From Acidovorax sp. 106 (GTDB lineage Bacteria > Pseudomonadota > Gammaproteobacteria > Burkholderiales > Burkholderiaceae_C): 64,000 nucleotides of DNA. The position numbers and the translations under genes are program-made. Under the pieces are notes generated by a model that was not told the DNA's origin, searched no databases, and saw only the letters and a program-made list of their open reading frames with translations. Every line of letters starts with the position of its first letter. Position 1 is the first letter of the stretch. Location of the stretch: the NCBI RefSeq assembly GCF_003663825.1, contig NZ_RCCC01000001.1, positions 1,744,501 to 1,808,500 on the forward strand, read 5' to 3'. Shown one piece after another: positions 1 to 64,000 of this stretch.

Positions 1-305
1 GCAACACCCCCGAATCGGGCTTTGACTGCAGCGGGCTCATTGGCTATGTGTACCGCAACCAGGTGGGCACCGCCCCACCACGCACCGTGGCCCAGCTCAG
101 CGGCTGGGGCCAGGTGATTGACGGCAGCGAGCTGCGCACCGGTGACTTGGTGGTTTTTGGCCGAGGCCGCAACCCATCGCACGCCGGGATCTACGTGGGC
201 GAAGGGCGCTTTGTGCACGCACCGTCCACCGGCGGCACGGTGCGCATGGACCACCTGGAATCCAAATACTGGGCACGGCAAAACGCGGCATTCCGCAGGC
301 CCTGA
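1..305 (+). CDS. NlpC/P60 family cell-wall peptidase, 3' part only
   Basis: The reading frame is open from the left edge, so the N-terminus lies outside the window. About 100 C-terminal residues are visible. They carry the family's catalytic cysteine in FDCSG (codon at 27-29) and the catalytic histidine region SHAGIYVG, followed by a typical FVHAPSTGG strand. Proteins of this family are exported gamma-D-glutamyl-diaminopimelate endopeptidases acting on peptidoglycan. The frame ends with TGA at 303-305. No neighbour in the window shares its strand and spacing closely enough to suggest an operon. The family call is firm; the exact substrate cannot be told from the fragment. Confidence 0.85.
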   Translation, partial: NTPESGFDCSGLIGYVYRNQVGTAPPRTVAQLSGWGQVIDGSELRTGDLVVFGRGRNPSHAGIYVGEGRFVHAPSTGGTVRMDHLESKYWARQNAAFRRP

Positions 306-347
306 TTCTGGTGCGGTGGAACCCGTTTTCCGACGCACCCGTTGCAG

Positions 348-1253
348 CTACTGCCGCCGCGCGCCACTGAAGCGCAGCGCCTTCACCACCAACTGAAAGG
401 CGGGTGAGAGCTGGCGCTTGCTGGGGTAGTACAGATGGTAGCCCGCAAATTTGGGGCACCAGTCCTGCAGCACGCGCACCAGCCGGCCCGCATGGATGTG
501 CTGCATCAACTCGTCCTCCGGCAGGAGCGAAAGGCCAAGCCCCGCCAGCGCTGCGTCCACCTGCGGCGGCGCGGTGTTGAAGATCAGTGGACCATCCACG
601 CGCACGTTCACCTTGCGGCCGCGTTTTTCGAAGTCCCACACATACAGTCCGCCCGACGTTGGCATGCGCTGGTTAATGCACTGGTGCGCGGTCAGGTCGC
701 CTGGCGCCCTGGGGATGGGATGGCGCTGGAAATACTCAGGTGACCCCACTACGGCCATCTGCAGCGGCGGGCCGATGGGGACCGCAATCATGTCGTTGTC
801 GATGGTGTTGCCCATGCGCACGCCCGCGTCAAAACGGTCTGCCACGATGTCGCGAAAGCCATAGTTCATATCGAACTCCAGCTTGATGTCCGGGTACTCG
901 CGCAGAAGCGGCATGAGCTTGGGAAGCAGCACCGTGTGCATCACGTTGTCACCGCAGGTGATGCGTACTGTGCCCGCTGGTTTGTCGCGCAGTTCGGTCA
1001 ATGCGGCCAGCTCGGACTCGATCTCGTCAAAGCGATGGCCGATGGCCTTCATCAGGCGCTCGCCAGCGGTGGTGGGCGCCACGCTGCGCGTGGTGCGCGT
1101 CAGCAGGCGGATCTGCAGGCTTTCCTCCAACCCGCGGATGGCCTGACTCAGTGCGGACTGCGTGACACCCAGGGTACCCGCAGCCTTGGTGAAACTGCCC
1201 TCGCGGGCCACCGTGACGAAGGCCAGCAAATCGTTGAAGTTGCGTCTTGGCAT
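348..1253 (-). CDS. LysR-family transcriptional regulator
   Basis: 301 residues, the usual LysR length. The N-terminal winged helix-turn-helix is plain (FVTVAREGSFTKAAGTLGVTQSALSQAIRGLE is split over residues 12-43), followed by the substrate-binding domain with a type 2 periplasmic-binding fold. ATG at 1253. It is divergent from the hydrolase/MFS operon starting at 1420 across 166 bp that contain a T-N11-A-like inverted repeat, so it probably controls that operon and itself. The inducer is not predictable from sequence. The family is certain; the target is inferred from divergence only. Confidence 0.93.
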   Translation of the reverse strand: MPRRNFNDLLAFVTVAREGSFTKAAGTLGVTQSALSQAIRGLEESLQIRLLTRTTRSVAPTTAGERLMKAIGHRFDEIESELAALTELRDKPAGTVRITCGDNVMHTVLLPKLMPLLREYPDIKLEFDMNYGFRDIVADRFDAGVRMGNTIDNDMIAVPIGPPLQMAVVGSPEYFQRHPIPRAPGDLTAHQCINQRMPTSGGLYVWDFEKRGRKVNVRVDGPLIFNTAPPQVDAALAGLGLSLLPEDELMQHIHAGRLVRVLQDWCPKFAGYHLYYPSKRQLSPAFQLVVKALRFSGARRQ

Positions 1254-1282
1254 GTGCTACCTGTGCCCCGTTTTTTCACCAT

Positions 1283-1300
1283 TTATTAATTGGCTAATAA
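1283..1300. promoter_or_regulatory. Candidate LysR operator
   Basis: The inverted repeat TTATTA-N6-TAATAA lies between the divergent lysR-type gene and the exported hydrolase gene, in an AT-rich patch of an otherwise GC-rich region. It has the interrupted-dyad shape of LysR binding sites. A further AT-rich stretch to 1322 may hold the promoter of the operon at 1420. Inferred from position and symmetry. Confidence 0.5.
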
Positions 1301-1419
1301 GCGCATTAAGTATTCATTATCTAGTCAACACTCGGCCAGATGCGCAAAATTCTTCCACGGTGACCTAGGGACCCTCTGCACAAATCACCGCGCCTTGTAC
1401 AACCCCAGGAGATAGACCC

Positions 1420-2580
1420 ATGAACACGCTTATCGACCGCGCCACTGGCGCACTCCGAGAGCCCGCAGCCAGTGCGGGTGATCGCCGTGAATTCCTCAAG
1501 GCTGCCAGCGCAGGTGTCGCCATCGCAGCTACTTCCGGCACGCTGGCCACGGCCAGCGCATCGGCCCAGACGGCCACCGGTACGAAAGCTGCGGCAAACC
1601 TGCCCAGCGGCGCCTACAACTTCTACATCAGCCGGAGCGTCACGATGCGCCCGGTGCGCTTTCAAAGCCAGTACCAGATGTCAGTGGCGGGCAACCTGTT
1701 TGTGCCCCACAACCTCGACCGTGGCCGCAAGCATGCCGCCCTGGTAGTGGGCCACCCCATGGGCGCCGTCAAAGAGCAAAGCGCCAACCTGTACGCCACC
1801 AAGATGGCAGAGCAGGGCTACGTGACCTTGTCGCTGGACCTGCCTTTTTGGGGCGGCAGCGAGGGCCAGCCGCGCAACGCAGTGTCGCCCGACCTGTATG
1901 CCGAAAGCTTCAGCGCTGCGGTGGATTTTCTCAGCAGCCAGGCCTTCGTCGACCCGCAGCGGATCGGCGCCATTGGCGTGTGCGGCAGCGGCAGCTTTGT
2001 GATCAGCGCCGCCAAGATCGACCCGCGCATGAGGGCCATCGCGACGGTGAGCATGTACGACATGGGCGCTGCCAACCGCCACGCACTGCGCCGCTCACAA
2101 ACGCTGGAGCAGCGCAAGCAGATCATCGCCACCGCTGCGCAGCAGCGCCAGGCAGAGTTCAACGGCGCGCCAGTGCAAACCACCGGCGGCACGGTGCTGG
2201 AACTCACGGCTGACACCCACCCCATCCAGCGCGAGTTCTTTGATTTCTATCGCACGCCGCGCGGCGAGTTCACGCCGCCGGGCGCGTCACCCCGCACGAC
2301 GACGCAGCCCACGCTCACGAGCAATGTCAAGTTCATGAACTTCTACCCGTTCAACGACATCGAGACGATCTCGCCGCGCGCCCTGTTGTTTATCGCCGGC
2401 ACCGAGGCGCATTCGCGCGAGTTCAGCGAAGACGCCTACCAGAAGGCGGCAGAACCCAAGGAGCTGCACTGGGTATCCGGCGCCGGCCACGTGGACCTGT
2501 ACGACCGGGTGACGCTGATCCCGTGGGACAAGCTCACGGCATTCTTCGGCAAGCACCTGGTGGCTGCGAGCGCCGGGTGA
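1420..2580 (+). CDS. Tat-exported alpha/beta hydrolase (dienelactone-hydrolase-like)
   Basis: 386 residues. The N-terminus has a twin-arginine signal (DRREFLKAASAGVAIAA) ending near ASAQ, so a folded product is probably exported to the periplasm. The mature part is an alpha/beta hydrolase: a VVGHPMGAVKEQ oxyanion segment, a nucleophile elbow G-V-C-G-S, and a late histidine in SGAGHVDLYD. The elbow places cysteine at the nucleophile position, as in dienelactone hydrolases; serine in the next turn is an alternative. RBS-like AGGAG lies upstream of ATG 1420. It heads an operon with the MFS exporter (4-bp overlap) and two cyclophilin-like genes, divergent from the LysR regulator. The substrate is unknown. 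Confidence 0.82.
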   Translation: MNTLIDRATGALREPAASAGDRREFLKAASAGVAIAATSGTLATASASAQTATGTKAAANLPSGAYNFYISRSVTMRPVRFQSQYQMSVAGNLFVPHNLDRGRKHAALVVGHPMGAVKEQSANLYATKMAEQGYVTLSLDLPFWGGSEGQPRNAVSPDLYAESFSAAVDFLSSQAFVDPQRIGAIGVCGSGSFVISAAKIDPRMRAIATVSMYDMGAANRHALRRSQTLEQRKQIIATAAQQRQAEFNGAPVQTTGGTVLELTADTHPIQREFFDFYRTPRGEFTPPGASPRTTTQPTLTSNVKFMNFYPFNDIETISPRALLFIAGTEAHSREFSEDAYQKAAEPKELHWVSGAGHVDLYDRVTLIPWDKLTAFFGKHLVAASAG

Positions 2581-3830
2581 CAGAGCGGAAAGCCCTCCAA
2601 GCGGCCCCCGGTCTCGGCGCATGCGACACCCCACTGCAGGCTGAGCCAGGGGCACGCCAAGAGCATTGGGGAGGCGTCTTTGCGATGTCGTTGTGCGTAT
2701 TCGCACTGATCGCATCCGAGTTCATGCCGGTGAGCCTGCTCACCCCGCTGGCGTTTGACTTGAAGATCACCGAGGGCATAGCGGGCCGCGGCATCGCCAT
2801 CTCAGGCGCCTTCGCAGTGGTCACCAGCCTTGGCATCGCGACCGTGGCCGCCCGGGTGCGCCGCAAGACCCTGCTGCTGGCGCTGACCGCGCTGATGTGC
2901 GTATCAGGCTTCGTGGTGGCCATCGCAGACACCTATGCCACCTATATGTCCGGGCGCGCGCTGATTGGCGTGGTGGTTGGCGGCTTCTGGTCGATGTCGG
3001 CCGCAACCGCGATGCAGCTGGTAGCCCCAGCTCACGTGCCGCGTGCACTGGCCATCTTCAACGGCGGCAACGCCTTGGCCACCGTGATTGCGGCGCCGCT
3101 TGGCAGTTACCTCGCATCCGTCGTCGGCTGGCGCGGCGCGTTCTTCAGCCTGGTTCCCATCGCAGTCATCGCGTATGTGTGGCTGTGGTTCAGCCTGCCG
3201 GACATGGAGATCCGACAGCGTGAGGCGGGCTCCAGCGCTTCGGTGTGGGCGCTGCTCCAGCGCAAGCGTGTGTTGCTGGGCATGCTGGCGGCGGGGGTGT
3301 TCTTCATGGGGCAATTTGCACTGTTCACGTATCTGCGGCCCTTTCTGGAAACGGTGACGCAGGTTGACGCCACCACGCTGTCGCTGGTGCTGTTGGTCAT
3401 CGGGGTGTCGGGTCTGGCTGGTACGGCGGCGATCGGGTGGTTTTTGAGGAAGCGCTTTTACGGAACGCTTGCGATCATTCCGGCCGTGATGGCATCGATT
3501 GCACTGGCGCTGACCGCAGCGGGCCCGTCGGTAGCAACCACCACCGCGCTGCTAGCGTTATGGGGCCTGGTGGCCACAGCCGCCCCGGTGGGCTGGTGGA
3601 GTTGGATCGCCCGCAGCCTGCCGCACGATGCTGAAGCCGGCGGCGGCCTGATGGTGGCGGTGGTGCAGGTGTCGATTGCGCTAGGTGCCACTGTTGGTGG
3701 CGTACTCTTCGATACGAACGGGTACCCCAGCGTGTTTGCCTTGAGTGCCGGGTTGCTGCTGCTCAGCGGATTTCTGGTAGGCCTGACGGCGCGCGCTGAC
3801 CGCACCACTGCGATAGGACACACGACATGA
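2577..3830 (+). CDS. MFS transporter (drug/sugar efflux type)
   Basis: GTG at 2577 overlaps the hydrolase stop (GTGA). This start is preferred over ATG 2685 because the conserved first membrane segment (HWGGVFAMSLCVFALIASEF) begins before that ATG. The protein is about 417 residues with twelve hydrophobic segments. Motif A-like loops and SEFMPVSLLTP resemble the arabinose-efflux/YdhP group of the DHA1 family, which exports small organic molecules by proton antiport. Its stop overlaps the next gene by 4 bp, so translation of the operon is coupled. The exported compound is unknown. Confidence 0.87.
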   Translation: MTERKALQAAPGLGACDTPLQAEPGARQEHWGGVFAMSLCVFALIASEFMPVSLLTPLAFDLKITEGIAGRGIAISGAFAVVTSLGIATVAARVRRKTLLLALTALMCVSGFVVAIADTYATYMSGRALIGVVVGGFWSMSAATAMQLVAPAHVPRALAIFNGGNALATVIAAPLGSYLASVVGWRGAFFSLVPIAVIAYVWLWFSLPDMEIRQREAGSSASVWALLQRKRVLLGMLAAGVFFMGQFALFTYLRPFLETVTQVDATTLSLVLLVIGVSGLAGTAAIGWFLRKRFYGTLAIIPAVMASIALALTAAGPSVATTTALLALWGLVATAAPVGWWSWIARSLPHDAEAGGGLMVAVVQVSIALGATVGGVLFDTNGYPSVFALSAGLLLLSGFLVGLTARADRTTAIGHTT

Positions 3831-4348
3831 CCTGTTTCACAGCTATCCCAATCTTCACGCCCGTTGCCTGCCACATCCACGCACGCGTTCGCCGCACTGC
3901 ACTGGCGGGGATGGGTCTTTGGGCCATGGCCGCGATCGCGTTCTCGAGCACAGCCCACGCGCAGCCAGCGACCAGCCCGGCGGCCCAAACCCAGCCACCC
4001 AGCCGCGCGTGGATGACCATCGGCCAGCGCCGCTTTGGCATCACGCTGGCGGATACGGCAGCGGCACGGGCGTTTGCAGCGGCCATGCCGCTGTCGCTGG
4101 AGATGGCCGATCTCAATGGCAATGAAAAACACGCCGATCTGCGCGAACCGCTGCCCGCCAGCGCCGCGCGGCTGGGCACCATCCGCAGCGGCGACCTGCT
4201 TTTGTACGGCACCCGGACCGTGGTGATCTTCTACGCCACCTTCGACTCGTCCTATTCCTACACCCGCCTGGGCCAGGTGGACAATCCCGCTGCCCTCACG
4301 CAAGCACTGGGCACGCAAGGCGTGCGCGTCACGTTCTCGCTGCAGTAG
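3827..4348 (+). CDS. Exported cyclophilin-like fold protein
   Basis: 173 residues with a signal peptide ending near AHAQPA. The mature domain (about residues 62-172; starts WMTIGQRRFGITLAD, contains SLEMADLNGNEKHADL, ends RVTFSL) matches the small bacterial cyclophilin-like family (PF18050), which has the cyclophilin barrel but usually lacks the prolyl-isomerase active site. Its ATG overlaps the MFS stop by 4 bp. A second, leaderless copy of the same domain follows at 4410, giving an exported and a cytoplasmic paralogue side by side. The function of the family is not established. Confidence 0.75.
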   Translation: MTCFTAIPIFTPVACHIHARVRRTALAGMGLWAMAAIAFSSTAHAQPATSPAAQTQPPSRAWMTIGQRRFGITLADTAAARAFAAAMPLSLEMADLNGNEKHADLREPLPASAARLGTIRSGDLLLYGTRTVVIFYATFDSSYSYTRLGQVDNPAALTQALGTQGVRVTFSLQ

Positions 4349-4409
4349 GCGGGCTCTTGTACCTCCAAACATGCCAACGCACTCAGTACCTCGACAGGAG
4401 ATGCAGTTC

Positions 4410-4775
4410 ATGAAAATTGAGTTCCGCGTGGACAGCAGGGTGATCGCGCTGGGGGAACTGGAGGACAACGCCACGGCGCGAGATTTTGCGACGCTGCTGC
4501 CGGTATCGCTGAGGCTGGTGGACTACGACGCCACCGAGAAGATTGCAGACTTGCCGCGAGCGCTGACCACGGCCAAGGAAGCGCAGGTGTGGACACCGGT
4601 AGCGGGCGATATAAGCTTCTACGCGCCATGGGGCAATCTCGCCATTTTTTACCGGGACGGTGTGGCGTCGGAAGGCCTCGTGCTACTGGGCCGCCTGGTA
4701 TCTGGCACACAGGCCTTGCAACGCCCGGGCCCGCTCAACGTCAGGATCTCCCTGGCGCAGCCGCCCCACGCATGA
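4410..4775 (+). CDS. Cytoplasmic cyclophilin-like protein
   Basis: 121 residues from ATG 4410, chosen because an AGGAG ribosome-binding site lies at 4394-4398; the in-frame ATGs at 4371 and 4401 are too early or too close. It has the same domain order as the gene before it (SLRLVDYDATEKIADLPRAL ... GDISFYAPWGNLAIFY) but no signal peptide. It probably belongs to the same operon, 61 bp after its paralogue. No catalytic role can be assigned. Confidence 0.72.
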   Translation: MKIEFRVDSRVIALGELEDNATARDFATLLPVSLRLVDYDATEKIADLPRALTTAKEAQVWTPVAGDISFYAPWGNLAIFYRDGVASEGLVLLGRLVSGTQALQRPGPLNVRISLAQPPHA

Positions 4776-4811
4776 CGCTGCGCGACTCGCGCGCCGGCTG
4801 AAAGGCTGCAG

Positions 4812-5948
4812 ATGGCCGCCGCTGCGACAATCGGGGCCACCATGACCCACGCACACCACTCCGCAAACCCCATCTCCACCCACGACACCACGCGTATTGA
4901 TGACACGCGCATCAAGGCCGTGCGCCCGCTCATTACGCCCGCACTGTTGCAGGAATGGTTGCCCACACCGGACGCAGCGCAGACGCTGGTCGAAACCAGC
5001 CGCGCCGCGATTTCCCGCATCCTGCATGGGCAGGACGACCGGCTCATCGTGGTGGTGGGGCCGTGCTCCATCCATGACCACGCACAGGCGATGGAATACG
5101 CGCACCAGCTCAAGGTGCAGGCAGATGCACTGCAGGACGACCTGCTCATCGTGATGCGCGTGTACTTTGAAAAGCCCCGCACCACCGTCGGCTGGAAGGG
5201 CTACATCAACGACCCGCACCTGGATGGCAGCTTTGCCATCAACGAAGGGCTGGAGCTGGCGCGCAAGCTGCTGCTGGACGTGCTGGCCACCGGGCTGCCC
5301 GTGGGCACAGAATTTTTGGACCTGCTCTCGCCACAATTCATCAGCGACCTGGTGAGCTGGGGAGCCATTGGTGCGCGCACCACCGAGAGCCAAAGCCACC
5401 GCCAGCTGGCCAGCGGGCTGTCATGCCCCGTCGGCTTCAAGAACGGCACCGATGGCGGCGTGAAGGTGGCCAGCGACGCCATCCAGGCCGCACAGGCGGC
5501 GCACGCCTTCATGGGCATGACCAAGATGGGCCAGGCCGCGATTTTTGAAACGCGTGGCAACCAGGATTGCCACGTGATTCTGCGCGGCGGCAAGCAGCCC
5601 AACTACAGCACTTCCGATGTGGATGCCACCTGCACCGTGCTCAAGGCCGCAGGCCTGCGCGAGCAAGTGATGATCGACGTGAGCCACGCCAACAGCAGCA
5701 AGCAACACCAGCGCCAGATCACCGTGGCAGCCGAGGTGGCCCAACAGATTGCAGCGGGCGACGCGCGCATCACGGGTCTGATGATCGAGAGCCACCTGCA
5801 AGAGGGCCGCCAAGACATCGTGCCTGGGCAAGCGCTGCAAAAAGGCGTTTCGGTGACCGACGCCTGCATCAGCATGGCGCAGACGGTGCCCGTGCTGCAG
5901 GGCCTGGCGGCATCGGTGCGTGCGCGCCGGGCGCTGCGCAAGGCATAA
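4812..5948 (+). CDS. aroG: 3-deoxy-7-phosphoheptulonate (DAHP) synthase, class I
   Basis: 378 residues. It condenses phosphoenolpyruvate and erythrose 4-phosphate, the first step of the shikimate pathway. Class I (AroF/G/H) signatures are complete: VVVGPCSIHD, RVYFEKPRTTVGWKGY, GTEFLDLLSPQ, IGARTTESQSHRQLASGL, CHVILRGG, MIDVSHANSSK and the IESHL region that ends the barrel. ATG 4812 has an AAAGG site 6 bp upstream; ATG 4842 is a possible shorter start. It stands alone after the LysR-linked operon. Which aromatic amino acid inhibits it cannot be read from the sequence, so the AroG name rather than AroF or AroH is tentative. Confidence 0.93.
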   Translation: MAAAATIGATMTHAHHSANPISTHDTTRIDDTRIKAVRPLITPALLQEWLPTPDAAQTLVETSRAAISRILHGQDDRLIVVVGPCSIHDHAQAMEYAHQLKVQADALQDDLLIVMRVYFEKPRTTVGWKGYINDPHLDGSFAINEGLELARKLLLDVLATGLPVGTEFLDLLSPQFISDLVSWGAIGARTTESQSHRQLASGLSCPVGFKNGTDGGVKVASDAIQAAQAAHAFMGMTKMGQAAIFETRGNQDCHVILRGGKQPNYSTSDVDATCTVLKAAGLREQVMIDVSHANSSKQHQRQITVAAEVAQQIAAGDARITGLMIESHLQEGRQDIVPGQALQKGVSVTDACISMAQTVPVLQGLAASVRARRALRKA

Positions 5949-6103
5949 ACCCCAGCCCAATTGGCATGGCGGGGACGCGCTGTCACCACAGCGTCACGGT
6001 GTAGCATTGACCGCCATTTATCCCCTCATTCCATGTCGGTGACTTTGCCCCACAGCCCCCAGCCAGTGCACTGCAGCCTCCCGCCACGGGGGGCCGTGTG
6101 AGC

Positions 6104-9100
6104 ATGGCTGGGCCGGTGCTATCGCCAGCAGAGTCCAAAAGGCTGCAGGCATTGCAGACCTATGCCATTTTGGACACCCCGCAAGAGGCGTCCTTCGACC
6201 AACTGGCCACCCTGGCCACATGGCTGTGCGATGCGCCCATGGCGGTGGTCAACTTTCTGGATGCTGGGCGGCAGTGGTTCAAGGCATCGGTGGGCGTGCC
6301 CCTGCGCGAGACACCGCGCTCGATCGCTTTTTGCGACCACGCATTGCTTACCCCCGAGGTGCCGACCGTGGTGGAAGACGCAACGCTGCACCCGCTATTT
6401 GCCACCAATCCGCTGGTGGTAGGCGAGCCCCACATCCGGTTTTACGCGTGCATTCCCCTGGTCACGGCCGAGGGCCATGCCTTGGGAACGCTGGCGGTGA
6501 TGGATACCCGCAGCCGTGGCCTGAGCGGTGAATCCCTTCAGGCATTGCAGATGCTGGCGCGCCAGACCATGGACCAGCTGGAGCTGCGCCGACAAAAGCA
6601 CCTGCTGGGCCAGATGCTGCAAGAGCGCGACCAGATGCATGCCACCTTGCGCCTGCAAGGCCAGGCACTGGAGGCCGCAGGCCGGGTGGCACGCCTGGGC
6701 GGCTGGATTGTGGAGTTACCCCACCAGCAGCTGACCTTGTCGCCTGAGATGGCGAAAGCCTTTGGCTTCACACAGGCCATCCCCACGCTGACCCAAGTGC
6801 TGGCGGCCTACACGCCCCCTTACCGCGAACGCATGTTGGCGGCATGGCATGCGTGCATGCATGCGGGCACGTCCATCAACGAGGTCGCTGAGATGGTGAG
6901 CCCCCAGGGCCAACTGCTGTGGGTGCGCACGGCAGGGCATGCGGTGCGCAACGCCCAGGGGCAGATCCTTCGCATCCAGGGGGCTTTTCAGGATGTGTCT
7001 GTACAACACCAGGCCGAGATGCAAGCCCAGCGCAACGCCCGCCACCATGCCGATTTGCTGCAGGTACAGCAGCAGATCTCGTCGCTGGACATGGCACTGC
7101 CCGATGCCCTGAAGCTGGTGGCCTATACGGTGCAGCAGCAAACCGGCGCGCGCGGCGCCATGATCGAGCTGCTGGAGGCAGAGCAGCTGGTAGCCAAGGC
7201 CTCGGTGGGCGATATGGTGCGGCCCGAAGGCAACCTGCTGTCGGTGCACGACAGCATCTTGTGGCCCGCGCTTCACAAGGGCCGCACCGTGTGGTGCAAC
7301 GACACCCTGGCCGCAGGATGGGACATGGCCTCCATGCCCCACCGCTTTGGCGTGCGCTCGGTGATGGCAGCGCCTTTGCGGGCGGGCAACAGCATCGTGG
7401 GTTCCTTGAAAGTCACCTCAGACCTGCCCGAGGCCTTTTCTCGCAGCGATGTGGACCGGCTGGAAATATTGACGGAAGCGCTGGGCACCACCGTACAGCT
7501 GCGGCATGTGGCGAGCCAGTTGCAGGCCTCGGCCCAACAGTACCGCCTCATGTTCAACGAACACCCGCACCCCATGTGGGTGTATGAGCGCGCCAGCCTG
7601 CGCCTGCTGGCGGTGAACCAGGCCATGCTCTTGCAGTACGGCTATACCGAGGTGGAAATGCTGCAGATGCACCTGCTGGACCTGTGGCCCCCCAGCAAGC
7701 ATGAAACCGTGCGCGCCGCAGTGCAATCGATCAGCCCCGAGCGTCGGCATGTGCCCGCCATTTGCCCGCAGGTGCGCAAGGATGGCAGCCTGTTTGATGT
7801 AGAAATAACGGCAGGCAGCATTAGCTTCAATGGCGTGGCCGCACGGCAGGTGCTGGCCATCGACATCACCGAGCGGCTGCAATCCGAGCGCGAGATTGCC
7901 CGCATGGCCCGCGCGCAAAAGCTGCTGAGCGCCTGCAACGAAACCCTGGTGCGAGCCACCTCCGAATCGGCCCTGCTGCAGGCCATTTGCCAGATTGCGG
8001 TGGACATTGGCGGCTACCGCATGGGCTGGGTGGGTTTGGCGCAGGACGACGAGCACAAGACCATTGCCCAAGTGGCGTATGCAGGCCACAGCCAGGGCTA
8101 TCTGAAAAAGCTGCACCTGAGCTGGGACGCGCAAAGCCCCCACGGACAAGGCCCTGCAGGGCGGGCCGTGCGCACAGGTGAGCCTGTCATCGTGCACGAC
8201 ATCCGCAACAGCAATGATTTCGGCGAATGGACCCAGCGCATGCTGGACAACGGCTTTCACGGCATCGTTTGCCTGCCGCTGCGCGGGCCAAGCCGCGTCT
8301 TTGGCTTGCTGTACCTGTACGCGCCTGACATCCTGCACATCAGCGCCCAAGAAGTTGCGTTGCTGCAAGAACTGGCCAACGACCTGGCCTTTGGCATCAA
8401 CAGCCTGCGCGCACACCAGGCACAGCAGCGCATGCTGGACTCGGTCATCAAGGTGGCGGCAGCAGTGTCTGCAAGCACCGGCACTGAATTTTTTGTGCAG
8501 CTGGCACGTAACATGGCAGAGGCCCTGGGCGCTCAGGTGGGATGCCTGATCCGCATGTCCGCCTCATCGACTGGCAACCCCCCACGGGCCATCAACATGG
8601 CCACCGTGATCGACGGGCAGGTACAACCGCCGTTTGACTTGCCACTGGACGACACCCCCAGCATGCACCTGCTCACCCAGCGCCAGTACGTGGTGGCCGA
8701 CCAAGTGCTGCAGCAGTACCCGCGCTCGCCCCTGGGCAGCAAGATCAACGCCCGCGCCTATGCAGGCCAGCAGCTTTGCAGTGCAGACGGGGAGGTGATC
8801 GGCGCTATCTTTGTACTGTTCAGGCAGCCACTGGCAGATCCGGACTTCGTCACCTCCACCCTGCAGATTTTTGCGGGACGTGCTTCGGCCGAGATCGAGC
8901 GCCAGACGGCCGACGCCCGCATCCGCCACCAGGCCTCGCTGCTCGATAAGGCACAAGACGCCATCCTGGTGCGCGACCTGGACCACCGCATCATTTACTG
9001 GAACAAAAGCGCCGAGCGCATGTATGGCTGGACCCAGCTGCAGGTGCTCGGGCAACCGGTGCAAACGCTGCTGTACGAAGACCCCACGCCGTTTCTGCGG

Positions 9101-10612
9101 GCCACCGAGGCCACGATAGAGCATGGCGAATGGACGGGCGAGCTGGTGCAACAACACCGCGATGGCCGCACCATCGACGTGGAAGGCCGCTGGACGCTGG
9201 TGCGCGGCGAAGACGGAAGGCCCCAGTCCATTCTGGCCATCAACACCGACATCACTCTGCGCAAGGCCACCGAGCGCGAGATCCAGCGCCTGGCCTTCTA
9301 CGACCCGCTCACCAACCTGCCCAACCGCATGCTGCTGATGGACCGCATGCACCAAGCCCTGGTAGCGGCCCGGCGCCACCAGCAGGGCGGGGCACTGTTG
9401 TTCATCGACCTGGACAACTTCAAACAACTCAACGACACCCTGGGCCACGACCAGGGCGACCTGCTGCTGCAGCAAGTGGCCAAGCGGCTGAGCCACTGCG
9501 TGCGCAGTGTGGACACCGTGGCGCGGCTGGGGGGTGACGAGTTTGTGGTGATGCTGGAAGAGCTGAACCCCTCTGGTGACGAGCTGGTGCTGCAGGCACG
9601 CGGCGTGGGCGAAAAAATCCTGGCCATGCTGTCCATGCCCTACCCATTGCAGGGCTACCAATACCGCAGCACGCCCAGCATTGGCATCGCACCGTTCACC
9701 GGGGTGGCGTCCACCACTGTGGGCGAACTGCTCAAGCAGGCCGACCTGGCCATGTACCAAGCCAAAACCGCCGGACGCAACACCTTGCGGTTTTTTGACC
9801 CGCAGATGCAGGCCGTGGTGACGGCGCGTGCGGCCCTGGAGGCCGACCTGCGCGTGGCCCTGGCGCAAGACGAATTTTTGCTGCACTACCAGCCCCAAGT
9901 GCGCCAGACCGGTGAAATCGCCGGGGTGGAGGCGCTGCTGCGCTGGAAGCATGCACAGCGCGGCATGGTGCCGCCGTCGGACTTCATCGCCCTGGCCGAG
10001 GAAACCGGCCTCATCCTGCCCCTGGGCCGCTGGGTGCTGCACCACGCGTGCAAACTGCTGGCCAGCTGGCAGGACGACCCGCTGCGCCGCGACCTGACCA
10101 TGGCCGTAAACGTCAGCTCCAGCCAGTTCCGCAACGCCAGTTTTGTGGACGACGTGGCGCGGGTGCTGGCCATCACCGGAGCACCTTCGGGCCAGCTCAA
10201 ACTGGAGCTGACCGAAAGCCTGCTGGTGGAAGACATGGAAACCACCATCGCCACCATGGCCGCACTGCGCGCCTATGGCGTGGGCTTTTCGCTGGACGAC
10301 TTTGGCACCGGCTACTCGTCGCTGAGCTACCTCAAGCGCATGCCGCTCGATCAGCTCAAGATCGACCAGAGCTTTGTGCGCGACCTGCTGACCGACCCCA
10401 ACGACGCCGCCATCGTGGACACCATCATCGGGCTGTCGCGCAGCTTGGGGTTGGAAGTGATCGCCGAAGGCGTGGAAACCGCCGAGCAGCGCGCCCTGCT
10501 GGCACGGGCAGGGTGCGAGCTGTACCAGGGCTATTTGTTCAGCAAAGCACTGCCTGAGTCTGAACTGGACGCCTTCTTGAGCGCCAGCCCACAAAGCCAT
10601 CCACAGGGCTAA
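6104..10612 (+). CDS. Multi-sensor diguanylate cyclase/phosphodiesterase (GAF/PAS/GGDEF/EAL)
   Basis: About 1,500 residues with no membrane segment, so a cytoplasmic sensor. Approximate domain order: GAF 20-165, PAS 190-310, GAF 320-470, PAS 480-600, GAF 610-780, GAF-like 790-940, PAS 945-1060, GGDEF 1065-1230, EAL 1240-1490. The GGDEF active-site loop is intact (RLGGDEF). The EAL domain keeps EALLRW, DDFGTGYSSL and LKIDQSFV, so both synthesis and hydrolysis of cyclic di-GMP are possible. ATG 6104 is preferred for spacing from a G-rich run at 6088-6093; GTG 6098 is an alternative. The stop codon directly abuts a long-hairpin repeat. Ligands are unknown. Confidence 0.92.
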   Translation: MAGPVLSPAESKRLQALQTYAILDTPQEASFDQLATLATWLCDAPMAVVNFLDAGRQWFKASVGVPLRETPRSIAFCDHALLTPEVPTVVEDATLHPLFATNPLVVGEPHIRFYACIPLVTAEGHALGTLAVMDTRSRGLSGESLQALQMLARQTMDQLELRRQKHLLGQMLQERDQMHATLRLQGQALEAAGRVARLGGWIVELPHQQLTLSPEMAKAFGFTQAIPTLTQVLAAYTPPYRERMLAAWHACMHAGTSINEVAEMVSPQGQLLWVRTAGHAVRNAQGQILRIQGAFQDVSVQHQAEMQAQRNARHHADLLQVQQQISSLDMALPDALKLVAYTVQQQTGARGAMIELLEAEQLVAKASVGDMVRPEGNLLSVHDSILWPALHKGRTVWCNDTLAAGWDMASMPHRFGVRSVMAAPLRAGNSIVGSLKVTSDLPEAFSRSDVDRLEILTEALGTTVQLRHVASQLQASAQQYRLMFNEHPHPMWVYERASLRLLAVNQAMLLQYGYTEVEMLQMHLLDLWPPSKHETVRAAVQSISPERRHVPAICPQVRKDGSLFDVEITAGSISFNGVAARQVLAIDITERLQSEREIARMARAQKLLSACNETLVRATSESALLQAICQIAVDIGGYRMGWVGLAQDDEHKTIAQVAYAGHSQGYLKKLHLSWDAQSPHGQGPAGRAVRTGEPVIVHDIRNSNDFGEWTQRMLDNGFHGIVCLPLRGPSRVFGLLYLYAPDILHISAQEVALLQELANDLAFGINSLRAHQAQQRMLDSVIKVAAAVSASTGTEFFVQLARNMAEALGAQVGCLIRMSASSTGNPPRAINMATVIDGQVQPPFDLPLDDTPSMHLLTQRQYVVADQVLQQYPRSPLGSKINARAYAGQQLCSADGEVIGAIFVLFRQPLADPDFVTSTLQIFAGRASAEIERQTADARIRHQASLLDKAQDAILVRDLDHRIIYWNKSAERMYGWTQLQVLGQPVQTLLYEDPTPFLRATEATIEHGEWTGELVQQHRDGRTIDVEGRWTLVRGEDGRPQSILAINTDITLRKATEREIQRLAFYDPLTNLPNRMLLMDRMHQALVAARRHQQGGALLFIDLDNFKQLNDTLGHDQGDLLLQQVAKRLSHCVRSVDTVARLGGDEFVVMLEELNPSGDELVLQARGVGEKILAMLSMPYPLQGYQYRSTPSIGIAPFTGVASTTVGELLKQADLAMYQAKTAGRNTLRFFDPQMQAVVTARAALEADLRVALAQDEFLLHYQPQVRQTGEIAGVEALLRWKHAQRGMVPPSDFIALAEETGLILPLGRWVLHHACKLLASWQDDPLRRDLTMAVNVSSSQFRNASFVDDVARVLAITGAPSGQLKLELTESLLVEDMETTIATMAALRAYGVGFSLDDFGTGYSSLSYLKRMPLDQLKIDQSFVRDLLTDPNDAAIVDTIIGLSRSLGLEVIAEGVETAEQRALLARAGCELYQGYLFSKALPESELDAFLSASPQSHPQG

Positions 10613-10725
10613 GAGTGGCTAACAAAACCAAGCGAAGCGGTTCTGGCTAGGCGCTGCGTCGCAGGCAGTACGAGCAGTACGACAAGACGCGGCAACAACG
10701 CCAGAAGAGTTTTGTTAGCCGCTCT
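10612..10725 (+). repeat. Long-hairpin repeat R1
   Basis: A 114-bp imperfect hairpin that begins at the last base of the preceding stop codon. Outer 17-nt arms pair except for one G-T position (AGAGTGGCTAACAAAAC with GTTTTGTTAGCCGCTCT). The inner core contains GCAGGCAGTAC, GACAAGACG and GCAACAACG. Related copies are R2 (next to it), R4 at 11018 and R3 at 62841. It may act as a terminator for the GGDEF/EAL gene. Confidence 0.8.
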
Positions 10726-10726
10726 A

Positions 10727-10832
10727 ATTCCATTTCCAAATCATTCCTGACTAGGCGCGAAGCCGCAGACAGTGCTGAAGTGAAGCACGGCAAGGCGAAG
10801 CAACAACGTCGGGGGTGATTTAGAAATGGAAT
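10727..10832 (+). repeat. Long-hairpin repeat R2
   Basis: The same orientation and core as R1 (CTAGGCGC, GCAACAACG), starting 2 bp after it. Its outer arms are different in sequence from those of R1 but still complementary to each other: ATTCCATTTCC at the left and GGAAT-type sequence at the right, about 18 of 21 positions with G-T pairs among the rest. Confidence 0.75.
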
Positions 10833-10980
10833 AAAAGCCTGTTTGCCCTCTGTCAGGGGCCGCGCAGCGGTCTTTGCGGAGCAGATTCGGTCCTGCCACG
10901 CGCCGAATCTGCCAGCGCCCCCACAGCAGGCGCTACAGGCCCGGCAACGCACCAAGGCTACCCCCCTCATGCCCGGCACC

Positions 10981-11084
10981 CCCTCAGGCGCTGCAAGCGC
11001 TCCTGAGGGCCTTTGGAACGGCGAACACAACCCCCTTTGGCGTCGTTATCCCGTCTTGTCGTGCGGCTTGGCCGTGTTCGCCGT
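10981..11084. repeat. Hairpin plus short long-hairpin repeat R4
   Basis: First a hairpin CCCTCAGG...CCTGAGGG at 10981-11009. Then a truncated member of the R family in reverse orientation: 11-bp perfect arms ACGGCGAACAC (11018-11028) and GTGTTCGCCGT (11074-11084). The reverse strand of its interior reads GACAAGACGGGATAACGACG, like the R1 core. R4 lacks the half of the core that holds GCAGGCAGTAC. It lies inside the gene-free origin-like region. Confidence 0.6.
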
Positions 11085-11225
11085 GCTTAGAACGTCTGCC
11101 CCTTTCGCCTTGCAAGCCCGCATCGCAAGTTCCACACCCCTTTTCATCAGCGTGATGCATTCACTCCAGATTTGGCTTTCGCCCTCGTCATTGCTGAAAC
11201 CGAAAGGGGCTTGCCGGGGCCCGGA

Positions 11226-11422
11226 GTTGTTCTTCTGTCTTCTTCTTAATTTCTTTATAAATACATAGTCGTAGTAGTAGAGCCCGGTGTTTTATGTGGA
11301 CAACTGCTTTTTTCCGTTCGCTGACAAGCACTTGCCGCACGGCAAACCCTGTGCGCCACCCGGTGTTTGTGCTGTCACGCCAACGGGGACAAACTGAGCG
11401 CATCGCCATTTGCTGTGGATAA
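11226..11422 (+). other. Origin-like module 1: AT-rich stretch, DnaA-trio-like repeats, DnaA boxes
   Basis: In order: AT-rich stretch opening GTTGTTCTT and containing TTTATAAATAC; trinucleotides TAG TCG TAG TAG TAG (11266-11280); a GC-rich bridge; a DnaA-box variant TGTGGACAA (11295-11303), 14 nt after the last TAG; and a perfect DnaA box TGTGGATAA (11414-11422). This is the order of the basal unwinding region of bacterial origins (duplex-unwinding stretch, DnaA-trio, first DnaA box). Module 2 repeats it 729 bp to the right. The 11548-11960 interval between them holds no gene or motif I can support. Confidence 0.65.
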
Positions 11423-11489
11423 GCAGGCACTTGTGCCAAAGCTATCCCCAGTCTTATGCAACGCTCCCGGTTTGGAAGGCGTTTTGTAT

Positions 11490-11547
11490 AAAAAATGCCT
11501 CTAACGCATGCTGGATAAGCGCTAACAGCTCATTTTTCAATAGCAAA
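11490..11547. repeat. Dispersed AGCGCT-type palindromic repeat, copy 1
   Basis: A degenerate copy of a short intergenic palindrome seen eight times in the window. It has the pattern TGCCTCTAACGC, a short loop, AAGCGCTAACAGCTC, then the flanking ATAGCAAA found in other copies. It lies between the two origin-like modules. Confidence 0.6.
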
Positions 11548-11966
11548 CCCCACACAACCCGGCGTGGAGGGGGATGTGTACCCGGCGCGGATGCTTGGCC
11601 GCCAGCACACGCAATGCGTGCTTAAAGCCTGTTCAAGGTCTTCAAAGGGGGTCACACAAAGAAACTTGCCGGGATGGGCTGCCCAGGCCTTGCAGCGCCC
11701 CTTACACAGGCTTTGAGGCCCGACATGGCGCCCGTGCCAGTGTTTTGGCGGGCGAGGGGGCCAGGAGCGCCGTTTGCCCCACCCACCCCCAGCCCCTTGG
11801 CTTGATTTACAGCCTGCCGAGCCTGCAGAGGGTCTGCGAAGGCTGGAACTGGCGGCGGAACATGGCCTTCGTTTCTCCAAAGGCCACTTCGGCGGCAAGC
11901 ACCTTGTCATCTCCACCCCGTTTTGGCATCCACCGCACCGGATTTGGGCTCCAAGGATGTTCTTGG

Positions 11967-12190
11967 GTTGTTCTTTTAAAGTCTTATAGATAAATAGCAG
12001 TAGTAGTAGAGCAAGCCATTTTTTGTGGACAACTGCTTTTTCTTGAATAAAAACAGCCACTTGCAGCGCAGACAACCCTGTGCTGCGGTCTGTATGGTTT
12101 GCATGCCTGACAGACAACAACTTTGGCGAAGCGGCTTTTTGTGTGGATAACCCCCCAGTTGCTCCTGAAAAAGCCACAGCGTTGTCCACA
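11967..12190 (+). other. Origin-like module 2: AT-rich stretch, DnaA-trio-like repeats, DnaA boxes
   Basis: Same order as module 1: GTTGTTCTT and an AT-rich run with CTTATAGATAAA; TAG CAG TAG TAG TAG (11995-12009); a bridge; TGTGGACAA (12024-12032), again exactly 14 nt after the last TAG; TGTGGATAA (12132-12140); and a reverse-strand variant box TTGTCCACA (12182-12190). TGTGGACAACTGCTTTTT is identical in both modules over 18 nt, as is GTAGTAGTAGAGC over 13 nt, while the sequence between has diverged. No dnaA gene is adjacent. Confidence 0.65.
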
Positions 12191-12230
12191 GGCGCTCAGG
12201 CTGGTCGGGTCCACCTTGGGGGCCGGGCGT

Positions 12231-12262
12231 AAAAAAACCCGCTCCCCTTGCGGAGGGCGGGT
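12231..12262 (-). terminator. Intrinsic terminator of the Spy-like gene
   Basis: On the reverse strand, ACCCGCCCTCCG...GGAGCGGGT forms a hairpin followed by seven T residues. It lies 40 bp past the stop of the Spy-like gene and separates it from the origin-like region. Confidence 0.85.
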
Positions 12263-12302
12263 CTTCAAGTCTGGTGGCGATCGCCCCGCAGGGGGCGGCG
12301 GA

Positions 12303-12896
12303 TCAGCGGGCGGAGCCTTCTCCGCGTGGGCCTGGGCGGCCGTGGTGTCCATCGGGGCCGCCACGCTTGTCGTGGCCTGGTCCGCCATGGCGCATGCCGG
12401 GGCCGGCGTGGCGGGCTTCGGTGTCAAAGGTTTTTTGCTGCTCTGGCGTCAGGGCGGTGTAGAACTTTTTGACCGCCTCGTCGCGGCGCTCGGCCTGTGC
12501 GGTGTGCTGGGCACGCAGCTCGCGCATGCGGTCGATGCGCTCGGGGGTGGTGAGCTTGTCCAGCTCCTTGGGGTCGGGGCGTGCGGGGCGCTCGCCGGGC
12601 TGCATGGCGGTGGTGAAAGTCGTCCAGGCGCTTTCCTGGCCGGCGGTCAGTTTCAGCTTTTCCTTGAGTGCGGCCTGGCGCTTGGCCATGTGTGCCAGGT
12701 GTTCTTCGTGGCGTTTTTGCATGTCAGGGCCGCCGGGCTTGCGGGCTGGCGCCTCTGCTGCCTTGGTGGCTGCAGCGGGTGCAGGCGGGGGGGTTTGCGC
12801 CAGGGCGGGCAGGGCCAGGGCGGCCAGGAAGGCGGCAGTGGCGGTGCTGGTTGCGGCGGCGGCCATCAGGCGGCGGGTCGAAAATGCGGAGGTCAT
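12303..12896 (-). CDS. Periplasmic Spy/CpxP-like LTXXQ protein
   Basis: About 197 residues from ATG 12896, preferred because AAAGGA sits about 8 nt upstream; an in-frame upstream start at 12932 lacks this. The signal peptide ends near ALAQ. Two LTxxQ motifs are visible (LTAGQESAW and LTPEQQKTF) in a helical, charged protein, as in the Spy/CpxP family of periplasmic chaperones and metal-stress proteins. The C-terminus is a Gly/His/Pro-rich tail (GPGMRHGGPGHDKRGG) that could bind metal. Its neighbours give no operon. Family assignment is good; a chaperone role is inferred. Confidence 0.8.
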   Translation of the reverse strand: MTSAFSTRRLMAAAATSTATAAFLAALALPALAQTPPPAPAAATKAAEAPARKPGGPDMQKRHEEHLAHMAKRQAALKEKLKLTAGQESAWTTFTTAMQPGERPARPDPKELDKLTTPERIDRMRELRAQHTAQAERRDEAVKKFYTALTPEQQKTFDTEARHAGPGMRHGGPGHDKRGGPDGHHGRPGPRGEGSAR

Positions 12897-13089
12897 GGAG
12901 TCAGTCCTTTCACGGGATGTGAATTGGTCCACCGCAACGACCGTTGCAGCGGTTGGGGTCAGTGTGCGCCGCCCGTGTATCGCGCCCGTGAGGGCGCTTG
13001 AAGGCTGTGTAAAGTTGTGACAACCAATGGTTCGCCGACGGTGGCCGTGGGTTATTCACAGCTTGTTCTCACCTCAATTTCAATAAAAA

Positions 13090-13145
13090 TGGCTGCTAGC
13101 GCAATATCTATAAGCGCCAGCAGCTATTAAATAAATAGCAAACGC
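13090..13145. repeat. Dispersed AGCGCT-type palindromic repeat, copy 2
   Basis: GGCTGCTAGCGC, a loop, and GCGCCAGCAGC form near-perfect arms, followed by the flank TATTAAATAAATAGCAAA. It lies in the 367-bp gap between the divergent Spy-like gene and rdgC. The rest of that gap holds only presumptive promoter sequence; no clear motif was identified. Confidence 0.7.
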
Positions 13146-13263
13146 TGCAGGGGCACTGCTGCCTGCGTTGCGCTGTGTTGCAACCCGCCGGTGCGGCTTG
13201 CTCTGGCCCGGGGCTGGCAGCGCGGACAATCACCCCGTCAGACCAACGAAGCGAAGGATTTCC

Positions 13264-14340
13264 GTGTTCAAGAACTTGATCGTGTACCGCATTGCACCCG
13301 GCTGGCAGGCGGATTTGACGCAGGTGGAAGAGGCGTTGGCCAAGTCGCCTTTTATGGAGTGCGGCGCCACCCAGGAACAGTCGCTGGGCTGGGTGCCCCC
13401 ACGGGGCGATCAGCACGGCGCGATGGCCGAGTCGGTGGGTGGGCAGTGGATCTTGCGCTTCATGGTCGAGTCCAAGGTGCTGCCCGGCTCGGTGCTCAAC
13501 CGCCGCGTGAAGGAAAAGGCTGCCCGCATCGAGCAAGAAACCGGCCGCAAGCCCGGCAAAAAGGAAAGCAAGGAACTCAAGGACGAGGCCAAGCTGGATT
13601 TGCTGCCTATGGCCTTTACCAAGCAGGGCAGCATGTGGGTGTGGATCGACACCGAGTCGCGCCTGCTGGTGTTGGACACAGGCAGCCAAGGCCGTGCCGA
13701 TGAGGTGGTGAGCCTGCTGGTCGAGTCGCTGCCCGGCCTGTCGGTGTCGCTGCTCAACACGCAAACCAGCCCGCAGGCCGCTATGGCGCACTGGCTGTCG
13801 GCCCAAGAGCCGCCCGTGGGCTTCAGCATCGACCGCGAGTGCGAGCTCAAAAGCGCCGACGAGGCCAAGGCCGTGGTGCGCTATGCGCGCCACCCGCTTG
13901 ACATTGACGAAGTGCAGCAACACATCCAGCAAGGCAAACTGCCCACCAAGCTGGCCTTGACCTGGGACGACCGCGTCTCCTTCATGCTCACCGAGGGGCT
14001 GCAGGTGCGCAAGCTGTCGTTTTTGGACACGGTGTTTGAAGGCACCAAGGCCGACGATGGTGGTTTTGACACCGACGTGGCGATTGCTACAGGCGAGTTG
14101 GTCAAGCTGATTCCCGACTTGATCGAAGCCCTGGGCGGCGAGGCCGAAAGCGGCGTGGCCAGCGCGGCCGAAGCCATTGCGGCGGGCGGGGCTGGCAGTG
14201 CCGGGGTTGCAGCCCCCGTCGCAGCGCCTGCAGTCCTGCGCTCTCAGCCCTCGGCCCCGGCCCGCAAGTCGGGCGGCGGCGTGGTCACCGGCCCGGCCAC
14301 GGCGCCAGTGGATACCGACCCGGAATCTGCGCCGTTCTGA
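13264..14340 (+). CDS. rdgC: Recombination-associated protein RdgC
   Basis: 358 residues from GTG 13264, which has AAGGA just upstream and matches the family's N-terminus (FKNLIVYRI). RdgC forms a ring-shaped dimer around DNA and restrains RecA-dependent recombination; it is nucleoid-associated. Conserved segments include LGWVPP, KRTRR-like basic stretches, DDRVSFMLTEGLQVRKLSF and FDTDVAIATGEL. An Ala/Pro-rich tail of about 60 residues follows the folded part and is probably disordered. The gene stands alone between two divergent or convergent neighbours and ends at a bidirectional terminator. Well supported. Confidence 0.93.
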   Translation: MFKNLIVYRIAPGWQADLTQVEEALAKSPFMECGATQEQSLGWVPPRGDQHGAMAESVGGQWILRFMVESKVLPGSVLNRRVKEKAARIEQETGRKPGKKESKELKDEAKLDLLPMAFTKQGSMWVWIDTESRLLVLDTGSQGRADEVVSLLVESLPGLSVSLLNTQTSPQAAMAHWLSAQEPPVGFSIDRECELKSADEAKAVVRYARHPLDIDEVQQHIQQGKLPTKLALTWDDRVSFMLTEGLQVRKLSFLDTVFEGTKADDGGFDTDVAIATGELVKLIPDLIEALGGEAESGVASAAEAIAAGGAGSAGVAAPVAAPAVLRSQPSAPARKSGGGVVTGPATAPVDTDPESAPF

Positions 14341-14363
14341 GCGCTGAAGGTTGGCAGCGGTCC

Positions 14364-14400
14364 AAAAAAAATGCCGAGGCTGACCTCGGCATTTTTTCTT
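14364..14400. terminator. Bidirectional terminator between rdgC and glpQ
   Basis: A perfect 10-bp stem (AATGCCGAGG and CCTCGGCATT) with A-run on the left and T-run on the right serves both convergent genes. Confidence 0.9.
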
Positions 14401-14413
14401 TACAGGCCTGCGT

Positions 14414-15532
14414 TTACTTCAGGCTGTCCACCGCCAGCCGTCCCACGCCCGAGTCGTCGGTGAAGAAGCCATCCACCCCGGCCTTGAGGAACACCTGGAT
14501 CTCGCCCACGCTGTCGCCGCGTACCGTGCTGTCGGTGGTGGGCGCCTTTTTGTAGGCGGCGGGCAAGAAGGCGTTTTCGGGCCGCAGCGTCCAGATGTGC
14601 ACGGCCAGGTTCAGTGCGTGCGCGTCCTTCACCAGCGCGGTGGGTGTGCCCAGGGCGCCGTCTTTCACGGGGATGACCAGGTCCTTGTGCGCGCCCACCA
14701 CATCGGCGTAGGTGGCAATTTCCTTGAGGCCCGCCGCCGTGGCCATGTCGGCATAGGTCTGGGTGTTGCCTGCCGCCGCAAAGTCGTAGGGGCGGCCGCT
14801 GTTGGACAGCAGCTGCACCAGGCGCACCGAGCTTTGCTTGCGCAGCGCCTTGAGGTTGGCCACTTCAAACGACTGCACGTACACCGGAGCGTCCTTGCTG
14901 TTCCAGCCGTTCTTCGCCAGCACCGCCAGCAGGGCGGGTTCCAACGGTTTGCCGATGGACTGGAAGAAGCTGGGGTGCTTGGTCTCGGGGATGACACCAA
15001 TGGTGCGCCCCTTGGCTGCCGATTGCGCCTTGGCCAAGTCGATCACTTCCTGCAGCGTAGGCACCTCGAACTGCCCGTTGTAGGCCACGTTGGCCGGGCG
15101 GATCGCCGGAATGCGCTCGCGCGCGCGCAGCGTTTTGAGCTCGGCCAGGCTGAAGTCCTCCACAAACCAGCCGGTGATGGCGGTGCCATCGATGGTCTTG
15201 GTGGCTTTGCGGGCGGCAAACTCGGGCCGGTCCACCACATCGGTGGTGGCCTCGCGCACGCTGCCATCGGTGTTGAGGATGGCAATGGCGTTCTCGTGCC
15301 GCGCCACCAGCACCCCGTCTTTGGTGATGACCAGATCGGGCTCAATCAGGTTGGCGCCATCGTCAATCGCCTTTTGGTAGGCCGCCAGCGTGTGCTCGGG
15401 CCGCAGCGCCGAAGCCCCCCGGTGCGCAATCACCGTGGGCACGGGCGGCCAGGCCGGGGTGTCGCTGCCGCCGCAGGCCGTGGTCATGACCAGCGTGGCC
15501 GCCAGGGCCAGCAGGGTTTTGTGAACTTGCAT
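14414..15532 (-). CDS. glpQ: Glycerophosphodiester phosphodiesterase, exported
   Basis: 372 residues from ATG 15532, with GAGGAG upstream. It hydrolyses glycerophosphodiesters from phospholipids to glycerol 3-phosphate and an alcohol. Catalytic residues of the TIM-barrel family are visible: the HR pair in IAHRGAS, glutamate and aspartate in LIEPDLV, and histidine in VARHENA. The N-terminus is hydrophobic and ends TTACGG, which may be a lipobox, so a periplasmic lipoprotein or soluble enzyme. The long form with insertions near residues 110-140 resembles periplasmic GlpQ rather than cytoplasmic UgpQ. It is monocistronic. Confidence 0.88.
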   Translation of the reverse strand: MQVHKTLLALAATLVMTTACGGSDTPAWPPVPTVIAHRGASALRPEHTLAAYQKAIDDGANLIEPDLVITKDGVLVARHENAIAILNTDGSVREATTDVVDRPEFAARKATKTIDGTAITGWFVEDFSLAELKTLRARERIPAIRPANVAYNGQFEVPTLQEVIDLAKAQSAAKGRTIGVIPETKHPSFFQSIGKPLEPALLAVLAKNGWNSKDAPVYVQSFEVANLKALRKQSSVRLVQLLSNSGRPYDFAAAGNTQTYADMATAAGLKEIATYADVVGAHKDLVIPVKDGALGTPTALVKDAHALNLAVHIWTLRPENAFLPAAYKKAPTTDSTVRGDSVGEIQVFLKAGVDGFFTDDSGVGRLAVDSLK

Positions 15533-15626
15533 GCGCTTCTCCTCGTTTTTGTGAAACAGGCCATGCTGCAGCGGTTGTGTGAAAGGTGCGTGACTGCTGT
15601 GATGGGGCTTGGTGATCGTTGCCGGG

Positions 15627-18600
15627 CTATGCCGCAACGGACAACTGCTCCAGCTGGTTCAATGCCTGGAACAGTACTTCCACCTTGGACGTTTCAAACA
15701 CGCCATCCGGCCCTTGTGCATGGATATCTGTGAACGGTGACTCATACAGCCGTGCGGCGGGCATGGCGCCGTGCTCGGTCAGGTGCTGCACGATTTCTTC
15801 GATGAACTGCAGCTGGCTGGCGCTGGCTTGGCCCATACCAATGAGATCTGAGAAGGCAGCCATGGCAGCCTCACGGTCCAGTCCCACCAAAGAGCGCACA
15901 AACACCGGCAGGCTGGTGTGCAGCGCACGCGCGCGTTCGATGTCGCCATCGGTACCGCCCGCCTCGTGCAGCAGGGCTTCCAGCTCTTGCAGGTCGGCGG
16001 CAGTCAGGGGCTGGTTGCGGCGCAGCTTGTGCAGTGCCAGCCGGTCTTCGTGGGCGCGCAAGAACACCTTGGCTTTGGCGCGAAAGCGGTCAAAGTCCAC
16101 CGCGCTCGCCACCAGGGGCAAATCCACTTCGGTGGTCTCGCCGATGGCATCTTCAAAGTCGGTGTAGACCACGGTGCGCCCGCCTTTCTCGATGAGCTTG
16201 ATGAGGCCACGCAGCTTGCGGCGCGCCTGCTCCAGCATGGTCAGGGTCACGTCCTGCCACCACTCATCGCCCGCCACAGCTTCGATCAGCAGCAGGTGCT
16301 CGCGCACCACCGGGATGTTGGCTTTCTCCAGCAAGCCATTGGCCACCTGCTGCACCTTGGTTTGCAGCCGCGCCAGGGCCGGTTCGCTGCGCAGCAGGGC
16401 CAGCTGGGTGTGCAGCAGCAGGGCGTCAAAGCGTTTGGCGTCTTCGTCATCGTCGCGCACTGCGGTGGGCAGGCCCGACAAGTGGGCTGCCACCTCAGTC
16501 AGTTGTTCTGGCGTGGGGCGCTTCCACGCATCGGGCTGCGCCCAGGCCTCTACCCAGCGGCGCTGCGGGCGCACCACAAAGTTGTCGAGCGACATGCCTG
16601 CCACCATGCTGTGCAGCAGACCCGCGGTGTCGCGCCGGATGGCGGCCTCGGTCAGCACGGGCGATTGCTGTGCCTCATCGGCTACGCCGTTGCTGGCCAA
16701 ACGTTTGTCCAGCACTTCGATCAGCTCCAGCCGCGCATTGAAAAGCCGCTGCGACAGCGGCTGGGCCAGCGCGCCTTCGCTGCCCTCCAGCTCCTGGCTG
16801 AAAAACTCCAGGTTCTGGCAAAAGTCGAAGATGAAGAAGTCCTTCTTGTCCTGCCCCGGCCCGTACAGCTCTGGGCACAGCCGGGTGCCGCGCCCCACCA
16901 TCTGCCAGAACTTGGCCTTGGAGCGCACGATCTTGAAGAACACCAGATTCACCACTTCGGGCACGTCAATGCCCGTGTCCAGCATGTCCACCGAAATGGC
17001 GATGTGTGGGGCATCGTTCTTTTGGGAGAAGTCATCAATGAGCGACTGCACGTACTCGGTCTTGAAGGTGATGACCCGTGCGAACACGCCCTTGCGGTCG
17101 GGGTAGTTCGCATCAAAGCGCGCCTGGATGAACTCGGCGTGCTTCTGGTTTTTGGCAAAGATGATGGTCTTGCCCAGCCGGTCGCCGCCCGCCACCTTGT
17201 GGCCGCGCTCCATCAGCAGGGCCAGCATCTTGTCCACCGTATCGGTGTTGAACAGCCACTGGTTGACTGCCTCGGCGCTCACCTCGTCGGGTGCTTCACC
17301 GCCATCCTCATCCCACTCCAGCGCATCCCACTGGTCTTTTTCGTCGTCACTCAGCTCGTCGTAGCGAATGCCCTGGCGCTGGAACTTCAGCGGCACCGAA
17401 ATCGCCTTGGGCGGGGCCAAGAAGCCCTCGGCAATCGCGTCATCCAGGCCATACGCATCGGTAGGCACACCGCTTTCCAGACCAAACAGGCCGTAGGTGT
17501 TGCGGTCGATTTCGTCCTTGGGCGTGGCCGTCAGGCCTACCAGCAGGGCATCAAAGTAGCTAAAGATGGCGCGGTACTTTTGGTAGATGGAGCGGTGTGC
17601 TTCGTCCACCACGATGAGGTCAAAGTGCCCCACGCCAAAGCGGCGCTGGCCACCGCCCGCACCTTCATTGATGAGCCCCATCATCGTGGGGTAGGTGGAC
17701 ACGTACACCCGCCCCTCTGTGGCGCGGTCTGTGACGAGGTTCACCGGCGCAGCATCGGGCAGGTGGGCCTTGAAGGCGTTGACGGCTTGGTTTACCAGCG
17801 CCACCCGGTCGGCCAGAAGCAGCACGCGCTTGGCCCAGCCCGCGCGCATGAGCAAATCCACCAGCGCAATCACCGTGCGCGTTTTGCCTGCGCCCGTGGC
17901 CATCACCACCAGCGCCTTGCGGTGCTGGTCGCGCTCAAAGGTTTCGGCAATGCGGCGGATGGCGCGCTGCTGGTAATGGCGCTCCACAATGCGCGCCGCA
18001 ATGCTGATACTGGCCAGAGGCTTGCGCGTGGTGCGGCGCTGGTGCATCAACTCCAATTCGTCCTGCGTATGAAAGCCCTGCACCGCGCGCGGTGGGCTGG
18101 TGGTGTCATCCCACATCCAGTGCTCATAGCCATTGGTGCCATAGATCACGGGGCGGTGGCCGGTGCTTTTTTGCAGGCAGTCGGCATACAGGCGTGCTTG
18201 CTGCTGGCCCTCTTGGGCGCTGCGGCGGGTGCGCTTGGCTTCCACAATGGCCAGGGGGATTTCGCCGCTCCACAGCACATAGTCCACAAAGCCCTTGCCT
18301 TCGCCCCCAGCCTGGTTGGGCATGCCCTGCACTTCAAACTCGCGGTCACGCGGCTGGTCCAGCGCCCAGCCGGCTTCTTTGAGCAGCAGGTCAATGAACA
18401 GGTCGCGCGTGGCGGCCTCGTTGTAGTCGTGGGCTGTGGCGGGCTGCGCCGCGTTGGCGGCTTTGGCAGCGGCAATCTCGGCGCGGTAGCGGGCCAGTTC
18501 CGCATCCAGTTCTGCATTGCGGGCTGCTGCTTCGCGCAGGGCGGCATCGCGCTCGGCCAGGGCCTGGGCTTGTTTGGCTAGCGCCTCTTGCGCGGCGGCC

Positions 18601-19106
18601 TGGGCGGCACGGCTGGCCGCTTGTTCTTGGGCAGAGTCGATAGCGGCTGGGCGTGGCAGCAGATCGGCGCGAAACTGCAGCCCCGCAGCAGGCCGGTCGC
18701 CCACGCGGCGCGCATAGTGCTGCGCCAGCCAAAAGGCCACATGGAACAGCTCGCGCAGCGCGTTGAGTGCATCTTGCTGCGGCACCGGGCGGGCGTGGTG
18801 CACCGCCTGGTTTCCCAAGCGGCGAATCACGTCCATCTTGGCGTGCACCGCATTGCCCACCAGTTGCTGAAAGCTGGGCTCGAACAAAAACGCCGACAGA
18901 TCGGCCTTGTACGGCATGCGCAGGCTGCCACCCCTGCCGCCTTCCGCCTGGTACAGCCAGGCCACGGCCAGCTCCAGCGTGCGGCGGGCGTAAAAGCAGG
19001 CGGCGCGCGGGTCCCGATGGGCCGCGGCCTCGGCGCGGCGGGCTTCGGCCAGCAGGTCGGGCCAGTCGGGCTGCAGGAAGGCGAAGTTCGATAGGGCACT
19101 GCTCAC
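15627..19106 (-). CDS. hsdR: Type I restriction enzyme, R subunit (EcoEI-like)
   Basis: 1,159 residues. It is the ATP-dependent translocase and nuclease subunit of a type I system. Order: an N-terminal DUF4145-like helical domain (about 8-110), coiled coil rich in Ala/Glu (about 165-220), HsdR nuclease domain with DYVLWSGE...VEAK and the following Q-x3-Y (GQQQARLY), helicase with Walker A MATGAGKT, DEAH box VVDEAHRS and TATPKDE, helicase C with VGRGTRL, and an EcoEI-type C-terminal domain. It is last in the hsd operon but has its own AT-rich, palindrome-bearing leader of 153 bp. All motor and nuclease motifs appear intact. Confidence 0.95.
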   Translation of the reverse strand: MSSALSNFAFLQPDWPDLLAEARRAEAAAHRDPRAACFYARRTLELAVAWLYQAEGGRGGSLRMPYKADLSAFLFEPSFQQLVGNAVHAKMDVIRRLGNQAVHHARPVPQQDALNALRELFHVAFWLAQHYARRVGDRPAAGLQFRADLLPRPAAIDSAQEQAASRAAQAAAQEALAKQAQALAERDAALREAAARNAELDAELARYRAEIAAAKAANAAQPATAHDYNEAATRDLFIDLLLKEAGWALDQPRDREFEVQGMPNQAGGEGKGFVDYVLWSGEIPLAIVEAKRTRRSAQEGQQQARLYADCLQKSTGHRPVIYGTNGYEHWMWDDTTSPPRAVQGFHTQDELELMHQRRTTRKPLASISIAARIVERHYQQRAIRRIAETFERDQHRKALVVMATGAGKTRTVIALVDLLMRAGWAKRVLLLADRVALVNQAVNAFKAHLPDAAPVNLVTDRATEGRVYVSTYPTMMGLINEGAGGGQRRFGVGHFDLIVVDEAHRSIYQKYRAIFSYFDALLVGLTATPKDEIDRNTYGLFGLESGVPTDAYGLDDAIAEGFLAPPKAISVPLKFQRQGIRYDELSDDEKDQWDALEWDEDGGEAPDEVSAEAVNQWLFNTDTVDKMLALLMERGHKVAGGDRLGKTIIFAKNQKHAEFIQARFDANYPDRKGVFARVITFKTEYVQSLIDDFSQKNDAPHIAISVDMLDTGIDVPEVVNLVFFKIVRSKAKFWQMVGRGTRLCPELYGPGQDKKDFFIFDFCQNLEFFSQELEGSEGALAQPLSQRLFNARLELIEVLDKRLASNGVADEAQQSPVLTEAAIRRDTAGLLHSMVAGMSLDNFVVRPQRRWVEAWAQPDAWKRPTPEQLTEVAAHLSGLPTAVRDDDEDAKRFDALLLHTQLALLRSEPALARLQTKVQQVANGLLEKANIPVVREHLLLIEAVAGDEWWQDVTLTMLEQARRKLRGLIKLIEKGGRTVVYTDFEDAIGETTEVDLPLVASAVDFDRFRAKAKVFLRAHEDRLALHKLRRNQPLTAADLQELEALLHEAGGTDGDIERARALHTSLPVFVRSLVGLDREAAMAAFSDLIGMGQASASQLQFIEEIVQHLTEHGAMPAARLYESPFTDIHAQGPDGVFETSKVEVLFQALNQLEQLSVAA

Positions 19107-19179
19107 GGGGACTCCCTCTTTGTCATCCGGTCACCGATACCCAGCCCATTGGGGCAGTGGGTTTGACCCGCTATCTAAC

Positions 19180-19247
19180 GCTCTATATAGAGCATATTGC
19201 TTTAAGCAGCTTATATAAGTCATTGTTTTTGAACAATATTTTTGTTC
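19180..19247. promoter_or_regulatory. Palindromic leader before hsdR
   Basis: Within 68 AT-rich bp there are three dyads: GCTCTATATAGAGC (19180-19193, perfect 14-mer), CTTATATAAG (19210-19219, perfect) and GAACAA-TATTT-TTGTTC (19231-19247). This is a plausible separate promoter with operator sites, giving hsdR control independent of hsdM and hsdS. Inferred; no controller protein was identified nearby. Confidence 0.5.
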
Positions 19248-19259
19248 TCTAAAGCACTG

Positions 19260-20897
19260 CTAAAGACTTTTATGCGTTATTGCATACCAGCGTGCCCAAC
19301 GCCGCTCGCCTTTTAGCGCCAATTTGTTTTCCGCCCGCAACTCCAGCAGAAGGCTCCGCAATGCGCTGGCTGAGTGTGTGGGGAGCACCTGCTGCAGTTC
19401 TGACACGGGGGCGCCTTGCTCACCTTGTTTCATCACATGTTTAAGCAGCAGCGCCTTGTTTGTGTCGCGGTCCAGACCGCGTTGACGGGTGTAGGTTCCT
19501 TTGGCGCCCAAGGATGCATACAAGGCTTCTGAGAGCATGTAGCGGGTCCCTCGGCCCCTGCCCATCGACTCAACGGCACCCACTGCCATCAGGCCGGGCA
19601 ACCGCTCTTTCAATGCAGGGCTGAGCGTTTTGCCCTGCTCCAGGCATTCCAGCGCCAGATAGTCCAGCGTCGAAAAGCTGCGCAACGTCTCGTCCCCCAG
19701 CCTCTCCATGAACCGCACAAACGCTGGGTTGCGCACGCCGCCCTCCAGCGTCAGGCGCACCTCGTGCGCGGCGGTGCCTGCAAAGCTGGGCAGGGGCTTG
19801 CCCTGGCGCACGGCGCTTTCCATCATCAGGTTCAGCCCCTGGCCAGACCGCTCGATCAGCCCGCAGCGCCCCAGCGCTTCGGCCAGGCGGCGGTTGCGCG
19901 GGTATTGCTGGTCAATGATGTTCTCGGGCGTGATGCCGGGCGGCAGGCCGCCGGGGCTCACCACCTCCAGCCGCTTGGCAAACTGCCGCACAAAGATCGA
20001 GCCGCCCAGCCTGTAGTCGCGGTGTGCCACCGCGTTCAGTAGGGCCTCGCGCACGGGCACCTCGTCAAACGTGGGCAGATCCATGCGAAAGAAATCGTCC
20101 TGGTAGCTTTGCCGGTCGTTGCGCAGGTTGATCTTTTTCCACAGCGCGTCTTGCCAGGCGAAGAAGCCCGCGCGGTATTCCTCGCGGTCGGCCGCCGGGC
20201 CTGCTGCTTCGGACGAGCGGTACTCAAACACCAACTCGGCCTGCGCCAGCCACTGCGTCAGGCCCGCGCGCGTGCCAAACAGGATGAGCGCCGCATAGCT
20301 CACCTGGTCGCCCTCCACCAGCAGTTCGGCATCGCGCAGCGTTTGCAGGTCGCTCAACTCGCGCCTGCGTGGGTCACCGCTCTTGCGTGCCCAGCGTTCG
20401 CGGAACAGGGCGATGGACTCCGGCTCCAGGTCGGCCAGAGTGGCACCGGGGCAAGGCTGGGCCGAGAAATCGGGGCCACCTTCGGCAAACATGGCGCGCA
20501 GTTCGTGGTCAGCCAGCGGGGCCAAGTCGTCGCCTGCACGCTTGAAGTAGCTGCCGTCCACATTCCACGCTGTACCCGGCAGGCGCGATGGCACGTGCAC
20601 CACCAGAACGCGCCCCTCGGGCAAGCGCAGCTCTTCCACCGGAATACGGTGCCCCAGCCGCTGGTGCAGGCCCGCTTCGGTGCGGCCCGGCTCGTCGAAA
20701 GCCAGCGTGCCCACAACACGCCGGGGCCGTTTGTCCGTCACGCCCAACACCATGGTGCCGCCGCCCTCGTTGGCCAGGGCCACGCAGTACTTGACCAGCG
20801 TGTCAAAGTGGTAGTTCTGCTTGGCCTCCTTGAATTCCAGGCGATGGCCTTCGGGTTCAAGCAGCCATTGTTCGAGCTGGAGACGTGACGTTGGCAT
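19260..20897 (-). CDS. AlbA_2 (Schlafen-type) plus ATPase-fold DNA-binding protein in the hsd operon
   Basis: 545 residues from ATG 20897, 20 nt after the hsdS stop; a longer in-frame extension to 21167 overlaps hsdS and lacks family similarity. The N-terminal AlbA_2 domain (about 1-130) shows EGHRLEFKEAKQ and ALANEGGGTMVLGVTD. The middle has a GHKL-like ATP-binding fold (VREALLNAVAHRDY, VVSPGGLPPGITPENI, CGLIERSGQGL). The C-terminus looks like winged helices. Such proteins are often called ATP-binding or putative transcriptional regulators and recur beside type I restriction genes; their role there is not settled. Position between hsdS and hsdR suggests regulation or an accessory defence role. 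Confidence 0.82.
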   Translation of the reverse strand: MPTSRLQLEQWLLEPEGHRLEFKEAKQNYHFDTLVKYCVALANEGGGTMVLGVTDKRPRRVVGTLAFDEPGRTEAGLHQRLGHRIPVEELRLPEGRVLVVHVPSRLPGTAWNVDGSYFKRAGDDLAPLADHELRAMFAEGGPDFSAQPCPGATLADLEPESIALFRERWARKSGDPRRRELSDLQTLRDAELLVEGDQVSYAALILFGTRAGLTQWLAQAELVFEYRSSEAAGPAADREEYRAGFFAWQDALWKKINLRNDRQSYQDDFFRMDLPTFDEVPVREALLNAVAHRDYRLGGSIFVRQFAKRLEVVSPGGLPPGITPENIIDQQYPRNRRLAEALGRCGLIERSGQGLNLMMESAVRQGKPLPSFAGTAAHEVRLTLEGGVRNPAFVRFMERLGDETLRSFSTLDYLALECLEQGKTLSPALKERLPGLMAVGAVESMGRGRGTRYMLSEALYASLGAKGTYTRQRGLDRDTNKALLLKHVMKQGEQGAPVSELQQVLPTHSASALRSLLLELRAENKLALKGERRWARWYAITHKSL

Positions 20898-20917
20898 GGT
20901 GATAACCGTGTGCAGGT

Positions 20918-22063
20918 TTAAAGCTGCCCCGCAAACGCCCGCTGCTGCAGCGAGGCAAACAGCGCATCCAGCGCGGCCAGGGCGCGGCGGTGGGTGGCTT
21001 TGAGGGCTTCGATGGAGGCGATGCGGGTGGCGAAGGTTTGTTGGAGGGGGAGAGGGGGGAGTGGTATCTCCATAGCCTTCAACTTTTCTCCTGTCAGATG
21101 GGCGATCGTTGCTGCAGTGACGTGATCTCCAAGTCCACCTCTTTTTGCTAAGAACCACAGTAGCCAAACCAAAAACTCAGCCTTAGCCAGTGCTGGATTT
21201 GGACGACCCCTGTGTAGTGCTTTTTGGTAGTAAACGTCTTCAAGCTCACCGTTCCATATTGCCGCTCGGCCTGGCTCCCCGCCTTCGCAAATTAGCAAAT
21301 CTCCAGCCTGGAGTCGAAATGTTTCTCGTGCATCTGCATCGAAGTCCATTTCAAGTAGGTCGGTAACGTCAATGTGGAACCACTGGACGTTCGCATTCCG
21401 CAAATAGCGTCGAGTGTTTTGACCGGTCTGCTGTTTTGCATCAAGCATCTTTCCTAACCGTGTCGGGCACACATTTCCAAACGGTGTTTTTTTCCACCCC
21501 TTTGGATTCGCTACCGGATCCCCAAACATATCGAGAAAGAGGGACTGGGTGAGGCTGTCGAGCAGGGTCAGGGCGGTGCGGCGTTGGGTTCGGAGGGTTT
21601 CGGCTTGGTCGAGGATGGCGGCGATGCGGCGTTGTTCTTCCAGCGTAGGAAGATACAGCGGCGTACCTAAGAATTCGCCACGGTTGACGTGTTGCATGGT
21701 GGCGCCATGCAGATGCTTTTGCATTGCAGACAAGGCACCGCTTAACGCCAGTCGCAAATACGCTTTGTCAACTTTCGATTCGTCAGGAATTACGCGAAAA
21801 ATGTGCTGATTCAGCAAGCCGATTTCCGGTCTGTTCCAAGTGAAAACGCCCAAGGTTGCGGACCACGAAACGAGCAAATCGCCTGGGTGTACCTGCAGCT
21901 TTTCAGCAACCGTCCGTGTGGTCCGGTTAAACGGCTTCGACTCATCCGTGAGGTTCTGAATGCGAATGATTGGAAAGCCGCTGTCGCCCCAGTCTTCCGG
22001 CTTGAATGCAGCGCCGTTGATGAACTGGGCAACTTCACCAAGAGAGGTCATGTTGCGAGTCAC
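20918..22063 (-). CDS. hsdS: Type I restriction-modification specificity subunit
   Basis: 381 residues, two target-recognition domains each followed by a conserved helical spacer (LPTLEEQRRIAAILDQAETL and LPPLPLQQTFATRIASIEAL). The subunit chooses the bipartite DNA target for both methylation and cleavage. GTG 22063 overlaps the hsdM stop (GTGA), so it is preferred over ATG 22051. The recognition sequence cannot be read from the protein. The central stretch (21100-21500) is less GC-rich than its neighbours, as is common in exchanged recognition domains. Confidence 0.93.
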   Translation of the reverse strand: MTRNMTSLGEVAQFINGAAFKPEDWGDSGFPIIRIQNLTDESKPFNRTTRTVAEKLQVHPGDLLVSWSATLGVFTWNRPEIGLLNQHIFRVIPDESKVDKAYLRLALSGALSAMQKHLHGATMQHVNRGEFLGTPLYLPTLEEQRRIAAILDQAETLRTQRRTALTLLDSLTQSLFLDMFGDPVANPKGWKKTPFGNVCPTRLGKMLDAKQQTGQNTRRYLRNANVQWFHIDVTDLLEMDFDADARETFRLQAGDLLICEGGEPGRAAIWNGELEDVYYQKALHRGRPNPALAKAEFLVWLLWFLAKRGGLGDHVTAATIAHLTGEKLKAMEIPLPPLPLQQTFATRIASIEALKATHRRALAALDALFASLQQRAFAGQL

Positions 22064-23622
22064 TTCAACATCCCCTCCAACACCCCCATCCCCCGCGCAA
22101 TCTCCTCCTCCAGCGCCCGCAGCTCCGCCAAGATGTCCCCCGGTGCCCGGTGCTGCACCTGTTCATGCACCACTTCCTTGTAGCGGTTAATGCTCAGGTC
22201 ATACCCATTGGCCTCAATGTCGGCCTTGGGCACACAAAAGCTCTGGGCGGTGCGGGGGCGGTCGCGTTCGGTGCCGCTGCGTTGGCCCCAACGCTCCAGC
22301 ACATCGGGCAGGTTGTTTTTGGCGTGCTCTGATTCTGATAGCTGGCTGCGCCCGCCAGTAAAGCGCTGGAGGCCCAAAAGGCTGGCATCCAACAGGGGCT
22401 GGCGTTTGTCGTCCAGGCTCCAGCCGTCGGCCTGCATGTCGTAGAACCAGACGTTATCGGTGCCGCCGCTCATGGTTTTGGTGAAGAGCAGGATGGCGGT
22501 GCTGACGCCCGCGTAGGGCTTGAACACGCCGCCGGGCAGGCTGATGACGGCATCGAGTTTTTGCTCTTCCACCAGCTTGCGGCGCAGTTCTTTGTGTGCC
22601 TTGCTGCTGCCAAAGAGCACGCCGTCGGGCACGATTACGGCGGCGCGCCCGCCGGTTTTGAGCAGGCGCAGGAACAGGGCCAGAAAGAGCAGCTCGGTCT
22701 TTTTGGTTTTGACGGTTTGCTGCAGGTCCTTGGCGGTGTTTTCGTAGTCCAGGCTGCCCGCAAAGGGCGGGTTGGCCAGGATGAGGCTGTAGGCCTCGGC
22801 ATCGGCCGCCGCGCCTTCGGCCAGCGAGTCGCGGTATTCGATGGCGGGGTGTTCCACGCCGTGCAGCACCATGTTCATGCTGCCAATGCGCAGCATGGTG
22901 TTGTCAAAGTCGTAGCCGTGGAACATGCCGCTGTGGAAGTGCTTGTTTTGTGCGGGCACGCGCAGCATGTCGGGGTAGGTGCGGCGCAGGTATTCGCCTG
23001 CGGCCACCAAGAATCCACAAGTGCCCGAGGCTGGGTCGCAGATGGTGTCTTGCGGTGTGGGGGCCGTCAGGGCCACCATCAAGTCGATGATGTGGCGCGG
23101 GGTGCGGAACTGGCCGTTTTGCCCGGCAGAGGCGATTTTGCCGAGCATGTACTCGTATAGGTCGCCCTTGGTGTCGCGGTCGTCGAGCGGAATGGTGTCG
23201 AGCAAGTCGACCACTTTGGCCAGCAGGCCCGGCGTGGGGATGGTGAAGCGGGCGCCTTGCATGTGGCGGGCAAAGGCGGTTTCTGCCGCCGGGCCGCCCG
23301 AGGTTTGCAGGCCGCGCAGGAAGGGGAAGACCTGGTTGCTGAGCACATCAAACATCTCGGCCGGGGCCATGTTCTTGAAGCGGGACCAGCGCATGTTGTC
23401 GTGCGGGCGCTCTTGTGCGTCCACGCCTGCGGGGATGAGGCGCACGGGCTGGGTTTTGAGGCGCAGGGCTTTGTTGTCTTCGCGGGTTTGGTCGCTGTCG
23501 AGGGCGCGCAGAAAGAGCAGGTAGGTGATCTGCTCGATGACTTCAATGGGGTTGGCGATGCCGCCGGACCAGAAGGCGTTCCAGACTTGATCGACTTTGT
23601 TGCGCAGGTCACCGGTGAGCAT
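22060..23622 (-). CDS. hsdM: Type I restriction-modification N6-adenine methyltransferase subunit
   Basis: 520 residues. The N-terminal HsdM helical domain (about 10-140) is followed by the methyltransferase domain with the SAM-binding motif DPASGTCGFLVAAGEYL and the catalytic N-P-P-F (ILANPPFAGSL), which marks N6-adenine methylation. It is the first gene of the hsd operon. Host DNA protection and, with HsdR and HsdS, restriction of unmodified DNA are the expected roles. Confidence 0.96.
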   Translation of the reverse strand: MLTGDLRNKVDQVWNAFWSGGIANPIEVIEQITYLLFLRALDSDQTREDNKALRLKTQPVRLIPAGVDAQERPHDNMRWSRFKNMAPAEMFDVLSNQVFPFLRGLQTSGGPAAETAFARHMQGARFTIPTPGLLAKVVDLLDTIPLDDRDTKGDLYEYMLGKIASAGQNGQFRTPRHIIDLMVALTAPTPQDTICDPASGTCGFLVAAGEYLRRTYPDMLRVPAQNKHFHSGMFHGYDFDNTMLRIGSMNMVLHGVEHPAIEYRDSLAEGAAADAEAYSLILANPPFAGSLDYENTAKDLQQTVKTKKTELLFLALFLRLLKTGGRAAVIVPDGVLFGSSKAHKELRRKLVEEQKLDAVISLPGGVFKPYAGVSTAILLFTKTMSGGTDNVWFYDMQADGWSLDDKRQPLLDASLLGLQRFTGGRSQLSESEHAKNNLPDVLERWGQRSGTERDRPRTAQSFCVPKADIEANGYDLSINRYKEVVHEQVQHRAPGDILAELRALEEEIARGMGVLEGMLK

Positions 23623-23710
23623 GGGGGCAGTCTGTAGGGGGCTGTGGGAAAGCCTGCGAGTCTGCCATGCAGCGGATGGGCGCTGCCGGTGAAGCGGATT
23701 TTTCTAGGTG

Positions 23711-23768
23711 TTTTTGGCCTCTAGCGCTTATTCAGAAAGCGCTAGCAGCTACGAATTTAATAGCAATT
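23711..23768. repeat. Dispersed AGCGCT-type palindromic repeat, copy 3
   Basis: GGCCTCTAGCGCTT, short loop, AAGCGCTAGCAGCTAC, then AATTTAATAGCAATT. Central arms AGCGCTT/AAGCGCT are perfect except for the loop. It fills the gap between hsdM and cueR. Confidence 0.8.
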
Positions 23769-23777
23769 CAACGCAAA

Positions 23778-24272
23778 TCAGCGCTGCTGCATCCCAACCG
23801 GTGGGCTTGTGGCCCCCAGCCCCGCACCCGCCAGGTCGTCCAGGATGGGGCAGTCGGGCCGGTCGTCGCCGTGGCAGCAGCCCACCAGGGTTTGCAGGGT
23901 GCGCTGCATGGCTTGCATGGCGGCGATGCGGTCGGTGAGCTGGGCTATGTGGGTTTGTGCAATGCGCTTGACCTGGGCGCTGCTACGGCTGCGGTCTTGC
24001 CACAGGGCGAGCAGGGTGGTGATTTCTTCGATGGAGAAGCCCAGGTCGCGCGCGCGGCGGATGAAGTGCAGGGTGTGCACATCGGCCTCGGTGTATTGGC
24101 GGTAGCCGCTTTCGGTGCGGGCCACGCCTTGCAGCATGCCCAGCGATTCGTAGTGGCGCACCATGCGGGCGGATACGCCGGCCAGCCGCGCGGCTTCGCT
24201 GATGGGCACGGGCCACACAGCGGGCGCTGCGAGTGGCGCGGCAGGGAGCCTGCGGGCGGTGGGGGTGGTCAT
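23778..24272 (-). CDS. cueR: Copper-responsive MerR-family regulator
   Basis: 164 residues with a MerR helix-turn-helix at about 20-90 (ISEAARLAGVSARMVRHYE, GYRQY) and a dimerisation helix. The C-terminal metal loop CCHGDDRPDCPIL has the two cysteines spaced as in CueR, which senses Cu(I). It activates promoters with overlong spacers by bending the DNA; two matching sites lie in the copZ-copA intergenic region. ATG 24272 overlaps the copZ stop by 4 bp. An N-terminal extension of about 20 residues precedes the DNA-binding domain. Confidence 0.92.
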   Translation of the reverse strand: MTTPTARRLPAAPLAAPAVWPVPISEAARLAGVSARMVRHYESLGMLQGVARTESGYRQYTEADVHTLHFIRRARDLGFSIEEITTLLALWQDRSRSSAQVKRIAQTHIAQLTDRIAAMQAMQRTLQTLVGCCHGDDRPDCPILDDLAGAGLGATSPPVGMQQR

Positions 24273-24472
24273 GCAGTGACTTGGTAGCCTTCTTCGGCAA
24301 TGGCTGCGGCCAGGGGCTCGCGTGCGGCGGTGGTTTGCACCTGCACTTGCCCGCTGGCGCGGTCGATCTGCACAGTGGCAGCTGGGTCGACCTGCTGGAT
24401 GGCCTGGGTCACGGCGCGTTCGCAGTGGCCGCAGGTCATGCCTTGGACTTGGAAGGTTTGGGTGGTGGGCAT
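24269..24472 (-). CDS. copZ: CopZ-like copper chaperone
   Basis: 67 residues from ATG 24472, one heavy-metal-associated domain with the copper-binding GMTCGHC. It carries Cu(I) in the cytoplasm, to CopA and CueR. It is cotranscribed with cueR by a 4-bp overlap and is divergent from copA. Confidence 0.93.
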   Translation of the reverse strand: MPTTQTFQVQGMTCGHCERAVTQAIQQVDPAATVQIDRASGQVQVQTTAAREPLAAAIAEEGYQVTA

Positions 24473-24547
24473 GGTGTGCTCCTGGATGAGGGTGGTAGGG
24501 ATGAATGGGGTGTGAGGCGGTTGTGAGCCGATCTGTGCGCCATCATG

Positions 24548-24573
24548 AACCTTCACATGGTGGCAGGGTCAAG
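24548..24573 (-). promoter_or_regulatory. CueR site upstream of copZ-cueR
   Basis: On the reverse strand, CTTGACCCTGCC followed by ATGTGAAGGTT forms the CueR-type dyad with a TTGACC -35 box inside. It points toward copZ. Confidence 0.75.
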
Positions 24574-24629
24574 CGGTTGTTTTGCCTGGGGCAAAAAAGA
24601 GTTGAAAAAGAGGGTTGATAGGGCGCAAG

Positions 24630-24654
24630 CCTTGACCTTCACATGGCGTCAAGG
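24630..24654 (+). promoter_or_regulatory. CueR site upstream of copA
   Basis: A perfect 7-bp dyad, CCTTGAC...GTCAAGG, contains the -35 box TTGACC (24633-24638). A -10-like TACTGT at 24657-24662 gives the long 18-19-bp spacer expected of MerR-family promoters. Transcription would then begin at about 24669, next to the copA start codon. Confidence 0.8.
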
Positions 24655-24669
24655 GTTACTGTGGGGCCT

Positions 24670-27084
24670 ATGACGACCTCCAATCCCACCCCATCCTCCA
24701 CCCCACCCCCCGTTTCTTCCACTGCGACCGAAGCCGCCCTGTCGCTGGACCTGGGCATTGGCGGCATGACCTGCGCGAGCTGCGTGGGCCGTGTGGAGCG
24801 GGCCTTGCGCAAGGTGCCCGGCGTGCAAGATGCCACGGTGAATCTGGCCACCGAGTCGGCCCGTGTCTCTTTTGCCGCCGTTGAGGCAGCGGCCATGGAG
24901 GCCCAGCTGCGCCGCGCCGTGCGCAATGCGGGCTACGAGCCGCGCGCTGCCGATGCGGGTGATGGGCCTGAGGACGCTTCGCCCTGGGCCGGGTTTTTGC
25001 CTGTGGCGGTGGGGCTGGCGTTGTCGGCACCGCTGGTGCTACCCATGTTGGGCGACCTGTTTGGGCAGCACTGGATGTTGCCCGCCTGGGTGCAGTTTGC
25101 GCTGGCCACGCCGGTGCAGTTCATCCTGGGTGCGCGGTTTTACAAAGCAGGCTGGGCGGCGGCCAAGGCGCTGAGCGGCAACATGGATTTGCTGGTGGCG
25201 GTGGGCACCAGCGCGGGCTGGGGCTTGTCGATGTGGCTGTGGCTGACGGCGCCGACCGATCACCCCGGGCATGTGCCCCATTTGTACTTCGAGGCCTCGG
25301 CCGTGGTGGTCACGCTGGTGCTGCTGGGCAAATGGCTGGAGGCGCGGGCCAAGCGGCAGACCACCGCTGCCATCCGCGCGTTGCATGCGCTGCGGCCGGA
25401 TGTGGTGCATTTGCTGTCTAAAACCGGCGAGGTGGATGTGCCCGTGGCTGAGGTGCTGGTGGGCGACCGGCTGGTGGTGCGCCCTGGCGAGCGCATTGCC
25501 GCCGATGGCGTGGTGGCCGAGGGGCAGACGCAGGTGGATGAATCGATGCTGACCGGCGAGCCCTTGCCTGTGGCGCGCGAGGTGGGTGGGCGGCTGACGG
25601 GCGGTTCCATCAACGGCGAGGGCCGCGTGGTGATGCAGGTGCAGGCGGTGGGGGCCGAGACGGTGCTGGCGCAAATCATCCGTTTGGTGGAAGACGCCCA
25701 GGCCGCCAAGGCGCCGCTGCAGCGGCTGGTGGACAAGGTGTCGGCCGTGTTTGTGCCGGTGGTGCTGGGGCTGGCGCTGATCACCTTGCTGGGCTGGCTG
25801 GCTGCGGGCGCGGGGGCCGAGGTGGCCCTGATCCACGCCGTGGCCGTGCTGGTGATTGCCTGCCCCTGTGCGCTGGGGCTGGCGACCCCGGCGGCCATCA
25901 TGGCGGGCACGGGCGTGGCCGCGCAGCACGGCATTTTGATCAAGGACGTGCAGGCGCTGGAGGTGGCGCACCAGGTGGACACTGTGGCCTTTGACAAGAC
26001 CGGCACGCTGACGGTGGGCCAGCCCCGCCTGGTGGCGCTGGAATTGGTCCCGGGCGCGGATGAAACCACCGTGCTGGCCGCCGTGGCCGGGGTGCAAGGC
26101 GGCAGTGAACACCCCCTGGCCCGCGCCGTGGTGGCTGCTGCCCAGCAGCGCGGTGTGCAGGCCGCCAATGCCGTGCATGCCGACGCTGTGCAAGCCGTGC
26201 GTGCAGTGCCTGGGCGTGGCACTGAGGGCGTAGTGGCTGGGCAGACCTGGCACATCGGCAGCTTGCGCTGGATGCAGGAGCTGGGTGTGGGGCTGGAAGC
26301 AAAGCAGGGCGCAGAGCTGAATGCGGAGCAGCGCACAGCGCACGGGGCACAGGCACAACCCGCAGGGGCCGCGCCGCACCCGCTGGCGGCACGTGCGCAA
26401 GCTTTGCAGGCCGAGGGCTACACCGTGTCGGCCGTGGCTACAGATGCCAAGGACACACCGCAGGGCTTGCAGGTGCTGGCGCTGTTGGCGTTTGGCGACG
26501 AGCCCAAGCCTGGCGCACGCGAGGCGCTGGCGGCGCTGAAGGCGCGGGGCATTCGCACGGTGATGATTTCGGGCGATAACCGGGGCGCGGCCGAGGCCAT
26601 GGCCCGCCGCCTGGGGCTGGACCCTGCGGCCGGTGAAGTGATGGCCGAGGTGCTGCCGGGCGACAAGGCGCAGCAGATACGGCTGTTGCAGCAGGGCAAC
26701 GTCATAGATGTAAAAACCGCCGGGGCCAGCGCCCCACGGCGCCACATTGTGGCGATGGTAGGAGACGGCGTTAACGATGCCCCCGCATTGGCCGCTGCGG
26801 ACGTGGGCATGGCCATGGGCAATGGCACCGATGTGGCCATGCATGCGGCGGGCATCACGCTGATGCGGGGGGACCCGATGCTGGTGGCTGCAGCGCTCGA
26901 TATCTCGCGGCGCACGGTGCGCAAGATCCGCCAAAACCTGTTTTGGGCCTTTGCGTACAACGTGGCGGGCATTCCGCTGGCGGCGTTGGGCTACCTCAGC
27001 CCTGTGGTGGCGGGGGCGGCCATGGCCCTCAGTTCGGTGAGCGTGATGGCAAATGCCCTGCTACTCAAACGCTGGCGCATGTGA
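24670..27084 (+). CDS. copA: Cu(I)-exporting P-type ATPase
   Basis: 804 residues from ATG 24670; the ATG at 24643 lies inside the operator and is unlikely. One N-terminal heavy-metal domain (GMTCASC, about residue 33), then eight membrane segments expected of P1B ATPases. Signature motifs: phosphorylation site DKTGTLTVG, ion channel CPC in [15 protein letters not shown] dipeptide in SEHPLARAV, and hinge [16 protein letters not shown]. It exports Cu(I) from the cytoplasm. There is a repeat-rich insertion near residues 545-580 ([16 protein letters not shown]) in the nucleotide-binding domain. CueR control is indicated by the operator, and the mRNA may be leaderless. Confidence 0.96.
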
Positions 27085-27203
27085 TAAACCACATGGCCGG
27101 AGCCCGTGATGTCTGGCAAACTGCAACAAATAGTTTCAGAAAAGTAAACTAAAAATTGGCAGCGTCGGCTCTGTTGGCGTATCTCTCTTGAGGAAGGCAA
27201 ATC

Positions 27204-28853
27204 ATGAATCTCTTTTCGCTCATGCGGCTGTTCACCATCCGTTTTCGCATGCTGGGCGCTATTGGTGTGGTGTTGGGCTTGCTGGGTTTGTTGGGTGGTG
27301 CGGGCATGTTGGGCATGTTTCGCATCTATTCCATGAGCGAGGACTTCATGCACCACTCCTTCCAGGAGGTGTCCCACATGGCCCAGTTGCACGCAGCGAT
27401 GGGGGCCATTCGCCAGCATGAAAAGGACATGATCATTGGCTACGAAAAGCCCGAAGCCGTGAAGGCCGCGCACGCCAAGTGGCTGGAGAGCCAGGAAAAG
27501 GCCAAGAAGATTGCCAACCAGTTTTTGGAAGGCGATGAGGATGTGGACAACCCGGTGGTGCGGGAGGTCATCAAGCGGCTGGACAGCTACAAGGAGGCCT
27601 TTGCCCATGTGGCGCGGCAGCTGGAGGCTGGGGGCTACGACACCGCCACTATTGCCAACCGCATGAGCGGCAAGGCCGTGGCTGAGTTTGCCGAGGCCGA
27701 CAAGTTGATGGTGCAACTTGATGAGGTGCTGCGCGCTGAGGTGAAAAACTCAGTGGCTGAGCAACAGACCGTTTCAGAGCAGACGAAGTGGCTGTTTGCG
27801 CTGGCGGTGCTGATCACCGTGGTGGTGGTGGTGCCGCTCACGTTGCTGAACATGCATTCCATCTGCAAACCTTTGGACGAAGCCCAGCGCGTTGCCAAAG
27901 CGATTGCAGGCGGGGATTTGTCGCAGTCCATCCGCTCTGAAGGGCGCGATGAGGTGGCCGATTTGCTGCGCGCCTTGGCCGACATGCAACAGGGCCTGGG
28001 CACGCTGGTGGCGCAGGTGCGCGACGCCAGCGGCAACATCGCCACGGCCAGCCAGGAGATTGCCACGGGCAACCAAGACCTGTCGCACCGCACCGAGCAA
28101 ACCGCCAGCAATGCCCAGGCGGCGGTGAGTTCGCTGTCACAAATCACAGCCACGGTGCAGCAAACGGCGTCTTCCTCGCAAATGGCCAACCAGCTGGCGG
28201 CCTCTGCATCGAGCACGGCCACGCGGGGTGGCTCGGTGGTGGAGCAGGCGGTGTCCAGCATGCACGAGATCTCGGCTTCCAGCCGCAAGATCGGCGACAT
28301 CATCGGCCTGATCGATTCGATTGCCTTCCAGACCAACATCCTGGCGCTGAACGCCGCCGTGGAAGCCGCCCGCGCGGGCGAGCAAGGCCGAGGCTTTGCC
28401 GTGGTGGCCAGTGAAGTGCGCAGCCTGGCCCAGCGCTCGGCCGCTGCGGCCAGCGACATCAAGGTGCTGATCCAGAGCAGCGTGACCGCCGTGAACGGCG
28501 GCGTGCGCCATGTGGAAGACGCGGGCACGGCCATGAAGGACATCGTGAGCAGCGTGCAGCGCGTGGGCGACATCATTGGCGAGATCACGGCAGCGGCTTC
28601 AGAGCAGTCTGCGGGCATCGGCCAGGTGAACCAGTCGGTGGGCGAGATCGACCGCATGACCCAGCAAAACGCAGCGCTGGTGGAAGAGTCTGCCGCCGCC
28701 GCCGAATCCTTGCGCGAGCAGGCCGCACGCCTGTCGCAGGTGGTGCAGCAGTTCCGTTTGTCGGCAGCCATGGACCATCACCAGCACGCCGCTGCGCCTG
28801 CCCCGCAAGGTTTGTCTGCCCCTCGCTCTGGCCCGCGCGCCTTGCTGGGCTGA
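27204..28853 (+). CDS. Methyl-accepting chemotaxis protein 1
   Basis: 549 residues: TM1 at about 12-35, periplasmic four-helix-type sensor to about 190, TM2 about 193-215, HAMP 215-270, signalling domain 275-520. The hairpin tip region is standard ([26 protein letters not shown]). GAGGAA lies upstream of ATG 27204. It lacks the C-terminal CheR-binding pentapeptide, unlike the receptor at 34891. The sensor gives no ligand clue. It is monocistronic, ended by the terminator at 28911. Confidence 0.93.
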
Positions 28854-28910
28854 TGTGTTGATGTGTTGACTGGCGGATGCCCAGCGAGTTGGGCTTGCTG
28901 CCTATTTTGC

Positions 28911-28940
28911 AAACCCCCACTGGTTGGGGGTTTTGCTTTT
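28911..28940 (+). terminator. Terminator after chemotaxis receptor 1
   Basis: AAACCCCCA and TGGGGGTTT form a 9-bp stem followed by TTTTG and more T residues. Confidence 0.85.
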
Positions 28941-29062
28941 TGGAGCCCTCGTTTTGTGCCGTCCAGTGTCCGACGCCCTGGCATTTGTTGACCTGCGTCA
29001 GGCATGGGCTGGCGCAGCCGTGGCACGCTCGCCGCTTCGTTCACCCGCCCAGCGATTGCCCT

Positions 29063-29641
29063 ATGCCTCCCGTCAGTTTGCAGATCATCCGTGAAGAACA
29101 TGCATCGCTTGCAGCGGTGTTGCAATCGCTGAGGCTGCTGATGGACCAGGGCCCTGGAGACAACCCCGCCACGTTTTTTGATGTGACGCGCGCCATGTTG
29201 TTTTACATCGACGAGTTTCCTGAACGCCAGCACCACCCCAAAGAATCCGAGTGTCTCTTCCCCCGGGTCGCGTTGTGCGCGCCCCATGTGGCCGAGGTGA
29301 TTGCCCGGCTGGACAAGGAGCACGAGAGTGGCGAGGCAGCGGTGCGGGAGCTGCAGCACCTGCTGCTCGGCTGGGAGTTGATGGGCGAAGGGCGGCGCGA
29401 GGCGTTTGTGCAGGCCCTGGGGCGCTACATCGACTTCTATTTGAATCACATGCGCCTGGAAGAAACCCAGGTGCTGCCTGCAGCGCAGGCGTACCTGGGC
29501 CCGGAAGACTGGGCGGCCGTGGATGCGGCGTTTGCCACCAACACCAACCCCCTCACGCACGGCCGCCCGCGCGACCCGGCGTATGACCGTCTGTTCACCC
29601 GCATCGCAATGCGGGCCCCCAGCCCGATAGGACTGGGCTAG
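29063..29641 (+). CDS. Hemerythrin/HHE-domain protein
   Basis: 192 residues from ATG 29063. Iron-ligand residues fall in the family pattern: REEHASL, HHPKESECLFP, KEHESGE and NHMRLEETQVLP. Proteins of this type bind a di-iron centre and are used in oxygen or nitric-oxide sensing, storage or damage repair. No signal peptide. Its stop codon lies within the left arm of a 171-bp hairpin element. Role inferred from family only. Confidence 0.85.
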   Translation: MPPVSLQIIREEHASLAAVLQSLRLLMDQGPGDNPATFFDVTRAMLFYIDEFPERQHHPKESECLFPRVALCAPHVAEVIARLDKEHESGEAAVRELQHLLLGWELMGEGRREAFVQALGRYIDFYLNHMRLEETQVLPAAQAYLGPEDWAAVDAAFATNTNPLTHGRPRDPAYDRLFTRIAMRAPSPIGLG

Positions 29642-29807
29642 GAGTCTGCGCGGCAGAAGGAGCATCGGCTGCAACGTGCGATAAACCGGTCTCGCGCGGT
29701 ACTACCTCCTGCGCCCAGGGGGCCACCCTGGGCTTGTCGGTAGCACCACGCGATCCTCGGTTTTCGCGCGTTTCGCTTCGATGCCTTCTGCCGCGCAGAC
29801 TCCTAGC
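29637..29807. repeat. 171-bp long-hairpin element between convergent genes
   Basis: Perfect 24-bp terminal inverted repeats (GCTAGGAGTCTGCGCGGCAG... and its complement). The interior also folds: GCATCG/CGATGC, a partly paired stretch, CGCGGTACTACC with GGTAGCACCACGCG, and an apical CCCAGGG/CCCTGGG. The whole element is therefore one long imperfect hairpin. It joins the 3' ends of the hemerythrin gene and the NemA-like gene. It could be a miniature mobile element or a two-way terminator; no transposase is near. Confidence 0.85.
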
Positions 29808-29854
29808 AAGCCCCGGGGCGGCTTTGCCGCCGATGTGGGGCGCTGTGCTGTGGT

Positions 29855-30961
29855 TCAGCCCGCCGTGAGTGTCGGGTAGTCCGTATACCCCTCGGCCCCG
29901 CCACCGTACAGCGTGGCACGGTTGAGTTCGTTGAGCGGCGCGTTTTGCTTGAGGCGTTGCACGAGGTCGGGGTTGGCGATGAAGGGGCGGCCAAAGGCCA
30001 CGATGTCGGCCCCGTGGGCCAGTGCCGATTCGGCCAGTGCCCGGTCGTAGGCGTTGTTCACCATCCAGGCGCCCTTGCCGCCCGCGGTGCGGTAGGCGGT
30101 GCGCATTTCGTCGTAGCTGAAGGGGCGGTCTGCCAGCTCGCGGGGGCCGCCGGTAGCGCCTTCGATCACATGGATGAAGGCCAGGCCCAGCTTGGCCAGT
30201 TCGCACGCCACGTAGTCAAACAGCAGCTGCGGGTTGGCGTCCACGATGTCGTTGGCGGGGGTGACGGGCGAGAGGCGGATACCGGTGCGCCCGCCGCCGA
30301 TTTCGTCCACGATGGCGCGGGTCACCTCCAGCAACAGGCGCGCGCGGTTTTTGATGCTGCCGCCGTAGTCGTCGGTGCGCTGGTTGGCGCCGGTCTTGAG
30401 GAATTGGTCGATCAGGTAGCCGTTGGCGGCGTGGATTTCCACGCCATCAAACCCGGCGGCAATGGCGTTGCGCGCGGCGTGGCGGTAGTCCTGCACGATG
30501 CCGGGCAACTCTTCAGCGTCCAGCGCGCGGGGCTCGGACGTTTCCGTGAAGGTAGGCACGCCGTCTTTGATGAGCACCGTCTTGGCATGGGCGCGGATGG
30601 CCGAAGGGGCCACGGGCTGGGCGTTGCCGGGCTGCAGCGAGGTGTGCGAGATGCGGCCCACATGCCACAGCTGCACCACAATCTTGCCGCCCGCCTGGTG
30701 CACGGCGCGGGTCACCTTTTTCCAGCCGTCCAGCTGCTCTGTGCCGTACAGACCTGGCACATCGGCATAGCCCTGGCCCTGGGGGCTGATGGCGGTGGCC
30801 TCGGAGATGATCAAGCCCGCGCTGGCACGCTGCGCATAGTAGGTGGCGACCAGATCGGTGGGAATGGCCTCGGGCGAGCGGTTGCGGGTGAGGGGGGCCA
30901 TCGCAATGCGGTTGGCCAGGGCGATGTCACCGGCTTGGGTGGGTTCGAACAGGGAAGTCAT
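29855..30961 (-). CDS. nemA: Old-yellow-enzyme family alkene reductase
   Basis: 368 residues from ATG 30961. An FMN-dependent reductase of activated C=C bonds and electrophiles such as N-ethylmaleimide. Visible family features: LFEPTQAGDIALANRIAMAP, the WHVGR strand, EIHAANGYLIDQFL with the substrate-binding H-x2-N, NQRTDDYGGS, and GRPFIANPDL that binds FMN phosphate. A GST gene follows upstream on the same strand 270 bp away, fitting a detoxification neighbourhood. The name NemA is by family; the physiological substrate is unknown. Confidence 0.9.
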   Translation of the reverse strand: MTSLFEPTQAGDIALANRIAMAPLTRNRSPEAIPTDLVATYYAQRASAGLIISEATAISPQGQGYADVPGLYGTEQLDGWKKVTRAVHQAGGKIVVQLWHVGRISHTSLQPGNAQPVAPSAIRAHAKTVLIKDGVPTFTETSEPRALDAEELPGIVQDYRHAARNAIAAGFDGVEIHAANGYLIDQFLKTGANQRTDDYGGSIKNRARLLLEVTRAIVDEIGGGRTGIRLSPVTPANDIVDANPQLLFDYVACELAKLGLAFIHVIEGATGGPRELADRPFSYDEMRTAYRTAGGKGAWMVNNAYDRALAESALAHGADIVAFGRPFIANPDLVQRLKQNAPLNELNRATLYGGGAEGYTDYPTLTAG

Positions 30962-31105
30962 GGACACTTTCCGCAATGAAGATTGCATACGATGGATCAC
31001 CCCCCAAGCGTACTGCTGCTGGCCAAAACGTGCCGCCCGAATGCGTCAATAAGGATTCTCTTTTTGTGGTGACTCAAGGGACTTTGAGGGAGGGCAGCAC
31101 AGCGG

Positions 31106-31121
31106 CGTTTCACGTGGAACC
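31106..31121. other. parS-like site 1
   Basis: CGTTTCACGTGGAACC matches the parS consensus TGTTTCACGTGAAACA in its GTTTCACGTG-GAAC core with one internal change. It is the same variant core as the site at 40613. It lies in the promoter-side gap between the NemA-like and GST genes, 10 kb before parA. Confidence 0.75.
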
Positions 31122-31149
31122 TTGCCTTGCCTTGCCTTGCCTTGCCATG
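31120..31149. repeat. CCTTG pentanucleotide tandem repeat
   Basis: Five perfect CCTTG units (31120-31144) plus a CCATG variant, directly next to the parS-like site. It is intergenic. Confidence 0.85.
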
Positions 31150-31170
31150 CCGCTGATGGTCCGGCCCATG

Positions 31171-31203
31171 AAAAAAGCGCAGCCTCCTTGCGAAGGTCTG
31201 CGC
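31171..31203 (-). terminator. Terminator of the GST gene
   Basis: On the reverse strand GCGCAG...CTGCGC forms a stem with an inner CCTT/AAGG pair, followed by six T residues. It lies just past the GST stop. Confidence 0.85.
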
Positions 31204-31233
31204 TGATGGGGGCTGGGTGCAGGGCGTTGCCGC

Positions 31234-31839
31234 TTACTTGAGCAGACCTTCCGCCTTCAAAGCCGCCTGCACGCCGGCTCGCGCCTCCATGCGTTGCTTA
31301 AAGGCTTGCAGGTTTGCCAGGCCCGAGGTGTCCACGCCCACAAACTGGCCCCAGCGCGAGACGGTGTACAGGTAGCCGTCGGCCACGCTGAAGCTGCCCA
31401 GCAGGTAGTCCTTGCCCGCCAGTTGCTTATCGACCCACGCAAAGCGGCTTTGCAGGCGCTCGCGCACGATGGGCTTGTACTCTTCTGGCGTGCCCGGGGC
31501 AAACAGCGGGCTGTGGCCCTTGTGCAGCTCGGTGCCGATGAAGGTCAGCCACTCTTGCAGGCGGTAGCGCTCCATGGTGCCGTTGGCAGGGGCCAAGCCC
31601 TTGCTGGGCACCTGGTCGGCCACATACTGCACGATGGCGGGGCCTTCGCGCAGGCGCTCGCCGTTGTCCAGCTCCAGCACGGGCACGTAGCCCAGTTCGT
31701 TGATGGTGTAGAAGTCGGTGCCGTCTTGCAGCTTGTGCGTCTTGGTGCTGGCCAGCACGGCATCAAACGCCAGGCCCGCTTCGTGCAGTGCGATGTGGGG
31801 CGACAGCGAGCAGGCGCCGGGGGAGTAATACAACTTCAT
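31234..31839 (-). CDS. gstA: Glutathione S-transferase, beta class
   Basis: 201 residues. Start MKLYYSPGACSLSPHIAL has the beta-class cysteine at position 10. The glutathione site GYVPVLELDNG and EGPAIVQYVAD follow, then the helical C-terminal domain. It conjugates glutathione to electrophiles in the cytoplasm. ATG 31839 follows an AGGAGT-type site. It is the usual length and appears intact. Confidence 0.92.
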   Translation of the reverse strand: MKLYYSPGACSLSPHIALHEAGLAFDAVLASTKTHKLQDGTDFYTINELGYVPVLELDNGERLREGPAIVQYVADQVPSKGLAPANGTMERYRLQEWLTFIGTELHKGHSPLFAPGTPEEYKPIVRERLQSRFAWVDKQLAGKDYLLGSFSVADGYLYTVSRWGQFVGVDTSGLANLQAFKQRMEARAGVQAALKAEGLLK

Positions 31840-31938
31840 CCATGACTCCTATGTGTTGTGAAGGAAGGCCGCCATCGTAAGGCGGCGCAGTGCTTTGTGC
31901 CGCCTACAGGGCATTGCGGCGCTGTGGTGTGCTGGGTC

Positions 31939-32709
31939 TTACTCGTCAAAGCCCGGTGCTTCCCGCTGCACCTTGCGCAGCAGCGCAGGCCAGGCAAAGG
32001 CACCACCGAGCCCGCCCGTCTGCACGCGCATGGCCTGGGCTACGCCACTGACGATGCGCGGGTCCACGGCAATCAGCTCGCCACCGGCCTGCGCGTCGAT
32101 CTGGATGCGGCAGGTGTTCTCAAAGGTGTACATCGACAAGAACGCATCGGCAATGGTTTTGCCTACCGTGAGCAGCCCGTGGTTGCGCAGCATGAGGAAG
32201 TTAGCCTGGCCCAGGTCGGCCTGCAGGCGCGGCTTTTCTTCGTCACGAAAGGCCACGCCCTCGTACGCATGGTAGGCCAGCGAGCCCAGCACAAAGGTGC
32301 TTTGCTGGCTGATGGGCAGCACGCCGCCTTTTTGTGCGCTCACGGCCACACCGGCGCGCGTATGGGTGTGCAGCACGCAGCCTGCCTCCGGCCGGGCCTC
32401 GTGCACCGCGCTGTGGATCACAAAGCCCGCCGGGTTCACCGGGAAGGGCGAGTCGTGCAGCTTGTTGCACTGCATGTCCACCTTGATAAGGCTCGATGCC
32501 GTGATCTCGTCAAACATCAGCCCATAGGGGTTGATGAGGAACTGGTGCTCAGGCCCCGACACCGATTCAGGCAGCTTGGCGCTGATGTGGGTGAAGACCA
32601 GATCGCTCCAGCCGTACAGGGCCACTAGGCGGTAGCAGGCGGCCAGGTCGCAGCGCAGTTGCCATTCTTCGGCGTGGACGCTGTCTTTCAGCGAGGGGAT
32701 GGAATGCAT
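31939..32709 (-). CDS. Class II aldolase/adducin family protein
   Basis: 256 residues from ATG 32709, with GGAG about 9 nt upstream. It has the zinc-dependent fold: GWSDLVFTHISAKLP, FLINPYGLMFDEITASSL, metal ligands in VLHTHTRAG and the late NHG of LRNHGLLTVG. Family members are fuculose-phosphate-type aldolases or unrelated lyases; many bacterial paralogues of this length have no known substrate. No linked sugar-kinase or isomerase gene is present, so the substrate is left open. Confidence 0.87.
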   Translation of the reverse strand: MHSIPSLKDSVHAEEWQLRCDLAACYRLVALYGWSDLVFTHISAKLPESVSGPEHQFLINPYGLMFDEITASSLIKVDMQCNKLHDSPFPVNPAGFVIHSAVHEARPEAGCVLHTHTRAGVAVSAQKGGVLPISQQSTFVLGSLAYHAYEGVAFRDEEKPRLQADLGQANFLMLRNHGLLTVGKTIADAFLSMYTFENTCRIQIDAQAGGELIAVDPRIVSGVAQAMRVQTGGLGGAFAWPALLRKVQREAPGFDE

Positions 32710-32811
32710 GGGAGTGTCTCCAGATGTGGGTGAAGACACTGTAGGCCGCCCGCGCCAGCGTGGCTGTCAGGCACGCTACACAGGCGGTGGGCGTGTTGGC
32801 CCGCTTGATTA

Positions 32812-32872
32812 TTCAAAAATAATAGCTGCCAGCGCTGGTTGGATAAGCGCTGGCAGCCTATTTGGCTTGAAA
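32812..32872. repeat. Dispersed AGCGCT-type palindromic repeat, copy 4
   Basis: Perfect 12-bp arms GCTGCCAGCGCT and AGCGCTGGCAGC around a 9-nt loop, with flanking AAAATAATA and TTTGGCTTGAAAT. It ends one base before the stop codon of the carboxymuconolactone decarboxylase gene and could form the 3' end of its mRNA. Confidence 0.85.
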
Positions 32873-33343
32873 TCACGCCACGGGCGTTTGCGGGATCGGC
32901 GCACGCATGCCTGCGTTGATCAGGTTCCAGGCGTTGATGATGGCAATGGCAAAGCCCAGGTCGGAGATTTCCGCATCGCTGAACACGGCCTGCAGCTGGG
33001 CAAACTCTTCGTCGCTCGCATCGCTGTGGGGCGTGGCGGTGATGACCTCGGCCCAGCGCAGGGCGGCGCGCTCGCGGTCGCTGAAGAACGGGGCCTCGCG
33101 CCAGGCGGCCACGGCGTTCAGGTGACGGGGCTCCATGCCGTCTTTGACGAGCACATGCCAGTGCATGTCCATGCAATAGGCGCAGCCGTTGATTTGCGAC
33201 ACGCGCAGGAACACCAGCTCGGTCAGGCGCAGGCCCAGTGGGCCTTTCTTGACGGTGTCTGACAGGTTCACCAAGCCCATGAAGGCCTTGGACGACAGCT
33301 GGTGGTAGGGCAGGCGGGCGGTGTGGGGGGTGCTGGAGGTCAT
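32873..33343 (-). CDS. Carboxymuconolactone decarboxylase family (AhpD-like) protein
   Basis: 156 residues. The redox CxxC of the AhpD-like group is present in NGCAYCMDMHW (about residues 54-64), with the helix ending HVLVKDG. Such proteins are peroxidase-like or gamma-carboxymuconolactone decarboxylases. The gene has an ECF41-type promoter at 33425-33451 and sits immediately downstream of the ECF41 sigma gene, the classic association of that sigma group. So an oxidative or electrophile-stress role is likely. Confidence 0.9.
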   Translation of the reverse strand: MTSSTPHTARLPYHQLSSKAFMGLVNLSDTVKKGPLGLRLTELVFLRVSQINGCAYCMDMHWHVLVKDGMEPRHLNAVAAWREAPFFSDRERAALRWAEVITATPHSDASDEEFAQLQAVFSDAEISDLGFAIAIINAWNLINAGMRAPIPQTPVA

Positions 33344-33424
33344 GTCAGGTCCTTAGGTTGGAAGCGTTGGGGTGCAAGTGCAAAGGGGCATGAATGCGGC
33401 CAGGTGGCCTGTTCATGTCCATAA

Positions 33425-33451
33425 GACGCAGCCCGTGCGGTGTTTGTGACA
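33425..33451 (-). promoter_or_regulatory. ECF41-type promoter of the CMD gene
   Basis: On the reverse strand: -35 TGTCACA (33445-33451), 16-nt spacer, -10 CGTC (33425-33428). The same elements with the same 16-nt spacer precede the sigma factor gene. The match to the ECF41 promoter motif is from general knowledge of that group. Confidence 0.8.
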
Positions 33452-33484
33452 GCGCAGGGCCCCAACGCCCCATTCCCTGGAGCA

Positions 33485-34387
33485 TCAGTCCAGCGTGGTG
33501 GCAATGCCGGTGAGCTTGTCGGGGTTGCGCACGGCGTAGATGGCCACGATGCGCTCGCCGTCCGTCACAAACGCCTGGGCGGATTCGATGCGGCCCTCCA
33601 CGTAGCGCAGCAGCCCCGGCTCGCCGTTGATGAGCGCCATGCGGTACGCCACCTGCGGTCCCAGGCGGAGGAACAGCGCCCAGTACAGGTTGGCAATGCG
33701 AAACGGCCCCACCAGTGGCTTGGGGAAGGACGGCACCTTGCCGCCGCCGTCGCCAATGAGCTGCGCATCCTCGCTGATCAAGGCCTCGATGGCGTTGCGG
33801 TCGCCACTGTGGGCGGCCTGCATGAAGCGCTGCAGCAGCTGTTGGTGCACCGTGCGCGGCACCTCAAAGCGCGTGCGCGCCTGCTGCACCCGCTCGCTGG
33901 CGCGGTGCACCAGTTGGCGGCAGGCGGCCTCGGTTTTGCCTAGCTGCGTGGCAATGTCGGCGTAGTCGTAGTCAAACACCTGGCGCAACAAAAATGCCGC
34001 GCGCTCCTCAGGCCCCAGCCGCTCCAGCACGTACAAGAACGCCACCGACAGCTCCCCCGCCAGCTCGGCCGCCGACTCTGGTGTGTGGTGGTGCTGCGCG
34101 CCTGCCTGCTGTTCAACCAGCGGCTCGGGCAGCCACCAGCCCACATAGGCCTCGCGCTCGGCCTTCAATGCGCGCAGCCGGTCAATCGACAGGCGCGTCA
34201 CCACCGTTACCAGCCACGCCTCGGCCGACTGCAGCGCGGCGGTGTCCTGGCGGCTCCAGCGCAGCCAGGCGTCCTGCAGCGCATCCTCGGCATCGGCCCG
34301 CACCCCCAGCATGCGGTAGGCCAGCCCGAACAGGCGAGGGCGCAGGGTGGTGAAGGGGTCTGCTGTGGGCGCTATTGGGGTTGTCAT
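33485..34387 (-). CDS. sigJ: ECF41-family sigma factor with SnoaL-like C-terminal domain
   Basis: 300 residues. Sigma region 2 (about 12-80: RPRLFGLAYRMLGVRADAEDALQDAWLRW) and region 4 (about 118-170: LGPEERAAFLLRQVFDYDYADIA) are followed by a SnoaL/NTF2-like domain (about 185-300). Two motifs that mark the ECF41 group are intact: D-G-G-G-K and N-P-D-K-L. In this group the C-terminal domain takes the place of an anti-sigma factor in control. It has its own ECF41 promoter (34440-34466), so autoregulation is expected. Confidence 0.92.
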   Translation of the reverse strand: MTTPIAPTADPFTTLRPRLFGLAYRMLGVRADAEDALQDAWLRWSRQDTAALQSAEAWLVTVVTRLSIDRLRALKAEREAYVGWWLPEPLVEQQAGAQHHHTPESAAELAGELSVAFLYVLERLGPEERAAFLLRQVFDYDYADIATQLGKTEAACRQLVHRASERVQQARTRFEVPRTVHQQLLQRFMQAAHSGDRNAIEALISEDAQLIGDGGGKVPSFPKPLVGPFRIANLYWALFLRLGPQVAYRMALINGEPGLLRYVEGRIESAQAFVTDGERIVAIYAVRNPDKLTGIATTLD

Positions 34388-34439
34388 GGTGTGGGCAATG
34401 GACGGGGTTAAAGCCTGGCTTGGCTACTTGGCCTTGTCA

Positions 34440-34466
34440 GACGTGCGCGCCCATTGGTTTGTGACA
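34440..34466 (-). promoter_or_regulatory. ECF41-type promoter of the sigma factor gene
   Basis: On the reverse strand: -35 TGTCACA (34460-34466), 16-nt spacer, -10 CGTC (34440-34443), about 50 bp before the start codon. It indicates positive autoregulation. Confidence 0.8.
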
Positions 34467-34487
34467 GTGGATCGTGGGTGCTCTTAA

Positions 34488-34528
34488 TTTGATAGCTGTA
34501 AGCGCCCATAGCACAAGCGATGTGACCT
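34488..34528. repeat. Dispersed AGCGCT-type palindromic repeat, copy 5 (degenerate)
   Basis: TTTGATAGCTGTAAGCGC followed by a decayed right arm (CACAAGCGATG). Only the left half resembles the other copies. Confidence 0.5.
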
Positions 34529-34722
34529 TTTCATCGAAATGATTCACCGCGCGCTGCCTGCGTTGTTGTCTGCCCAAACAAGCAAGCTCCCAGAAAGCTG
34601 ACCTGAAATCTTGCAAAAACTGAGGTTCAGCAATGGTTGCGAAGGTCACTGCAGAAATACATATTTGTTAATTTTTGACATTTGGTGATAGTATTTTTTG
34701 ATGCAGATCAAAGATTTTCCAT

Positions 34723-34736
34723 GGTCTTTAAAGACC
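34723..34736. promoter_or_regulatory. Perfect palindrome upstream of chemotaxis receptor 2
   Basis: GGTCTTTAAAGACC is a perfect 14-mer, 154 bp before the receptor start, in an AT-rich stretch that also has TTGACA (34675-34680). Candidate operator. The rest of the 504-bp gap (34388-34890) holds the sigma promoter and a decayed repeat and no gene. Confidence 0.4.
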
Positions 34737-34890
34737 GAAGCTGCAACAGGCGTGCAAGAAGCAGCACGTTGAGCACATGGTTTTGCCGGACTTGGCCGGG
34801 CCAGGGCTGGTGAGAGGGTGAGCGTTGAATCAGGCGGCCACGTGTTCGCTGGTGTGCCGTGGCCTGGAAACCAAACGAATGGGGAAATCT

Positions 34891-36687
34891 ATGAAGAACT
34901 GGAAAATTTCGACCCGCCTTGCAGGAGCCTTTGCGGCCATGGTGCTGCTGATGATGGTGTTGGGCGGTATCAGCTGGGTGCGTTCTGGCCACCAGCGGGC
35001 TGCTTTGAATGACGTGGTCAGTGTGCGGATTCCCATCACCAAAGCACTCGCAGTATTGGATGACGGGGTGAGTGTGCAGGCGATCCAGTTTCGGAATGTG
35101 GCCATCTGGGATACCGAGGAGATTCGCCAGCGGGCATTCACCCAGATTGCATCGGCCCGCGAAGCCGTGGCCGCGCAGTACAAGCAATTGGACAGCTTGG
35201 TGACTTCGCCTGAGGGCAAAGACAAACTGGCCAAGATGCAGGCGGGGCGTGCCAATTTTCTGAAGGTGAGTGACCAGTACCTTGCCCTGATCAAGGAAGG
35301 GCGAAGAGATGAAGCGCTGCAGATGCTGGAGAAGCAATTGCGCCCAGTCCAACTGGAATACCAGGATTTGATCGAGACCCAGCTCGACTTTCAGAACAAG
35401 ATCACCCAGGCCGCTGGAGTGAGGGCTGAGGACGAGGCCTCAGCCCTGCAACGGGATGTTTTGATTGCCTGCGCCGTGATTTTGGGCTTGGCCCTCTTCC
35501 TGGCGATGGCCATCATCCGCTCCATCACCGCCCCCCTGTCACGCGCCGTAGAAGTGGCCGACCAAGTGGCCGCAGGCGACCTCAGCGCCCGCATCGAAGT
35601 CACCTCCACCGACGAAACCGGCCAGCTGCTCGGTGCCCTGCAACGCATGCAGCAAAGCCTGGTGCGCACCGTCTCCGTCGTGCGCCAGAACTCAGAAAGC
35701 GTGGCCTCGGCCAGCGCCGAGATCGCCTCGGGCAACAACGACCTGAGCGCGCGCACCGAACAGCAAGCCTCGGCCTTGGAAGAAACCGCAGCGTCCATGG
35801 AAGAGCTCGGCTCTACCGTGCGCCAAAACGCAGACAACGCCCGCACGGCCAACCAACTGGCCATGAGCGCCTCCACGGTGGCTACGCAAGGCGGAGAAGT
35901 CGTGGCCGAAGTGGTGGAGACCATGAAAGGCATCAACGCCAGCAGCAACAAGATTGCAGACATCATCAGCGTGATCGACGGCATTGCGTTCCAGACCAAC
36001 ATCCTGGCGCTGAACGCCGCGGTGGAAGCCGCGCGAGCAGGCGAACAAGGCCGAGGCTTTGCCGTGGTGGCCTCTGAAGTACGCAACCTGGCAGGGCGCA
36101 GCGCAGAAGCGGCCAAAGAAATCAAAAGCCTGATCATGGCCAGCGTAGAGCGGGTAGAGCAAGGCACCCTGCTGGTAGACAAAGCAGGTAGCACCATGAC
36201 CGAAGTCGTCACCGCCATCCGGCGCGTGACCGACATCATGGGAGAAATCAGCGCGGCCAGCAGCGAGCAAAGCGCAGGCGTAGGCCAAGTGGGCGAAGCC
36301 GTCACGCAAATGGACCAGGCCACACAGCAAAACGCGGCCTTGGTGGAAGAAATGGCGGCAGCGGCCAGCAGCTTGAACAGCCAAGCGGGCGAATTGGTGA
36401 ACGCCGTGGCGGTGTTCAAGCTGGCGCACGATGCCAGCTACAGCGCCCCCAGTGCCCCTGGCGCCAGCTACAGCCCCCGCGCCAGCAGCGCCAGCACCTT
36501 GGGCAAAAGCCCCAGCGCCCGGCCTGCGCTGAGCAAGCCCAAGGCGACAACGGCAAAAGCGCCAGCCCAAAGCAAGCCAGCAGCGAGCTTGGCAGCGCCT
36601 CAAGCGACGGCGCCTGCACCCAAGGCAACGCCAGCACCCAAGGCAGCGAAGGCAGGGGGCAATGACGATGAGTGGGAGAGCTTCTGA
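34891..36687 (+). CDS. Methyl-accepting chemotaxis protein 2
   Basis: 598 residues from ATG 34891, after GGGGA. TM1 about 10-32, periplasmic four-helix-bundle sensor (about 33-185), TM2 about 188-212, HAMP to about 265, signalling domain to about 515 with [22 protein letters not shown] long Ala/Pro/Lys-rich tail (about 530-590) ends in EWESF, the xWExF pentapeptide that tethers the methyltransferase CheR. It is therefore likely a high-abundance-type receptor that can help adapt others. The sensor ligand is unknown. Confidence 0.93.
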
Positions 36688-36765
36688 GTTGAGCTGACCG
36701 GAGTTGGACGTGAAAGGGCCTGGGGGAGGGCATTGCCTTTCTGCTGCCATTACGCCAGCCGCTAG

Positions 36766-36793
36766 CAAAGCACGCCCAAGGGCGTGCTTTTTT
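36766..36793 (+). terminator. Terminator after chemotaxis receptor 2
   Basis: AAAGCACGCC and GGCGTGCTTT form a perfect 10-bp stem with loop CAAG, followed by a T run. Confidence 0.9.
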
Positions 36794-36823
36794 ATGCCTG
36801 TGCCCGCCCCAAGCCGCAGCAGG

Positions 36824-37096
36824 TCAACGCTGCGTTGGGTGGGCTGGCTGGGTCAGTTGTTCCAGTTGCGTCAGATACGCCATGGCCTGTGCGTTGCTGG
36901 CACCGCACATCTCAGCGGAGGGCATCAACCCGCCACACACCGCTGGCCGATCGGGTTGGCCAAAGATGCGGCACCGTGCGTACTCATCCAGCTGCACGCA
37001 GCGCACCCCCGCGGGCTTGCCGTGCGGCATGCCGGGGATGGGAGAGCTGATGGAAGGGGCGGTGCAGCAGGCGCCGCAGCCAGGGCGGCAATCCAT
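36824..37096 (-). CDS. YkgJ-family cysteine-cluster protein
   Basis: 90 residues. The N-terminus CRPGCGACC has cysteines at 3, 7, 10 and 11, with four more at about 33, 42, 54 and 64, matching the zinc/iron-chelating CxxxCxxCC family (UPF0153). The biochemical role is unknown for the family. It stands alone between two transcription units. Confidence 0.85.
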
Positions 37097-37099
37097 GGG

Positions 37100-37167
37100 T
37101 TTGCTATGGTTTATATAGCTGCTAGCGCTTGCTAAATAAGCGCTAGGGCTTGTTTTGACTCAAATAT
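37100..37167. repeat. Dispersed AGCGCT-type palindromic repeat, copy 6
   Basis: The most complete copy: TTTGCTATGG flank, ATATAGCTGCTAGCGCTT, loop, AAGCGCTAGGGCTT, then GTTTTGACTCAAATAT. It lies between ykgJ and the FMN reductase gene, both on the minus strand. Confidence 0.85.
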
Positions 37168-37169
37168 GT

Positions 37170-37775
37170 TTAGGATTGGCCTGCAGCGTCGCCGTGCAGG
37201 CGGCCTGCGGCCCATAGCACCTGGTCCACCACGGCACGCACGCGGTCGCGGTGGGCGGGCTGGAGCAGGGCGCCGCTGTCATCGAATGCACTGCCTGCCG
37301 AGCCCAGGGCAAACGCCTTAGGGGCCAGCCAGCATTCGAGGTTGGTGAGCAAGGGGCCCAAATGGCTTTGCGAACGCAGGCCGCCCAGAGCCCCAGGCGA
37401 TGCGCTGAGCATGCCCACCACCTTGCCCCGGAAGGAGCGCGTGCCGTCTTGCCAGACCGGGTCGCCCTTGATGGGGCTGGAGGCCCAGTCGAGGGTGTTC
37501 TTGAGCAGGGCGGTGTAGCTGCCGTTGTATTCGGGCGAGCAGATGATCCAGGCAGGGTGGTCGAGCAGCACCTGTTTGAGCCGCGCCACATCGGCCGGGG
37601 TGCCTTGGGCTTCGAGGTCTGCGTTGTAGAGCGGAATGTCAAAGTCAGACAGCTCCAGCAGCGTAACGCTGGCACCCGCATCGCGCGCGATGGCAGCGGT
37701 GGCGTGGGCCAATTTGCGGTTGAACGACTGCTGGCGGGTGCTGCCTGCGAAGATGAGGAGTTGGGCGTTAGGCAT
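37170..37775 (-). CDS. NADPH-dependent FMN reductase family protein
   Basis: 201 residues from ATG 37775 (ATG 37784 is equally possible). Flavodoxin-like fold with FMN-phosphate loop [13 protein letters not shown] and the conserved [18 protein letters not shown], then [13 protein letters not shown]. Members reduce quinones, azo dyes, chromate or free flavin with NAD(P)H. Its upstream region holds a perfect parS site shared with the mnmG leader. Substrate not predictable. Confidence 0.9.
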
Positions 37776-37821
37776 GGGTGCCATTGAATCACACCGGGTG
37801 GACAGGATTCCTGCGCAGGGG

Positions 37822-37837
37822 TGTTTCACGTGAAACA
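37822..37837. other. parS site 2 (perfect)
   Basis: TGTTTCACGTGAAACA, a perfect 16-bp palindrome equal to the parS consensus bound by chromosomal ParB. It lies between the FMN reductase gene and mnmG, 3.6 kb before parA. Confidence 0.95.
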
Positions 37838-38029
37838 AGGGGGCTTGCCGGGGCGCGTTACCACCTGCTCCAAGGGCCATGCGCAGACACAAAGCGCGCA
37901 AAGTGGGAAAATCAGGGGTTACCCGCAATCGCCCTGGCCTGCGCCGACAGCACCCTGTGCCCGGCCCGGCAGCGCGATCTTGCTGCTGGTGTTTTTTTAT
38001 CGGGCCCGCCAGGGCCCCGGAGCGCTCCC

Positions 38030-40018
38030 ATGTTGTACCCCCAGGAATTTGATGTGATCGTCGTCGGCGGTGGCCATGCTGGCACCGAGGCCGCGCTGGC
38101 CGCTGCCCGCATGGGCAGCAAAACCTTGCTGCTGTCCCACAACATCGAGACCCTGGGGCAGATGAGTTGCAACCCCAGCATTGGCGGCATTGGCAAGGGC
38201 CACTTGGTCAAAGAGGTGGATGCCTTGGGCGGCGCGATGGCGCTGGCGACGGACGAGGGCGGCATCCAGTTTCGCATTCTCAACAGCTCCAAAGGCCCTG
38301 CGGTGCGTGCCACACGGGCGCAGGCCGACCGCATTTTGTACAAGGCCGCCATCCGCCGCATGCTGGAGAACCAGCCCAATCTGTGGCTGTTCCAGCAGGC
38401 GGTGGACGACCTGATGGTGGAGGGCGACCGCGTGGTGGGAGCGGTGACGCAGGTGGGCATTCGGTTCCGCTCGCGCACGGTAGTGCTGACGGCAGGAACC
38501 TTCCTCGACGGCAAGATCCACGTAGGCCTGAATAACTACGCCGCAGGCCGGGCAGGGGACCCACCCGCCGTGTCGCTGTCGGCACGCCTCAAGGAGCTGA
38601 AGCTACCGCAAGGGCGCCTCAAAACGGGTACGCCTCCGCGCATTGACGGCCGCAGCATCGACTTCAGCCAGTGCGAGGAGCAGCCCGGCGATGGCATGCC
38701 CGGTGGGGTGAACGAAGGCACCGTGCCTGTGTTCAGCTTTATGGGCAATGCGCAGATGCACCCGCAGCAAATGCCGTGCTGGATCACCCACACCAACGAG
38801 CGCACGCACGAGATCATCCGCAGTGGCTTTGACCGCAGCCCCATGTTCACCGGCAAGATCGAAGGCGTGGGCCCGCGCTATTGCCCGAGTGTCGAAGACA
38901 AGATCAACCGCTTTGCCGACAAGGACAGCCACCAGATTTTCCTGGAGCCCGAAGGCCTGACTACGCACGAGTACTACCCCAACGGCATCAGCACCAGTTT
39001 GCCGTTCGACATCCAGTACGACCTGGTGCGCAGCATGAAGGGACTGGAAAACGCGCACATCCTGCGCCCCGGCTACGCCATTGAGTACGACTACTTTGAC
39101 CCGCGCTCGCTCAAGAGCAGCTTTGAGACGCGCCAGATCCAGGGTCTGTTCTTTGCCGGGCAGATCAACGGCACCACGGGCTATGAAGAGGCGGCAGCGC
39201 AAGGCTTGTTTGCGGGCATCAATGCCGCGCTGCAATGCCGTGGCGAGGCCGCCTGGCTGCCCGGCCGGGATGAGGCCTACCTGGGTGTATTGGTGGACGA
39301 CCTCATCACCAAGGGCGTGACCGAGCCCTACCGCATGTTCACCAGCCGCGCCGAGTTTCGCCTGCAGCTGCGCGAGGACAACGCCGACATGCGCCTGACC
39401 GAGGCTGGCCGCAAGATGGGCCTGGTGGACGATGCGCGCTGGGACGCCTTCAGCCGCAAGCGCGACGCTGTTTCACGTGAAACAGAGCGCCTCAAAGCCA
39501 CCTGGGTGAACCCGCGCAACCTTCCCGCAGCCGAGTCTGAGCGCGTGCTGGGCAAGAGCATTGAGCACGAGTACAACCTGTTTGAACTGCTGCGCCGCCC
39601 AGATGTGTCGTACCAGGCGCTGGCCAGTATGGATGGCGGCAAATACACCAGCCCCGGTGTTTCACGTGAAACGCTGGGTGACCTGAGTGAGTCGGTCATT
39701 GAACAAGTGGAGATTGCGGCCAAGTACGCGGGCTACATTGACCGCCAGAAGGGTGAGGTGGAGCGTGCTGCCCATTACGAAAAATTGCGCCTGCCCGCCG
39801 AGCTGGACTACATGCAGGTGACGGCACTCAGCATTGAGGCCCGCCAGGCACTGACGCGCCACCGCCCTGAAACCCTGGGCCAGGCCTCGCGCATCACGGG
39901 CATCACCCCCGCCGCGATTTCGCTGCTGATGGTGCATTTGAAAAAAGGCGGCTTCAAGGACTTTGCCTTGCCTACGGACAAGGTGACGGCCAAGGCCGAG
40001 GGCGAGGTGGCTGCATGA
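38030..40018 (+). CDS. mnmG: tRNA U34 carboxymethylaminomethyl-modifying enzyme, FAD subunit
   Basis: 662 residues from ATG 38030 ([22 protein letters not shown]); a longer open frame upstream has no family similarity. With MnmE it modifies the wobble uridine of several tRNAs. Present: the FAD-binding [17 protein letters not shown], the [16 protein letters not shown] signature, the [13 protein letters not shown] segment and the helical C-terminus that contacts MnmE. It overlaps rsmG by 4 bp. Its coding region carries two parS sites, at 39469 and 39658, which the protein sequence tolerates as VSRET. Confidence 0.97.
39469..39484. other. parS site 3 (perfect, inside mnmG)
   Basis: A perfect TGTTTCACGTGAAACA within codons for AVSRETE of MnmG. 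Confidence 0.95.
39658..39673. other. parS site 4 (15 of 16, inside mnmG)
   Basis: TGTTTCACGTGAAACG, one change at the last base, within codons for GVSRETL, 189 bp after site 3. Confidence 0.93.
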
Positions 40019-40686
40019 GCGCCGTGACCCACGACGCTTTGCAAGCGCGCCTGCAAGAGGGTGCCCAGGCCCTGGGTTTGGCCCTGACCGATGCGCAGCT
40101 TGCGCAGTTGATGGAGTTCCTGTCCCTGCTGCAAAAGTGGAACAAGGTCTACAACCTGACGGCGGTGCGCGACCCGCAAGAGATGCTGACGCACCACCTG
40201 CTCGACAGCCTGGCTGCCGTGGCGCCACTGCGCCGCCATGTAACGACCTTGGGGCGGGGCGGGGCGGGCGTGAGACTGCTGGATGTGGGTTCGGGCGGTG
40301 GCCTGCCCGGTGTGGTGTTTGCCATCTGCTGCCCGGATGTGGATGTGAGTTGCGTGGACACGGTGGGCAAAAAGGCCGCCTTCATCCAGCAAGCGGCGGT
40401 AGCACTCAAGCTGCCCAACCTGCATGGCGTGCACGCACGGGTGGAGACGCTGACCACGCCGTTTGACATCGTCAGCTGCCGGGCGTTTGCCTCGCTGCCT
40501 GATTTTGTGACTTGGTCGCGCTCGGCCCTGGCCGCGCCGCATGGCGTGTGGCTGGCCATGAAGGGCAAGCACCCTGAGGATGAAATCGCTGCATTGCCTG
40601 CTGACGTCGCGGTGTTTCACGTGGAACAACTCACGGTGCCCGGGCTGGATGCAGAGCGCTGTATTGTCTGGATGAAGCCCGCATAA
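40015..40686 (+). CDS. rsmG: 16S rRNA G527 N7-methyltransferase
   Basis: 223 residues, overlapping mnmG by 4 bp (ATGA). It methylates G527 of 16S rRNA. The class I SAM site is [18 protein letters not shown], preceded by [15 protein letters not shown] that is typical of RsmG (GidB). The 3' part carries a parS variant at 40613. The mnmG-rsmG pair near parAB is a common origin-proximal arrangement. Confidence 0.96.
40613..40628. other. parS site 5 (15 of 16, inside rsmG)
   Basis: TGTTTCACGTGGAACA, one internal change, in codons for VFHVEQL of RsmG, 0.8 kb before parA. Confidence 0.9.
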
Positions 40687-40830
40687 GCTGGTCGGGGCGC
40701 GCTCTTCGGGGCTGGTGCTTGGGCCGTGCTGCGTTGGAGGCGCTGCTTCCGAAAAAGCGTCGCTTAAACTCGGCCTTGTTATTGCGCAGTTTTCGCTGCA
40801 TTCCCCATCGTCACGGCACCGGGAGAAATC

Positions 40831-41445
40831 ATGTTTGGCATTGCTGACTACGGCGCTTTTGTCGCCGCCATTGTGTTGTTCCTGGCCATTCCAGGCCCCG
40901 GCAATTTGGCGCTCATCACCTCGACCAGCAAGGGTGGCATTCGCGGCGGCCTGGCGGCCACGATGGGGGTGATTGCGGGCGACCAAGTGCTGATGTGGGC
41001 GGCGGTGGCGGGCGTGGCCGCATTGCTGGCCACCTACCCCACAGCGTTTGTGGCGGTGCAGTGGCTGGGCGCTGCCTACCTGGGGTGGCTGGGGTTCAAG
41101 ATGCTCACGGCCAAGCCCGGTGCCAAGCCGGTGCTGAACATCGAGCCGCGCCACTACTTCAAGCAGGCTGGGTTGATCACGCTGCTCAACCCCAAGGCGA
41201 TTGTGTTTTACATGGCGTTCTTCCCGCTGTTTGTGGACCCAGCCCACCACCAGGGCCTGCTCACCTTTGGGGTGATGGCGGCCACCGTGGCCGCCTTGAC
41301 CTTTGTGTACGGCCTGGGGGCCGTATTGCTGACCCACCACCTGGCTGAGCGCATGCGCGCCAACCCCCGCATTGGCCGCGTGCTGGAAAAGCTGGCCGGC
41401 GTCTTCCTCATCGGTTTCGGCATCAAGCTGGCCATCTCCAAGTAA
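40831..41445 (+). CDS. LysE/RhtB-family amino-acid exporter
   Basis: 204 residues with about six membrane segments. The N-terminal family motif AIPGPGNLALITSTSKGGIRGGL is present (shown here as two overlapping segments around residues 14-36) and LLNPKAIVFYMAFFP is typical. It exports amino acids or homoserine-like metabolites. It lies 16 bp before parA and may share its transcript. The substrate is not assigned. Confidence 0.9.
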   Translation: MFGIADYGAFVAAIVLFLAIPGPGNLALITSTSKGGIRGGLAATMGVIAGDQVLMWAAVAGVAALLATYPTAFVAVQWLGAAYLGWLGFKMLTAKPGAKPVLNIEPRHYFKQAGLITLLNPKAIVFYMAFFPLFVDPAHHQGLLTFGVMAATVAALTFVYGLGAVLLTHHLAERMRANPRIGRVLEKLAGVFLIGFGIKLAISK

Positions 41446-41460
41446 CTCGAACACCTCCAC

Positions 41461-42267
41461 ATGGCCAAAATTTTCTGTATTGCCAACCAAAAGGGCGGCG
41501 TGGGCAAAACCACCACCACCGTCAACCTGGCCGCAGGTCTGGCCAAAATTGGCCAACGTGTGCTGATGGTGGACCTGGATCCCCAAGGCAATGCCACCAT
41601 GGGCTCGGGCGTAGACAAGCGCCAGCTGGAGCTGTCGGTGTACGACGTGCTGCTGGAATCCGCCTCGGTCCAAGAGGCGGCGGTGCTGTCGGACAAATGC
41701 GGTTACTGGGTGCTGGGCGCCAACCGCGAACTGGCCGGTGCCGAGGTCGAACTGGTGGCCCTGGAGCACCGCGAAAAGCGCCTGAAGGCCGCGCTGGCCG
41801 AGGCCGATGCAGACTATGACTTCGTGCTCATCGACTGCCCTCCGTCCTTGAGCATGCTCACCCTCAACGGCCTGTGCAGCGCCCACGGCGTCATCGTGCC
41901 CATGCAGTGCGAATACTTTGCGCTCGAGGGCCTGACCGATCTGGTCAACACCATCAAGCAGGTGCACGCCAATCTCAATGCCGATTTGCAGGTGATTGGC
42001 CTGCTGCGCGTGATGTTTGACCCGCGCATCACGCTGCAGCAGCAGGTGAGTGAGCAGCTCAAGGACCACTTTGGCGACAAGGTGTTCAACACCGTCATCC
42101 CCCGCAACGTGCGCTTGGCCGAGGCCCCCAGCTACGGCGTGCCGGGCGTGGTGTTTGACCCCTCGGCCAAGGGCAGCCACGCGTTTGTGGACTTTGCCAA
42201 GGAGATGGTCGATCGCGTTAAGCGCATGGGGATTGGAGATAAAAAGACCTCCAAGGCGCAACCATAA
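41461..42267 (+). CDS. parA: Chromosome-partitioning ATPase ParA
   Basis: 268 residues. Deviant Walker A KGGVGKTTTTVNLAAGLA, Walker A' VDLDPQGNAT and Walker B DFVLIDCPPSLSML are intact. It forms nucleoid-bound ATP dimers that move ParB-parS complexes at chromosome segregation. It has the short N-terminus of chromosomal (type Ib-like/Soj) ParA, with no regulatory helix-turn-helix. parB follows after three small genes. Confidence 0.96.
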   Translation: MAKIFCIANQKGGVGKTTTTVNLAAGLAKIGQRVLMVDLDPQGNATMGSGVDKRQLELSVYDVLLESASVQEAAVLSDKCGYWVLGANRELAGAEVELVALEHREKRLKAALAEADADYDFVLIDCPPSLSMLTLNGLCSAHGVIVPMQCEYFALEGLTDLVNTIKQVHANLNADLQVIGLLRVMFDPRITLQQQVSEQLKDHFGDKVFNTVIPRNVRLAEAPSYGVPGVVFDPSAKGSHAFVDFAKEMVDRVKRMGIGDKKTSKAQP

Positions 42268-42300
42268 AGCGCTACAAGCTATAAAAATGATAGCAATTAA
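42265..42300. repeat. Partial AGCGCT-type repeat, copy 7, overlapping a start codon
   Basis: TAAAGCGCTACAAGCTATAAAAATGATAGCAATT has the half-arm and the ATAGCAATT flank of copy 3. It overlaps the parA stop codon and supplies the ATG (42287) of the next gene. Confidence 0.55.
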
Positions 42301-42838
42301 GCCCTCCAATGTGCTCCTGTTGCCCGGCTGGCAAAACTCGGGCCCCGACCACTGGCAAAGTCGCTGGGTGCGTCTGCACGGCTACCAGCGCGTGGAGCAG
42401 CACGACTGGATGCGCCCGCTGCGTGGCGATTGGTCGGCCCGCCTGGAAGAGACCGTGGCCGATGCCGATGGCCCCGTGCTGCTGGTGGCGCACAGCCTGG
42501 GCTGCGTGCTCACCGCCTGGTGGGCCAGCCACACCCGCCACGCCGCCAAGGTGCGCGGCGCGCTGCTGGTCGCCCCGGGCGATGTGGAGCGGCCTGACGT
42601 CGCGGCCATGATCCACGGCTGGGCGCCCATTGCGCGCCAGCCTCTGCCGTTCCCGGCCCTGCTGGTGGGCAGCCAGAGCGACCCGTACTGCAGCTACGAG
42701 CGCGTGCAGGGCCTGGGCGAGGCCTGGGGTGCGCGGTTTGTGGACTACGGCGAGCGTGGCCATATCAATGCGGAATCCGGGCTGGGCGACTGGGAAGAGG
42801 GGCACGGCTGGTTGACCCAGTTGGCCCAGGCGGCATGA
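42287..42838 (+). CDS. RBBP9/YdeN-family serine hydrolase
   Basis: 183 residues. Alpha/beta hydrolase of the small RBBP9/YdeN type: LLLPGWQNSGPDHWQSRW near the start, nucleophile serine in LVAHSLGCVL, aspartate in VGSQSDPYCS, histidine in GERGHINAESGLG. The first codons lie in a repeat remnant, so translation might instead begin at GTG 42311. It lies between parA and parB with a 4-bp overlap to the next gene. The substrate is unknown. Confidence 0.86.
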   Translation: MIAIKPSNVLLLPGWQNSGPDHWQSRWVRLHGYQRVEQHDWMRPLRGDWSARLEETVADADGPVLLVAHSLGCVLTAWWASHTRHAAKVRGALLVAPGDVERPDVAAMIHGWAPIARQPLPFPALLVGSQSDPYCSYERVQGLGEAWGARFVDYGERGHINAESGLGDWEEGHGWLTQLAQAA

Positions 42839-43110
42839 GCCGCTGGGCCCTGTGGCGCAAGCGCCCGCCAGCGGCTGACGGCGCACAGCCCTCGGTAGCC
42901 CCGCGCCCGCGCCGCCCTGTGCAGCTGTATGTGCCGCTGGATGCGCTGCAAGTGGTGCTGGCCTGGTTACTGCCCAGTGGCGCTGTGGTGGTGGCTGCGT
43001 TGGGTCAATTTGCGCTGGCCCTGGTGCTGCTGGCCGTGGCCTGGGGCGTGTGGCTGCGCTTGTGGCGCAGCCGCAAAAAGCGCCGTGCCGCGCAACAGGC
43101 CACGCATTGA
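42835..43110 (+). CDS. Small hydrophobic protein of unknown function
   Basis: 91 residues. Basic N-terminus, about two adjoining membrane segments (residues 38-75), and a strongly basic C-terminus (RLWRSRKKRRAAQQ), so an inner-membrane hairpin with both ends in the cytoplasm is plausible. ATGA overlap with the hydrolase supports that it is translated. I do not recognise the family. Confidence 0.65.
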   Translation: MSRWALWRKRPPAADGAQPSVAPRPRRPVQLYVPLDALQVVLAWLLPSGAVVVAALGQFALALVLLAVAWGVWLRLWRSRKKRRAAQQATH

Positions 43111-43128
43111 AACCTGAATCTCCGATTT

Positions 43129-43425
43129 ATGTCCAAAACCCATCTGATTTCGACGGCAGACCAATTACCCCGCGCCTGGAGCTCCAGCATCGTGGGCCAA
43201 GCCGCTGGCGCCAAGGTGAAGGTGCTGCGCATGGACGATGCCGCCTACCCCAACGAGTCGCACGACTTTGATGAAGCGCTGCTGGTGCTTGAAGGCTGCA
43301 TGCGCCTGGACCTGCAAGGGCAGGTCACCGAAGTGGGGGCGGGCGAGGTGTTCATTGTCCCTGCGGGCGTCCCCCACGCGGTGGCGCCCGGCAGCCACGG
43401 CACGCTGGTGATCATTGATCGATAA
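43129..43425 (+). CDS. Cupin-domain protein
   Basis: 98 residues, a single small cupin barrel. The metal-binding motifs are partly kept: SHDFDEALLVLEG and GEVFIVPAGVPHAVAP. Such one-domain cupins bind metals or small ligands; no enzyme activity can be assigned. It lies in the parA-parB interval, 18 bp after the previous gene. Confidence 0.85.
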   Translation: MSKTHLISTADQLPRAWSSSIVGQAAGAKVKVLRMDDAAYPNESHDFDEALLVLEGCMRLDLQGQVTEVGAGEVFIVPAGVPHAVAPGSHGTLVIIDR

Positions 43426-43482
43426 GCCCTGGCGGCCAGACCTTTTCGCTGTTACTGATTCCGAATCATAGAAAGCCATCAC

Positions 43483-44400
43483 ATGGTTACCAAGAAACCC
43501 AAGGGCCTGGGACGCGGCCTGGAAGCCCTGCTGGGCCCCAAGGTCGAAGAAAAAGTAGAGCAGGCCCAGGCGGCCGAAGCGGGCCTGCCCAGCACGTTGC
43601 CGCTGACTGAGCTGGTGCCCGGTGTGTACCAGCCGCGCACGCGCATGGACGAGGGCGCGCTGTACGAGCTGGCCGAGTCCATCAAGGCGCAGGGCATCAT
43701 GCAACCGATTCTGGTGCGGCGCCTGACGGGCGGCGACAACGCAGGCAAGTACGAAATCATTGCGGGCGAGCGGCGCTTTCGCGCCTCGCGCCTGGCGGGC
43801 CTGGCCGAGGTGCCGGTGCTGGTGCGCGATGTGCCCGACGAGTCGGCCGCCGCCATGGCGCTGATTGAAAACATCCAGCGCGAAGACCTGAACCCCCTGG
43901 AAGAAGCCCAGGGCTTGCAGCGCCTGGTCAAAGAATTTGGCCTGACGCACGAGCTGGCCGCCCAAGCCGTGGGCCGCTCGCGCAGCGCCGCCAGCAACCT
44001 GCTGCGGCTGCTGAACCTGGCCGAGCCCGTGCAGACGATGCTGATGGCGGGCGATATCGACATGGGCCACGCGCGGGCGTTGCTCTCGCTCGATCGCGCC
44101 GCTCAGATCACTGCGGGCAACCAGATTGCGGCCAAGAAACTGTCGGTGCGCGAGGCCGAGAGCCTGGTCAAGAAGATTGGGGCCGAGTTCAGCCTGGTGC
44201 CGCAAAAGCCCAAGAAAGAAAAGTCCCGCGACATGAAACGCGTGGAGGAAGAGTTGTCGGACCTGCTGATGGCCGCTGTGGAAGTGCGCGTCAAAAAGCG
44301 CGTGAAGCGGGCAGGGCGCCTGGAGGACATGGGCGAGTTGGCCATCCAGTTCGGCTCCATCGAAGAACTCAACGGCCTCATCGAGCGACTGCGCGGCTGA
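43483..44400 (+). CDS. parB: Chromosome-partitioning protein ParB
   Basis: 305 residues. Begins KPKGLGRGLEALLG, the ParA-interacting segment. CTP-binding motifs GERRFRASRLAGL and ENIQREDLNPLEEAQ are intact, followed by the parS-binding helix-turn-helix (GLTHELAAQAVGRSRSAASN region) and C-terminal dimer domain. It loads at parS and spreads as a CTP clamp. Five parS sites are within 12 kb upstream. Confidence 0.97.
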   Translation: MVTKKPKGLGRGLEALLGPKVEEKVEQAQAAEAGLPSTLPLTELVPGVYQPRTRMDEGALYELAESIKAQGIMQPILVRRLTGGDNAGKYEIIAGERRFRASRLAGLAEVPVLVRDVPDESAAAMALIENIQREDLNPLEEAQGLQRLVKEFGLTHELAAQAVGRSRSAASNLLRLLNLAEPVQTMLMAGDIDMGHARALLSLDRAAQITAGNQIAAKKLSVREAESLVKKIGAEFSLVPQKPKKEKSRDMKRVEEELSDLLMAAVEVRVKKRVKRAGRLEDMGELAIQFGSIEELNGLIERLRG

Positions 44401-44740
44401 GTAGTTCACAGCGCAGCCCCGTGGCGGGTGCCGATTGCGCCATGGGGCGCCCCAGAGAGCCCTGGCTGCAATGGTCTTTGGCCGGGGCGCGTTGACAGCC
44501 CGGCGGGCGCGAATGTGAACTTTGGCACAACCCTGGCATTGGCGAGGGCCTGAGGGCCCCAGAAAACACACCCAACCGGCCTACACTGCCCGCTGCAGAC
44601 CGGCGCCTGGAGCGCGCCGTGCTTCCGCCTGCCCTCGCCATGAACCACCCTTGTCTTGATTGCATTGCCTTGCCTTGCCCGCAGCCACGCTGTGGCGCTG
44701 CGGTGCGCTGCCGTGCGCTGCCTGGGGCGGATGGGTGCGC

Positions 44741-45490
44741 ATGATGATGGTGTCCCTGCGCCTGCCCTGGCCCTTGCCTGCCTTGCTGGCCTGGGCGGCT
44801 GCTTGGCTGCTGTTCATCACGCTCCGGCCCGTGGTGCCCATGCTGTGGGCCATGCTGCTGCCCTGCCTGCTGGGCACAGTGGCCAGCTTGCTGGGTGAAA
44901 GCTGGTGGCGGCGCGGGCTGATTGCGGCGGGCTTTCCCTTGTCCCTGGCATTGACAGGCATGGTCACCTTGCCCGCCTGGGCCTGGTTGGTGCCCTTGGC
45001 ACTGCTGCTGCTGGTGTACCCGCTCAACGCCTGGCGCGATGCCCCCTTGTTCCCTACCCCCCGCCATGCCCTGCAGGCCCTGGCTGTGCAGGCCCCCTTG
45101 CCCGCAAACGCGAAGGTGCTGGACGCAGGCTGCGGCCTGGGCGATGGCCTGCTGGCCCTGCGCCACGCCTACCCCGATGCGGTGCTGCACGGTATTGAGT
45201 GGAGTTGGCTGCTGCGGGTGGCCTGCGCGCTGCGCTGTCCCTGGGCCCGGGTGCGCCGGGCCGACATGTGGAAGGCCGACTGGAGCGGCTACCAGATGGT
45301 GTACCTGTTTCAGCGGCCCGAAAGCATGGCCCGCGCTGCGGCCAAGGCCCAGGCCGAGATGGCCCCCGGCGCCTGGCTGGTGAGCCTGGAGTTTGCGGTG
45401 CCTGGCGTGCTGCCCCGCGCCCAGCTGCGAGCCCCGGGTGGGCGGGTGGTGTGGATTTACCGCGTGCCATTGCAGGACCAGCGCCGGTGA
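44741..45490 (+). CDS. Membrane-anchored class I SAM-dependent methyltransferase
   Basis: About 249 residues. The first ~110 residues are three to four hydrophobic segments; then a Rossmann methyltransferase with VLDAGCGLGDGLLALRHAYP and GIEWSW. GTG 44735 is an alternative to ATG 44741. The acceptor is unknown. The 340-bp gaps on either side (44401-44740 and 45491-45830) contain no gene that I can support; the first has GC-rich dyads that may end parB transcription. Confidence 0.75.
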   Translation: MMMVSLRLPWPLPALLAWAAAWLLFITLRPVVPMLWAMLLPCLLGTVASLLGESWWRRGLIAAGFPLSLALTGMVTLPAWAWLVPLALLLLVYPLNAWRDAPLFPTPRHALQALAVQAPLPANAKVLDAGCGLGDGLLALRHAYPDAVLHGIEWSWLLRVACALRCPWARVRRADMWKADWSGYQMVYLFQRPESMARAAAKAQAEMAPGAWLVSLEFAVPGVLPRAQLRAPGGRVVWIYRVPLQDQRR

Positions 45491-45830
45491 TCGCCATGGC
45501 CGAGCCGCTTGTCCACTCCCACCTGCTGGTGCCGCTGCAGGCCCGCTTGGTTACAGAAAAGATACAACGTTTTGCTACATTCCCGGCTGGCTACATCTGC
45601 CAACAGAATTTCCAGAAAACTCACAGCTTGAGGGAGCTGCCTGACACGTTTGCGCGCCGGGAGGGGGCGCACCGTGACACCCGATCCATCCCATTGATTG
45701 CCTGGTTTCAATGCGCACTTCGCCCGCCGTTGCGGCGGTACAGCCTTTGCGCGCGTTGGCCTACCGGGCTGGAGGCGATGGGTCCTGCAGGGCTTTCTGA
45801 GATCCCGTTTACCGTTCTCCTAGGAAAAAA

Positions 45831-47351
45831 ATGAAAACTCTTGCGCACTTTCGTCCCCGTCTGCTGTGGGTGCTGACGCTGAGCGCGGCCCTGACCGGCT
45901 GCGCCAGCATGCAAAGCCATGACAAGCTGGCCACCGACGTGCAGTCGGCAGGCCGCACCGGCGGCATTCCGGCCGCTTTGCAGCAACTGGAGGCATCTGC
46001 CAAGAGCGAGGACGACAAGACCGCGCTGCTCTACAACCTGGAACGCGGCGAATTGCTGCGCATGGACCGCCGCTACCAGGACAGCACCAACGCTTTCTTG
46101 CTGGCAGACATCAAGGTCAAGGAATGGGAAGAAACCGCCAAGACCAACCCCACCAAATTGATGGGCACCGTGGGCGCGGCGCTGATCAGTGAACGCCTCA
46201 AGAACTACGAAGGCCAGGATTACGAAAAGGTGTGGCTTACCACCCGCCTGGCCCTGAACCGCGTGGCCGTGGGCGATTTTGAAAACGCCCGCGTTGACAT
46301 TAAGCGCACGCACGAGCGCGAGGCCATCATTGCCGAGTTCCGCTCCAAGGAAACCCTGGCGGCGGAAGAAGAAGCCAAGTCCAAGGGCGCCACCGCAGGC
46401 GGCAAGGAGCTCAACGGCTACCCCGTTGAAACCCTCAACGACCCCGAAGTGCTGGCACTGAAGAACGGCTACCAGAACGCCCTGAGCCACTACCTGGCGG
46501 GCTTCATGTACGAAGTGCTGGGCGAGTCTGGCCTGGCCGCCCCTGGCTACCGCAAAGCCATTGAACTCAAGCCTGAAACTGGGGTGCTGGAAGAGGGCCT
46601 GCGCGGCCTGGACAACCGCACCAGCTTCACCTGGAAGCGCCGCCAGCGCATGACGGACGTATTGTTTGTGGTCGAAGCTGGCGACGCGCCTGCGCGCAAG
46701 CCCAAGGCCTTCACCATCCCCGTGCCCACGGGCCGTGGCTTGGTCACTGCCAGCATCTCTTACCCCATCATTGAGCCCTCCACGGATCCGCTGCTCACCA
46801 CGCTGTCGGCCGCTGGCACCAACCTGAAGCTGGAAAAAGTGGTGGACGTGAACGTGATGGCCCGCCGCGCCCTCAAGGACGAAATGCCCGGCATGGTGTT
46901 TCGTGGCGTGACCCGCGCTGTGGCCAAGGGCGTGGTGCAAAACGAGCTGCAAAAGCGCGGTGGCCTGGTGGGCGGCCTGATTGGTGCCGTAGCCTCGGCA
47001 GCCACCGAAGTGGCCGATGACCGCCTGTGGCGCATGCTGCCCGGCCGCGTCTACATTGCCCGTGGCTACCTGCCCCCAGGTGAGCACGTGGTCAGCGTCA
47101 ATGGCCGCGCCTTGCCTGACCCGGTCAAGATCGACGGTCAGTACGCACTAGTGCCCCTGCGCTTGTACGAAAACACGGTGCTGATGGGTGACATTGCCAG
47201 CCTGGGCAAGCTCGCTCCTGCCGGCTCTGTGCCTGTGGAAGCCGCCGCCCCTGCCGCCAAGCCTGCCGCGCGCACCGCCACACGCACTGCAACCACCAAG
47301 CCCGCAGCCAAGTCCCCTGCGGCTGCACCGACACCTACCGCCAAAAACTGA
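45831..47351 (+). CDS. COG3014-like lipoprotein
   Basis: 506 residues. Lipoprotein signal with lipobox LTGCAS; the mature part has tetratricopeptide-like helices (about 60-260; ALNRVAVGDFENARVDIKRT, GFMYEVLGESGLAAPGYRKA) and a beta-rich domain (about 290-460) with a small Gly-rich segment. The C-terminus is an Ala/Pro/Thr/Lys-rich tail. It matches the uncharacterised COG3014 lipoprotein family. It is followed by ycfL and lpoB homologues, so it probably belongs to an envelope group linked to peptidoglycan synthesis control. The role is inferred from neighbours only. Confidence 0.8.
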   Translation: MKTLAHFRPRLLWVLTLSAALTGCASMQSHDKLATDVQSAGRTGGIPAALQQLEASAKSEDDKTALLYNLERGELLRMDRRYQDSTNAFLLADIKVKEWEETAKTNPTKLMGTVGAALISERLKNYEGQDYEKVWLTTRLALNRVAVGDFENARVDIKRTHEREAIIAEFRSKETLAAEEEAKSKGATAGGKELNGYPVETLNDPEVLALKNGYQNALSHYLAGFMYEVLGESGLAAPGYRKAIELKPETGVLEEGLRGLDNRTSFTWKRRQRMTDVLFVVEAGDAPARKPKAFTIPVPTGRGLVTASISYPIIEPSTDPLLTTLSAAGTNLKLEKVVDVNVMARRALKDEMPGMVFRGVTRAVAKGVVQNELQKRGGLVGGLIGAVASAATEVADDRLWRMLPGRVYIARGYLPPGEHVVSVNGRALPDPVKIDGQYALVPLRLYENTVLMGDIASLGKLAPAGSVPVEAAAPAAKPAARTATRTATTKPAAKSPAAAPTPTAKN

Positions 47352-47408
47352 GCGAAATCCGCCCAGTCCATTGGCCCATTTCATGATTTGCCTGAAGGAG
47401 TCTTTTGA

Positions 47409-47804
47409 ATGACCAACCGCATCATCCTGAGCGCCATTTGCGCCGCCTGCGTGGGTTTGGCTGGCGCTGCCAGCGCCCAACAACACGATCCTGCCACCCC
47501 CCTTGCTGTGGCTTCCAAAGTGGCCCTGCGCGGTGAAGCCAACGGCATCGCTGTGCGCGAGATGCGCCTGGTGCGCAAGAACGACATCCTGGCGGTGCAG
47601 GCCGACCTGTCCAGCTCTGTGCGCAGCGACCGCACACTGTTCTACCGCTTCAAGTGGCTCGACAACGTGGGCAACCAAGTCGGTGATGGTGAGTCGTGGA
47701 AGCAGCTCACCGTGCTGGGCCTGGGCCAGCAAACCATCAAAAGCGTAGCCCCCACCGGCGCAGCCGTGGACCTGCGCCTGGAAATGAATGTGGAGCCGCG
47801 CTGA
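47409..47804 (+). CDS. ycfL: YcfL-family periplasmic protein
   Basis: 131 residues with a signal peptide ending AASAQ. It matches the YcfL/DUF1425 beta-sandwich (ADLSSSVRSDRTLFYRFKWLDNVGNQV). E. coli YcfL is a lipoprotein beside lpoB; here no lipobox cysteine is visible, so a soluble periplasmic form. AAGGAG lies upstream of ATG 47409. Function unknown. Confidence 0.82.
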   Translation: MTNRIILSAICAACVGLAGAASAQQHDPATPLAVASKVALRGEANGIAVREMRLVRKNDILAVQADLSSSVRSDRTLFYRFKWLDNVGNQVGDGESWKQLTVLGLGQQTIKSVAPTGAAVDLRLEMNVEPR

Positions 47805-47853
47805 GCCACCCCCACTTCAAGCACCTTCTGTTTTGTTCAGAGAGATAAACACC

Positions 47854-48465
47854 ATGCAACGCAACTTCCAGCGCACGGCGCTCATCGTGGCCTTTGCGGC
47901 CAGCACGCTGGCCCTGTCGGCCTGCCAAAACCTGTCCTCCCCCACCGTGCGTTTTGACCGCCAGGTCAACTACGGCGACGCCAAGGGCGTGGAACTGGTG
48001 ACCAACGAATTCGGCTCGTCCGACCTGCAGATGATTGCCGAGAAGATGACCGGCAGTCTGCTCGAAACCGGCATCTTCCAGGGTCGTCCCACGGTGACCA
48101 TTTCCACCGTCAAGAACAAGACCAGCGAGTACATCGACACCACCAACGTGATGAACTCGATCCAGACCGCGTTGGTCAAGTCGGGCAAGGTGCGCTTCAC
48201 GCGCTCCATCAATGAAATGCAGCAGGGCGTGGACGAGCTGCAGCGCCAAAACCAGAGCGGCCTGTACAAGCAGAACACCACGGCCAAGGTCGGCCAGATG
48301 ACAGCGGCCAAGTACCAGCTCGAAGGCGAGCTGACCAGCATCGTCAAGCAGAACAACAACACCAAGGACGTGTTCTACAAGTTCACGCTGAAGATGTTCG
48401 ATGTGCAGGAAGGCACGATCGAATGGCAGGACGAAAAAGAGATTCGCAAAACGAGCAAGAAGTAA
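47854..48465 (+). CDS. lpoB: Penicillin-binding protein activator LpoB
   Basis: 203 residues from ATG 47854 (GAGAGA upstream). Outer-membrane lipoprotein with lipobox LSAC. The conserved domain runs FGSSDLQMIAEKMTGSLLETG through FYKFTLKMFDVQEGTIEWQDEKEIRK. In E. coli LpoB reaches through the periplasm to stimulate PBP1b. The long disordered stalk of enterobacterial LpoB is absent here. It shares the operon with ycfL, as in E. coli. Confidence 0.9.
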   Translation: MQRNFQRTALIVAFAASTLALSACQNLSSPTVRFDRQVNYGDAKGVELVTNEFGSSDLQMIAEKMTGSLLETGIFQGRPTVTISTVKNKTSEYIDTTNVMNSIQTALVKSGKVRFTRSINEMQQGVDELQRQNQSGLYKQNTTAKVGQMTAAKYQLEGELTSIVKQNNNTKDVFYKFTLKMFDVQEGTIEWQDEKEIRKTSKK

Positions 48466-48468
48466 AGG

Positions 48469-48585
48469 AACCCCCTGAGCGGCTTTGCCGCTTCCCCCTT
48501 TCTCTCGCGCTTGGCGCGGGAAGGGGGACGCCGCCAGCGCGGCGGGGCGGCCCTTGCGCGGCGGCCACTGGTATCGACCGCGCCA
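48469..48585. repeat. GC-rich multi-hairpin intergenic repeat
   Basis: Begins 4 bp after the lpoB stop. Contains GCGGCTTTGCCGC, TTCCCCCTT...AAGGGGGA enclosing CGCGCTTGGCGCG, and CCGCCAGCGCGGCGG. I recall the same string in other Comamonadaceae genomes, which needs a search. Likely a terminator-like 3' element. Confidence 0.7.
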
Positions 48586-48663
48586 GTATCGGACGATGTG
48601 CGTGTTGGATTGCGCCGCGTCTGATTCATCCCTGAATTCCCGTCAGCTCACAAGGAGCACACC

Positions 48664-49629
48664 ATGCAACGCAGAACCACTTTGCACACGGCACTGGCCG
48701 TGATCGCCGCCACCACGCTGGCCTGGGGCAGCAGCGCCCAGGCGCAAAATGCGGCCCCCAAGATTGCCGTGACCGACTTGGCCTATGCCCAGCGCGTGTC
48801 CGAATATTTCGTGGCCGGTGCTTACCAGCGCAGCGCCCAGATGAGTGCGCGCAGCAGCCAGGGCGGCAGCCACAGCCATGGGGCATACGGCGGTGGTGGC
48901 TCGTACTCCGGCAGCCAGTCGGTGCAAGCTTCTGAGCAGGCCAGTGGCACCTATGTGGCGGGCAGCTACAGCTACATCGAGCAGCGCGAGCTGGGCGGCT
49001 ACACCAACGACATCAAGGGCGCTTTGCTGCAGGGCACCTACTTCCGCCTGGTGCAGGGCAAGGGCTTTGACGCCGGTGCGCCCCAGGCCTCCAAGGCCGA
49101 GCAGGTGCTCAACCAGGTGCAGGGCGGCAAGATGGCCACGCCCAAGGCGCAGCCCCAGGTCACCGACGTGATCGCCCGCATCAAGAAGGGTGAATTCAAC
49201 GGCGCCGACTACGTGCTGTTTGGCGTGGTCTCCAGCATCGACTTCACCGACGCGCTGTCTCCCCTGCAGGGCAGCAGCAGTGCCACGCGCCAGTACGGCC
49301 TGCAGTTGCTGGCCGACTTCTCGCTCATCAACACCCGCACCTATGAAATCAAGGCGGCGTTCTCGGCCCAGGGCCAGGGCAACGACACCAAGATTTTGTC
49401 CACGCGCGGCGACATCGCCCCGCCCAACCGTGCCAAGGTGATCCGCGAGACCTCGCAAAGCCTCGCGCAAGACGTGTACGTGCAGCTCGCTACCCAGTTG
49501 GGCTACACCGATGCACACCTGTCCCGTGGCGTGCGACCTCCACAACCGATGGCTTACCCCGCAGACGGCCAACCCCAGCCCATGCCTGTGCCGCAGCAGC
49601 AGCCTGAGCAGGTCATCATCCTGAAGTGA
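48664..49629 (+). CDS. CsgG-like/LpoB-like periplasmic protein
   Basis: 321 residues, signal peptide ending AQAQN. The mature protein starts APKIAVTDLAYAQRVSEYF, as in CsgG/LpoB-type domains, with a Gly/Ser/His-rich insertion (about 58-100), and later DYVLFGVVSSIDFTD, QYGLQLLADFSLINTRT and a C-terminal TPR-free tail rich in Pro/Gln. No lipobox cysteine. It is the fourth gene of the envelope group, after a 198-bp gap with a multi-hairpin repeat. Function unknown. Confidence 0.72.
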   Translation: MQRRTTLHTALAVIAATTLAWGSSAQAQNAAPKIAVTDLAYAQRVSEYFVAGAYQRSAQMSARSSQGGSHSHGAYGGGGSYSGSQSVQASEQASGTYVAGSYSYIEQRELGGYTNDIKGALLQGTYFRLVQGKGFDAGAPQASKAEQVLNQVQGGKMATPKAQPQVTDVIARIKKGEFNGADYVLFGVVSSIDFTDALSPLQGSSSATRQYGLQLLADFSLINTRTYEIKAAFSAQGQGNDTKILSTRGDIAPPNRAKVIRETSQSLAQDVYVQLATQLGYTDAHLSRGVRPPQPMAYPADGQPQPMPVPQQQPEQVIILK

Positions 49630-49648
49630 TGTGGGTTATCGCGTGGCG

Positions 49649-50668
49649 ATGAACGCTATGGCGCTCTCGCTGCGCCAGCGCACCGTGAAGGCCAGCCTTG
49701 TGCTGGCCTTTTTTGCGTGCGCTGTCACGGGGTTGCACGGTTGCGCAGCCCCGCAGTCGCCTGCAGAGACCGTTGAAGGGCAGGGCGCCGTGCGATTTAC
49801 GCCCCTGCGGCTGAGTGTGGGTGAGGACCCAACGCAAGCGCTGTGGGCGCTGCAGCGCGGCCCGCTGGCGCTGCCCTTGCGCTACCGCGTGGTGGTGATT
49901 CCGGGCTCGGGCTGCGCGGGCATGGGGCCGCTGGCAGACCGCTACTTTCGCGGCCTGCTGCACGCCCAGGTCACGGTGCTGCACAAGCCCGGCGTGCACC
50001 CCCAGGACACTTCCGCGCCCGCTGACTGCCCGTCCCATTTTGTGCAGAGCGACAGCCTCTCCCACTGGGCCGCCCACGCGCGCGTTGCGCTGGACCAGAT
50101 CGTCGCCATACAGCCGCCCGCCAGTGTGGGTGCAGCGCCACCACCGCTGTTGCTGGTCGGTATTTCTGAAGGGGCAGAACTTCTTCCCGCGCTGGCCGCA
50201 GTGGCTGGGCCAGATCTGGCCGGCGTGGTGATGATTTCCAGCAGCGGTCTGGACCCGCGCGAAGCCGGGCGGCTTCAGGCACTGCGCACGGGCCACGGTG
50301 CCGATTGGGACGCCTTGGGCCGCATGCAGGCCAGCACAGCCTCAGACTCCAGTGTGCACCAAGGCCGCAGCCTGCGTTACTGGCGAGACCTGTGGCGGTG
50401 GCCCGTGCAGCAGCCCCTCATCGACGGCCCCTGGCCTCTGCTGCAAGTGTGGGGGGAGCGTGACGAACTGGTGCCCGCCGCGGCCTACGGGCAATTTGCC
50501 CAGGCGGCCCAGCGGCGCGCAGCGCCCTACTGCGCGCGCAGCCTGCCCGGGGCAGACCACGGCCTGCAAGCGCCGGGCGCAGATGGCGTACAGCAGGTGT
50601 TGCAGTGGGTGCAGCAATGGGGACGATCCCCTGGCGCAGGTCTGTGTGCATCGCTTGCGCTGCACTGA
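49649..50668 (+). CDS. Alpha/beta-hydrolase-like lipoprotein
   Basis: About 339 residues; ATG 49649 or 49658. Lipoprotein signal with LHGCAAP. A hydrolase-like core: VVVIPGSGCAGMGPLADRYF, nucleophile elbow in LVGISEGAELL, a possible acid in VWGERDELVP and histidine in PGADHGLQAPG. Substrate unknown. The signal-peptide codons contain a strong terminator-like hairpin (49688-49714). Confidence 0.75.
   Translation: MNAMALSLRQRTVKASLVLAFFACAVTGLHGCAAPQSPAETVEGQGAVRFTPLRLSVGEDPTQALWALQRGPLALPLRYRVVVIPGSGCAGMGPLADRYFRGLLHAQVTVLHKPGVHPQDTSAPADCPSHFVQSDSLSHWAAHARVALDQIVAIQPPASVGAAPPPLLLVGISEGAELLPALAAVAGPDLAGVVMISSSGLDPREAGRLQALRTGHGADWDALGRMQASTASDSSVHQGRSLRYWRDLWRWPVQQPLIDGPWPLLQVWGERDELVPAAAYGQFAQAAQRRAAPYCARSLPGADHGLQAPGADGVQQVLQWVQQWGRSPGAGLCASLALH
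49688..49714 (+). terminator. Terminator-like hairpin inside the next coding region
   Basis: AAGGCCAGC and GCTGGCCTT form a 9-bp stem followed by TTTTTT in total. It lies 60 bp past the CsgG-like stop and inside the signal-peptide codons of the gene at 49649. Confidence 0.7.
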
Positions 50669-50718
50669 TCCCATGCGTTGTGCCATGCGTGATACCCGCT
50701 GCCCTATACTCGCCCCCG

Positions 50719-50950
50719 TTGGTGCTCGTGCTGTCATTGCGATGGTACAGTTAAACGGGAATCAGGAGAGCGCGGCCCACCACGAGTCGCAATCAACCTG
50801 AGCTGCCCCCGCAACGGTAAGCGAAAGAACGCACGCGCGTTCATCCTGCGTCACATGTCCACTGGGCCCCTCGGCCTGGGAAGGATTCACAGGAACATTT
50901 CGCCAGCCCGGAGACCGGCCGACAAGCGGGTGAGCCACGTGCTCGCCTAT
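50719..50950 (+). ncRNA. Cobalamin (B12) riboswitch
   Basis: Class-typical blocks in order: a GGTGCTCGTG-type first stem, TTAAACGGGAATCAGG (about 50750), CTGAGCTGCCCCCGCAACGG, GTAAGC, and the B12 box GCCAGCCCGGAGACCGGCC (50902-50920). The aptamer precedes the corrin operon; the downstream GGTGAGCCACGTGCTCGCC hairpin may form the expression platform. Adenosylcobalamin or a related corrinoid would lower expression of the operon. Confidence 0.95.
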
Positions 50951-51093
50951 CTCACAGAACCTGCGGGGAGGCAGGGGTCTGGGTCCGTCCGGGTGGTTTT
51001 CATGCAGACTTTATTTTTACTGGCCCCATGGCCAGTGGCGCAGCATTTGGTGAGCCATGGCACCCCCATGTGCTGCCTGGGCTGGCGCCAGCC

Positions 51094-51900
51094 ATGACGG
51101 TCGGTACCGTTTGGTTTGTGGGCGCGGGCCCGGGGGATCCGGAGCTCATCACCGTCAAAGGCCGCGCGCTCATAGAGCGCGCAGGCGCCATTCTTTTTGC
51201 AGGCTCGCTGGTCAACGAGGCCGTGACCCGCTGGGCGCCGCCCGGCTGCGCCATTGCCGACAGCAAAGACATGACGCTGGAGCAGATGGCTGCGTGGTTG
51301 ATTGCGCAGGCGCAGCAGCACGCGGTGGTGATTCGCCTGCAAACGGGCGACCCGGCCTTGTATGGCGCGCTGATTGAAGTGGTGCAGCCGCTCGACGCCG
51401 CCGGAGTGCCCGTGCGCGTGGTGCCGGGAGTGTCTTCGGCCATGGCGTCTGCCGCTGCAGCGGTGGAAAGCTTCACGCTGCCCGAGGTCACGCAGACCGT
51501 GATCTTCACCCGCGTGGAAGGCCGCACCCCCATGCCCGAAGGCGAATCGCTGGCCGAGCTGGCGCGCCACCACTGCACGCTGTGCATCTTCTTGTCGATC
51601 ACCCTGCTGCACAAAGTGCAGGAGCAACTGCGCGCCGCTGGCTGGGCCGATGACGCCCCCATGTTGGTGGTGCACAAGGCCAGCTGGCCGGGCGAGGAAC
51701 TCATCATTCGCGGTACGTTGGCCGACATTCGCCAGCGCTGCCGCGACGCCAAGGTGGTCAGCCAGGCCATGGTGATTGCCAGCCCCAATCTGGGCGCACG
51801 CCACTGGCCCACGCTGGCCAAGTCCAAGTTGTACGACGCCAGCTTTACCCACCGCTTTCGCAAGGCCAGTGCGCCTGCAACGTCCACGGAGACTTCCTGA
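51094..51900 (+). CDS. cobM: Precorrin-4/cobalt-precorrin-4 C11-methyltransferase
   Basis: 268 residues from ATG 51094. It methylates C11 of the corrin ring. Tetrapyrrole methyltransferase signatures: VWFVGAGPGDPELITVKG, LQTGDPALYGAL, VVPGVSSAMASAAA. In the cobalt-early route the name is cbiF; since the operon also has cbiX, cbiD and cbiG, that route is more likely. First gene after the riboswitch; its stop overlaps the cbiX start by one base. Confidence 0.93.
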   Translation: MTVGTVWFVGAGPGDPELITVKGRALIERAGAILFAGSLVNEAVTRWAPPGCAIADSKDMTLEQMAAWLIAQAQQHAVVIRLQTGDPALYGALIEVVQPLDAAGVPVRVVPGVSSAMASAAAAVESFTLPEVTQTVIFTRVEGRTPMPEGESLAELARHHCTLCIFLSITLLHKVQEQLRAAGWADDAPMLVVHKASWPGEELIIRGTLADIRQRCRDAKVVSQAMVIASPNLGARHWPTLAKSKLYDASFTHRFRKASAPATSTETS

Positions 51901-52964
51901 TGCAACCCACAGCCACGCCCCTCGGTACACACCACGGCGCACGCCACGACGACACCATTTTGCTCATCGGCCACGGCTCACGCGAGGCCGAGGGCAATGA
52001 CGAAATTCACCGCTTCGTAGCCCAGTGGCGCGAGCGCCAGCCCGGCTGGAACATCGAGGTGTGCTTCATCGAATTTGCCGCCCCTAGCCTGCATGACGGC
52101 CTGCAGCAAGCCGGGCGCAACGCCCGCCGCGTGCTGGTGCTGCCGCTCATCTTGAACGCGGCAGGCCACGTGAAGATGGAGATTCCAGAAGCCATCGAAC
52201 ACGCCCGCGAGCACTGCCCCGGCACTGAATTTCTGTATGGCCCGCACCTCACCGCGTGCGATCCCATCCTCGATGTGCTGCGCCGCAACCTGCGCAAGTG
52301 CATGAACGCGCTGGACATGCCCGACCCCACCACCACCGGCGTGGTGCTGCTGGGGCGGGGTTCGTCCGACCGCCAAGCCAATGGCGACGTGGCCAAGATG
52401 GCCCGCTGGTTGATGGAAGAGACCGACCACGAGCTGGTGGACCTGGCCTTCACCGGCATCACCTGGCCGCGCCTGGAGCGCGCGGTGCAGCGCCAGGTGC
52501 TGGTGGGCATGAAGCAGGTGGTGGTGCTGCCGTATTACCTGTTCACCGGCACGCTCATGCAGCGCATTGCCCGCCAGGTGGAGCACCTGCGCCAGCAGTA
52601 CCCGCAGGTGCGGTTTGCACAAGCCTCGTACTTTGGGTTTGAGAAAGAAATCTTTGCCCTGCTGGAGCAGCGTGTGGCCGACCTGCGCGCGGGCGTGCCC
52701 GACAGCAAGCTGCCGTGCGACGGCTGCAAATACCGCGAACTGGCGCACGACATGGGCCACGGCCACAGCCATGAGCACACCCATGCCCCGGCCGCTGAGG
52801 CCGTAGTGCACCTGCATGCCCCGCACGGGGTACATGACCCTGCGCATGAACACGGGCATGACCACAGCCACGAACACCGTCACGACCACGGTCATGGCGA
52901 TCACGTCCATCCACACCCTCATGCGCATTCCCACGGGCACACCCACGAGGCCCAGCCCGCATGA
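51900..52964 (+). CDS. cbiX: Cobaltochelatase CbiX, long form with His-rich tail
   Basis: 354 residues. Two CbiX domains: first LIGHGSREAEGNDEIHRF with the metal-binding His, second GVVLLGRGSSDRQANGDVAK. Inserts Co(II) into sirohydrochlorin, the first committed step of the cobalt-early pathway. After the domains there is a CxxC (LPCDGCKYREL) and then a tail with more than 25 histidines. This is the CbiX-long type, whose CxxC was reported to hold an iron-sulfur centre and whose tail may bind metal. Confidence 0.93.
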   Translation: MQPTATPLGTHHGARHDDTILLIGHGSREAEGNDEIHRFVAQWRERQPGWNIEVCFIEFAAPSLHDGLQQAGRNARRVLVLPLILNAAGHVKMEIPEAIEHAREHCPGTEFLYGPHLTACDPILDVLRRNLRKCMNALDMPDPTTTGVVLLGRGSSDRQANGDVAKMARWLMEETDHELVDLAFTGITWPRLERAVQRQVLVGMKQVVVLPYYLFTGTLMQRIARQVEHLRQQYPQVRFAQASYFGFEKEIFALLEQRVADLRAGVPDSKLPCDGCKYRELAHDMGHGHSHEHTHAPAAEAVVHLHAPHGVHDPAHEHGHDHSHEHRHDHGHGDHVHPHPHAHSHGHTHEAQPA

Positions 52965-53647
52965 GCACCGTCAACACCGTCACCGAGCAGCTCACCCGCG
53001 CCGGGCAGGCCATTGAGCACGACAGCTTTGCCATCATCGATGCCGAGGTGCAAAGCCACAGCTACACCGCCGAGCAATGGCCCATCGTGCGCCGCATGAT
53101 CCATGCGAATGCGGATTTTGAGTTCAACGGCCTGACCGACTTTCACCCGCAGGCCGTGCAGGCGGGCGTGGCCGCCATGCTGCGCGGGGGCACGCCCGTG
53201 GTGGCCGATGTGGAGATGATTTGCTCGGGCCTGTCGCAGCCCCGCCTGGCGCACTTTGGCATGCGCACGCACCAGTTCATTTCAGATGCCGATGTGATTG
53301 CACAGGCCCAGCAAGAGGACACCACCCGCGCCGTACAGGCCATGCGCAAGGCCCACCGCCTGGGCTTGCTGCAAGGCGCCATTGTGGGCATTGGCAATGC
53401 GCCCACAGCGCTGATCGAGCTGGCCCGGCTGATTGCAGAGGAGGGCGTGCGCCCCGCGCTGGTGGTGGGCATGCCCGTGGGCTTTGTGTCGGCGGCCGAG
53501 TCCAAAGACCTGATCGCCAGCCAGCACGAGGTGCCTTGGCTGGTGATTCGCGGGCGCAAAGGGGGCTCCACGCTGGTGGTGGCCGCTGTGCACGCTTTGC
53601 TGTCGTTGGCCGAGGCGCAGCAAAAGCTGACGACCGCCCAGGGCTGA
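52961..53647 (+). CDS. cobH: Precorrin-8X/cobalt-precorrin-8 methylmutase
   Basis: 228 residues (CbiC in the cobalt-early naming). Moves the C11 methyl to C12, yielding the hydrogenobyrinate/cobyrinate skeleton. Catalytic histidine in RRMIHANADFEF; also GTPVVADVEMICSG, GNAPTALIEL and GFVSAAESK. 4-bp overlap with cbiX. Confidence 0.95.
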   Translation: MSTVNTVTEQLTRAGQAIEHDSFAIIDAEVQSHSYTAEQWPIVRRMIHANADFEFNGLTDFHPQAVQAGVAAMLRGGTPVVADVEMICSGLSQPRLAHFGMRTHQFISDADVIAQAQQEDTTRAVQAMRKAHRLGLLQGAIVGIGNAPTALIELARLIAEEGVRPALVVGMPVGFVSAAESKDLIASQHEVPWLVIRGRKGGSTLVVAAVHALLSLAEAQQKLTTAQG

Positions 53648-53654
53648 CAACGCC

Positions 53655-54791
53655 ATGATGGAAAAAACCGTTCACCGGGGCACCCGCACCGGGTTCACCA
53701 CCGGGGCTTGCTCTGCCGCCGCCGCTGCCGCTGCCGTGCAGGGCCTGGTGCACGGCGCGGTGCCCGATGCGGTGGACTGCCTGCTGCCCAACGGCGACAC
53801 GGTGCGTTTTGTGGTGAACGACGGGCGCTGCGATGTGAGCACCCCTGATGCCACCGCCCATGCCATGGTCATCAAGGACGCAGGCGACGACCCCGACTGC
53901 ACCGACAAGGCCCACCTCACCGCCGATGTGCGCGTGCTGCCCGGCGAGGCCGGTGTGGTGCGCCTGTGTGGCGGCTTTGGTGTAGGCACCGTCACCATGG
54001 CCGGGCTGGGTCTGGAAGTGGGCGGCCCGGCCATCAACCCCGTGCCCCGCCGCAACATTGAAGACAACGTGCGCGCCGCTGGCGGCCCGCTGCTGGCCCA
54101 TGCCGGGCTGGAGGTCACCATCTCCGTGCCGCAGGGCGTGGAGATGGCCAAGAAGACGCTCAACGCCCGTCTGGGCATTTTGGGCGGCATCTCCATCCTC
54201 GGCACCACTGGCATCGTCAAGCCGTATTCCACCTCGGCCTACCGTGCCAGCGTGGTGCAGGGCGTGCAGGTGGCGGCCACGCTGGGCCACGGCGTGGTGG
54301 TGCTCACCACCGGCGGGCGCACCGAGCAGTTTGCGATGAAAGAGCACGCCGCGCTGCCCCCCGCCTGCTTTGTGCAGATGGGCGACTTTTTGCGCTATGC
54401 CCTCGACGAAGCCGTGGCCCAGGGCCTCACCGAAGTCGTCATTGGCGGCATGGTGGGCAAGCTGACAAAAATAGCCCAGGGCGAAACCATCACCCACGCC
54501 AACCGCGCCGAGGTAGACACCGAGCTGCTGGCCCAACTGGCCGCAGGCATTAGCGCGCCGCCCGAGGTGTGCGCCGAGATTGCCGCCGCCGAAACCGCCC
54601 GCTTTGCCGCCGAGCGCATGCAGGCCCTGGGCCTGGCCACGCCTTTCCATGAAGCACTGGCCCAGGCCGTGGTGCGCACGCTCATGGCGCCCGACCGCTA
54701 CGGCGGTAAGTTCCGCCTGCAGGTGCTGGTGTGCGACTTTGACGGCCTGAAGATGGCCGAAGCCGCTTCTTCTATTCCAAAGACGACATGA
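53655..54791 (+). CDS. cbiD: Cobalt-precorrin-5B C1-methyltransferase
   Basis: 378 residues. N-terminal RTGFTTGACSAAAAAAAV and NPVPRRNIEDNVR are typical CbiD. It exists only in the cobalt-early pathway, so it fixes the type of the operon. Starts 7 bp after cobH and overlaps the next gene by 4 bp. Confidence 0.95.
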   Translation: MMEKTVHRGTRTGFTTGACSAAAAAAAVQGLVHGAVPDAVDCLLPNGDTVRFVVNDGRCDVSTPDATAHAMVIKDAGDDPDCTDKAHLTADVRVLPGEAGVVRLCGGFGVGTVTMAGLGLEVGGPAINPVPRRNIEDNVRAAGGPLLAHAGLEVTISVPQGVEMAKKTLNARLGILGGISILGTTGIVKPYSTSAYRASVVQGVQVAATLGHGVVVLTTGGRTEQFAMKEHAALPPACFVQMGDFLRYALDEAVAQGLTEVVIGGMVGKLTKIAQGETITHANRAEVDTELLAQLAAGISAPPEVCAEIAAAETARFAAERMQALGLATPFHEALAQAVVRTLMAPDRYGGKFRLQVLVCDFDGLKMAEAASSIPKTT

Positions 54792-56110
54792 CCGATCCCC
54801 AACCTTGCCGAGTGATCGGCGTGCTCGACGACGGGGCTGCCAGCCTCAGCCCCACTGCCTTGGCGCTGCTGCGCCGGGCCGACTGGGTCATTGGCGGCAC
54901 CCGCACGCTGGCGCTGCTCGAAGACGACATCGCCCCCCAAGCCCAGCGCCGTGATCTGACGGGCCAGCTCAGCGCCGTGCCCGGCTGGATTGCTGCGGCA
55001 CGCGAGGCAGGCCAGACCAGCGTGGTGCTGGCCACGGGCGACCCGCTGTGCCACGGCATTGCCAGCTATCTCGCATCGCGTCTGTGCATCGAGGCGGTGG
55101 AGGTGCTGCCCAATCTATCGACCGTGCAGCTCGCCAGTGCCCGCCTGGGCCTGGCCTGGCAGGACGCGCGCATTGTGTCCGTGCACAGCAAAGATGCGGG
55201 CGAGTGGCATGTGGGTGCTGCGCCCGGGCACGGCCTGTATGCCCTGGCGCAAAGCCTGCGCCAGCACGACCGCCTGCTGGTGCTCACCAGCCCCGACAAC
55301 TCGCCCGATCGCATTGCGCGGCTGATGGTGGCAGAAGGCCTGGGCGACGACTTTCAGATGGCCGTGGCCGAGCGCCTGTGCACGCCCGACGAGCGCGTGG
55401 TGGCCGAGCTGTCACCGCACGACGCTGCGCAGCAGACCTTTGCCGACCCCAACGTAGTGGTGCTGGTGCGCAGCCAGGTGCGCCCGCAGCCCGTGCGCAT
55501 GGGCCTGGCCGACAGCGCCTACCACCAGCGCCAGCCCGACAAAGGCCTCATCACCAAGCAAGAGGTGCGCGCCGTGTCGCTGGCCCGCATGCAACTGCGT
55601 GCCGACAGCCGCGTGTGGGACATTGGCGCGGGCAGCGGCTCGGTGGGGCTCGAAGCCGCCCGCCTGTGCCCGCAAGGCCATGTCTGGGCCATCGAGAAGA
55701 ACGAGGCTGACTTCGCCATCGCGGGCCAAAACGCCCGCGCCTTTGGCCTGAGCAACCACACGCTGGTGCATGGCAAGGCCCCCGAGGGGCTGGATGCGTG
55801 GCCGGACCCGGACGCCGTGTTCATCGGCGGCTCCGGTGGTGAGCTGCAAGAGCTGATTGCCCTGTGCCTGCGCCGCTTGCGCACGGGCGGCTGGCTGGTC
55901 ATGAACTTTGTCACGCTCGAAAACCTGGCCAGCGCCACGCAAGCCCTGCAAGCCCAAGGCGCGGTGTGGGATGTGCTGCAACTGCAGGCCGCCCGCAGCA
56001 AGCCCATCTTGCACATGCACCGCATGGCGGCAGAGAACCCGGTGTGGATCGTTTGCGCGCAGCCGGGTGAGGGCGCAACGGTAGCAGCCGAGCAAGGGGA
56101 GGGCGCATGA
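54788..56110 (+). CDS. cobL: Fused CbiE/CbiT: cobalt-precorrin-7 C5- and -6B C15-methyltransferase
   Basis: 440 residues. The first ~205 are a tetrapyrrole methylase (CbiE; LATGDPLCHGIASYL, LVLTSPDNSPDRIARL). The second half is a Rossmann methylase/decarboxylase (CbiT; VWDIGAGSGSVGLEAARL, FIGGSGGELQEL). The fusion is as in CobL. Overlaps both neighbours by 4 bp. Confidence 0.94.
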   Translation: MTDPQPCRVIGVLDDGAASLSPTALALLRRADWVIGGTRTLALLEDDIAPQAQRRDLTGQLSAVPGWIAAAREAGQTSVVLATGDPLCHGIASYLASRLCIEAVEVLPNLSTVQLASARLGLAWQDARIVSVHSKDAGEWHVGAAPGHGLYALAQSLRQHDRLLVLTSPDNSPDRIARLMVAEGLGDDFQMAVAERLCTPDERVVAELSPHDAAQQTFADPNVVVLVRSQVRPQPVRMGLADSAYHQRQPDKGLITKQEVRAVSLARMQLRADSRVWDIGAGSGSVGLEAARLCPQGHVWAIEKNEADFAIAGQNARAFGLSNHTLVHGKAPEGLDAWPDPDAVFIGGSGGELQELIALCLRRLRTGGWLVMNFVTLENLASATQALQAQGAVWDVLQLQAARSKPILHMHRMAAENPVWIVCAQPGEGATVAAEQGEGA

Positions 56111-56961
56111 GCGAAACGGACATTCAAGTCGCTCCCACGCTGGGCCGCCTCATTGGCGTCTCCCTCGGCCCCGGCGACCCCGGCCTCATCACCCGCGCCG
56201 CGTGGGCCCAACTGCAGCGCACCGATGCGGTGTGGACCTACCCCGCCCGCAGCACCAAAACGCCCAGCTACGCGTTTGACATCGTGCAGCGCGCCGGGCT
56301 CACACCGCCCGCACAGCACCGGACGCTGCTGTTTCCTATGACGCACGACGGCGACAAGCTCGCCCGCGCCTGGATGCGCGCCGCAGAGACGGTGCTGCCC
56401 TGGCTGCTGGCGGGGCAAGACGTGCTGTTTTTGGTAGAGGGCGACGCCAGCACCTACGCCACCTTTGGCCACCTGGCGCGCACGGTGCAGGCGCTGGATG
56501 CGCGCATTGACGTGCCGGTGATTGCTGGCGTCAACGCCTTCGCGGCGGCCTGTGCCGCCCGTGGCATGCCGCTGGCCGAGCAGGACGACACCATTGCCAT
56601 CGTGCCCGCCGCTTATGGCGTGAGCGCGGTGGACCGTTTGCTCACCGACTTCGACACCCTGGTGCTCATGAAGGTCAAGCCGCTGATGGACGACCTCATC
56701 GACTGGCTCACCCAGCGCGGCTTGCTGCCCCACACCCAGTTCATCGAGCGCGTGGGCGCGCCCGACGAGCGCAGTGTGGCGGGCGTGGACCTGCCCGCCC
56801 TGCGTGGCACCAAGGTCAGCTACCTCTCGCTCATGGTGGTGAAGAACCCCCACCGCATTCGCGGCGAGCGCATCAAGGGTTGCCTCAAAAAGACCTCGCC
56901 CGCGCCGTTGCCTGCATTGGATGGCAGCGGCCTCTTTGCCGAATTGGAAACTACTGAATGA
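56107..56961 (+). CDS. cobI: Precorrin-2/cobalt-factor II C20-methyltransferase
   Basis: 284 residues (CbiL in the cobalt-early route). LIGVSLGPGDPGLITRAA, LVEGDASTYATFGHLART and VIAGVNAFAAACAARG mark the family. 4-bp overlaps on both sides. Confidence 0.93.
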   Translation: MSETDIQVAPTLGRLIGVSLGPGDPGLITRAAWAQLQRTDAVWTYPARSTKTPSYAFDIVQRAGLTPPAQHRTLLFPMTHDGDKLARAWMRAAETVLPWLLAGQDVLFLVEGDASTYATFGHLARTVQALDARIDVPVIAGVNAFAAACAARGMPLAEQDDTIAIVPAAYGVSAVDRLLTDFDTLVLMKVKPLMDDLIDWLTQRGLLPHTQFIERVGAPDERSVAGVDLPALRGTKVSYLSLMVVKNPHRIRGERIKGCLKKTSPAPLPALDGSGLFAELETTE

Positions 56962-57767
56962 CAGCATCTTCTGTATCACCCGCCGTGGTGCTCTCTGCCC
57001 CCGTGAACCCTGAGCAAGAGGCGCGCGTCTGCATCGTCGCCATCACCCGGCACGGCGCGGCGCAGGCCGCCCAGCTGGCGCGTGACTTGCCCGACGCCCA
57101 CATCTGCACTGCCGCCAAGTTTGCGCAGGCGTTTGACGGCCTGCCCAACACCGTGCGCGCCTACGAAGGTGCCCTGCGCGACGAGATGGCGCCGCTGTTT
57201 GCGGGCTACGACCAGCTCGTGTTCTTTGTCTCGCTGGGTGCCGTGGTGCGCTTGATTGCACCGGTGCTGAAGTCCAAGGACGAAGACCCCGGCGTGACGG
57301 TGGTGGACGATGCGGGTCAGTTCGTCATCCCCGTGCTCTCGGGCCATGTGGGCGGCGCCAACGCCATGAGCGAGCGCATTGCCGACCTGCTGGGCGCCAC
57401 GCCCGTGCTCACCACCGCATCCGATGTGGGCAAGACCATTCCCGTAGACATCTTGGGCCGCCACCTGGGCTGGCGCGTGCAGGCCTCTAAGATCAACATC
57501 ACCCGCGTCTCGGCCCACGTGGTCAATGGCGAGCCCATTGCCGTGGTGCAAGAGGCCGGTAGCACCCGCTGGTGGACCCGGCCCACGCCGTTGCCCGCCA
57601 ATGTGGAATGCCTCACCGCCTTTGCGCAAGTGCGGCCCGACCACCACAAGGCCGTGCTGTGGGTGACCGATGCGGAGGTGCCCGACACCCTGTGGGCCGA
57701 CTGGGCCGAACGCCTGGTGGTGTACCGCCCGCCTGCCGGTCAGGCCGCAGACGCCACCGCCGCCTGA
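56958..57767 (+). CDS. cbiG: Cobalt-precorrin-5A hydrolase, N-terminal and central domains
   Basis: 269 residues. Opens the delta-lactone and releases acetaldehyde in the cobalt-early pathway. CbiG N-domain (KFAQAFDGLPNTVRAYEGAL) and middle domain (VVDDAGQFVIPVLSGHVGGANAMSERIA). The CobE-like C-terminal domain of full CbiG is not here but is a separate gene 12 bp on. Confidence 0.92.
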   Translation: MTASSVSPAVVLSAPVNPEQEARVCIVAITRHGAAQAAQLARDLPDAHICTAAKFAQAFDGLPNTVRAYEGALRDEMAPLFAGYDQLVFFVSLGAVVRLIAPVLKSKDEDPGVTVVDDAGQFVIPVLSGHVGGANAMSERIADLLGATPVLTTASDVGKTIPVDILGRHLGWRVQASKINITRVSAHVVNGEPIAVVQEAGSTRWWTRPTPLPANVECLTAFAQVRPDHHKAVLWVTDAEVPDTLWADWAERLVVYRPPAGQAADATAA

Positions 57768-57779
57768 ACCCTGCCTGCC

Positions 57780-58292
57780 ATGACTCGCACACCGTCCAGC
57801 CCACTTGCAGATGCACTCGCGTCAGCACATGCACGCGGATCGGCGCCGCCCGCTGCCGCACAGCCTCTGGCCGTGGGTCTGGGCTGCGACCGGGGCACGC
57901 CGCTGGCGACGGTGCAGCAGTGCCTGCAGCAAGCGCTGGCGCTGGCGGGGGGCACGCTGGCCGATGTGGCGGTGCTCGCCAGCATCGAGGCCAAGGCCGA
58001 CGAAGCCGCCTTTTTGCAACTGGCGCAGCAGCACGGCTGGCCGCTGCAGTGGTTCACCGCTGCCCAGCTCGCCGCCGTGCCAGTGCCCAACCCCTCAGCC
58101 ACCGTGCAGCGCTACATGGGAACGCCCTCGGTCAGCGAAGCCGCCGCCTTGCTGGCCGCGCGGGCCGATCTGCGCGCGCTGGTGGTTGAAAAGCACAAGC
58201 TGCGTGGGCCCGATGGCAAGAACGCCACCGTGTCCATCGCCCGCATGGCCGCTGCGCCCTCCACCCCTTTTTCACCCCCGTCCGTTTCTTGA
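57780..58292 (+). CDS. cobE: CobE / CbiG C-terminal domain protein
   Basis: 170 residues. Contains LAVGLGCDRGTPLATVQQCLQQALA, the VLASIEAKADEAAF segment, and VPNPSATVQRYMGTPSVSEAAAL of the CobE/CbiG-C domain. It would complement the preceding cbiG product. Low-complexity ends may be disordered. Confidence 0.88.
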   Translation: MTRTPSSPLADALASAHARGSAPPAAAQPLAVGLGCDRGTPLATVQQCLQQALALAGGTLADVAVLASIEAKADEAAFLQLAQQHGWPLQWFTAAQLAAVPVPNPSATVQRYMGTPSVSEAAALLAARADLRALVVEKHKLRGPDGKNATVSIARMAAAPSTPFSPPSVS

Positions 58293-58305
58293 AAGGAAAC
58301 CTCCC

Positions 58306-58971
58306 ATGCACATCGAAATCGGCATCATCTCCCCCGAAAAGCTGGCCTACGCTGGCGTGGCGGCCACGGCCCTTTTAGGTGCCCACACCATGGGCCTGCT
58401 CAAAAGCCCCACCGCCTGGCTGCGCACTGCGCTGGCCGCGTTCTTCTTCAGTGTGCTGATGCAGGCCTGGCATTTGCCCGTGGGCCCGTCAGAGCTGCAC
58501 TTGGTGGGCGCTATGCCCATCTACCTGCTGTTTGGCTTCATTCCCACGCTGTTCGGCTTTGGCCTGGGCCTGCTGGTGCAAGCCGTGGTGTTCGAGCCGC
58601 AAGACATGGCCCACCTGGCCGTCAACTTCCTGAGCCTGGCCGTGCCACTGGTCACCGTGCACCACACCCTGGGCCAAAAGATCAAGGGCATCACCGTGGC
58701 CAACGTGCTCAAGCTCGACGCCGTGTACTACGCAGGCGTGACGCTGATGGTGGGCTTCTGGCTGTCCATCAGCAACGATGCCGCCCCCGTTGCCGACTGG
58801 GCACTGTTTGCCGCCTCGTACGCCAGCCTGGTCGCCATCGAGCCGCTGCTGACCATCGGCCTCGTGGCCCTGGCAGGCCGCATGCAAGGCAACCGTTGGC
58901 TGACAGCTTGCATCGACGAAGGCCTGCTGCGTCGCGCAGCACCCGCAGTCTCCGCTGCAGCGTCGGCTTGA
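58306..58971 (+). CDS. cbiM: CbiM-like energy-coupling-factor permease
   Basis: 221 residues from ATG 58306, with AAAGGAAA before it. About seven membrane segments. Starts MHIEIGIISPEKLAYAG in place of the usual CbiM H-x-x-(D/E)G type N-terminus, then VVQAVVFEP... and LKLDAVYYAGVTL. CbiM is the S-component for cobalt uptake; no CbiN, CbiQ or CbiO gene follows, so partner genes must lie elsewhere or it acts alone. Substrate inferred as Co(II) from the operon. Confidence 0.78.
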   Translation: MHIEIGIISPEKLAYAGVAATALLGAHTMGLLKSPTAWLRTALAAFFFSVLMQAWHLPVGPSELHLVGAMPIYLLFGFIPTLFGFGLGLLVQAVVFEPQDMAHLAVNFLSLAVPLVTVHHTLGQKIKGITVANVLKLDAVYYAGVTLMVGFWLSISNDAAPVADWALFAASYASLVAIEPLLTIGLVALAGRMQGNRWLTACIDEGLLRRAAPAVSAAASA

Positions 58972-58990
58972 TCTGCAAAGGGCTGAGTCC

Positions 58991-59998
58991 ATGACCGCAG
59001 GAAAAATCATGCTCGTGGGCATCGGCCCCGGCAGCACCGAGCACATGACGGCGCGCGCCCGCGCCGCCATTGCCGAGGCCGACACCATCATTGGCTACGT
59101 CACTTACATCAAGCTGGTGGCCGACCTGATTGAGGGCAAGGAAATCATCCGCAAGTCCATGACCGAGGAGCTGGACCGCGCCATCGAAGCGCTGGCCCGC
59201 GCCCGCGAGGGCAAAAAGGTGGCACTCATCTCTTCGGGCGACGCGGGGGTGTACGGCATGGCCGGCCCCACGTTCGAGGTGCTGTTTCAGGCCGGCTGGA
59301 CGCCCCCCGCCATCGACGAAAACGGTGAGCCAGAAGCAGGCGGCATCGTGGTCGAAGTGGTGCCCGGCGCCTCGGCCCTCAACAGCTGCGCAGCCCGCGT
59401 GGGCGCGCCGCTCACGCACGACTTTTGCGCCATCTCGCTGTCGGATTTGCTCACGCCCTGGCCCACCATTGCGCGCAGGCTCGATGCCGTGGCGTACTCC
59501 GACTTTGTGGTGGCCCTCTACAACCCCAAGAGCGGCCGTCGCACGCGGCAAATTGTGGAAGCGCAGCGCCTGTTCCTGCGCCACCGCAGCCCCGATACGC
59601 CCGTGGCCATCGTCAAGAGCGCCTACCGCCGCCGCGAGCGCATCGAGTTCACCACGCTGGCGCACATGAGCGATGCCGACATCGGCATGCTCAGCACCGT
59701 GCTCATCGGCAACAGCAACACCGTGGTGCAAAACGGCCTCATGGTCACGCCCCGTGGCTACGCCAACAAGTACGACGTGCAGGCCGGTGGCACCACGCTG
59801 GCGGGCGAGCGACCCGGCCGGTCGCTCTCCACCGGGCTCAATGGCTGGCTGGAGAATTTGTTTGCCGACCACGCTGCGGGCGACAGCATCGAAGCCCTGG
59901 CCCAGCGCCACCGCCTGCCGGTGGACTACATCCGCGACACCTTGGAGAACCCGCTGGAAGCCGCAGCGCAGGACGCCCCCGAAGAGGCCGAAGCATGA
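58991..59998 (+). CDS. cobJ: Precorrin-3B/cobalt-factor III C17-methyltransferase
   Basis: 335 residues (CbiH in the cobalt-early route). It methylates C17 with ring contraction. MLVGIGPGSTEHMT, LISSGDAGVYGMAGP, VVPGASALNSCAARVGAPL and YNPKSGRRTRQIVEA. The C-terminal ~80 residues (FADHAAGDSIEALAQRHRL) extend past the catalytic fold. Overlaps the next gene by 4 bp. Confidence 0.94.
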   Translation: MTAGKIMLVGIGPGSTEHMTARARAAIAEADTIIGYVTYIKLVADLIEGKEIIRKSMTEELDRAIEALARAREGKKVALISSGDAGVYGMAGPTFEVLFQAGWTPPAIDENGEPEAGGIVVEVVPGASALNSCAARVGAPLTHDFCAISLSDLLTPWPTIARRLDAVAYSDFVVALYNPKSGRRTRQIVEAQRLFLRHRSPDTPVAIVKSAYRRRERIEFTTLAHMSDADIGMLSTVLIGNSNTVVQNGLMVTPRGYANKYDVQAGGTTLAGERPGRSLSTGLNGWLENLFADHAAGDSIEALAQRHRLPVDYIRDTLENPLEAAAQDAPEEAEA

Positions 59999-60381
59999 GC
60001 GCCGACACCACGAACCCCGGGGTGACCGCCGATGCAACGCCCCCCGAGGTCGTGCGCCCCAAGATCGGCGACTACCGCCGCCACCTGCTGATCTGCACCG
60101 GCCCGCGCTGCACGCAAGATGGCCAAGCGCAAGACCTGTTCGACAGCCTGGGCGCCAAGTTCAAGGCCGCCGGTTTGAACGATGGCGAGCTGCGCGTCAA
60201 ACGCAGCCGCGTCAGCTGCTTTGCCGCCTGCAAAGGCGGCCCGGTGATGTGCGTGCAGCCCGACGGCACCTGGTACTACAACGTCACGCCTGCGAACATG
60301 GACCGCATCATCGAAGAACACCTGGTGGGCGGGCAGGCGGTGCAGGAGCTGGTGTTTCACCAGGGGCCGACGGCTGGGTAA
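59995..60381 (+). CDS. Thioredoxin-like [2Fe-2S] ferredoxin-type protein
   Basis: 128 residues, ATGA overlap with cobJ. HLLICTGPRCTQDGQAQD supplies two cysteines and VSCFAACKGGPVMCVQPDGTWYY two or three more, the pattern of the thioredoxin-like [2Fe-2S] family. It ends the operon, coupled to the ring-contracting enzyme. In some CbiH proteins a redox domain is fused at the C-terminus; here a separate protein may supply electrons. That link is inferred. Confidence 0.85.
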   Translation: MSADTTNPGVTADATPPEVVRPKIGDYRRHLLICTGPRCTQDGQAQDLFDSLGAKFKAAGLNDGELRVKRSRVSCFAACKGGPVMCVQPDGTWYYNVTPANMDRIIEEHLVGGQAVQELVFHQGPTAG

Positions 60382-60382
60382 A

Positions 60383-60450
60383 AGTTTTGCTATGTATTTA
60401 ATAGCTGCCTGCGCTAGCAGTGCAAGCCCTAGAGGCTGATTTTCTTTGAA
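60383..60450. repeat. Dispersed AGCGCT-type palindromic repeat, copy 8
   Basis: TTTTGCTATGTATTTAATAGCTGCCTGCGCTAGC, loop, GCAAGCCCTAGAGGCTGATTTTC. It immediately follows the stop of the [2Fe-2S] gene. Between it and 60611 no gene was seen. Confidence 0.75.
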
Positions 60451-60610
60451 GAGGTGCTGGCCTTTGTCACCTCCGTTGGCCCGGAGCTTGGAACCGGTTT
60501 TCGATCGTCGGCCAAGCTGGGGCGATCGCGAACGGGGGTGATGCTGTCCATCGCCATGCGCAGGGCCAGCGCGCTTGGCGCGGCGGCCACACAGGCACTC
60601 CCTCGCTGCG

Positions 60611-61360
60611 CTAGCGTCCGTTCGACAAGGCCTGCGCTGGCGCCACCGAGGCGCCCTGGATGCCATGGCGCGCCAAGGCCTCGGACACAAAGCCGCTGGC
60701 CTTCATGTCTTCCACAAACTGGGCCAGGGCGGCCTGTGCGCCGTGCCCCCGGCCTTTGGGTGTACCCATGGCCTGCTGGATCACCATGAAGCGGCCTGGC
60801 AGCAGGCGCAGGCCGCCCAGGCGCTGGGCGTCGGCTTCCAGCTGCTGCTTCACGCCCGCTGCCACATCGTGGCCGTGGGTGATGAAGGTATCGACCACGG
60901 CGGGGGATGTGGGCGCCCGCTCGATGGTGGCGTGCTTCAGTTCGCGGCTCAGAAACAGGTCGTAGGCGCTGCCTTGGCCCACGGTCACGGTGCGGCCGGG
61001 TTGGTCCACGGCTTCATTGGCTTGCAGGGGCGAATCGGCGCGCACCAGGTAGCTGCCTTCGATGAGTACATAGGGCGCGGTGAACGCAATGCCTTCGCCG
61101 CGCAGTGGGTCGATGGCGAAGAAGCCGATGTCTGCCTGTTCGGCGCGAACGGCCTCTACCGACTTGCTTGCGGTGTCAAACACCACCAGCTCCAACCCCA
61201 CGCCCAGGCGTTGGGCGAAGGCGTGGGCCAAGTCGACGGACACGCCCTTGGGCGCACCTTGCGCGTCCACGCCCGCCAAGATGGGGTTGCCCAGGTTGAT
61301 GGAGGCGCGCAACACGCCTTGGGGGGCCAGGGCGCGGAGGGTTTCAGCAGGCACAGTCAT
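60611..61360 (-). CDS. Substrate-binding-protein-like protein (family 3) without signal peptide
   Basis: 249 residues from ATG 61360; an upstream start at 61438 is possible. Type 2 periplasmic-binding fold: GVLRASINLGNPILAG, PKGVSVDLAHAFAQRLGV, ADIGFFAIDPLRGEGIAFTAPYV, GTPKGRG. It resembles amino-acid-binding proteins, but neither start gives a hydrophobic leader, so it may be cytoplasmic or the start is misassigned. No permease or ATPase gene is adjacent. Confidence 0.78.
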   Translation of the reverse strand: MTVPAETLRALAPQGVLRASINLGNPILAGVDAQGAPKGVSVDLAHAFAQRLGVGLELVVFDTASKSVEAVRAEQADIGFFAIDPLRGEGIAFTAPYVLIEGSYLVRADSPLQANEAVDQPGRTVTVGQGSAYDLFLSRELKHATIERAPTSPAVVDTFITHGHDVAAGVKQQLEADAQRLGGLRLLPGRFMVIQQAMGTPKGRGHGAQAALAQFVEDMKASGFVSEALARHGIQGASVAPAQALSNGR

Positions 61361-61454
61361 GGCAGTGATGGATGAAAGGTGGCGCGCTAGCGGGCGCGGT
61401 GCCGTGGCCAGTGCGGTGGCCGTTGGTGCGTTTGCCATCCATCTTAGAGCGGCT

Positions 61455-61723
61455 TATATGGACACCGCCCGGATTACAAGTGACTGGGATGCGTGAGGGA
61501 ACGGGAGGCAGGGCTGCAGTCTTATATCCGGCCTGTTGTGCAGGCGGTGCCTGCTGGCCCTGATGGCATTCGCTGACGAGGTTCCCATCTAACACTCGAG
61601 CTTTGTGCTCTTGGCTCTAATCGGAGTGTCCTCATCACGGTCCGACCTGTCTGCTCCATCACACACGTGACGTCGCTTGCTCTCCTTCAAACAGTGGGTT
61701 TCTAATTTCCGCTCAAGGCCCCT
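61455..61723 (-). ncRNA. Candidate bridge (seeker) RNA region of the IS element
   Basis: The non-coding end of the element. Reverse-strand reading contains GAGCGG (61709-61714), identical to the left target half, and TGTGTGA (61659-61665), complementary to the right target half TCACACA. This is the geometry of the left and right target guides reported for IS110-family bridge RNAs. No fold was computed. Confidence 0.4.
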
Positions 61724-62749
61724 TCATACGGTGCCATGCCATGCCTTGGGGTTCCAGGGCTGGCCCTTGATGAGCACGGCCCAAATGGTGCGCGCCAGTT
61801 TGTTGGCGACTGCGGCAACCACAACGTTGTGCGGCCGGCGCTTGATCAGCTCCGTCAACCACGGCCATGTGCTGCCTTCTTTGCATTTGAGTGCCACAGA
61901 TCGAGCGGCATGCATCAGCAGTGTTCTTAGGTAAGCATCGCCTCGCTTGCTGATTCCCAACTGCCTGATGCGACCTCCAGTGCCTGTTTGCCGAGGCACA
62001 AGGCCAATCCAGGCCGAGAACTCTCTGGCATCTTTGAACGTTTGTGGATCACCCATGCTGGCCACAACCGCCGTTGCTGTGAGCAGGCCCACGCCTGGAA
62101 TCTGTGCGATGGCTTGGCACGAAGGAGATTCGCGCAGTTGCAGGGCCAACCTGCGCTCAATTCGATCAATGTCCTCTGCAATTTGTTTGATGCGTCGCAC
62201 CTGCTCGTCCAAGCTGTCTATCAGCATGGCCGGCAAACGCTGCCTTGCTTCGTTCAAGGTATTTGGCAGGGCCAGCAGCAATTGCCGGTGCCCCTCAGGC
62301 AGGACAAGGCCGAACTCGTACAGGATTCCCCTCAGTTCGTTGGTCTGCATGATGCGCGACTTCATGAGTTGAACTCGGATGCGATGCAGCGACAAAATGA
62401 CCTGTTGTGCCTCGGTCTTCACGGGCACGAAACGCATCCCTGGTTGTTGGCATGCAGTCCAAATGGCTTGCGCGTCAGCCGCGTCTGTTTTGTTACGTTG
62501 CACAAAGGGGCGGACTTTGCGCGGGGAAATGAGTCGCACCTCATGCCCGAATCGTTGCAATGAGCGCGCCCACTCGTGTGCGCCGCCACAGGCCTCCATC
62601 ACGACCAGTGCACACGGACGATTGGCGAACCATTGCAGCAGGCCGCTGCGTTTAAGTTGCTGACGTTCAATACAGCCCGTCTCCAGATCAACCCAGTGCA
62701 GTTGGAACACCTTCTTCGCGATATCGATGGCAATGACAGTGCGGTCCAT
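61724..62749 (-). CDS. IS110/IS1111-family transposase (DEDD recombinase)
   Basis: 341 residues. The N-terminal RuvC-like domain has the acidic residues in AIDIAKKVFQ, VVMEACGGAHEW and NKTDAADAQAI. The C-terminal Tnp domain shows IPGVGLLTATAVVASMGDP, the catalytic serine region in FSAWIGLVPRQTGTGGR and RRGDAYLRTLL-type sequence (KRGDAYLRTLLMH). It is full length and appears intact. It is the recombinase of the element, moving by RNA-guided site-specific recombination in characterised relatives. Confidence 0.95.
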   Translation of the reverse strand: MDRTVIAIDIAKKVFQLHWVDLETGCIERQQLKRSGLLQWFANRPCALVVMEACGGAHEWARSLQRFGHEVRLISPRKVRPFVQRNKTDAADAQAIWTACQQPGMRFVPVKTEAQQVILSLHRIRVQLMKSRIMQTNELRGILYEFGLVLPEGHRQLLLALPNTLNEARQRLPAMLIDSLDEQVRRIKQIAEDIDRIERRLALQLRESPSCQAIAQIPGVGLLTATAVVASMGDPQTFKDAREFSAWIGLVPRQTGTGGRIRQLGISKRGDAYLRTLLMHAARSVALKCKEGSTWPWLTELIKRRPHNVVVAAVANKLARTIWAVLIKGQPWNPKAWHGTV

Positions 62750-62840
62750 GATGATCTCCTTGGTTGCTGAGATGCTTGGTACTTTGATCCTGGCGAGATA
62801 TCAGTGCAAGCGGGTCAAGAGGGCGGTGTCCATACCATCT

Positions 62841-62944
62841 CACACAACCCCCTGGCGTCGTTGTTCCGTCGCGGCGTACAGCTTGTACTGCCTACGACGG
62901 AACGCCCAGCCAAGGCCGCTTCGCTGGGTTGTGTGAGCCGCTCT
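62841..62944 (-). repeat. Long-hairpin repeat R3, split by the insertion sequence
   Basis: Member of the R1 family on the reverse strand: GCAGTACAAGCTGTAC and GGAACAACGACGCC echo the R1 core. Its right arm GGGTTGTGTGAGCCGCTCT (62926-62944) pairs over 19 nt with CACACAACCC (62841-62850) plus AGAGCGGCT, which now lies at 61446-61454 on the far side of the insertion sequence. Confidence 0.85.
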
Positions 62945-63031
62945 CAGTGTGGCGTTGCCCAAACGCCGCCACTGCTGCCTTCGCACCACCCGCCATGGCT
63001 TTGCGCAAGGGCTGATAGCGCAGGCCGTGGT

Positions 63032-63478
63032 TTACCGCTGTGCCGATGGGCCATACACCCGGCGGAATTCCCACAGGGCTACGGTCACGCAGGCCAGGCC
63101 CCAGAAGATGGGGTACTCGTACCCGCCGGTGTTCCACAGCCAGCCAAAGCCCTTGACGGTGTGCAGCGCATACACCGCAATGGCCAGTGCGCCTGCAGCA
63201 CCCAAGGCGGCGTAGCGGGTGCACAGGCCCAGCACCAGGGCAATGCCACAAGCCGCTTCGGTGAAGAAGGCCAGCCATACCCACAGCTCTGGCGGCTGGA
63301 AGCCCGCCTTGCCAAAGAAGCCGATGGTGCCTGCCGACAGCACGCCAAAAGAGGCGAACTTGCTCATGGCGTGTGGAAACATGAAAGCTCCGCAGATGAT
63401 GCGAAGCAGGTTTTCCGCGCGGGTGATGTTGAAGTTGGATGCCTTGATCCGGAAGTCGTCGAGGGTCAGCAGTTGCAT
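63032..63478 (-). CDS. DoxX-family membrane protein
   Basis: 148 residues from ATG 63478, 8 nt after AAGGAG; GTG 63487 is too close to that site. Four membrane segments, with the LRIICGAFMFPHAMSKF and FFTEAACGIALVLG segments of the DoxX family. Members are small inner-membrane proteins linked to redox or thiol stress. Oriented away from mmuM, 62 bp separating them; may be cotranscribed with it. Confidence 0.87.
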   Translation of the reverse strand: MQLLTLDDFRIKASNFNITRAENLLRIICGAFMFPHAMSKFASFGVLSAGTIGFFGKAGFQPPELWVWLAFFTEAACGIALVLGLCTRYAALGAAGALAIAVYALHTVKGFGWLWNTGGYEYPIFWGLACVTVALWEFRRVYGPSAQR

Positions 63479-63540
63479 GAAATTCACTCCTTAGTAAGTT
63501 TCATGTTAGGTAGCTGCCGTCCTTCGGCAGTTGATGCAAA

Positions 63541-64000
63541 TCAAGGTGCTGTACCGTTGCGTAACACGCCTTGGGCAACCGCCAGTTGCTTGAGGGCCGC
63601 GATGTCTTGCGGGCCGGTACGGCAGCATCCGCCAATCAGCCGCGCACCTTGCGCGTGCCAGCGCATGGCGGCATCGGCAAAAGCATCGTAGGGGGCTGCG
63701 GGGGTGGCGATGGCATGGCCGCGCCATTGCTTGTCCACTGCGTCGTAGGTTTCGCCCGAGTTGGGGTACACCACGATGGGTGTGCGTGTGTGGCGCTGGA
63801 TGTGCGCCACCAGCGATGGGATGTACTGAGGCGCCGTGCAGTTCACGCCCACGGCCCATACCTGCGGCAGGCCGTCCAGCGCAGCGGCGCAATCGGCCAT
63901 GCGCTCGCCCTGACTGTTGTGCTCGCTGTCCTTGCACGAGAAGCTGATCCATGCGCCCATCGCGTTGCCGTGCCCGTCGTCCAGCGTGGGCAAAAGGCTG
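63541..64000 (-). CDS. mmuM: Homocysteine S-methyltransferase, 3' part
   Basis: The frame is open at the right edge, so about 153 C-terminal residues are seen. Zinc-binding GVNCTAPQYI and GGCCRTGP, and VVYPNSGETYD, identify the MmuM-type homocysteine S-methyltransferase that uses S-methylmethionine (or SAM) to make methionine. Intact to its stop at 63541. Confidence 0.9.
   Translation of the reverse strand, partial: SLLPTLDDGHGNAMGAWISFSCKDSEHNSQGERMADCAAALDGLPQVWAVGVNCTAPQYIPSLVAHIQRHTRTPIVVYPNSGETYDAVDKQWRGHAIATPAAPYDAFADAAMRWHAQGARLIGGCCRTGPQDIAALKQLAVAQGVLRNGTAP

What the first reader, a model, noticed from the sequence alone, without database searches (positions are those of the whole stretch)
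11226..12190. Two tandem oriC-like modules with DnaA-trio-like TAG repeats, without dnaA
Seen: two modules 729 bp apart, each with GTTGTTCTT and an AT-rich run, five TAG-type trinucleotides, a 14-nt bridge, TGTGGACAA, and a perfect TGTGGATAA about 100-110 nt on; module 2 has a further TTGTCCACA. TGTGGACAACTGCTTTTT is identical in both, while linking sequence has diverged. Known: this order (unwinding stretch, DnaA-trio, GC spacer, first DnaA box in this orientation) is that of bacterial origin unwinding regions. Inferred: this is a chromosome origin, or a twin origin, in a 1.7-kb gene-free stretch. The absence of dnaA, dnaN and rpmH beside it is unusual for the group.
Basis: partly seen in the sequence, partly recalled or inferred. 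Interest (0 to 1): 0.85.

Follow-up and report, generated by a model that had tools for sequence, protein, structure and literature searches.

The report
Twin-module chromosome origin far from dnaA
This is very probably where the bacterium's chromosome starts copying itself, and it carries two copies of the DNA-opening module side by side, an arrangement kept across nearly all sampled members of its genus, which makes it possible to test whether a bacterial chromosome can have more than one place to open.

Summary
In detail: both modules are at the stated coordinates, and 0 of 300 shuffles gives either pattern. The window lies in a 4.88-Mb single-contig Acidovorax genome, about 42 kb downstream of dnaA-dnaN-gyrB. 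Over 538.5 kb the cumulative GC-skew minimum falls at window 11,939, between the modules; the genome's three parS matches lie 26-29 kb away. So this is very probably the chromosome origin, away from dnaA. The same holds, at 21-85 kb, in 18 of 18 Acidovorax genomes with both on one contig.

Module plan: AT-rich tract, DnaA-trios, 14-bp bridge, DnaA box, IHF-like site at +27, second box at +118/119, inverted box at +158 (not strict in module 1). 38 of 42 Acidovorax genomes carry exactly two such box pairs in tandem; reversed-pattern control 0 of 42. Modules 1 and 2 are separate classes. In some other genera modules lie 2-9 kb apart, in G063 with genes between and three modules.

DnaA-trio origins are known; repeated unwinding modules look like a new variant. 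Whether each fires is untested.

The parts
10613..12302 (.). gene-free origin region between the GGDEF/EAL gene and the LTXXQ gene
   Evidence: no Rfam match at gathering threshold in 10400-12600
11226..11265 (+). module 1: AT-rich unwinding tract
   Evidence: 72% AT over 11226-11271 against 36% in the window
11266..11280 (+). module 1: DnaA-trios TAG TCG TAG TAG TAG
   Evidence: in 28 Acidovorax pairs the array is present in all, with TGG for TCG in one and TAA as last trio in five
11281..11294 (+). module 1: 14-nt bridge
   Evidence: last TAG to box 14 nt in 23 of 28 and 17 nt in 5 of 28
11295..11303 (+). module 1: DnaA box 1, TGTGGACAA
11322..11334 (+). module 1: IHF-like site TGACAAGCACTTG, 7 of 9 consensus positions
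   Evidence: +27 is the best-scoring offset over 161 modules
11414..11422 (+). module 1: DnaA box 2, TGTGGATAA, at +119
   Evidence: 28 of 28 pairs at +119
11454..11462 (-). module 1: TTATGCAAC at the place of module 2's inverted third box (probable decayed counterpart)
   Evidence: a strict inverted box within 260 nt is seen in 0 of 28 module-1 copies
11967..11994 (+). module 2: AT-rich unwinding tract
   Evidence: 74% AT over 11967-12000
11995..12009 (+). module 2: DnaA-trios TAG CAG TAG TAG TAG
12010..12023 (+). module 2: 14-nt bridge
   Evidence: 28 of 28 pairs have 14 nt
12024..12032 (+). module 2: DnaA box 1, TGTGGACAA
12051..12063 (+). module 2: IHF-like site AAACAGCCACTTG, 7 of 9 consensus positions
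12142..12150 (+). module 2: DnaA box 2, TGTGGATAA, at +118
   Evidence: +118 in 26 of 28, +119 in 2 of 28
12182..12190 (-). module 2: inverted DnaA box 3, at +158
   Evidence: 24 of 28 module-2 copies at +158/159; 4 of 28 have none within 260 nt
11939..11939 (.). cumulative GC-skew minimum of the contiguous 538.5 kb around the window
   Evidence: contig position 1,756,439
6098..10612 (+). left flanking gene, GAF/PAS/GGDEF/EAL protein; found beside the modules in relatives
12303..12932 (-). right flanking gene, LTXXQ family; found beside the modules in relatives
13168..14340 (+). rdgC (mechanical ORF; true start probably GTG at 13264); lies between modules in some genera
37822..40628 (.). the three parS matches of the genome (37822, 39469, 40613), in and beside the mnmG ORF (37778-40018), with a parA-type gene at 41461-42267

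Best explanation
This is the chromosomal replication origin region of an Acidovorax species, lying about 42 kb downstream of dnaA. It consists of two same-orientation DnaA-trio modules. In each, DnaA would bind box 1. An IHF/HU-type bend at +27 would bring in DnaA bound at the box at +118/119 and, in module 2, at the inverted box at +158. A DnaA filament would run from box 1 across the bridge onto the TAG trios, open the adjacent AT-rich tract and load helicase. The two modules would be joined by DnaA-DnaA contacts, with module 2 (three strict boxes) probably the stronger and module 1 a second, weaker or differently timed opening site. Shown here: location, skew, parS, box geometry and conservation of both modules. 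Inferred: DnaA and IHF binding, unwinding at each module and cooperation between them. The confidence given is for location plus twin-module anatomy; rivals 1 and 2 accept both and differ only in how the modules share the work.
For: Cumulative GC-skew minimum between the modules; AT and keto extremes at window 11,030-11,035. Of 16 further skew samples, 15 fit a switch here and another between 4.02 and 4.40 Mb, around the opposite pole at 4.20 Mb. The three parS matches are 26-29 kb away. In 8 relatives (159-252 kb each) the GC-skew minimum lies within 0.8 kb of a module in 5 (G011, G033, G015, G063, G247) and the keto minimum within 1.4 kb in 5 (G011, G033, G015, G247, G018); either in 6, both in 4; within 1.4 kb of dnaA in none. 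Box-pair geometry: 41 of 42 Acidovorax genomes match, 38 exactly twice, reversed-pattern control 0 of 42; family 79 of 200 genomes, 49 of 115 genera, control 0 of 200. The modules are distinct classes: mean identity 0.77 among module-1 and 0.80 among module-2 copies across species, 0.645 between classes within a genome and 0.640 across genomes. An IHF-like site sits at a fixed offset: exact in 10 of 161 modules there, exact at no other tested offset of that strand.
Against: No copy-number or footprint data. Skew is weak: G004 and G007 place neither minimum at the modules (G007's keto minimum is 6.5 kb from the start of the dnaA C-terminal domain), G018 fails by GC and G063 by keto; the own-genome sample at 1.90 Mb has the wrong sign. 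The window's IHF-like sites match only 7 of 9 positions. 121 of 200 family genomes lack a strict box pair, and G002, an Acidovorax of 100% completeness, has none. In other genera not every module keeps the strict +119 box: one module each in G247, G173 and G235 lacks it. A recalled dif pattern found nothing.
Confidence: 0.88

Rival explanations
1. Rival 1 (same location and anatomy): only module 2 unwinds. Module 1 is a DnaA-binding and looping partner with a vestigial trio, as oriC1 is to oriC2 in Helicobacter pylori.
For: Module 1 has no strict third box in 28 of 28 pairs while module 2 keeps it in 24 of 28. Bipartite origins of H. pylori and B. subtilis have the unwinding element in one part only (PMC8235120, passages).
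Against: Module 1 keeps its trio array and a +119 box in 28 of 28 and its bridge at 14 or 17 nt in 28 of 28. A pure binding partner would not need the trio.
Confidence: 0.35
2. Rival 2 (same location and anatomy): the modules are two independent, redundant origins; either can start a round of replication alone.
For: Both have all the core sequence elements (box, bridge, trio, AT-rich tract). In some other genera modules sit 2-9 kb apart; G063 has three over 29 kb with genes between the first two. GC skew is nearly flat between the G063 modules at 40.1 and 49.3 kb.
Against: At 729 bp apart, skew cannot separate two starts. The two classes are differentiated rather than copies. PMC4403523 states that in 2015 there was no evidence of two functional origins used on one bacterial chromosome (part 1 of 2 read).
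Confidence: 0.25
3. The true origin is at dnaA-rpmH as in many bacteria. The window modules are a DnaA titration or regulatory site.
For: rnpA-rpmH-dnaA-dnaN-gyrB is intact about 42 kb away with one strict DnaA box in its gap and a one-mismatch box near the dnaA start. G007's keto minimum is 6.5 kb from dnaA.
Against: Skew minimum at the modules in the own genome, within 1.4 kb of dnaA in 0 of 8 relatives. No trio-plus-box array in the dnaA gap. A titration site needs no trio or AT-rich tract.
Confidence: 0.04
4. The modules come from an integrated plasmid or other mobile replicon.
For: A restriction-type HsdR gene and an AlbA-like gene lie nearby (15627-21167).
Against: The same flanking genes (EAL and LTXXQ) stand at the modules in 16 of the 20 loci, and with rdgC in loci of several other genera; skew and parS fit the chromosome.
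Confidence: 0.01

Closest known systems
BUS (basal unwinding system) of bacterial oriC: DnaA box plus DnaA-trios (PMC8287927; term search and Results part 1 of 2)
   Same: Each module has at least three trios of the favoured type 3'-GAT-5' (TAG read 5'-3') within 16 bp of a DnaA box.
   Different: Two BUS-like modules in one origin. The part read speaks of BUS sequences within each origin, and the words 'two BUS' and 'bipartite' do not occur in the main text; supplements were not read.
Bipartite oriC of Helicobacter pylori and Bacillus subtilis (PMC8235120, passages)
   Same: Two DnaA-box clusters in one origin region. In some relatives genes lie between the parts; in G289 the two modules flank dnaA.
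   Different: There the unwinding element is in one part only; here each part has its own trio and AT-rich tract. dnaA is not between the parts in this genome.
Escherichia coli oriC left half: DUE, R1, IHF site, further boxes (PMC10380432, passages)
   Same: Opening region, first box, IHF-type site and a further box in the same orientation. E. coli dnaA is also remote from oriC (recalled).
   Different: The opening region uses TAG trios; boxes are 118/119 bp apart; the unit is repeated; neighbours are EAL, LTXXQ and rdgC genes, with mnmG 26 kb away.
Putative double origins, and two autonomously replicating elements of Pseudomonas aeruginosa, as told in Gao 2015 (PMC4403523, part 1 of 2 read)
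   Same: More than one origin-like region proposed for, or isolated from, one chromosome.
   Different: The four tabulated cases rest on at least three boxes, skew and gene neighbours; none is described in the part read as a tandem pair of trio modules. The P. aeruginosa elements were not examined here.

Membership tests
Chromosomal oriC | lies at the skew switch of the chromosome | tested here: met
   minimum at window 11,939 over 538.5 kb; in relatives at the modules in 6 of 8 by at least one of two skew measures, 4 of 8 by both
Chromosomal oriC | cluster of DnaA boxes beside an AT-rich tract in non-coding DNA | tested here: met
   five strict boxes in 896 bp
Chromosomal oriC | replication starts there in the cell | not testable with these tools
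   needs marker-frequency data
BUS | at least three DnaA-trios within 16 bp of a DnaA box (PMC8287927) | tested here: met
   both modules, 14-bp bridge
BUS | DnaA-dependent strand separation needing box and trios | not testable with these tools
   no biochemistry here
Bipartite oriC (H. pylori / B. subtilis type) | two DnaA-box subregions | tested here: met
Bipartite oriC (H. pylori / B. subtilis type) | dnaA lies between the subregions | tested here: not met
   dnaA about 42 kb away; seen in the relative G289
Bipartite oriC (H. pylori / B. subtilis type) | a single unwinding element, in one subregion | tested here: not met
   by sequence both modules carry trio and AT-rich tract; function untested
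E. coli-type oriC | IHF site close to the DUE-proximal box | tested here: inconclusive
   IHF-like site at fixed offset across fetched modules, only 7 of 9 positions in the window
E. coli-type oriC | GATC-rich, SeqA-regulated (recalled) | not tested
   not examined
E. coli-type oriC | mnmG adjacent (recalled) | tested here: not met
   mnmG ORF starts at 37778, 26 kb away

The most novel reading that the evidence does not exclude
In Comamonadaceae the chromosome is started from a dispersed origin of two or three individually competent DnaA-trio unwinding modules, two differentiated classes kept apart since before the genus Acidovorax. In some genera they are separated by 2-9 kb, with genes between, so that natural bacterial chromosomes do carry more than one opening site. 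(Odds lowered from 0.45 after recheck: one module each in G247, G173 and G235 lacks the strict +119 box.)
Probability: 0.42. Interest if true: 0.88.

Novelty: new variant of a known kind. Interest (0 to 1): 0.72.

Why it matters
Bacterial chromosomes are generally held to have one opening site each. Here 38 of 42 sampled genomes of a genus keep two modules with box spacing fixed to within a few base pairs by the search, and to one base pair in the 28 pairs measured, and some other genera have modules kilobases apart. That gives a natural system for asking whether two unwinding sites can serve one chromosome, how two helicases are loaded, and why one might be spared or delayed. It also says where to look for the origin in Acidovorax: not at dnaA. 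That matters for growth-rate estimates from metagenomes and for the habit of rotating genomes to start at dnaA.

Tried and rejected
dnaA-rpmH as the origin: rejected on skew and lack of a trio array. Integrated replicon: rejected by shared flanks. Recent duplication or gene conversion of the modules: rejected, because modules 1 and 2 of one genome are no more alike than those of different genomes. A structured RNA in the gap: no Rfam match at gathering threshold. A third trio-plus-box module elsewhere in 1.49-2.03 Mb of the own chromosome: none found by the scan; the rest of the chromosome was tested only with the patterns. Skew in G004 and G007 did not single out the modules. Literature on an oriC in Acidovorax or Comamonadaceae, or on repeated trio modules: the listings showed none whose title or abstract start describes it; five of the listed papers were opened, in part. 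DoriC tables and paper supplements were not consulted, so earlier notice cannot be excluded.

Full report
WHAT IS THERE. The trio-box arrangement and the box pair each occur twice in the window and in none of 300 dinucleotide shuffles. TGTGGACAACTG occurs twice in the whole 4,884,083-bp genome, both times here (the same pattern read backwards, a control, also occurs twice in the genome, so the rarity of that word alone proves little). The gap between the GGDEF/EAL gene (ends 10612) and the LTXXQ gene (12303-12932, minus) is 1.69 kb; mechanical ORFs cross it, the two Pfam-supported genes lie outside it, and the ORFs inside were not searched.

WHERE IT IS. The window is C1:1,744,501-1,808,500 of a single-contig genome with one dnaA match, at 1,713,130. 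rnpA, rpmH, dnaA, dnaN and gyrB stand together there (ORFs and sequence; names other than dnaA by recognition of the sequences, not by a search). The rpmH-dnaA gap has one strict TGTGGATAA, a one-mismatch box near the dnaA start and no trio-plus-box array. The genus is Acidovorax: contigs of handles G008, G023 and G024 have the same lengths as named Acidovorax contigs.

IT IS VERY PROBABLY THE ORIGIN. Over the contiguous 1,490,001-2,028,500 the cumulative GC skew has its minimum at 1,756,439, window 11,939, between the modules; AT-skew and keto extremes lie at window 11,030-11,035. Of 16 samples of 20 kb along the chromosome, nine from 4.40 Mb through zero to 1.62 Mb are negative and six from 2.10 to 4.02 Mb positive; one, at 1.90 Mb, is negative and so has the wrong sign. 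The second switch brackets 4.20 Mb, half a chromosome away. The three parS matches of the genome lie at window 37,822, 39,469 and 40,613, by mnmG and a parA-type gene. In eight relatives (six with 200 kb, G063 with 252 kb, G247 with 159 kb) the GC minimum lies within 0.8 kb of a module in five: G011, G033, G015, G063, G247. The keto minimum lies within 1.4 kb in five: G011, G033, G015, G247, G018. G063's keto minimum and G018's GC minimum lie elsewhere, and G004 and G007 fail by both. No minimum lies within 1.4 kb of dnaA; the nearest is G007's keto minimum, 6.5 kb off.

DISPLACEMENT. dnaA was sought in 36 Acidovorax genomes, own included, and found in 33. In the 18 whose modules and dnaA share a contig the distance is 21-85 kb, always downstream and in the same orientation. 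Elsewhere in the family it varies (26 genomes examined). G289 has modules on both sides of dnaA in opposite orientation; G138 and G192 have a trio module within a few hundred bases of the dnaA end. Many others are 40-120 kb away, and G116, G297 and G312 further, some inverted relative to dnaA.

ANATOMY. Of 30 Acidovorax loci, 28 held both modules and two held one; the other genomes of that call were not given loci. In the 28 pairs the second box is at +119 in 28 module-1 copies, and at +118 in 26 and +119 in 2 module-2 copies. The inverted third box is at +158/159 in 24 of 28 module-2 and 0 of 28 module-1 copies. The last TAG is 14 nt before the box in 28 of 28 module-2 and 23 of 28 module-1 copies, 17 nt in the other five, whose last trio is TAA. 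The modules are 465-1003 bp apart. Module 2 begins TAGCAG in 24 of 28 and module 1 TAGTCG in 27 of 28. Mean identity over 71 nt up to and including box 1 is 0.77 among module-1 and 0.80 among module-2 copies, and 0.645 and 0.640 between classes within and between genomes, so there is no sign of homogenisation. The two classes are also seen outside Acidovorax, for example in Paracidovorax and Simplicispira loci (where 35 of 38 sources, chosen for likely pairs, showed two modules by that pattern). Over 161 distinct box-pair modules from all fetched loci (mostly Acidovorax, near-duplicates included) the IHF consensus scores best at +27 (mean 6.2 of 9 against 2.4 over all offsets; 10 exact there, none exact at other offsets of that strand). 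The two window sites score 7 of 9.

BREADTH. The pattern box-N108-112-box, which says nothing about trios, matches 41 of 42 Acidovorax genomes, 38 of them exactly twice, on one contig and strand. G031, G003 and G021 match once and G002 not at all; reversed control 0 of 42. In 200 genomes of the family it matches 79 (49 of 115 genera), control 0 of 200; 25 genomes, own included, match two or three times. At least two extra matches (G150 contig 8; G154 at 3,072,870) lack the shared interior and look accidental, and the two of G244 are nearly identical, 10 kb apart, perhaps a recent repeat or an assembly matter. The trio pattern matches 113 of 300 family genomes; its reversed control also hits in a good number of genomes, and several of its own hits look like coding sequence, so it is the weaker test. 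The named scan found 97 stretches, 80 listed: most titles name Comamonadaceae genera (Acidovorax, Hydrogenophaga, Simplicispira, Paracidovorax, Pseudorhodoferax, Diaphorobacter, Comamonas granuli and others) or Burkholderiales bins, a few are unrelated (Aestuariibacter, an archaeon, actinobacteria).

NEIGHBOURS AND SPREAD-OUT MODULES. Of the 20 loci, 16 hold both EAL and LTXXQ relatives at the modules; L059 and L044, on short contigs, hold right-hand genes only; L050 and L052, probably accidental matches, hold none. In G063 three modules (40.1, 49.3, 69.4 kb) all have the +119 and inverted +159 boxes, with LTXXQ, rdgC, a dicarboxylate symporter and a histidine kinase between the first two. G174, G173, G235, G247 and G325 have trio modules 1.8-9.1 kb apart; G174 and G325 keep the second box in both, but one module each of G173, G235 and G247 lacks it. 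G042, of another family, has two modules 391 bp apart without the +119 box but with the inverted box, about 50 kb from dnaA if its contig is circular. Other families are hardly sampled: 24 genomes, one match.

MECHANISM. Inferred from the anatomy and from what PMC8287927 (Results part 1 of 2 read), PMC8235120 (passages) and PMC10380432 (passages) report for other species: DnaA at box 1, a bend at +27, further DnaA at +118/119 and +158, a filament onto TAG trios across the 14-bp bridge, opening of the AT-rich tract. That both modules do this is the open point. Conservation of trio and bridge in module 1 speaks for it; its missing strict third box speaks for a weaker or different role.

NOVELTY. 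DnaA-trio origins, bipartite origins and dnaA-remote origins are all known. A conserved tandem of two trio modules, and spread-out versions of it, I did not see in the listings of nine searches of the open library. DoriC tables, paper supplements and closed journals were not searched.

Noticed in passing
own genome C1:1,142,426-1,147,811 (locus L257 2426-7811), outside the window: Seven TTATCCACA boxes in 5.4 kb, all within CAACARAGTTATCCACAGAAA, around hemE (PF01208), 0.6 Mb from the skew minimum; no trios seen in the flanks printed; perhaps a DnaA titration locus. PMC4403523 lists a putative second origin next to hemE in Ralstonia pickettii.
   Followed up: partly
own genome C1:3,869,898 and 3,870,182 (locus L258): Two further TTATCCACA boxes 284 bp apart in mutually similar surroundings.
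   Followed up: no
window 10612-10842: Two adjacent long imperfect inverted repeats fold as strong hairpins (z -4.7 and -2.6) just after the EAL gene; they may be dispersed palindromic repeats.
   Followed up: no
G063 (loci L221, L222): Three modules over 29 kb with genes between the first two; GC-skew minimum 0.2 kb from the first, keto minimum elsewhere.
   Followed up: partly
G100:C1:67318 and 166428; G195:C89:51654 and 149772 (loci L289-L292): Two species of one genus carry box pairs (spacing 120) 98-99 kb apart on one contig, each preceded by trio-like repeats that fit TAG less well.
   Followed up: partly
G289 contig 13 (locus L230 4201 and 6328): Two trio modules (boxes with one mismatch) flank dnaA in opposite orientation, like a bipartite origin with an unwinding element on each side.
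   Followed up: partly
locus L229, module with its box at 458 (minus strand): The DnaA-trio run is expanded to at least fifteen TAG repeats.
   Followed up: no
G002: The only one of 42 Acidovorax genomes without a box-pair match; its origin was not located.
   Followed up: no
window 15627-21167: Restriction-type HsdR-like helicase gene and an AlbA/Schlafen-type gene near the origin; HsdR relatives (83% identity) also lie near modules in G063 and G154.
   Followed up: no
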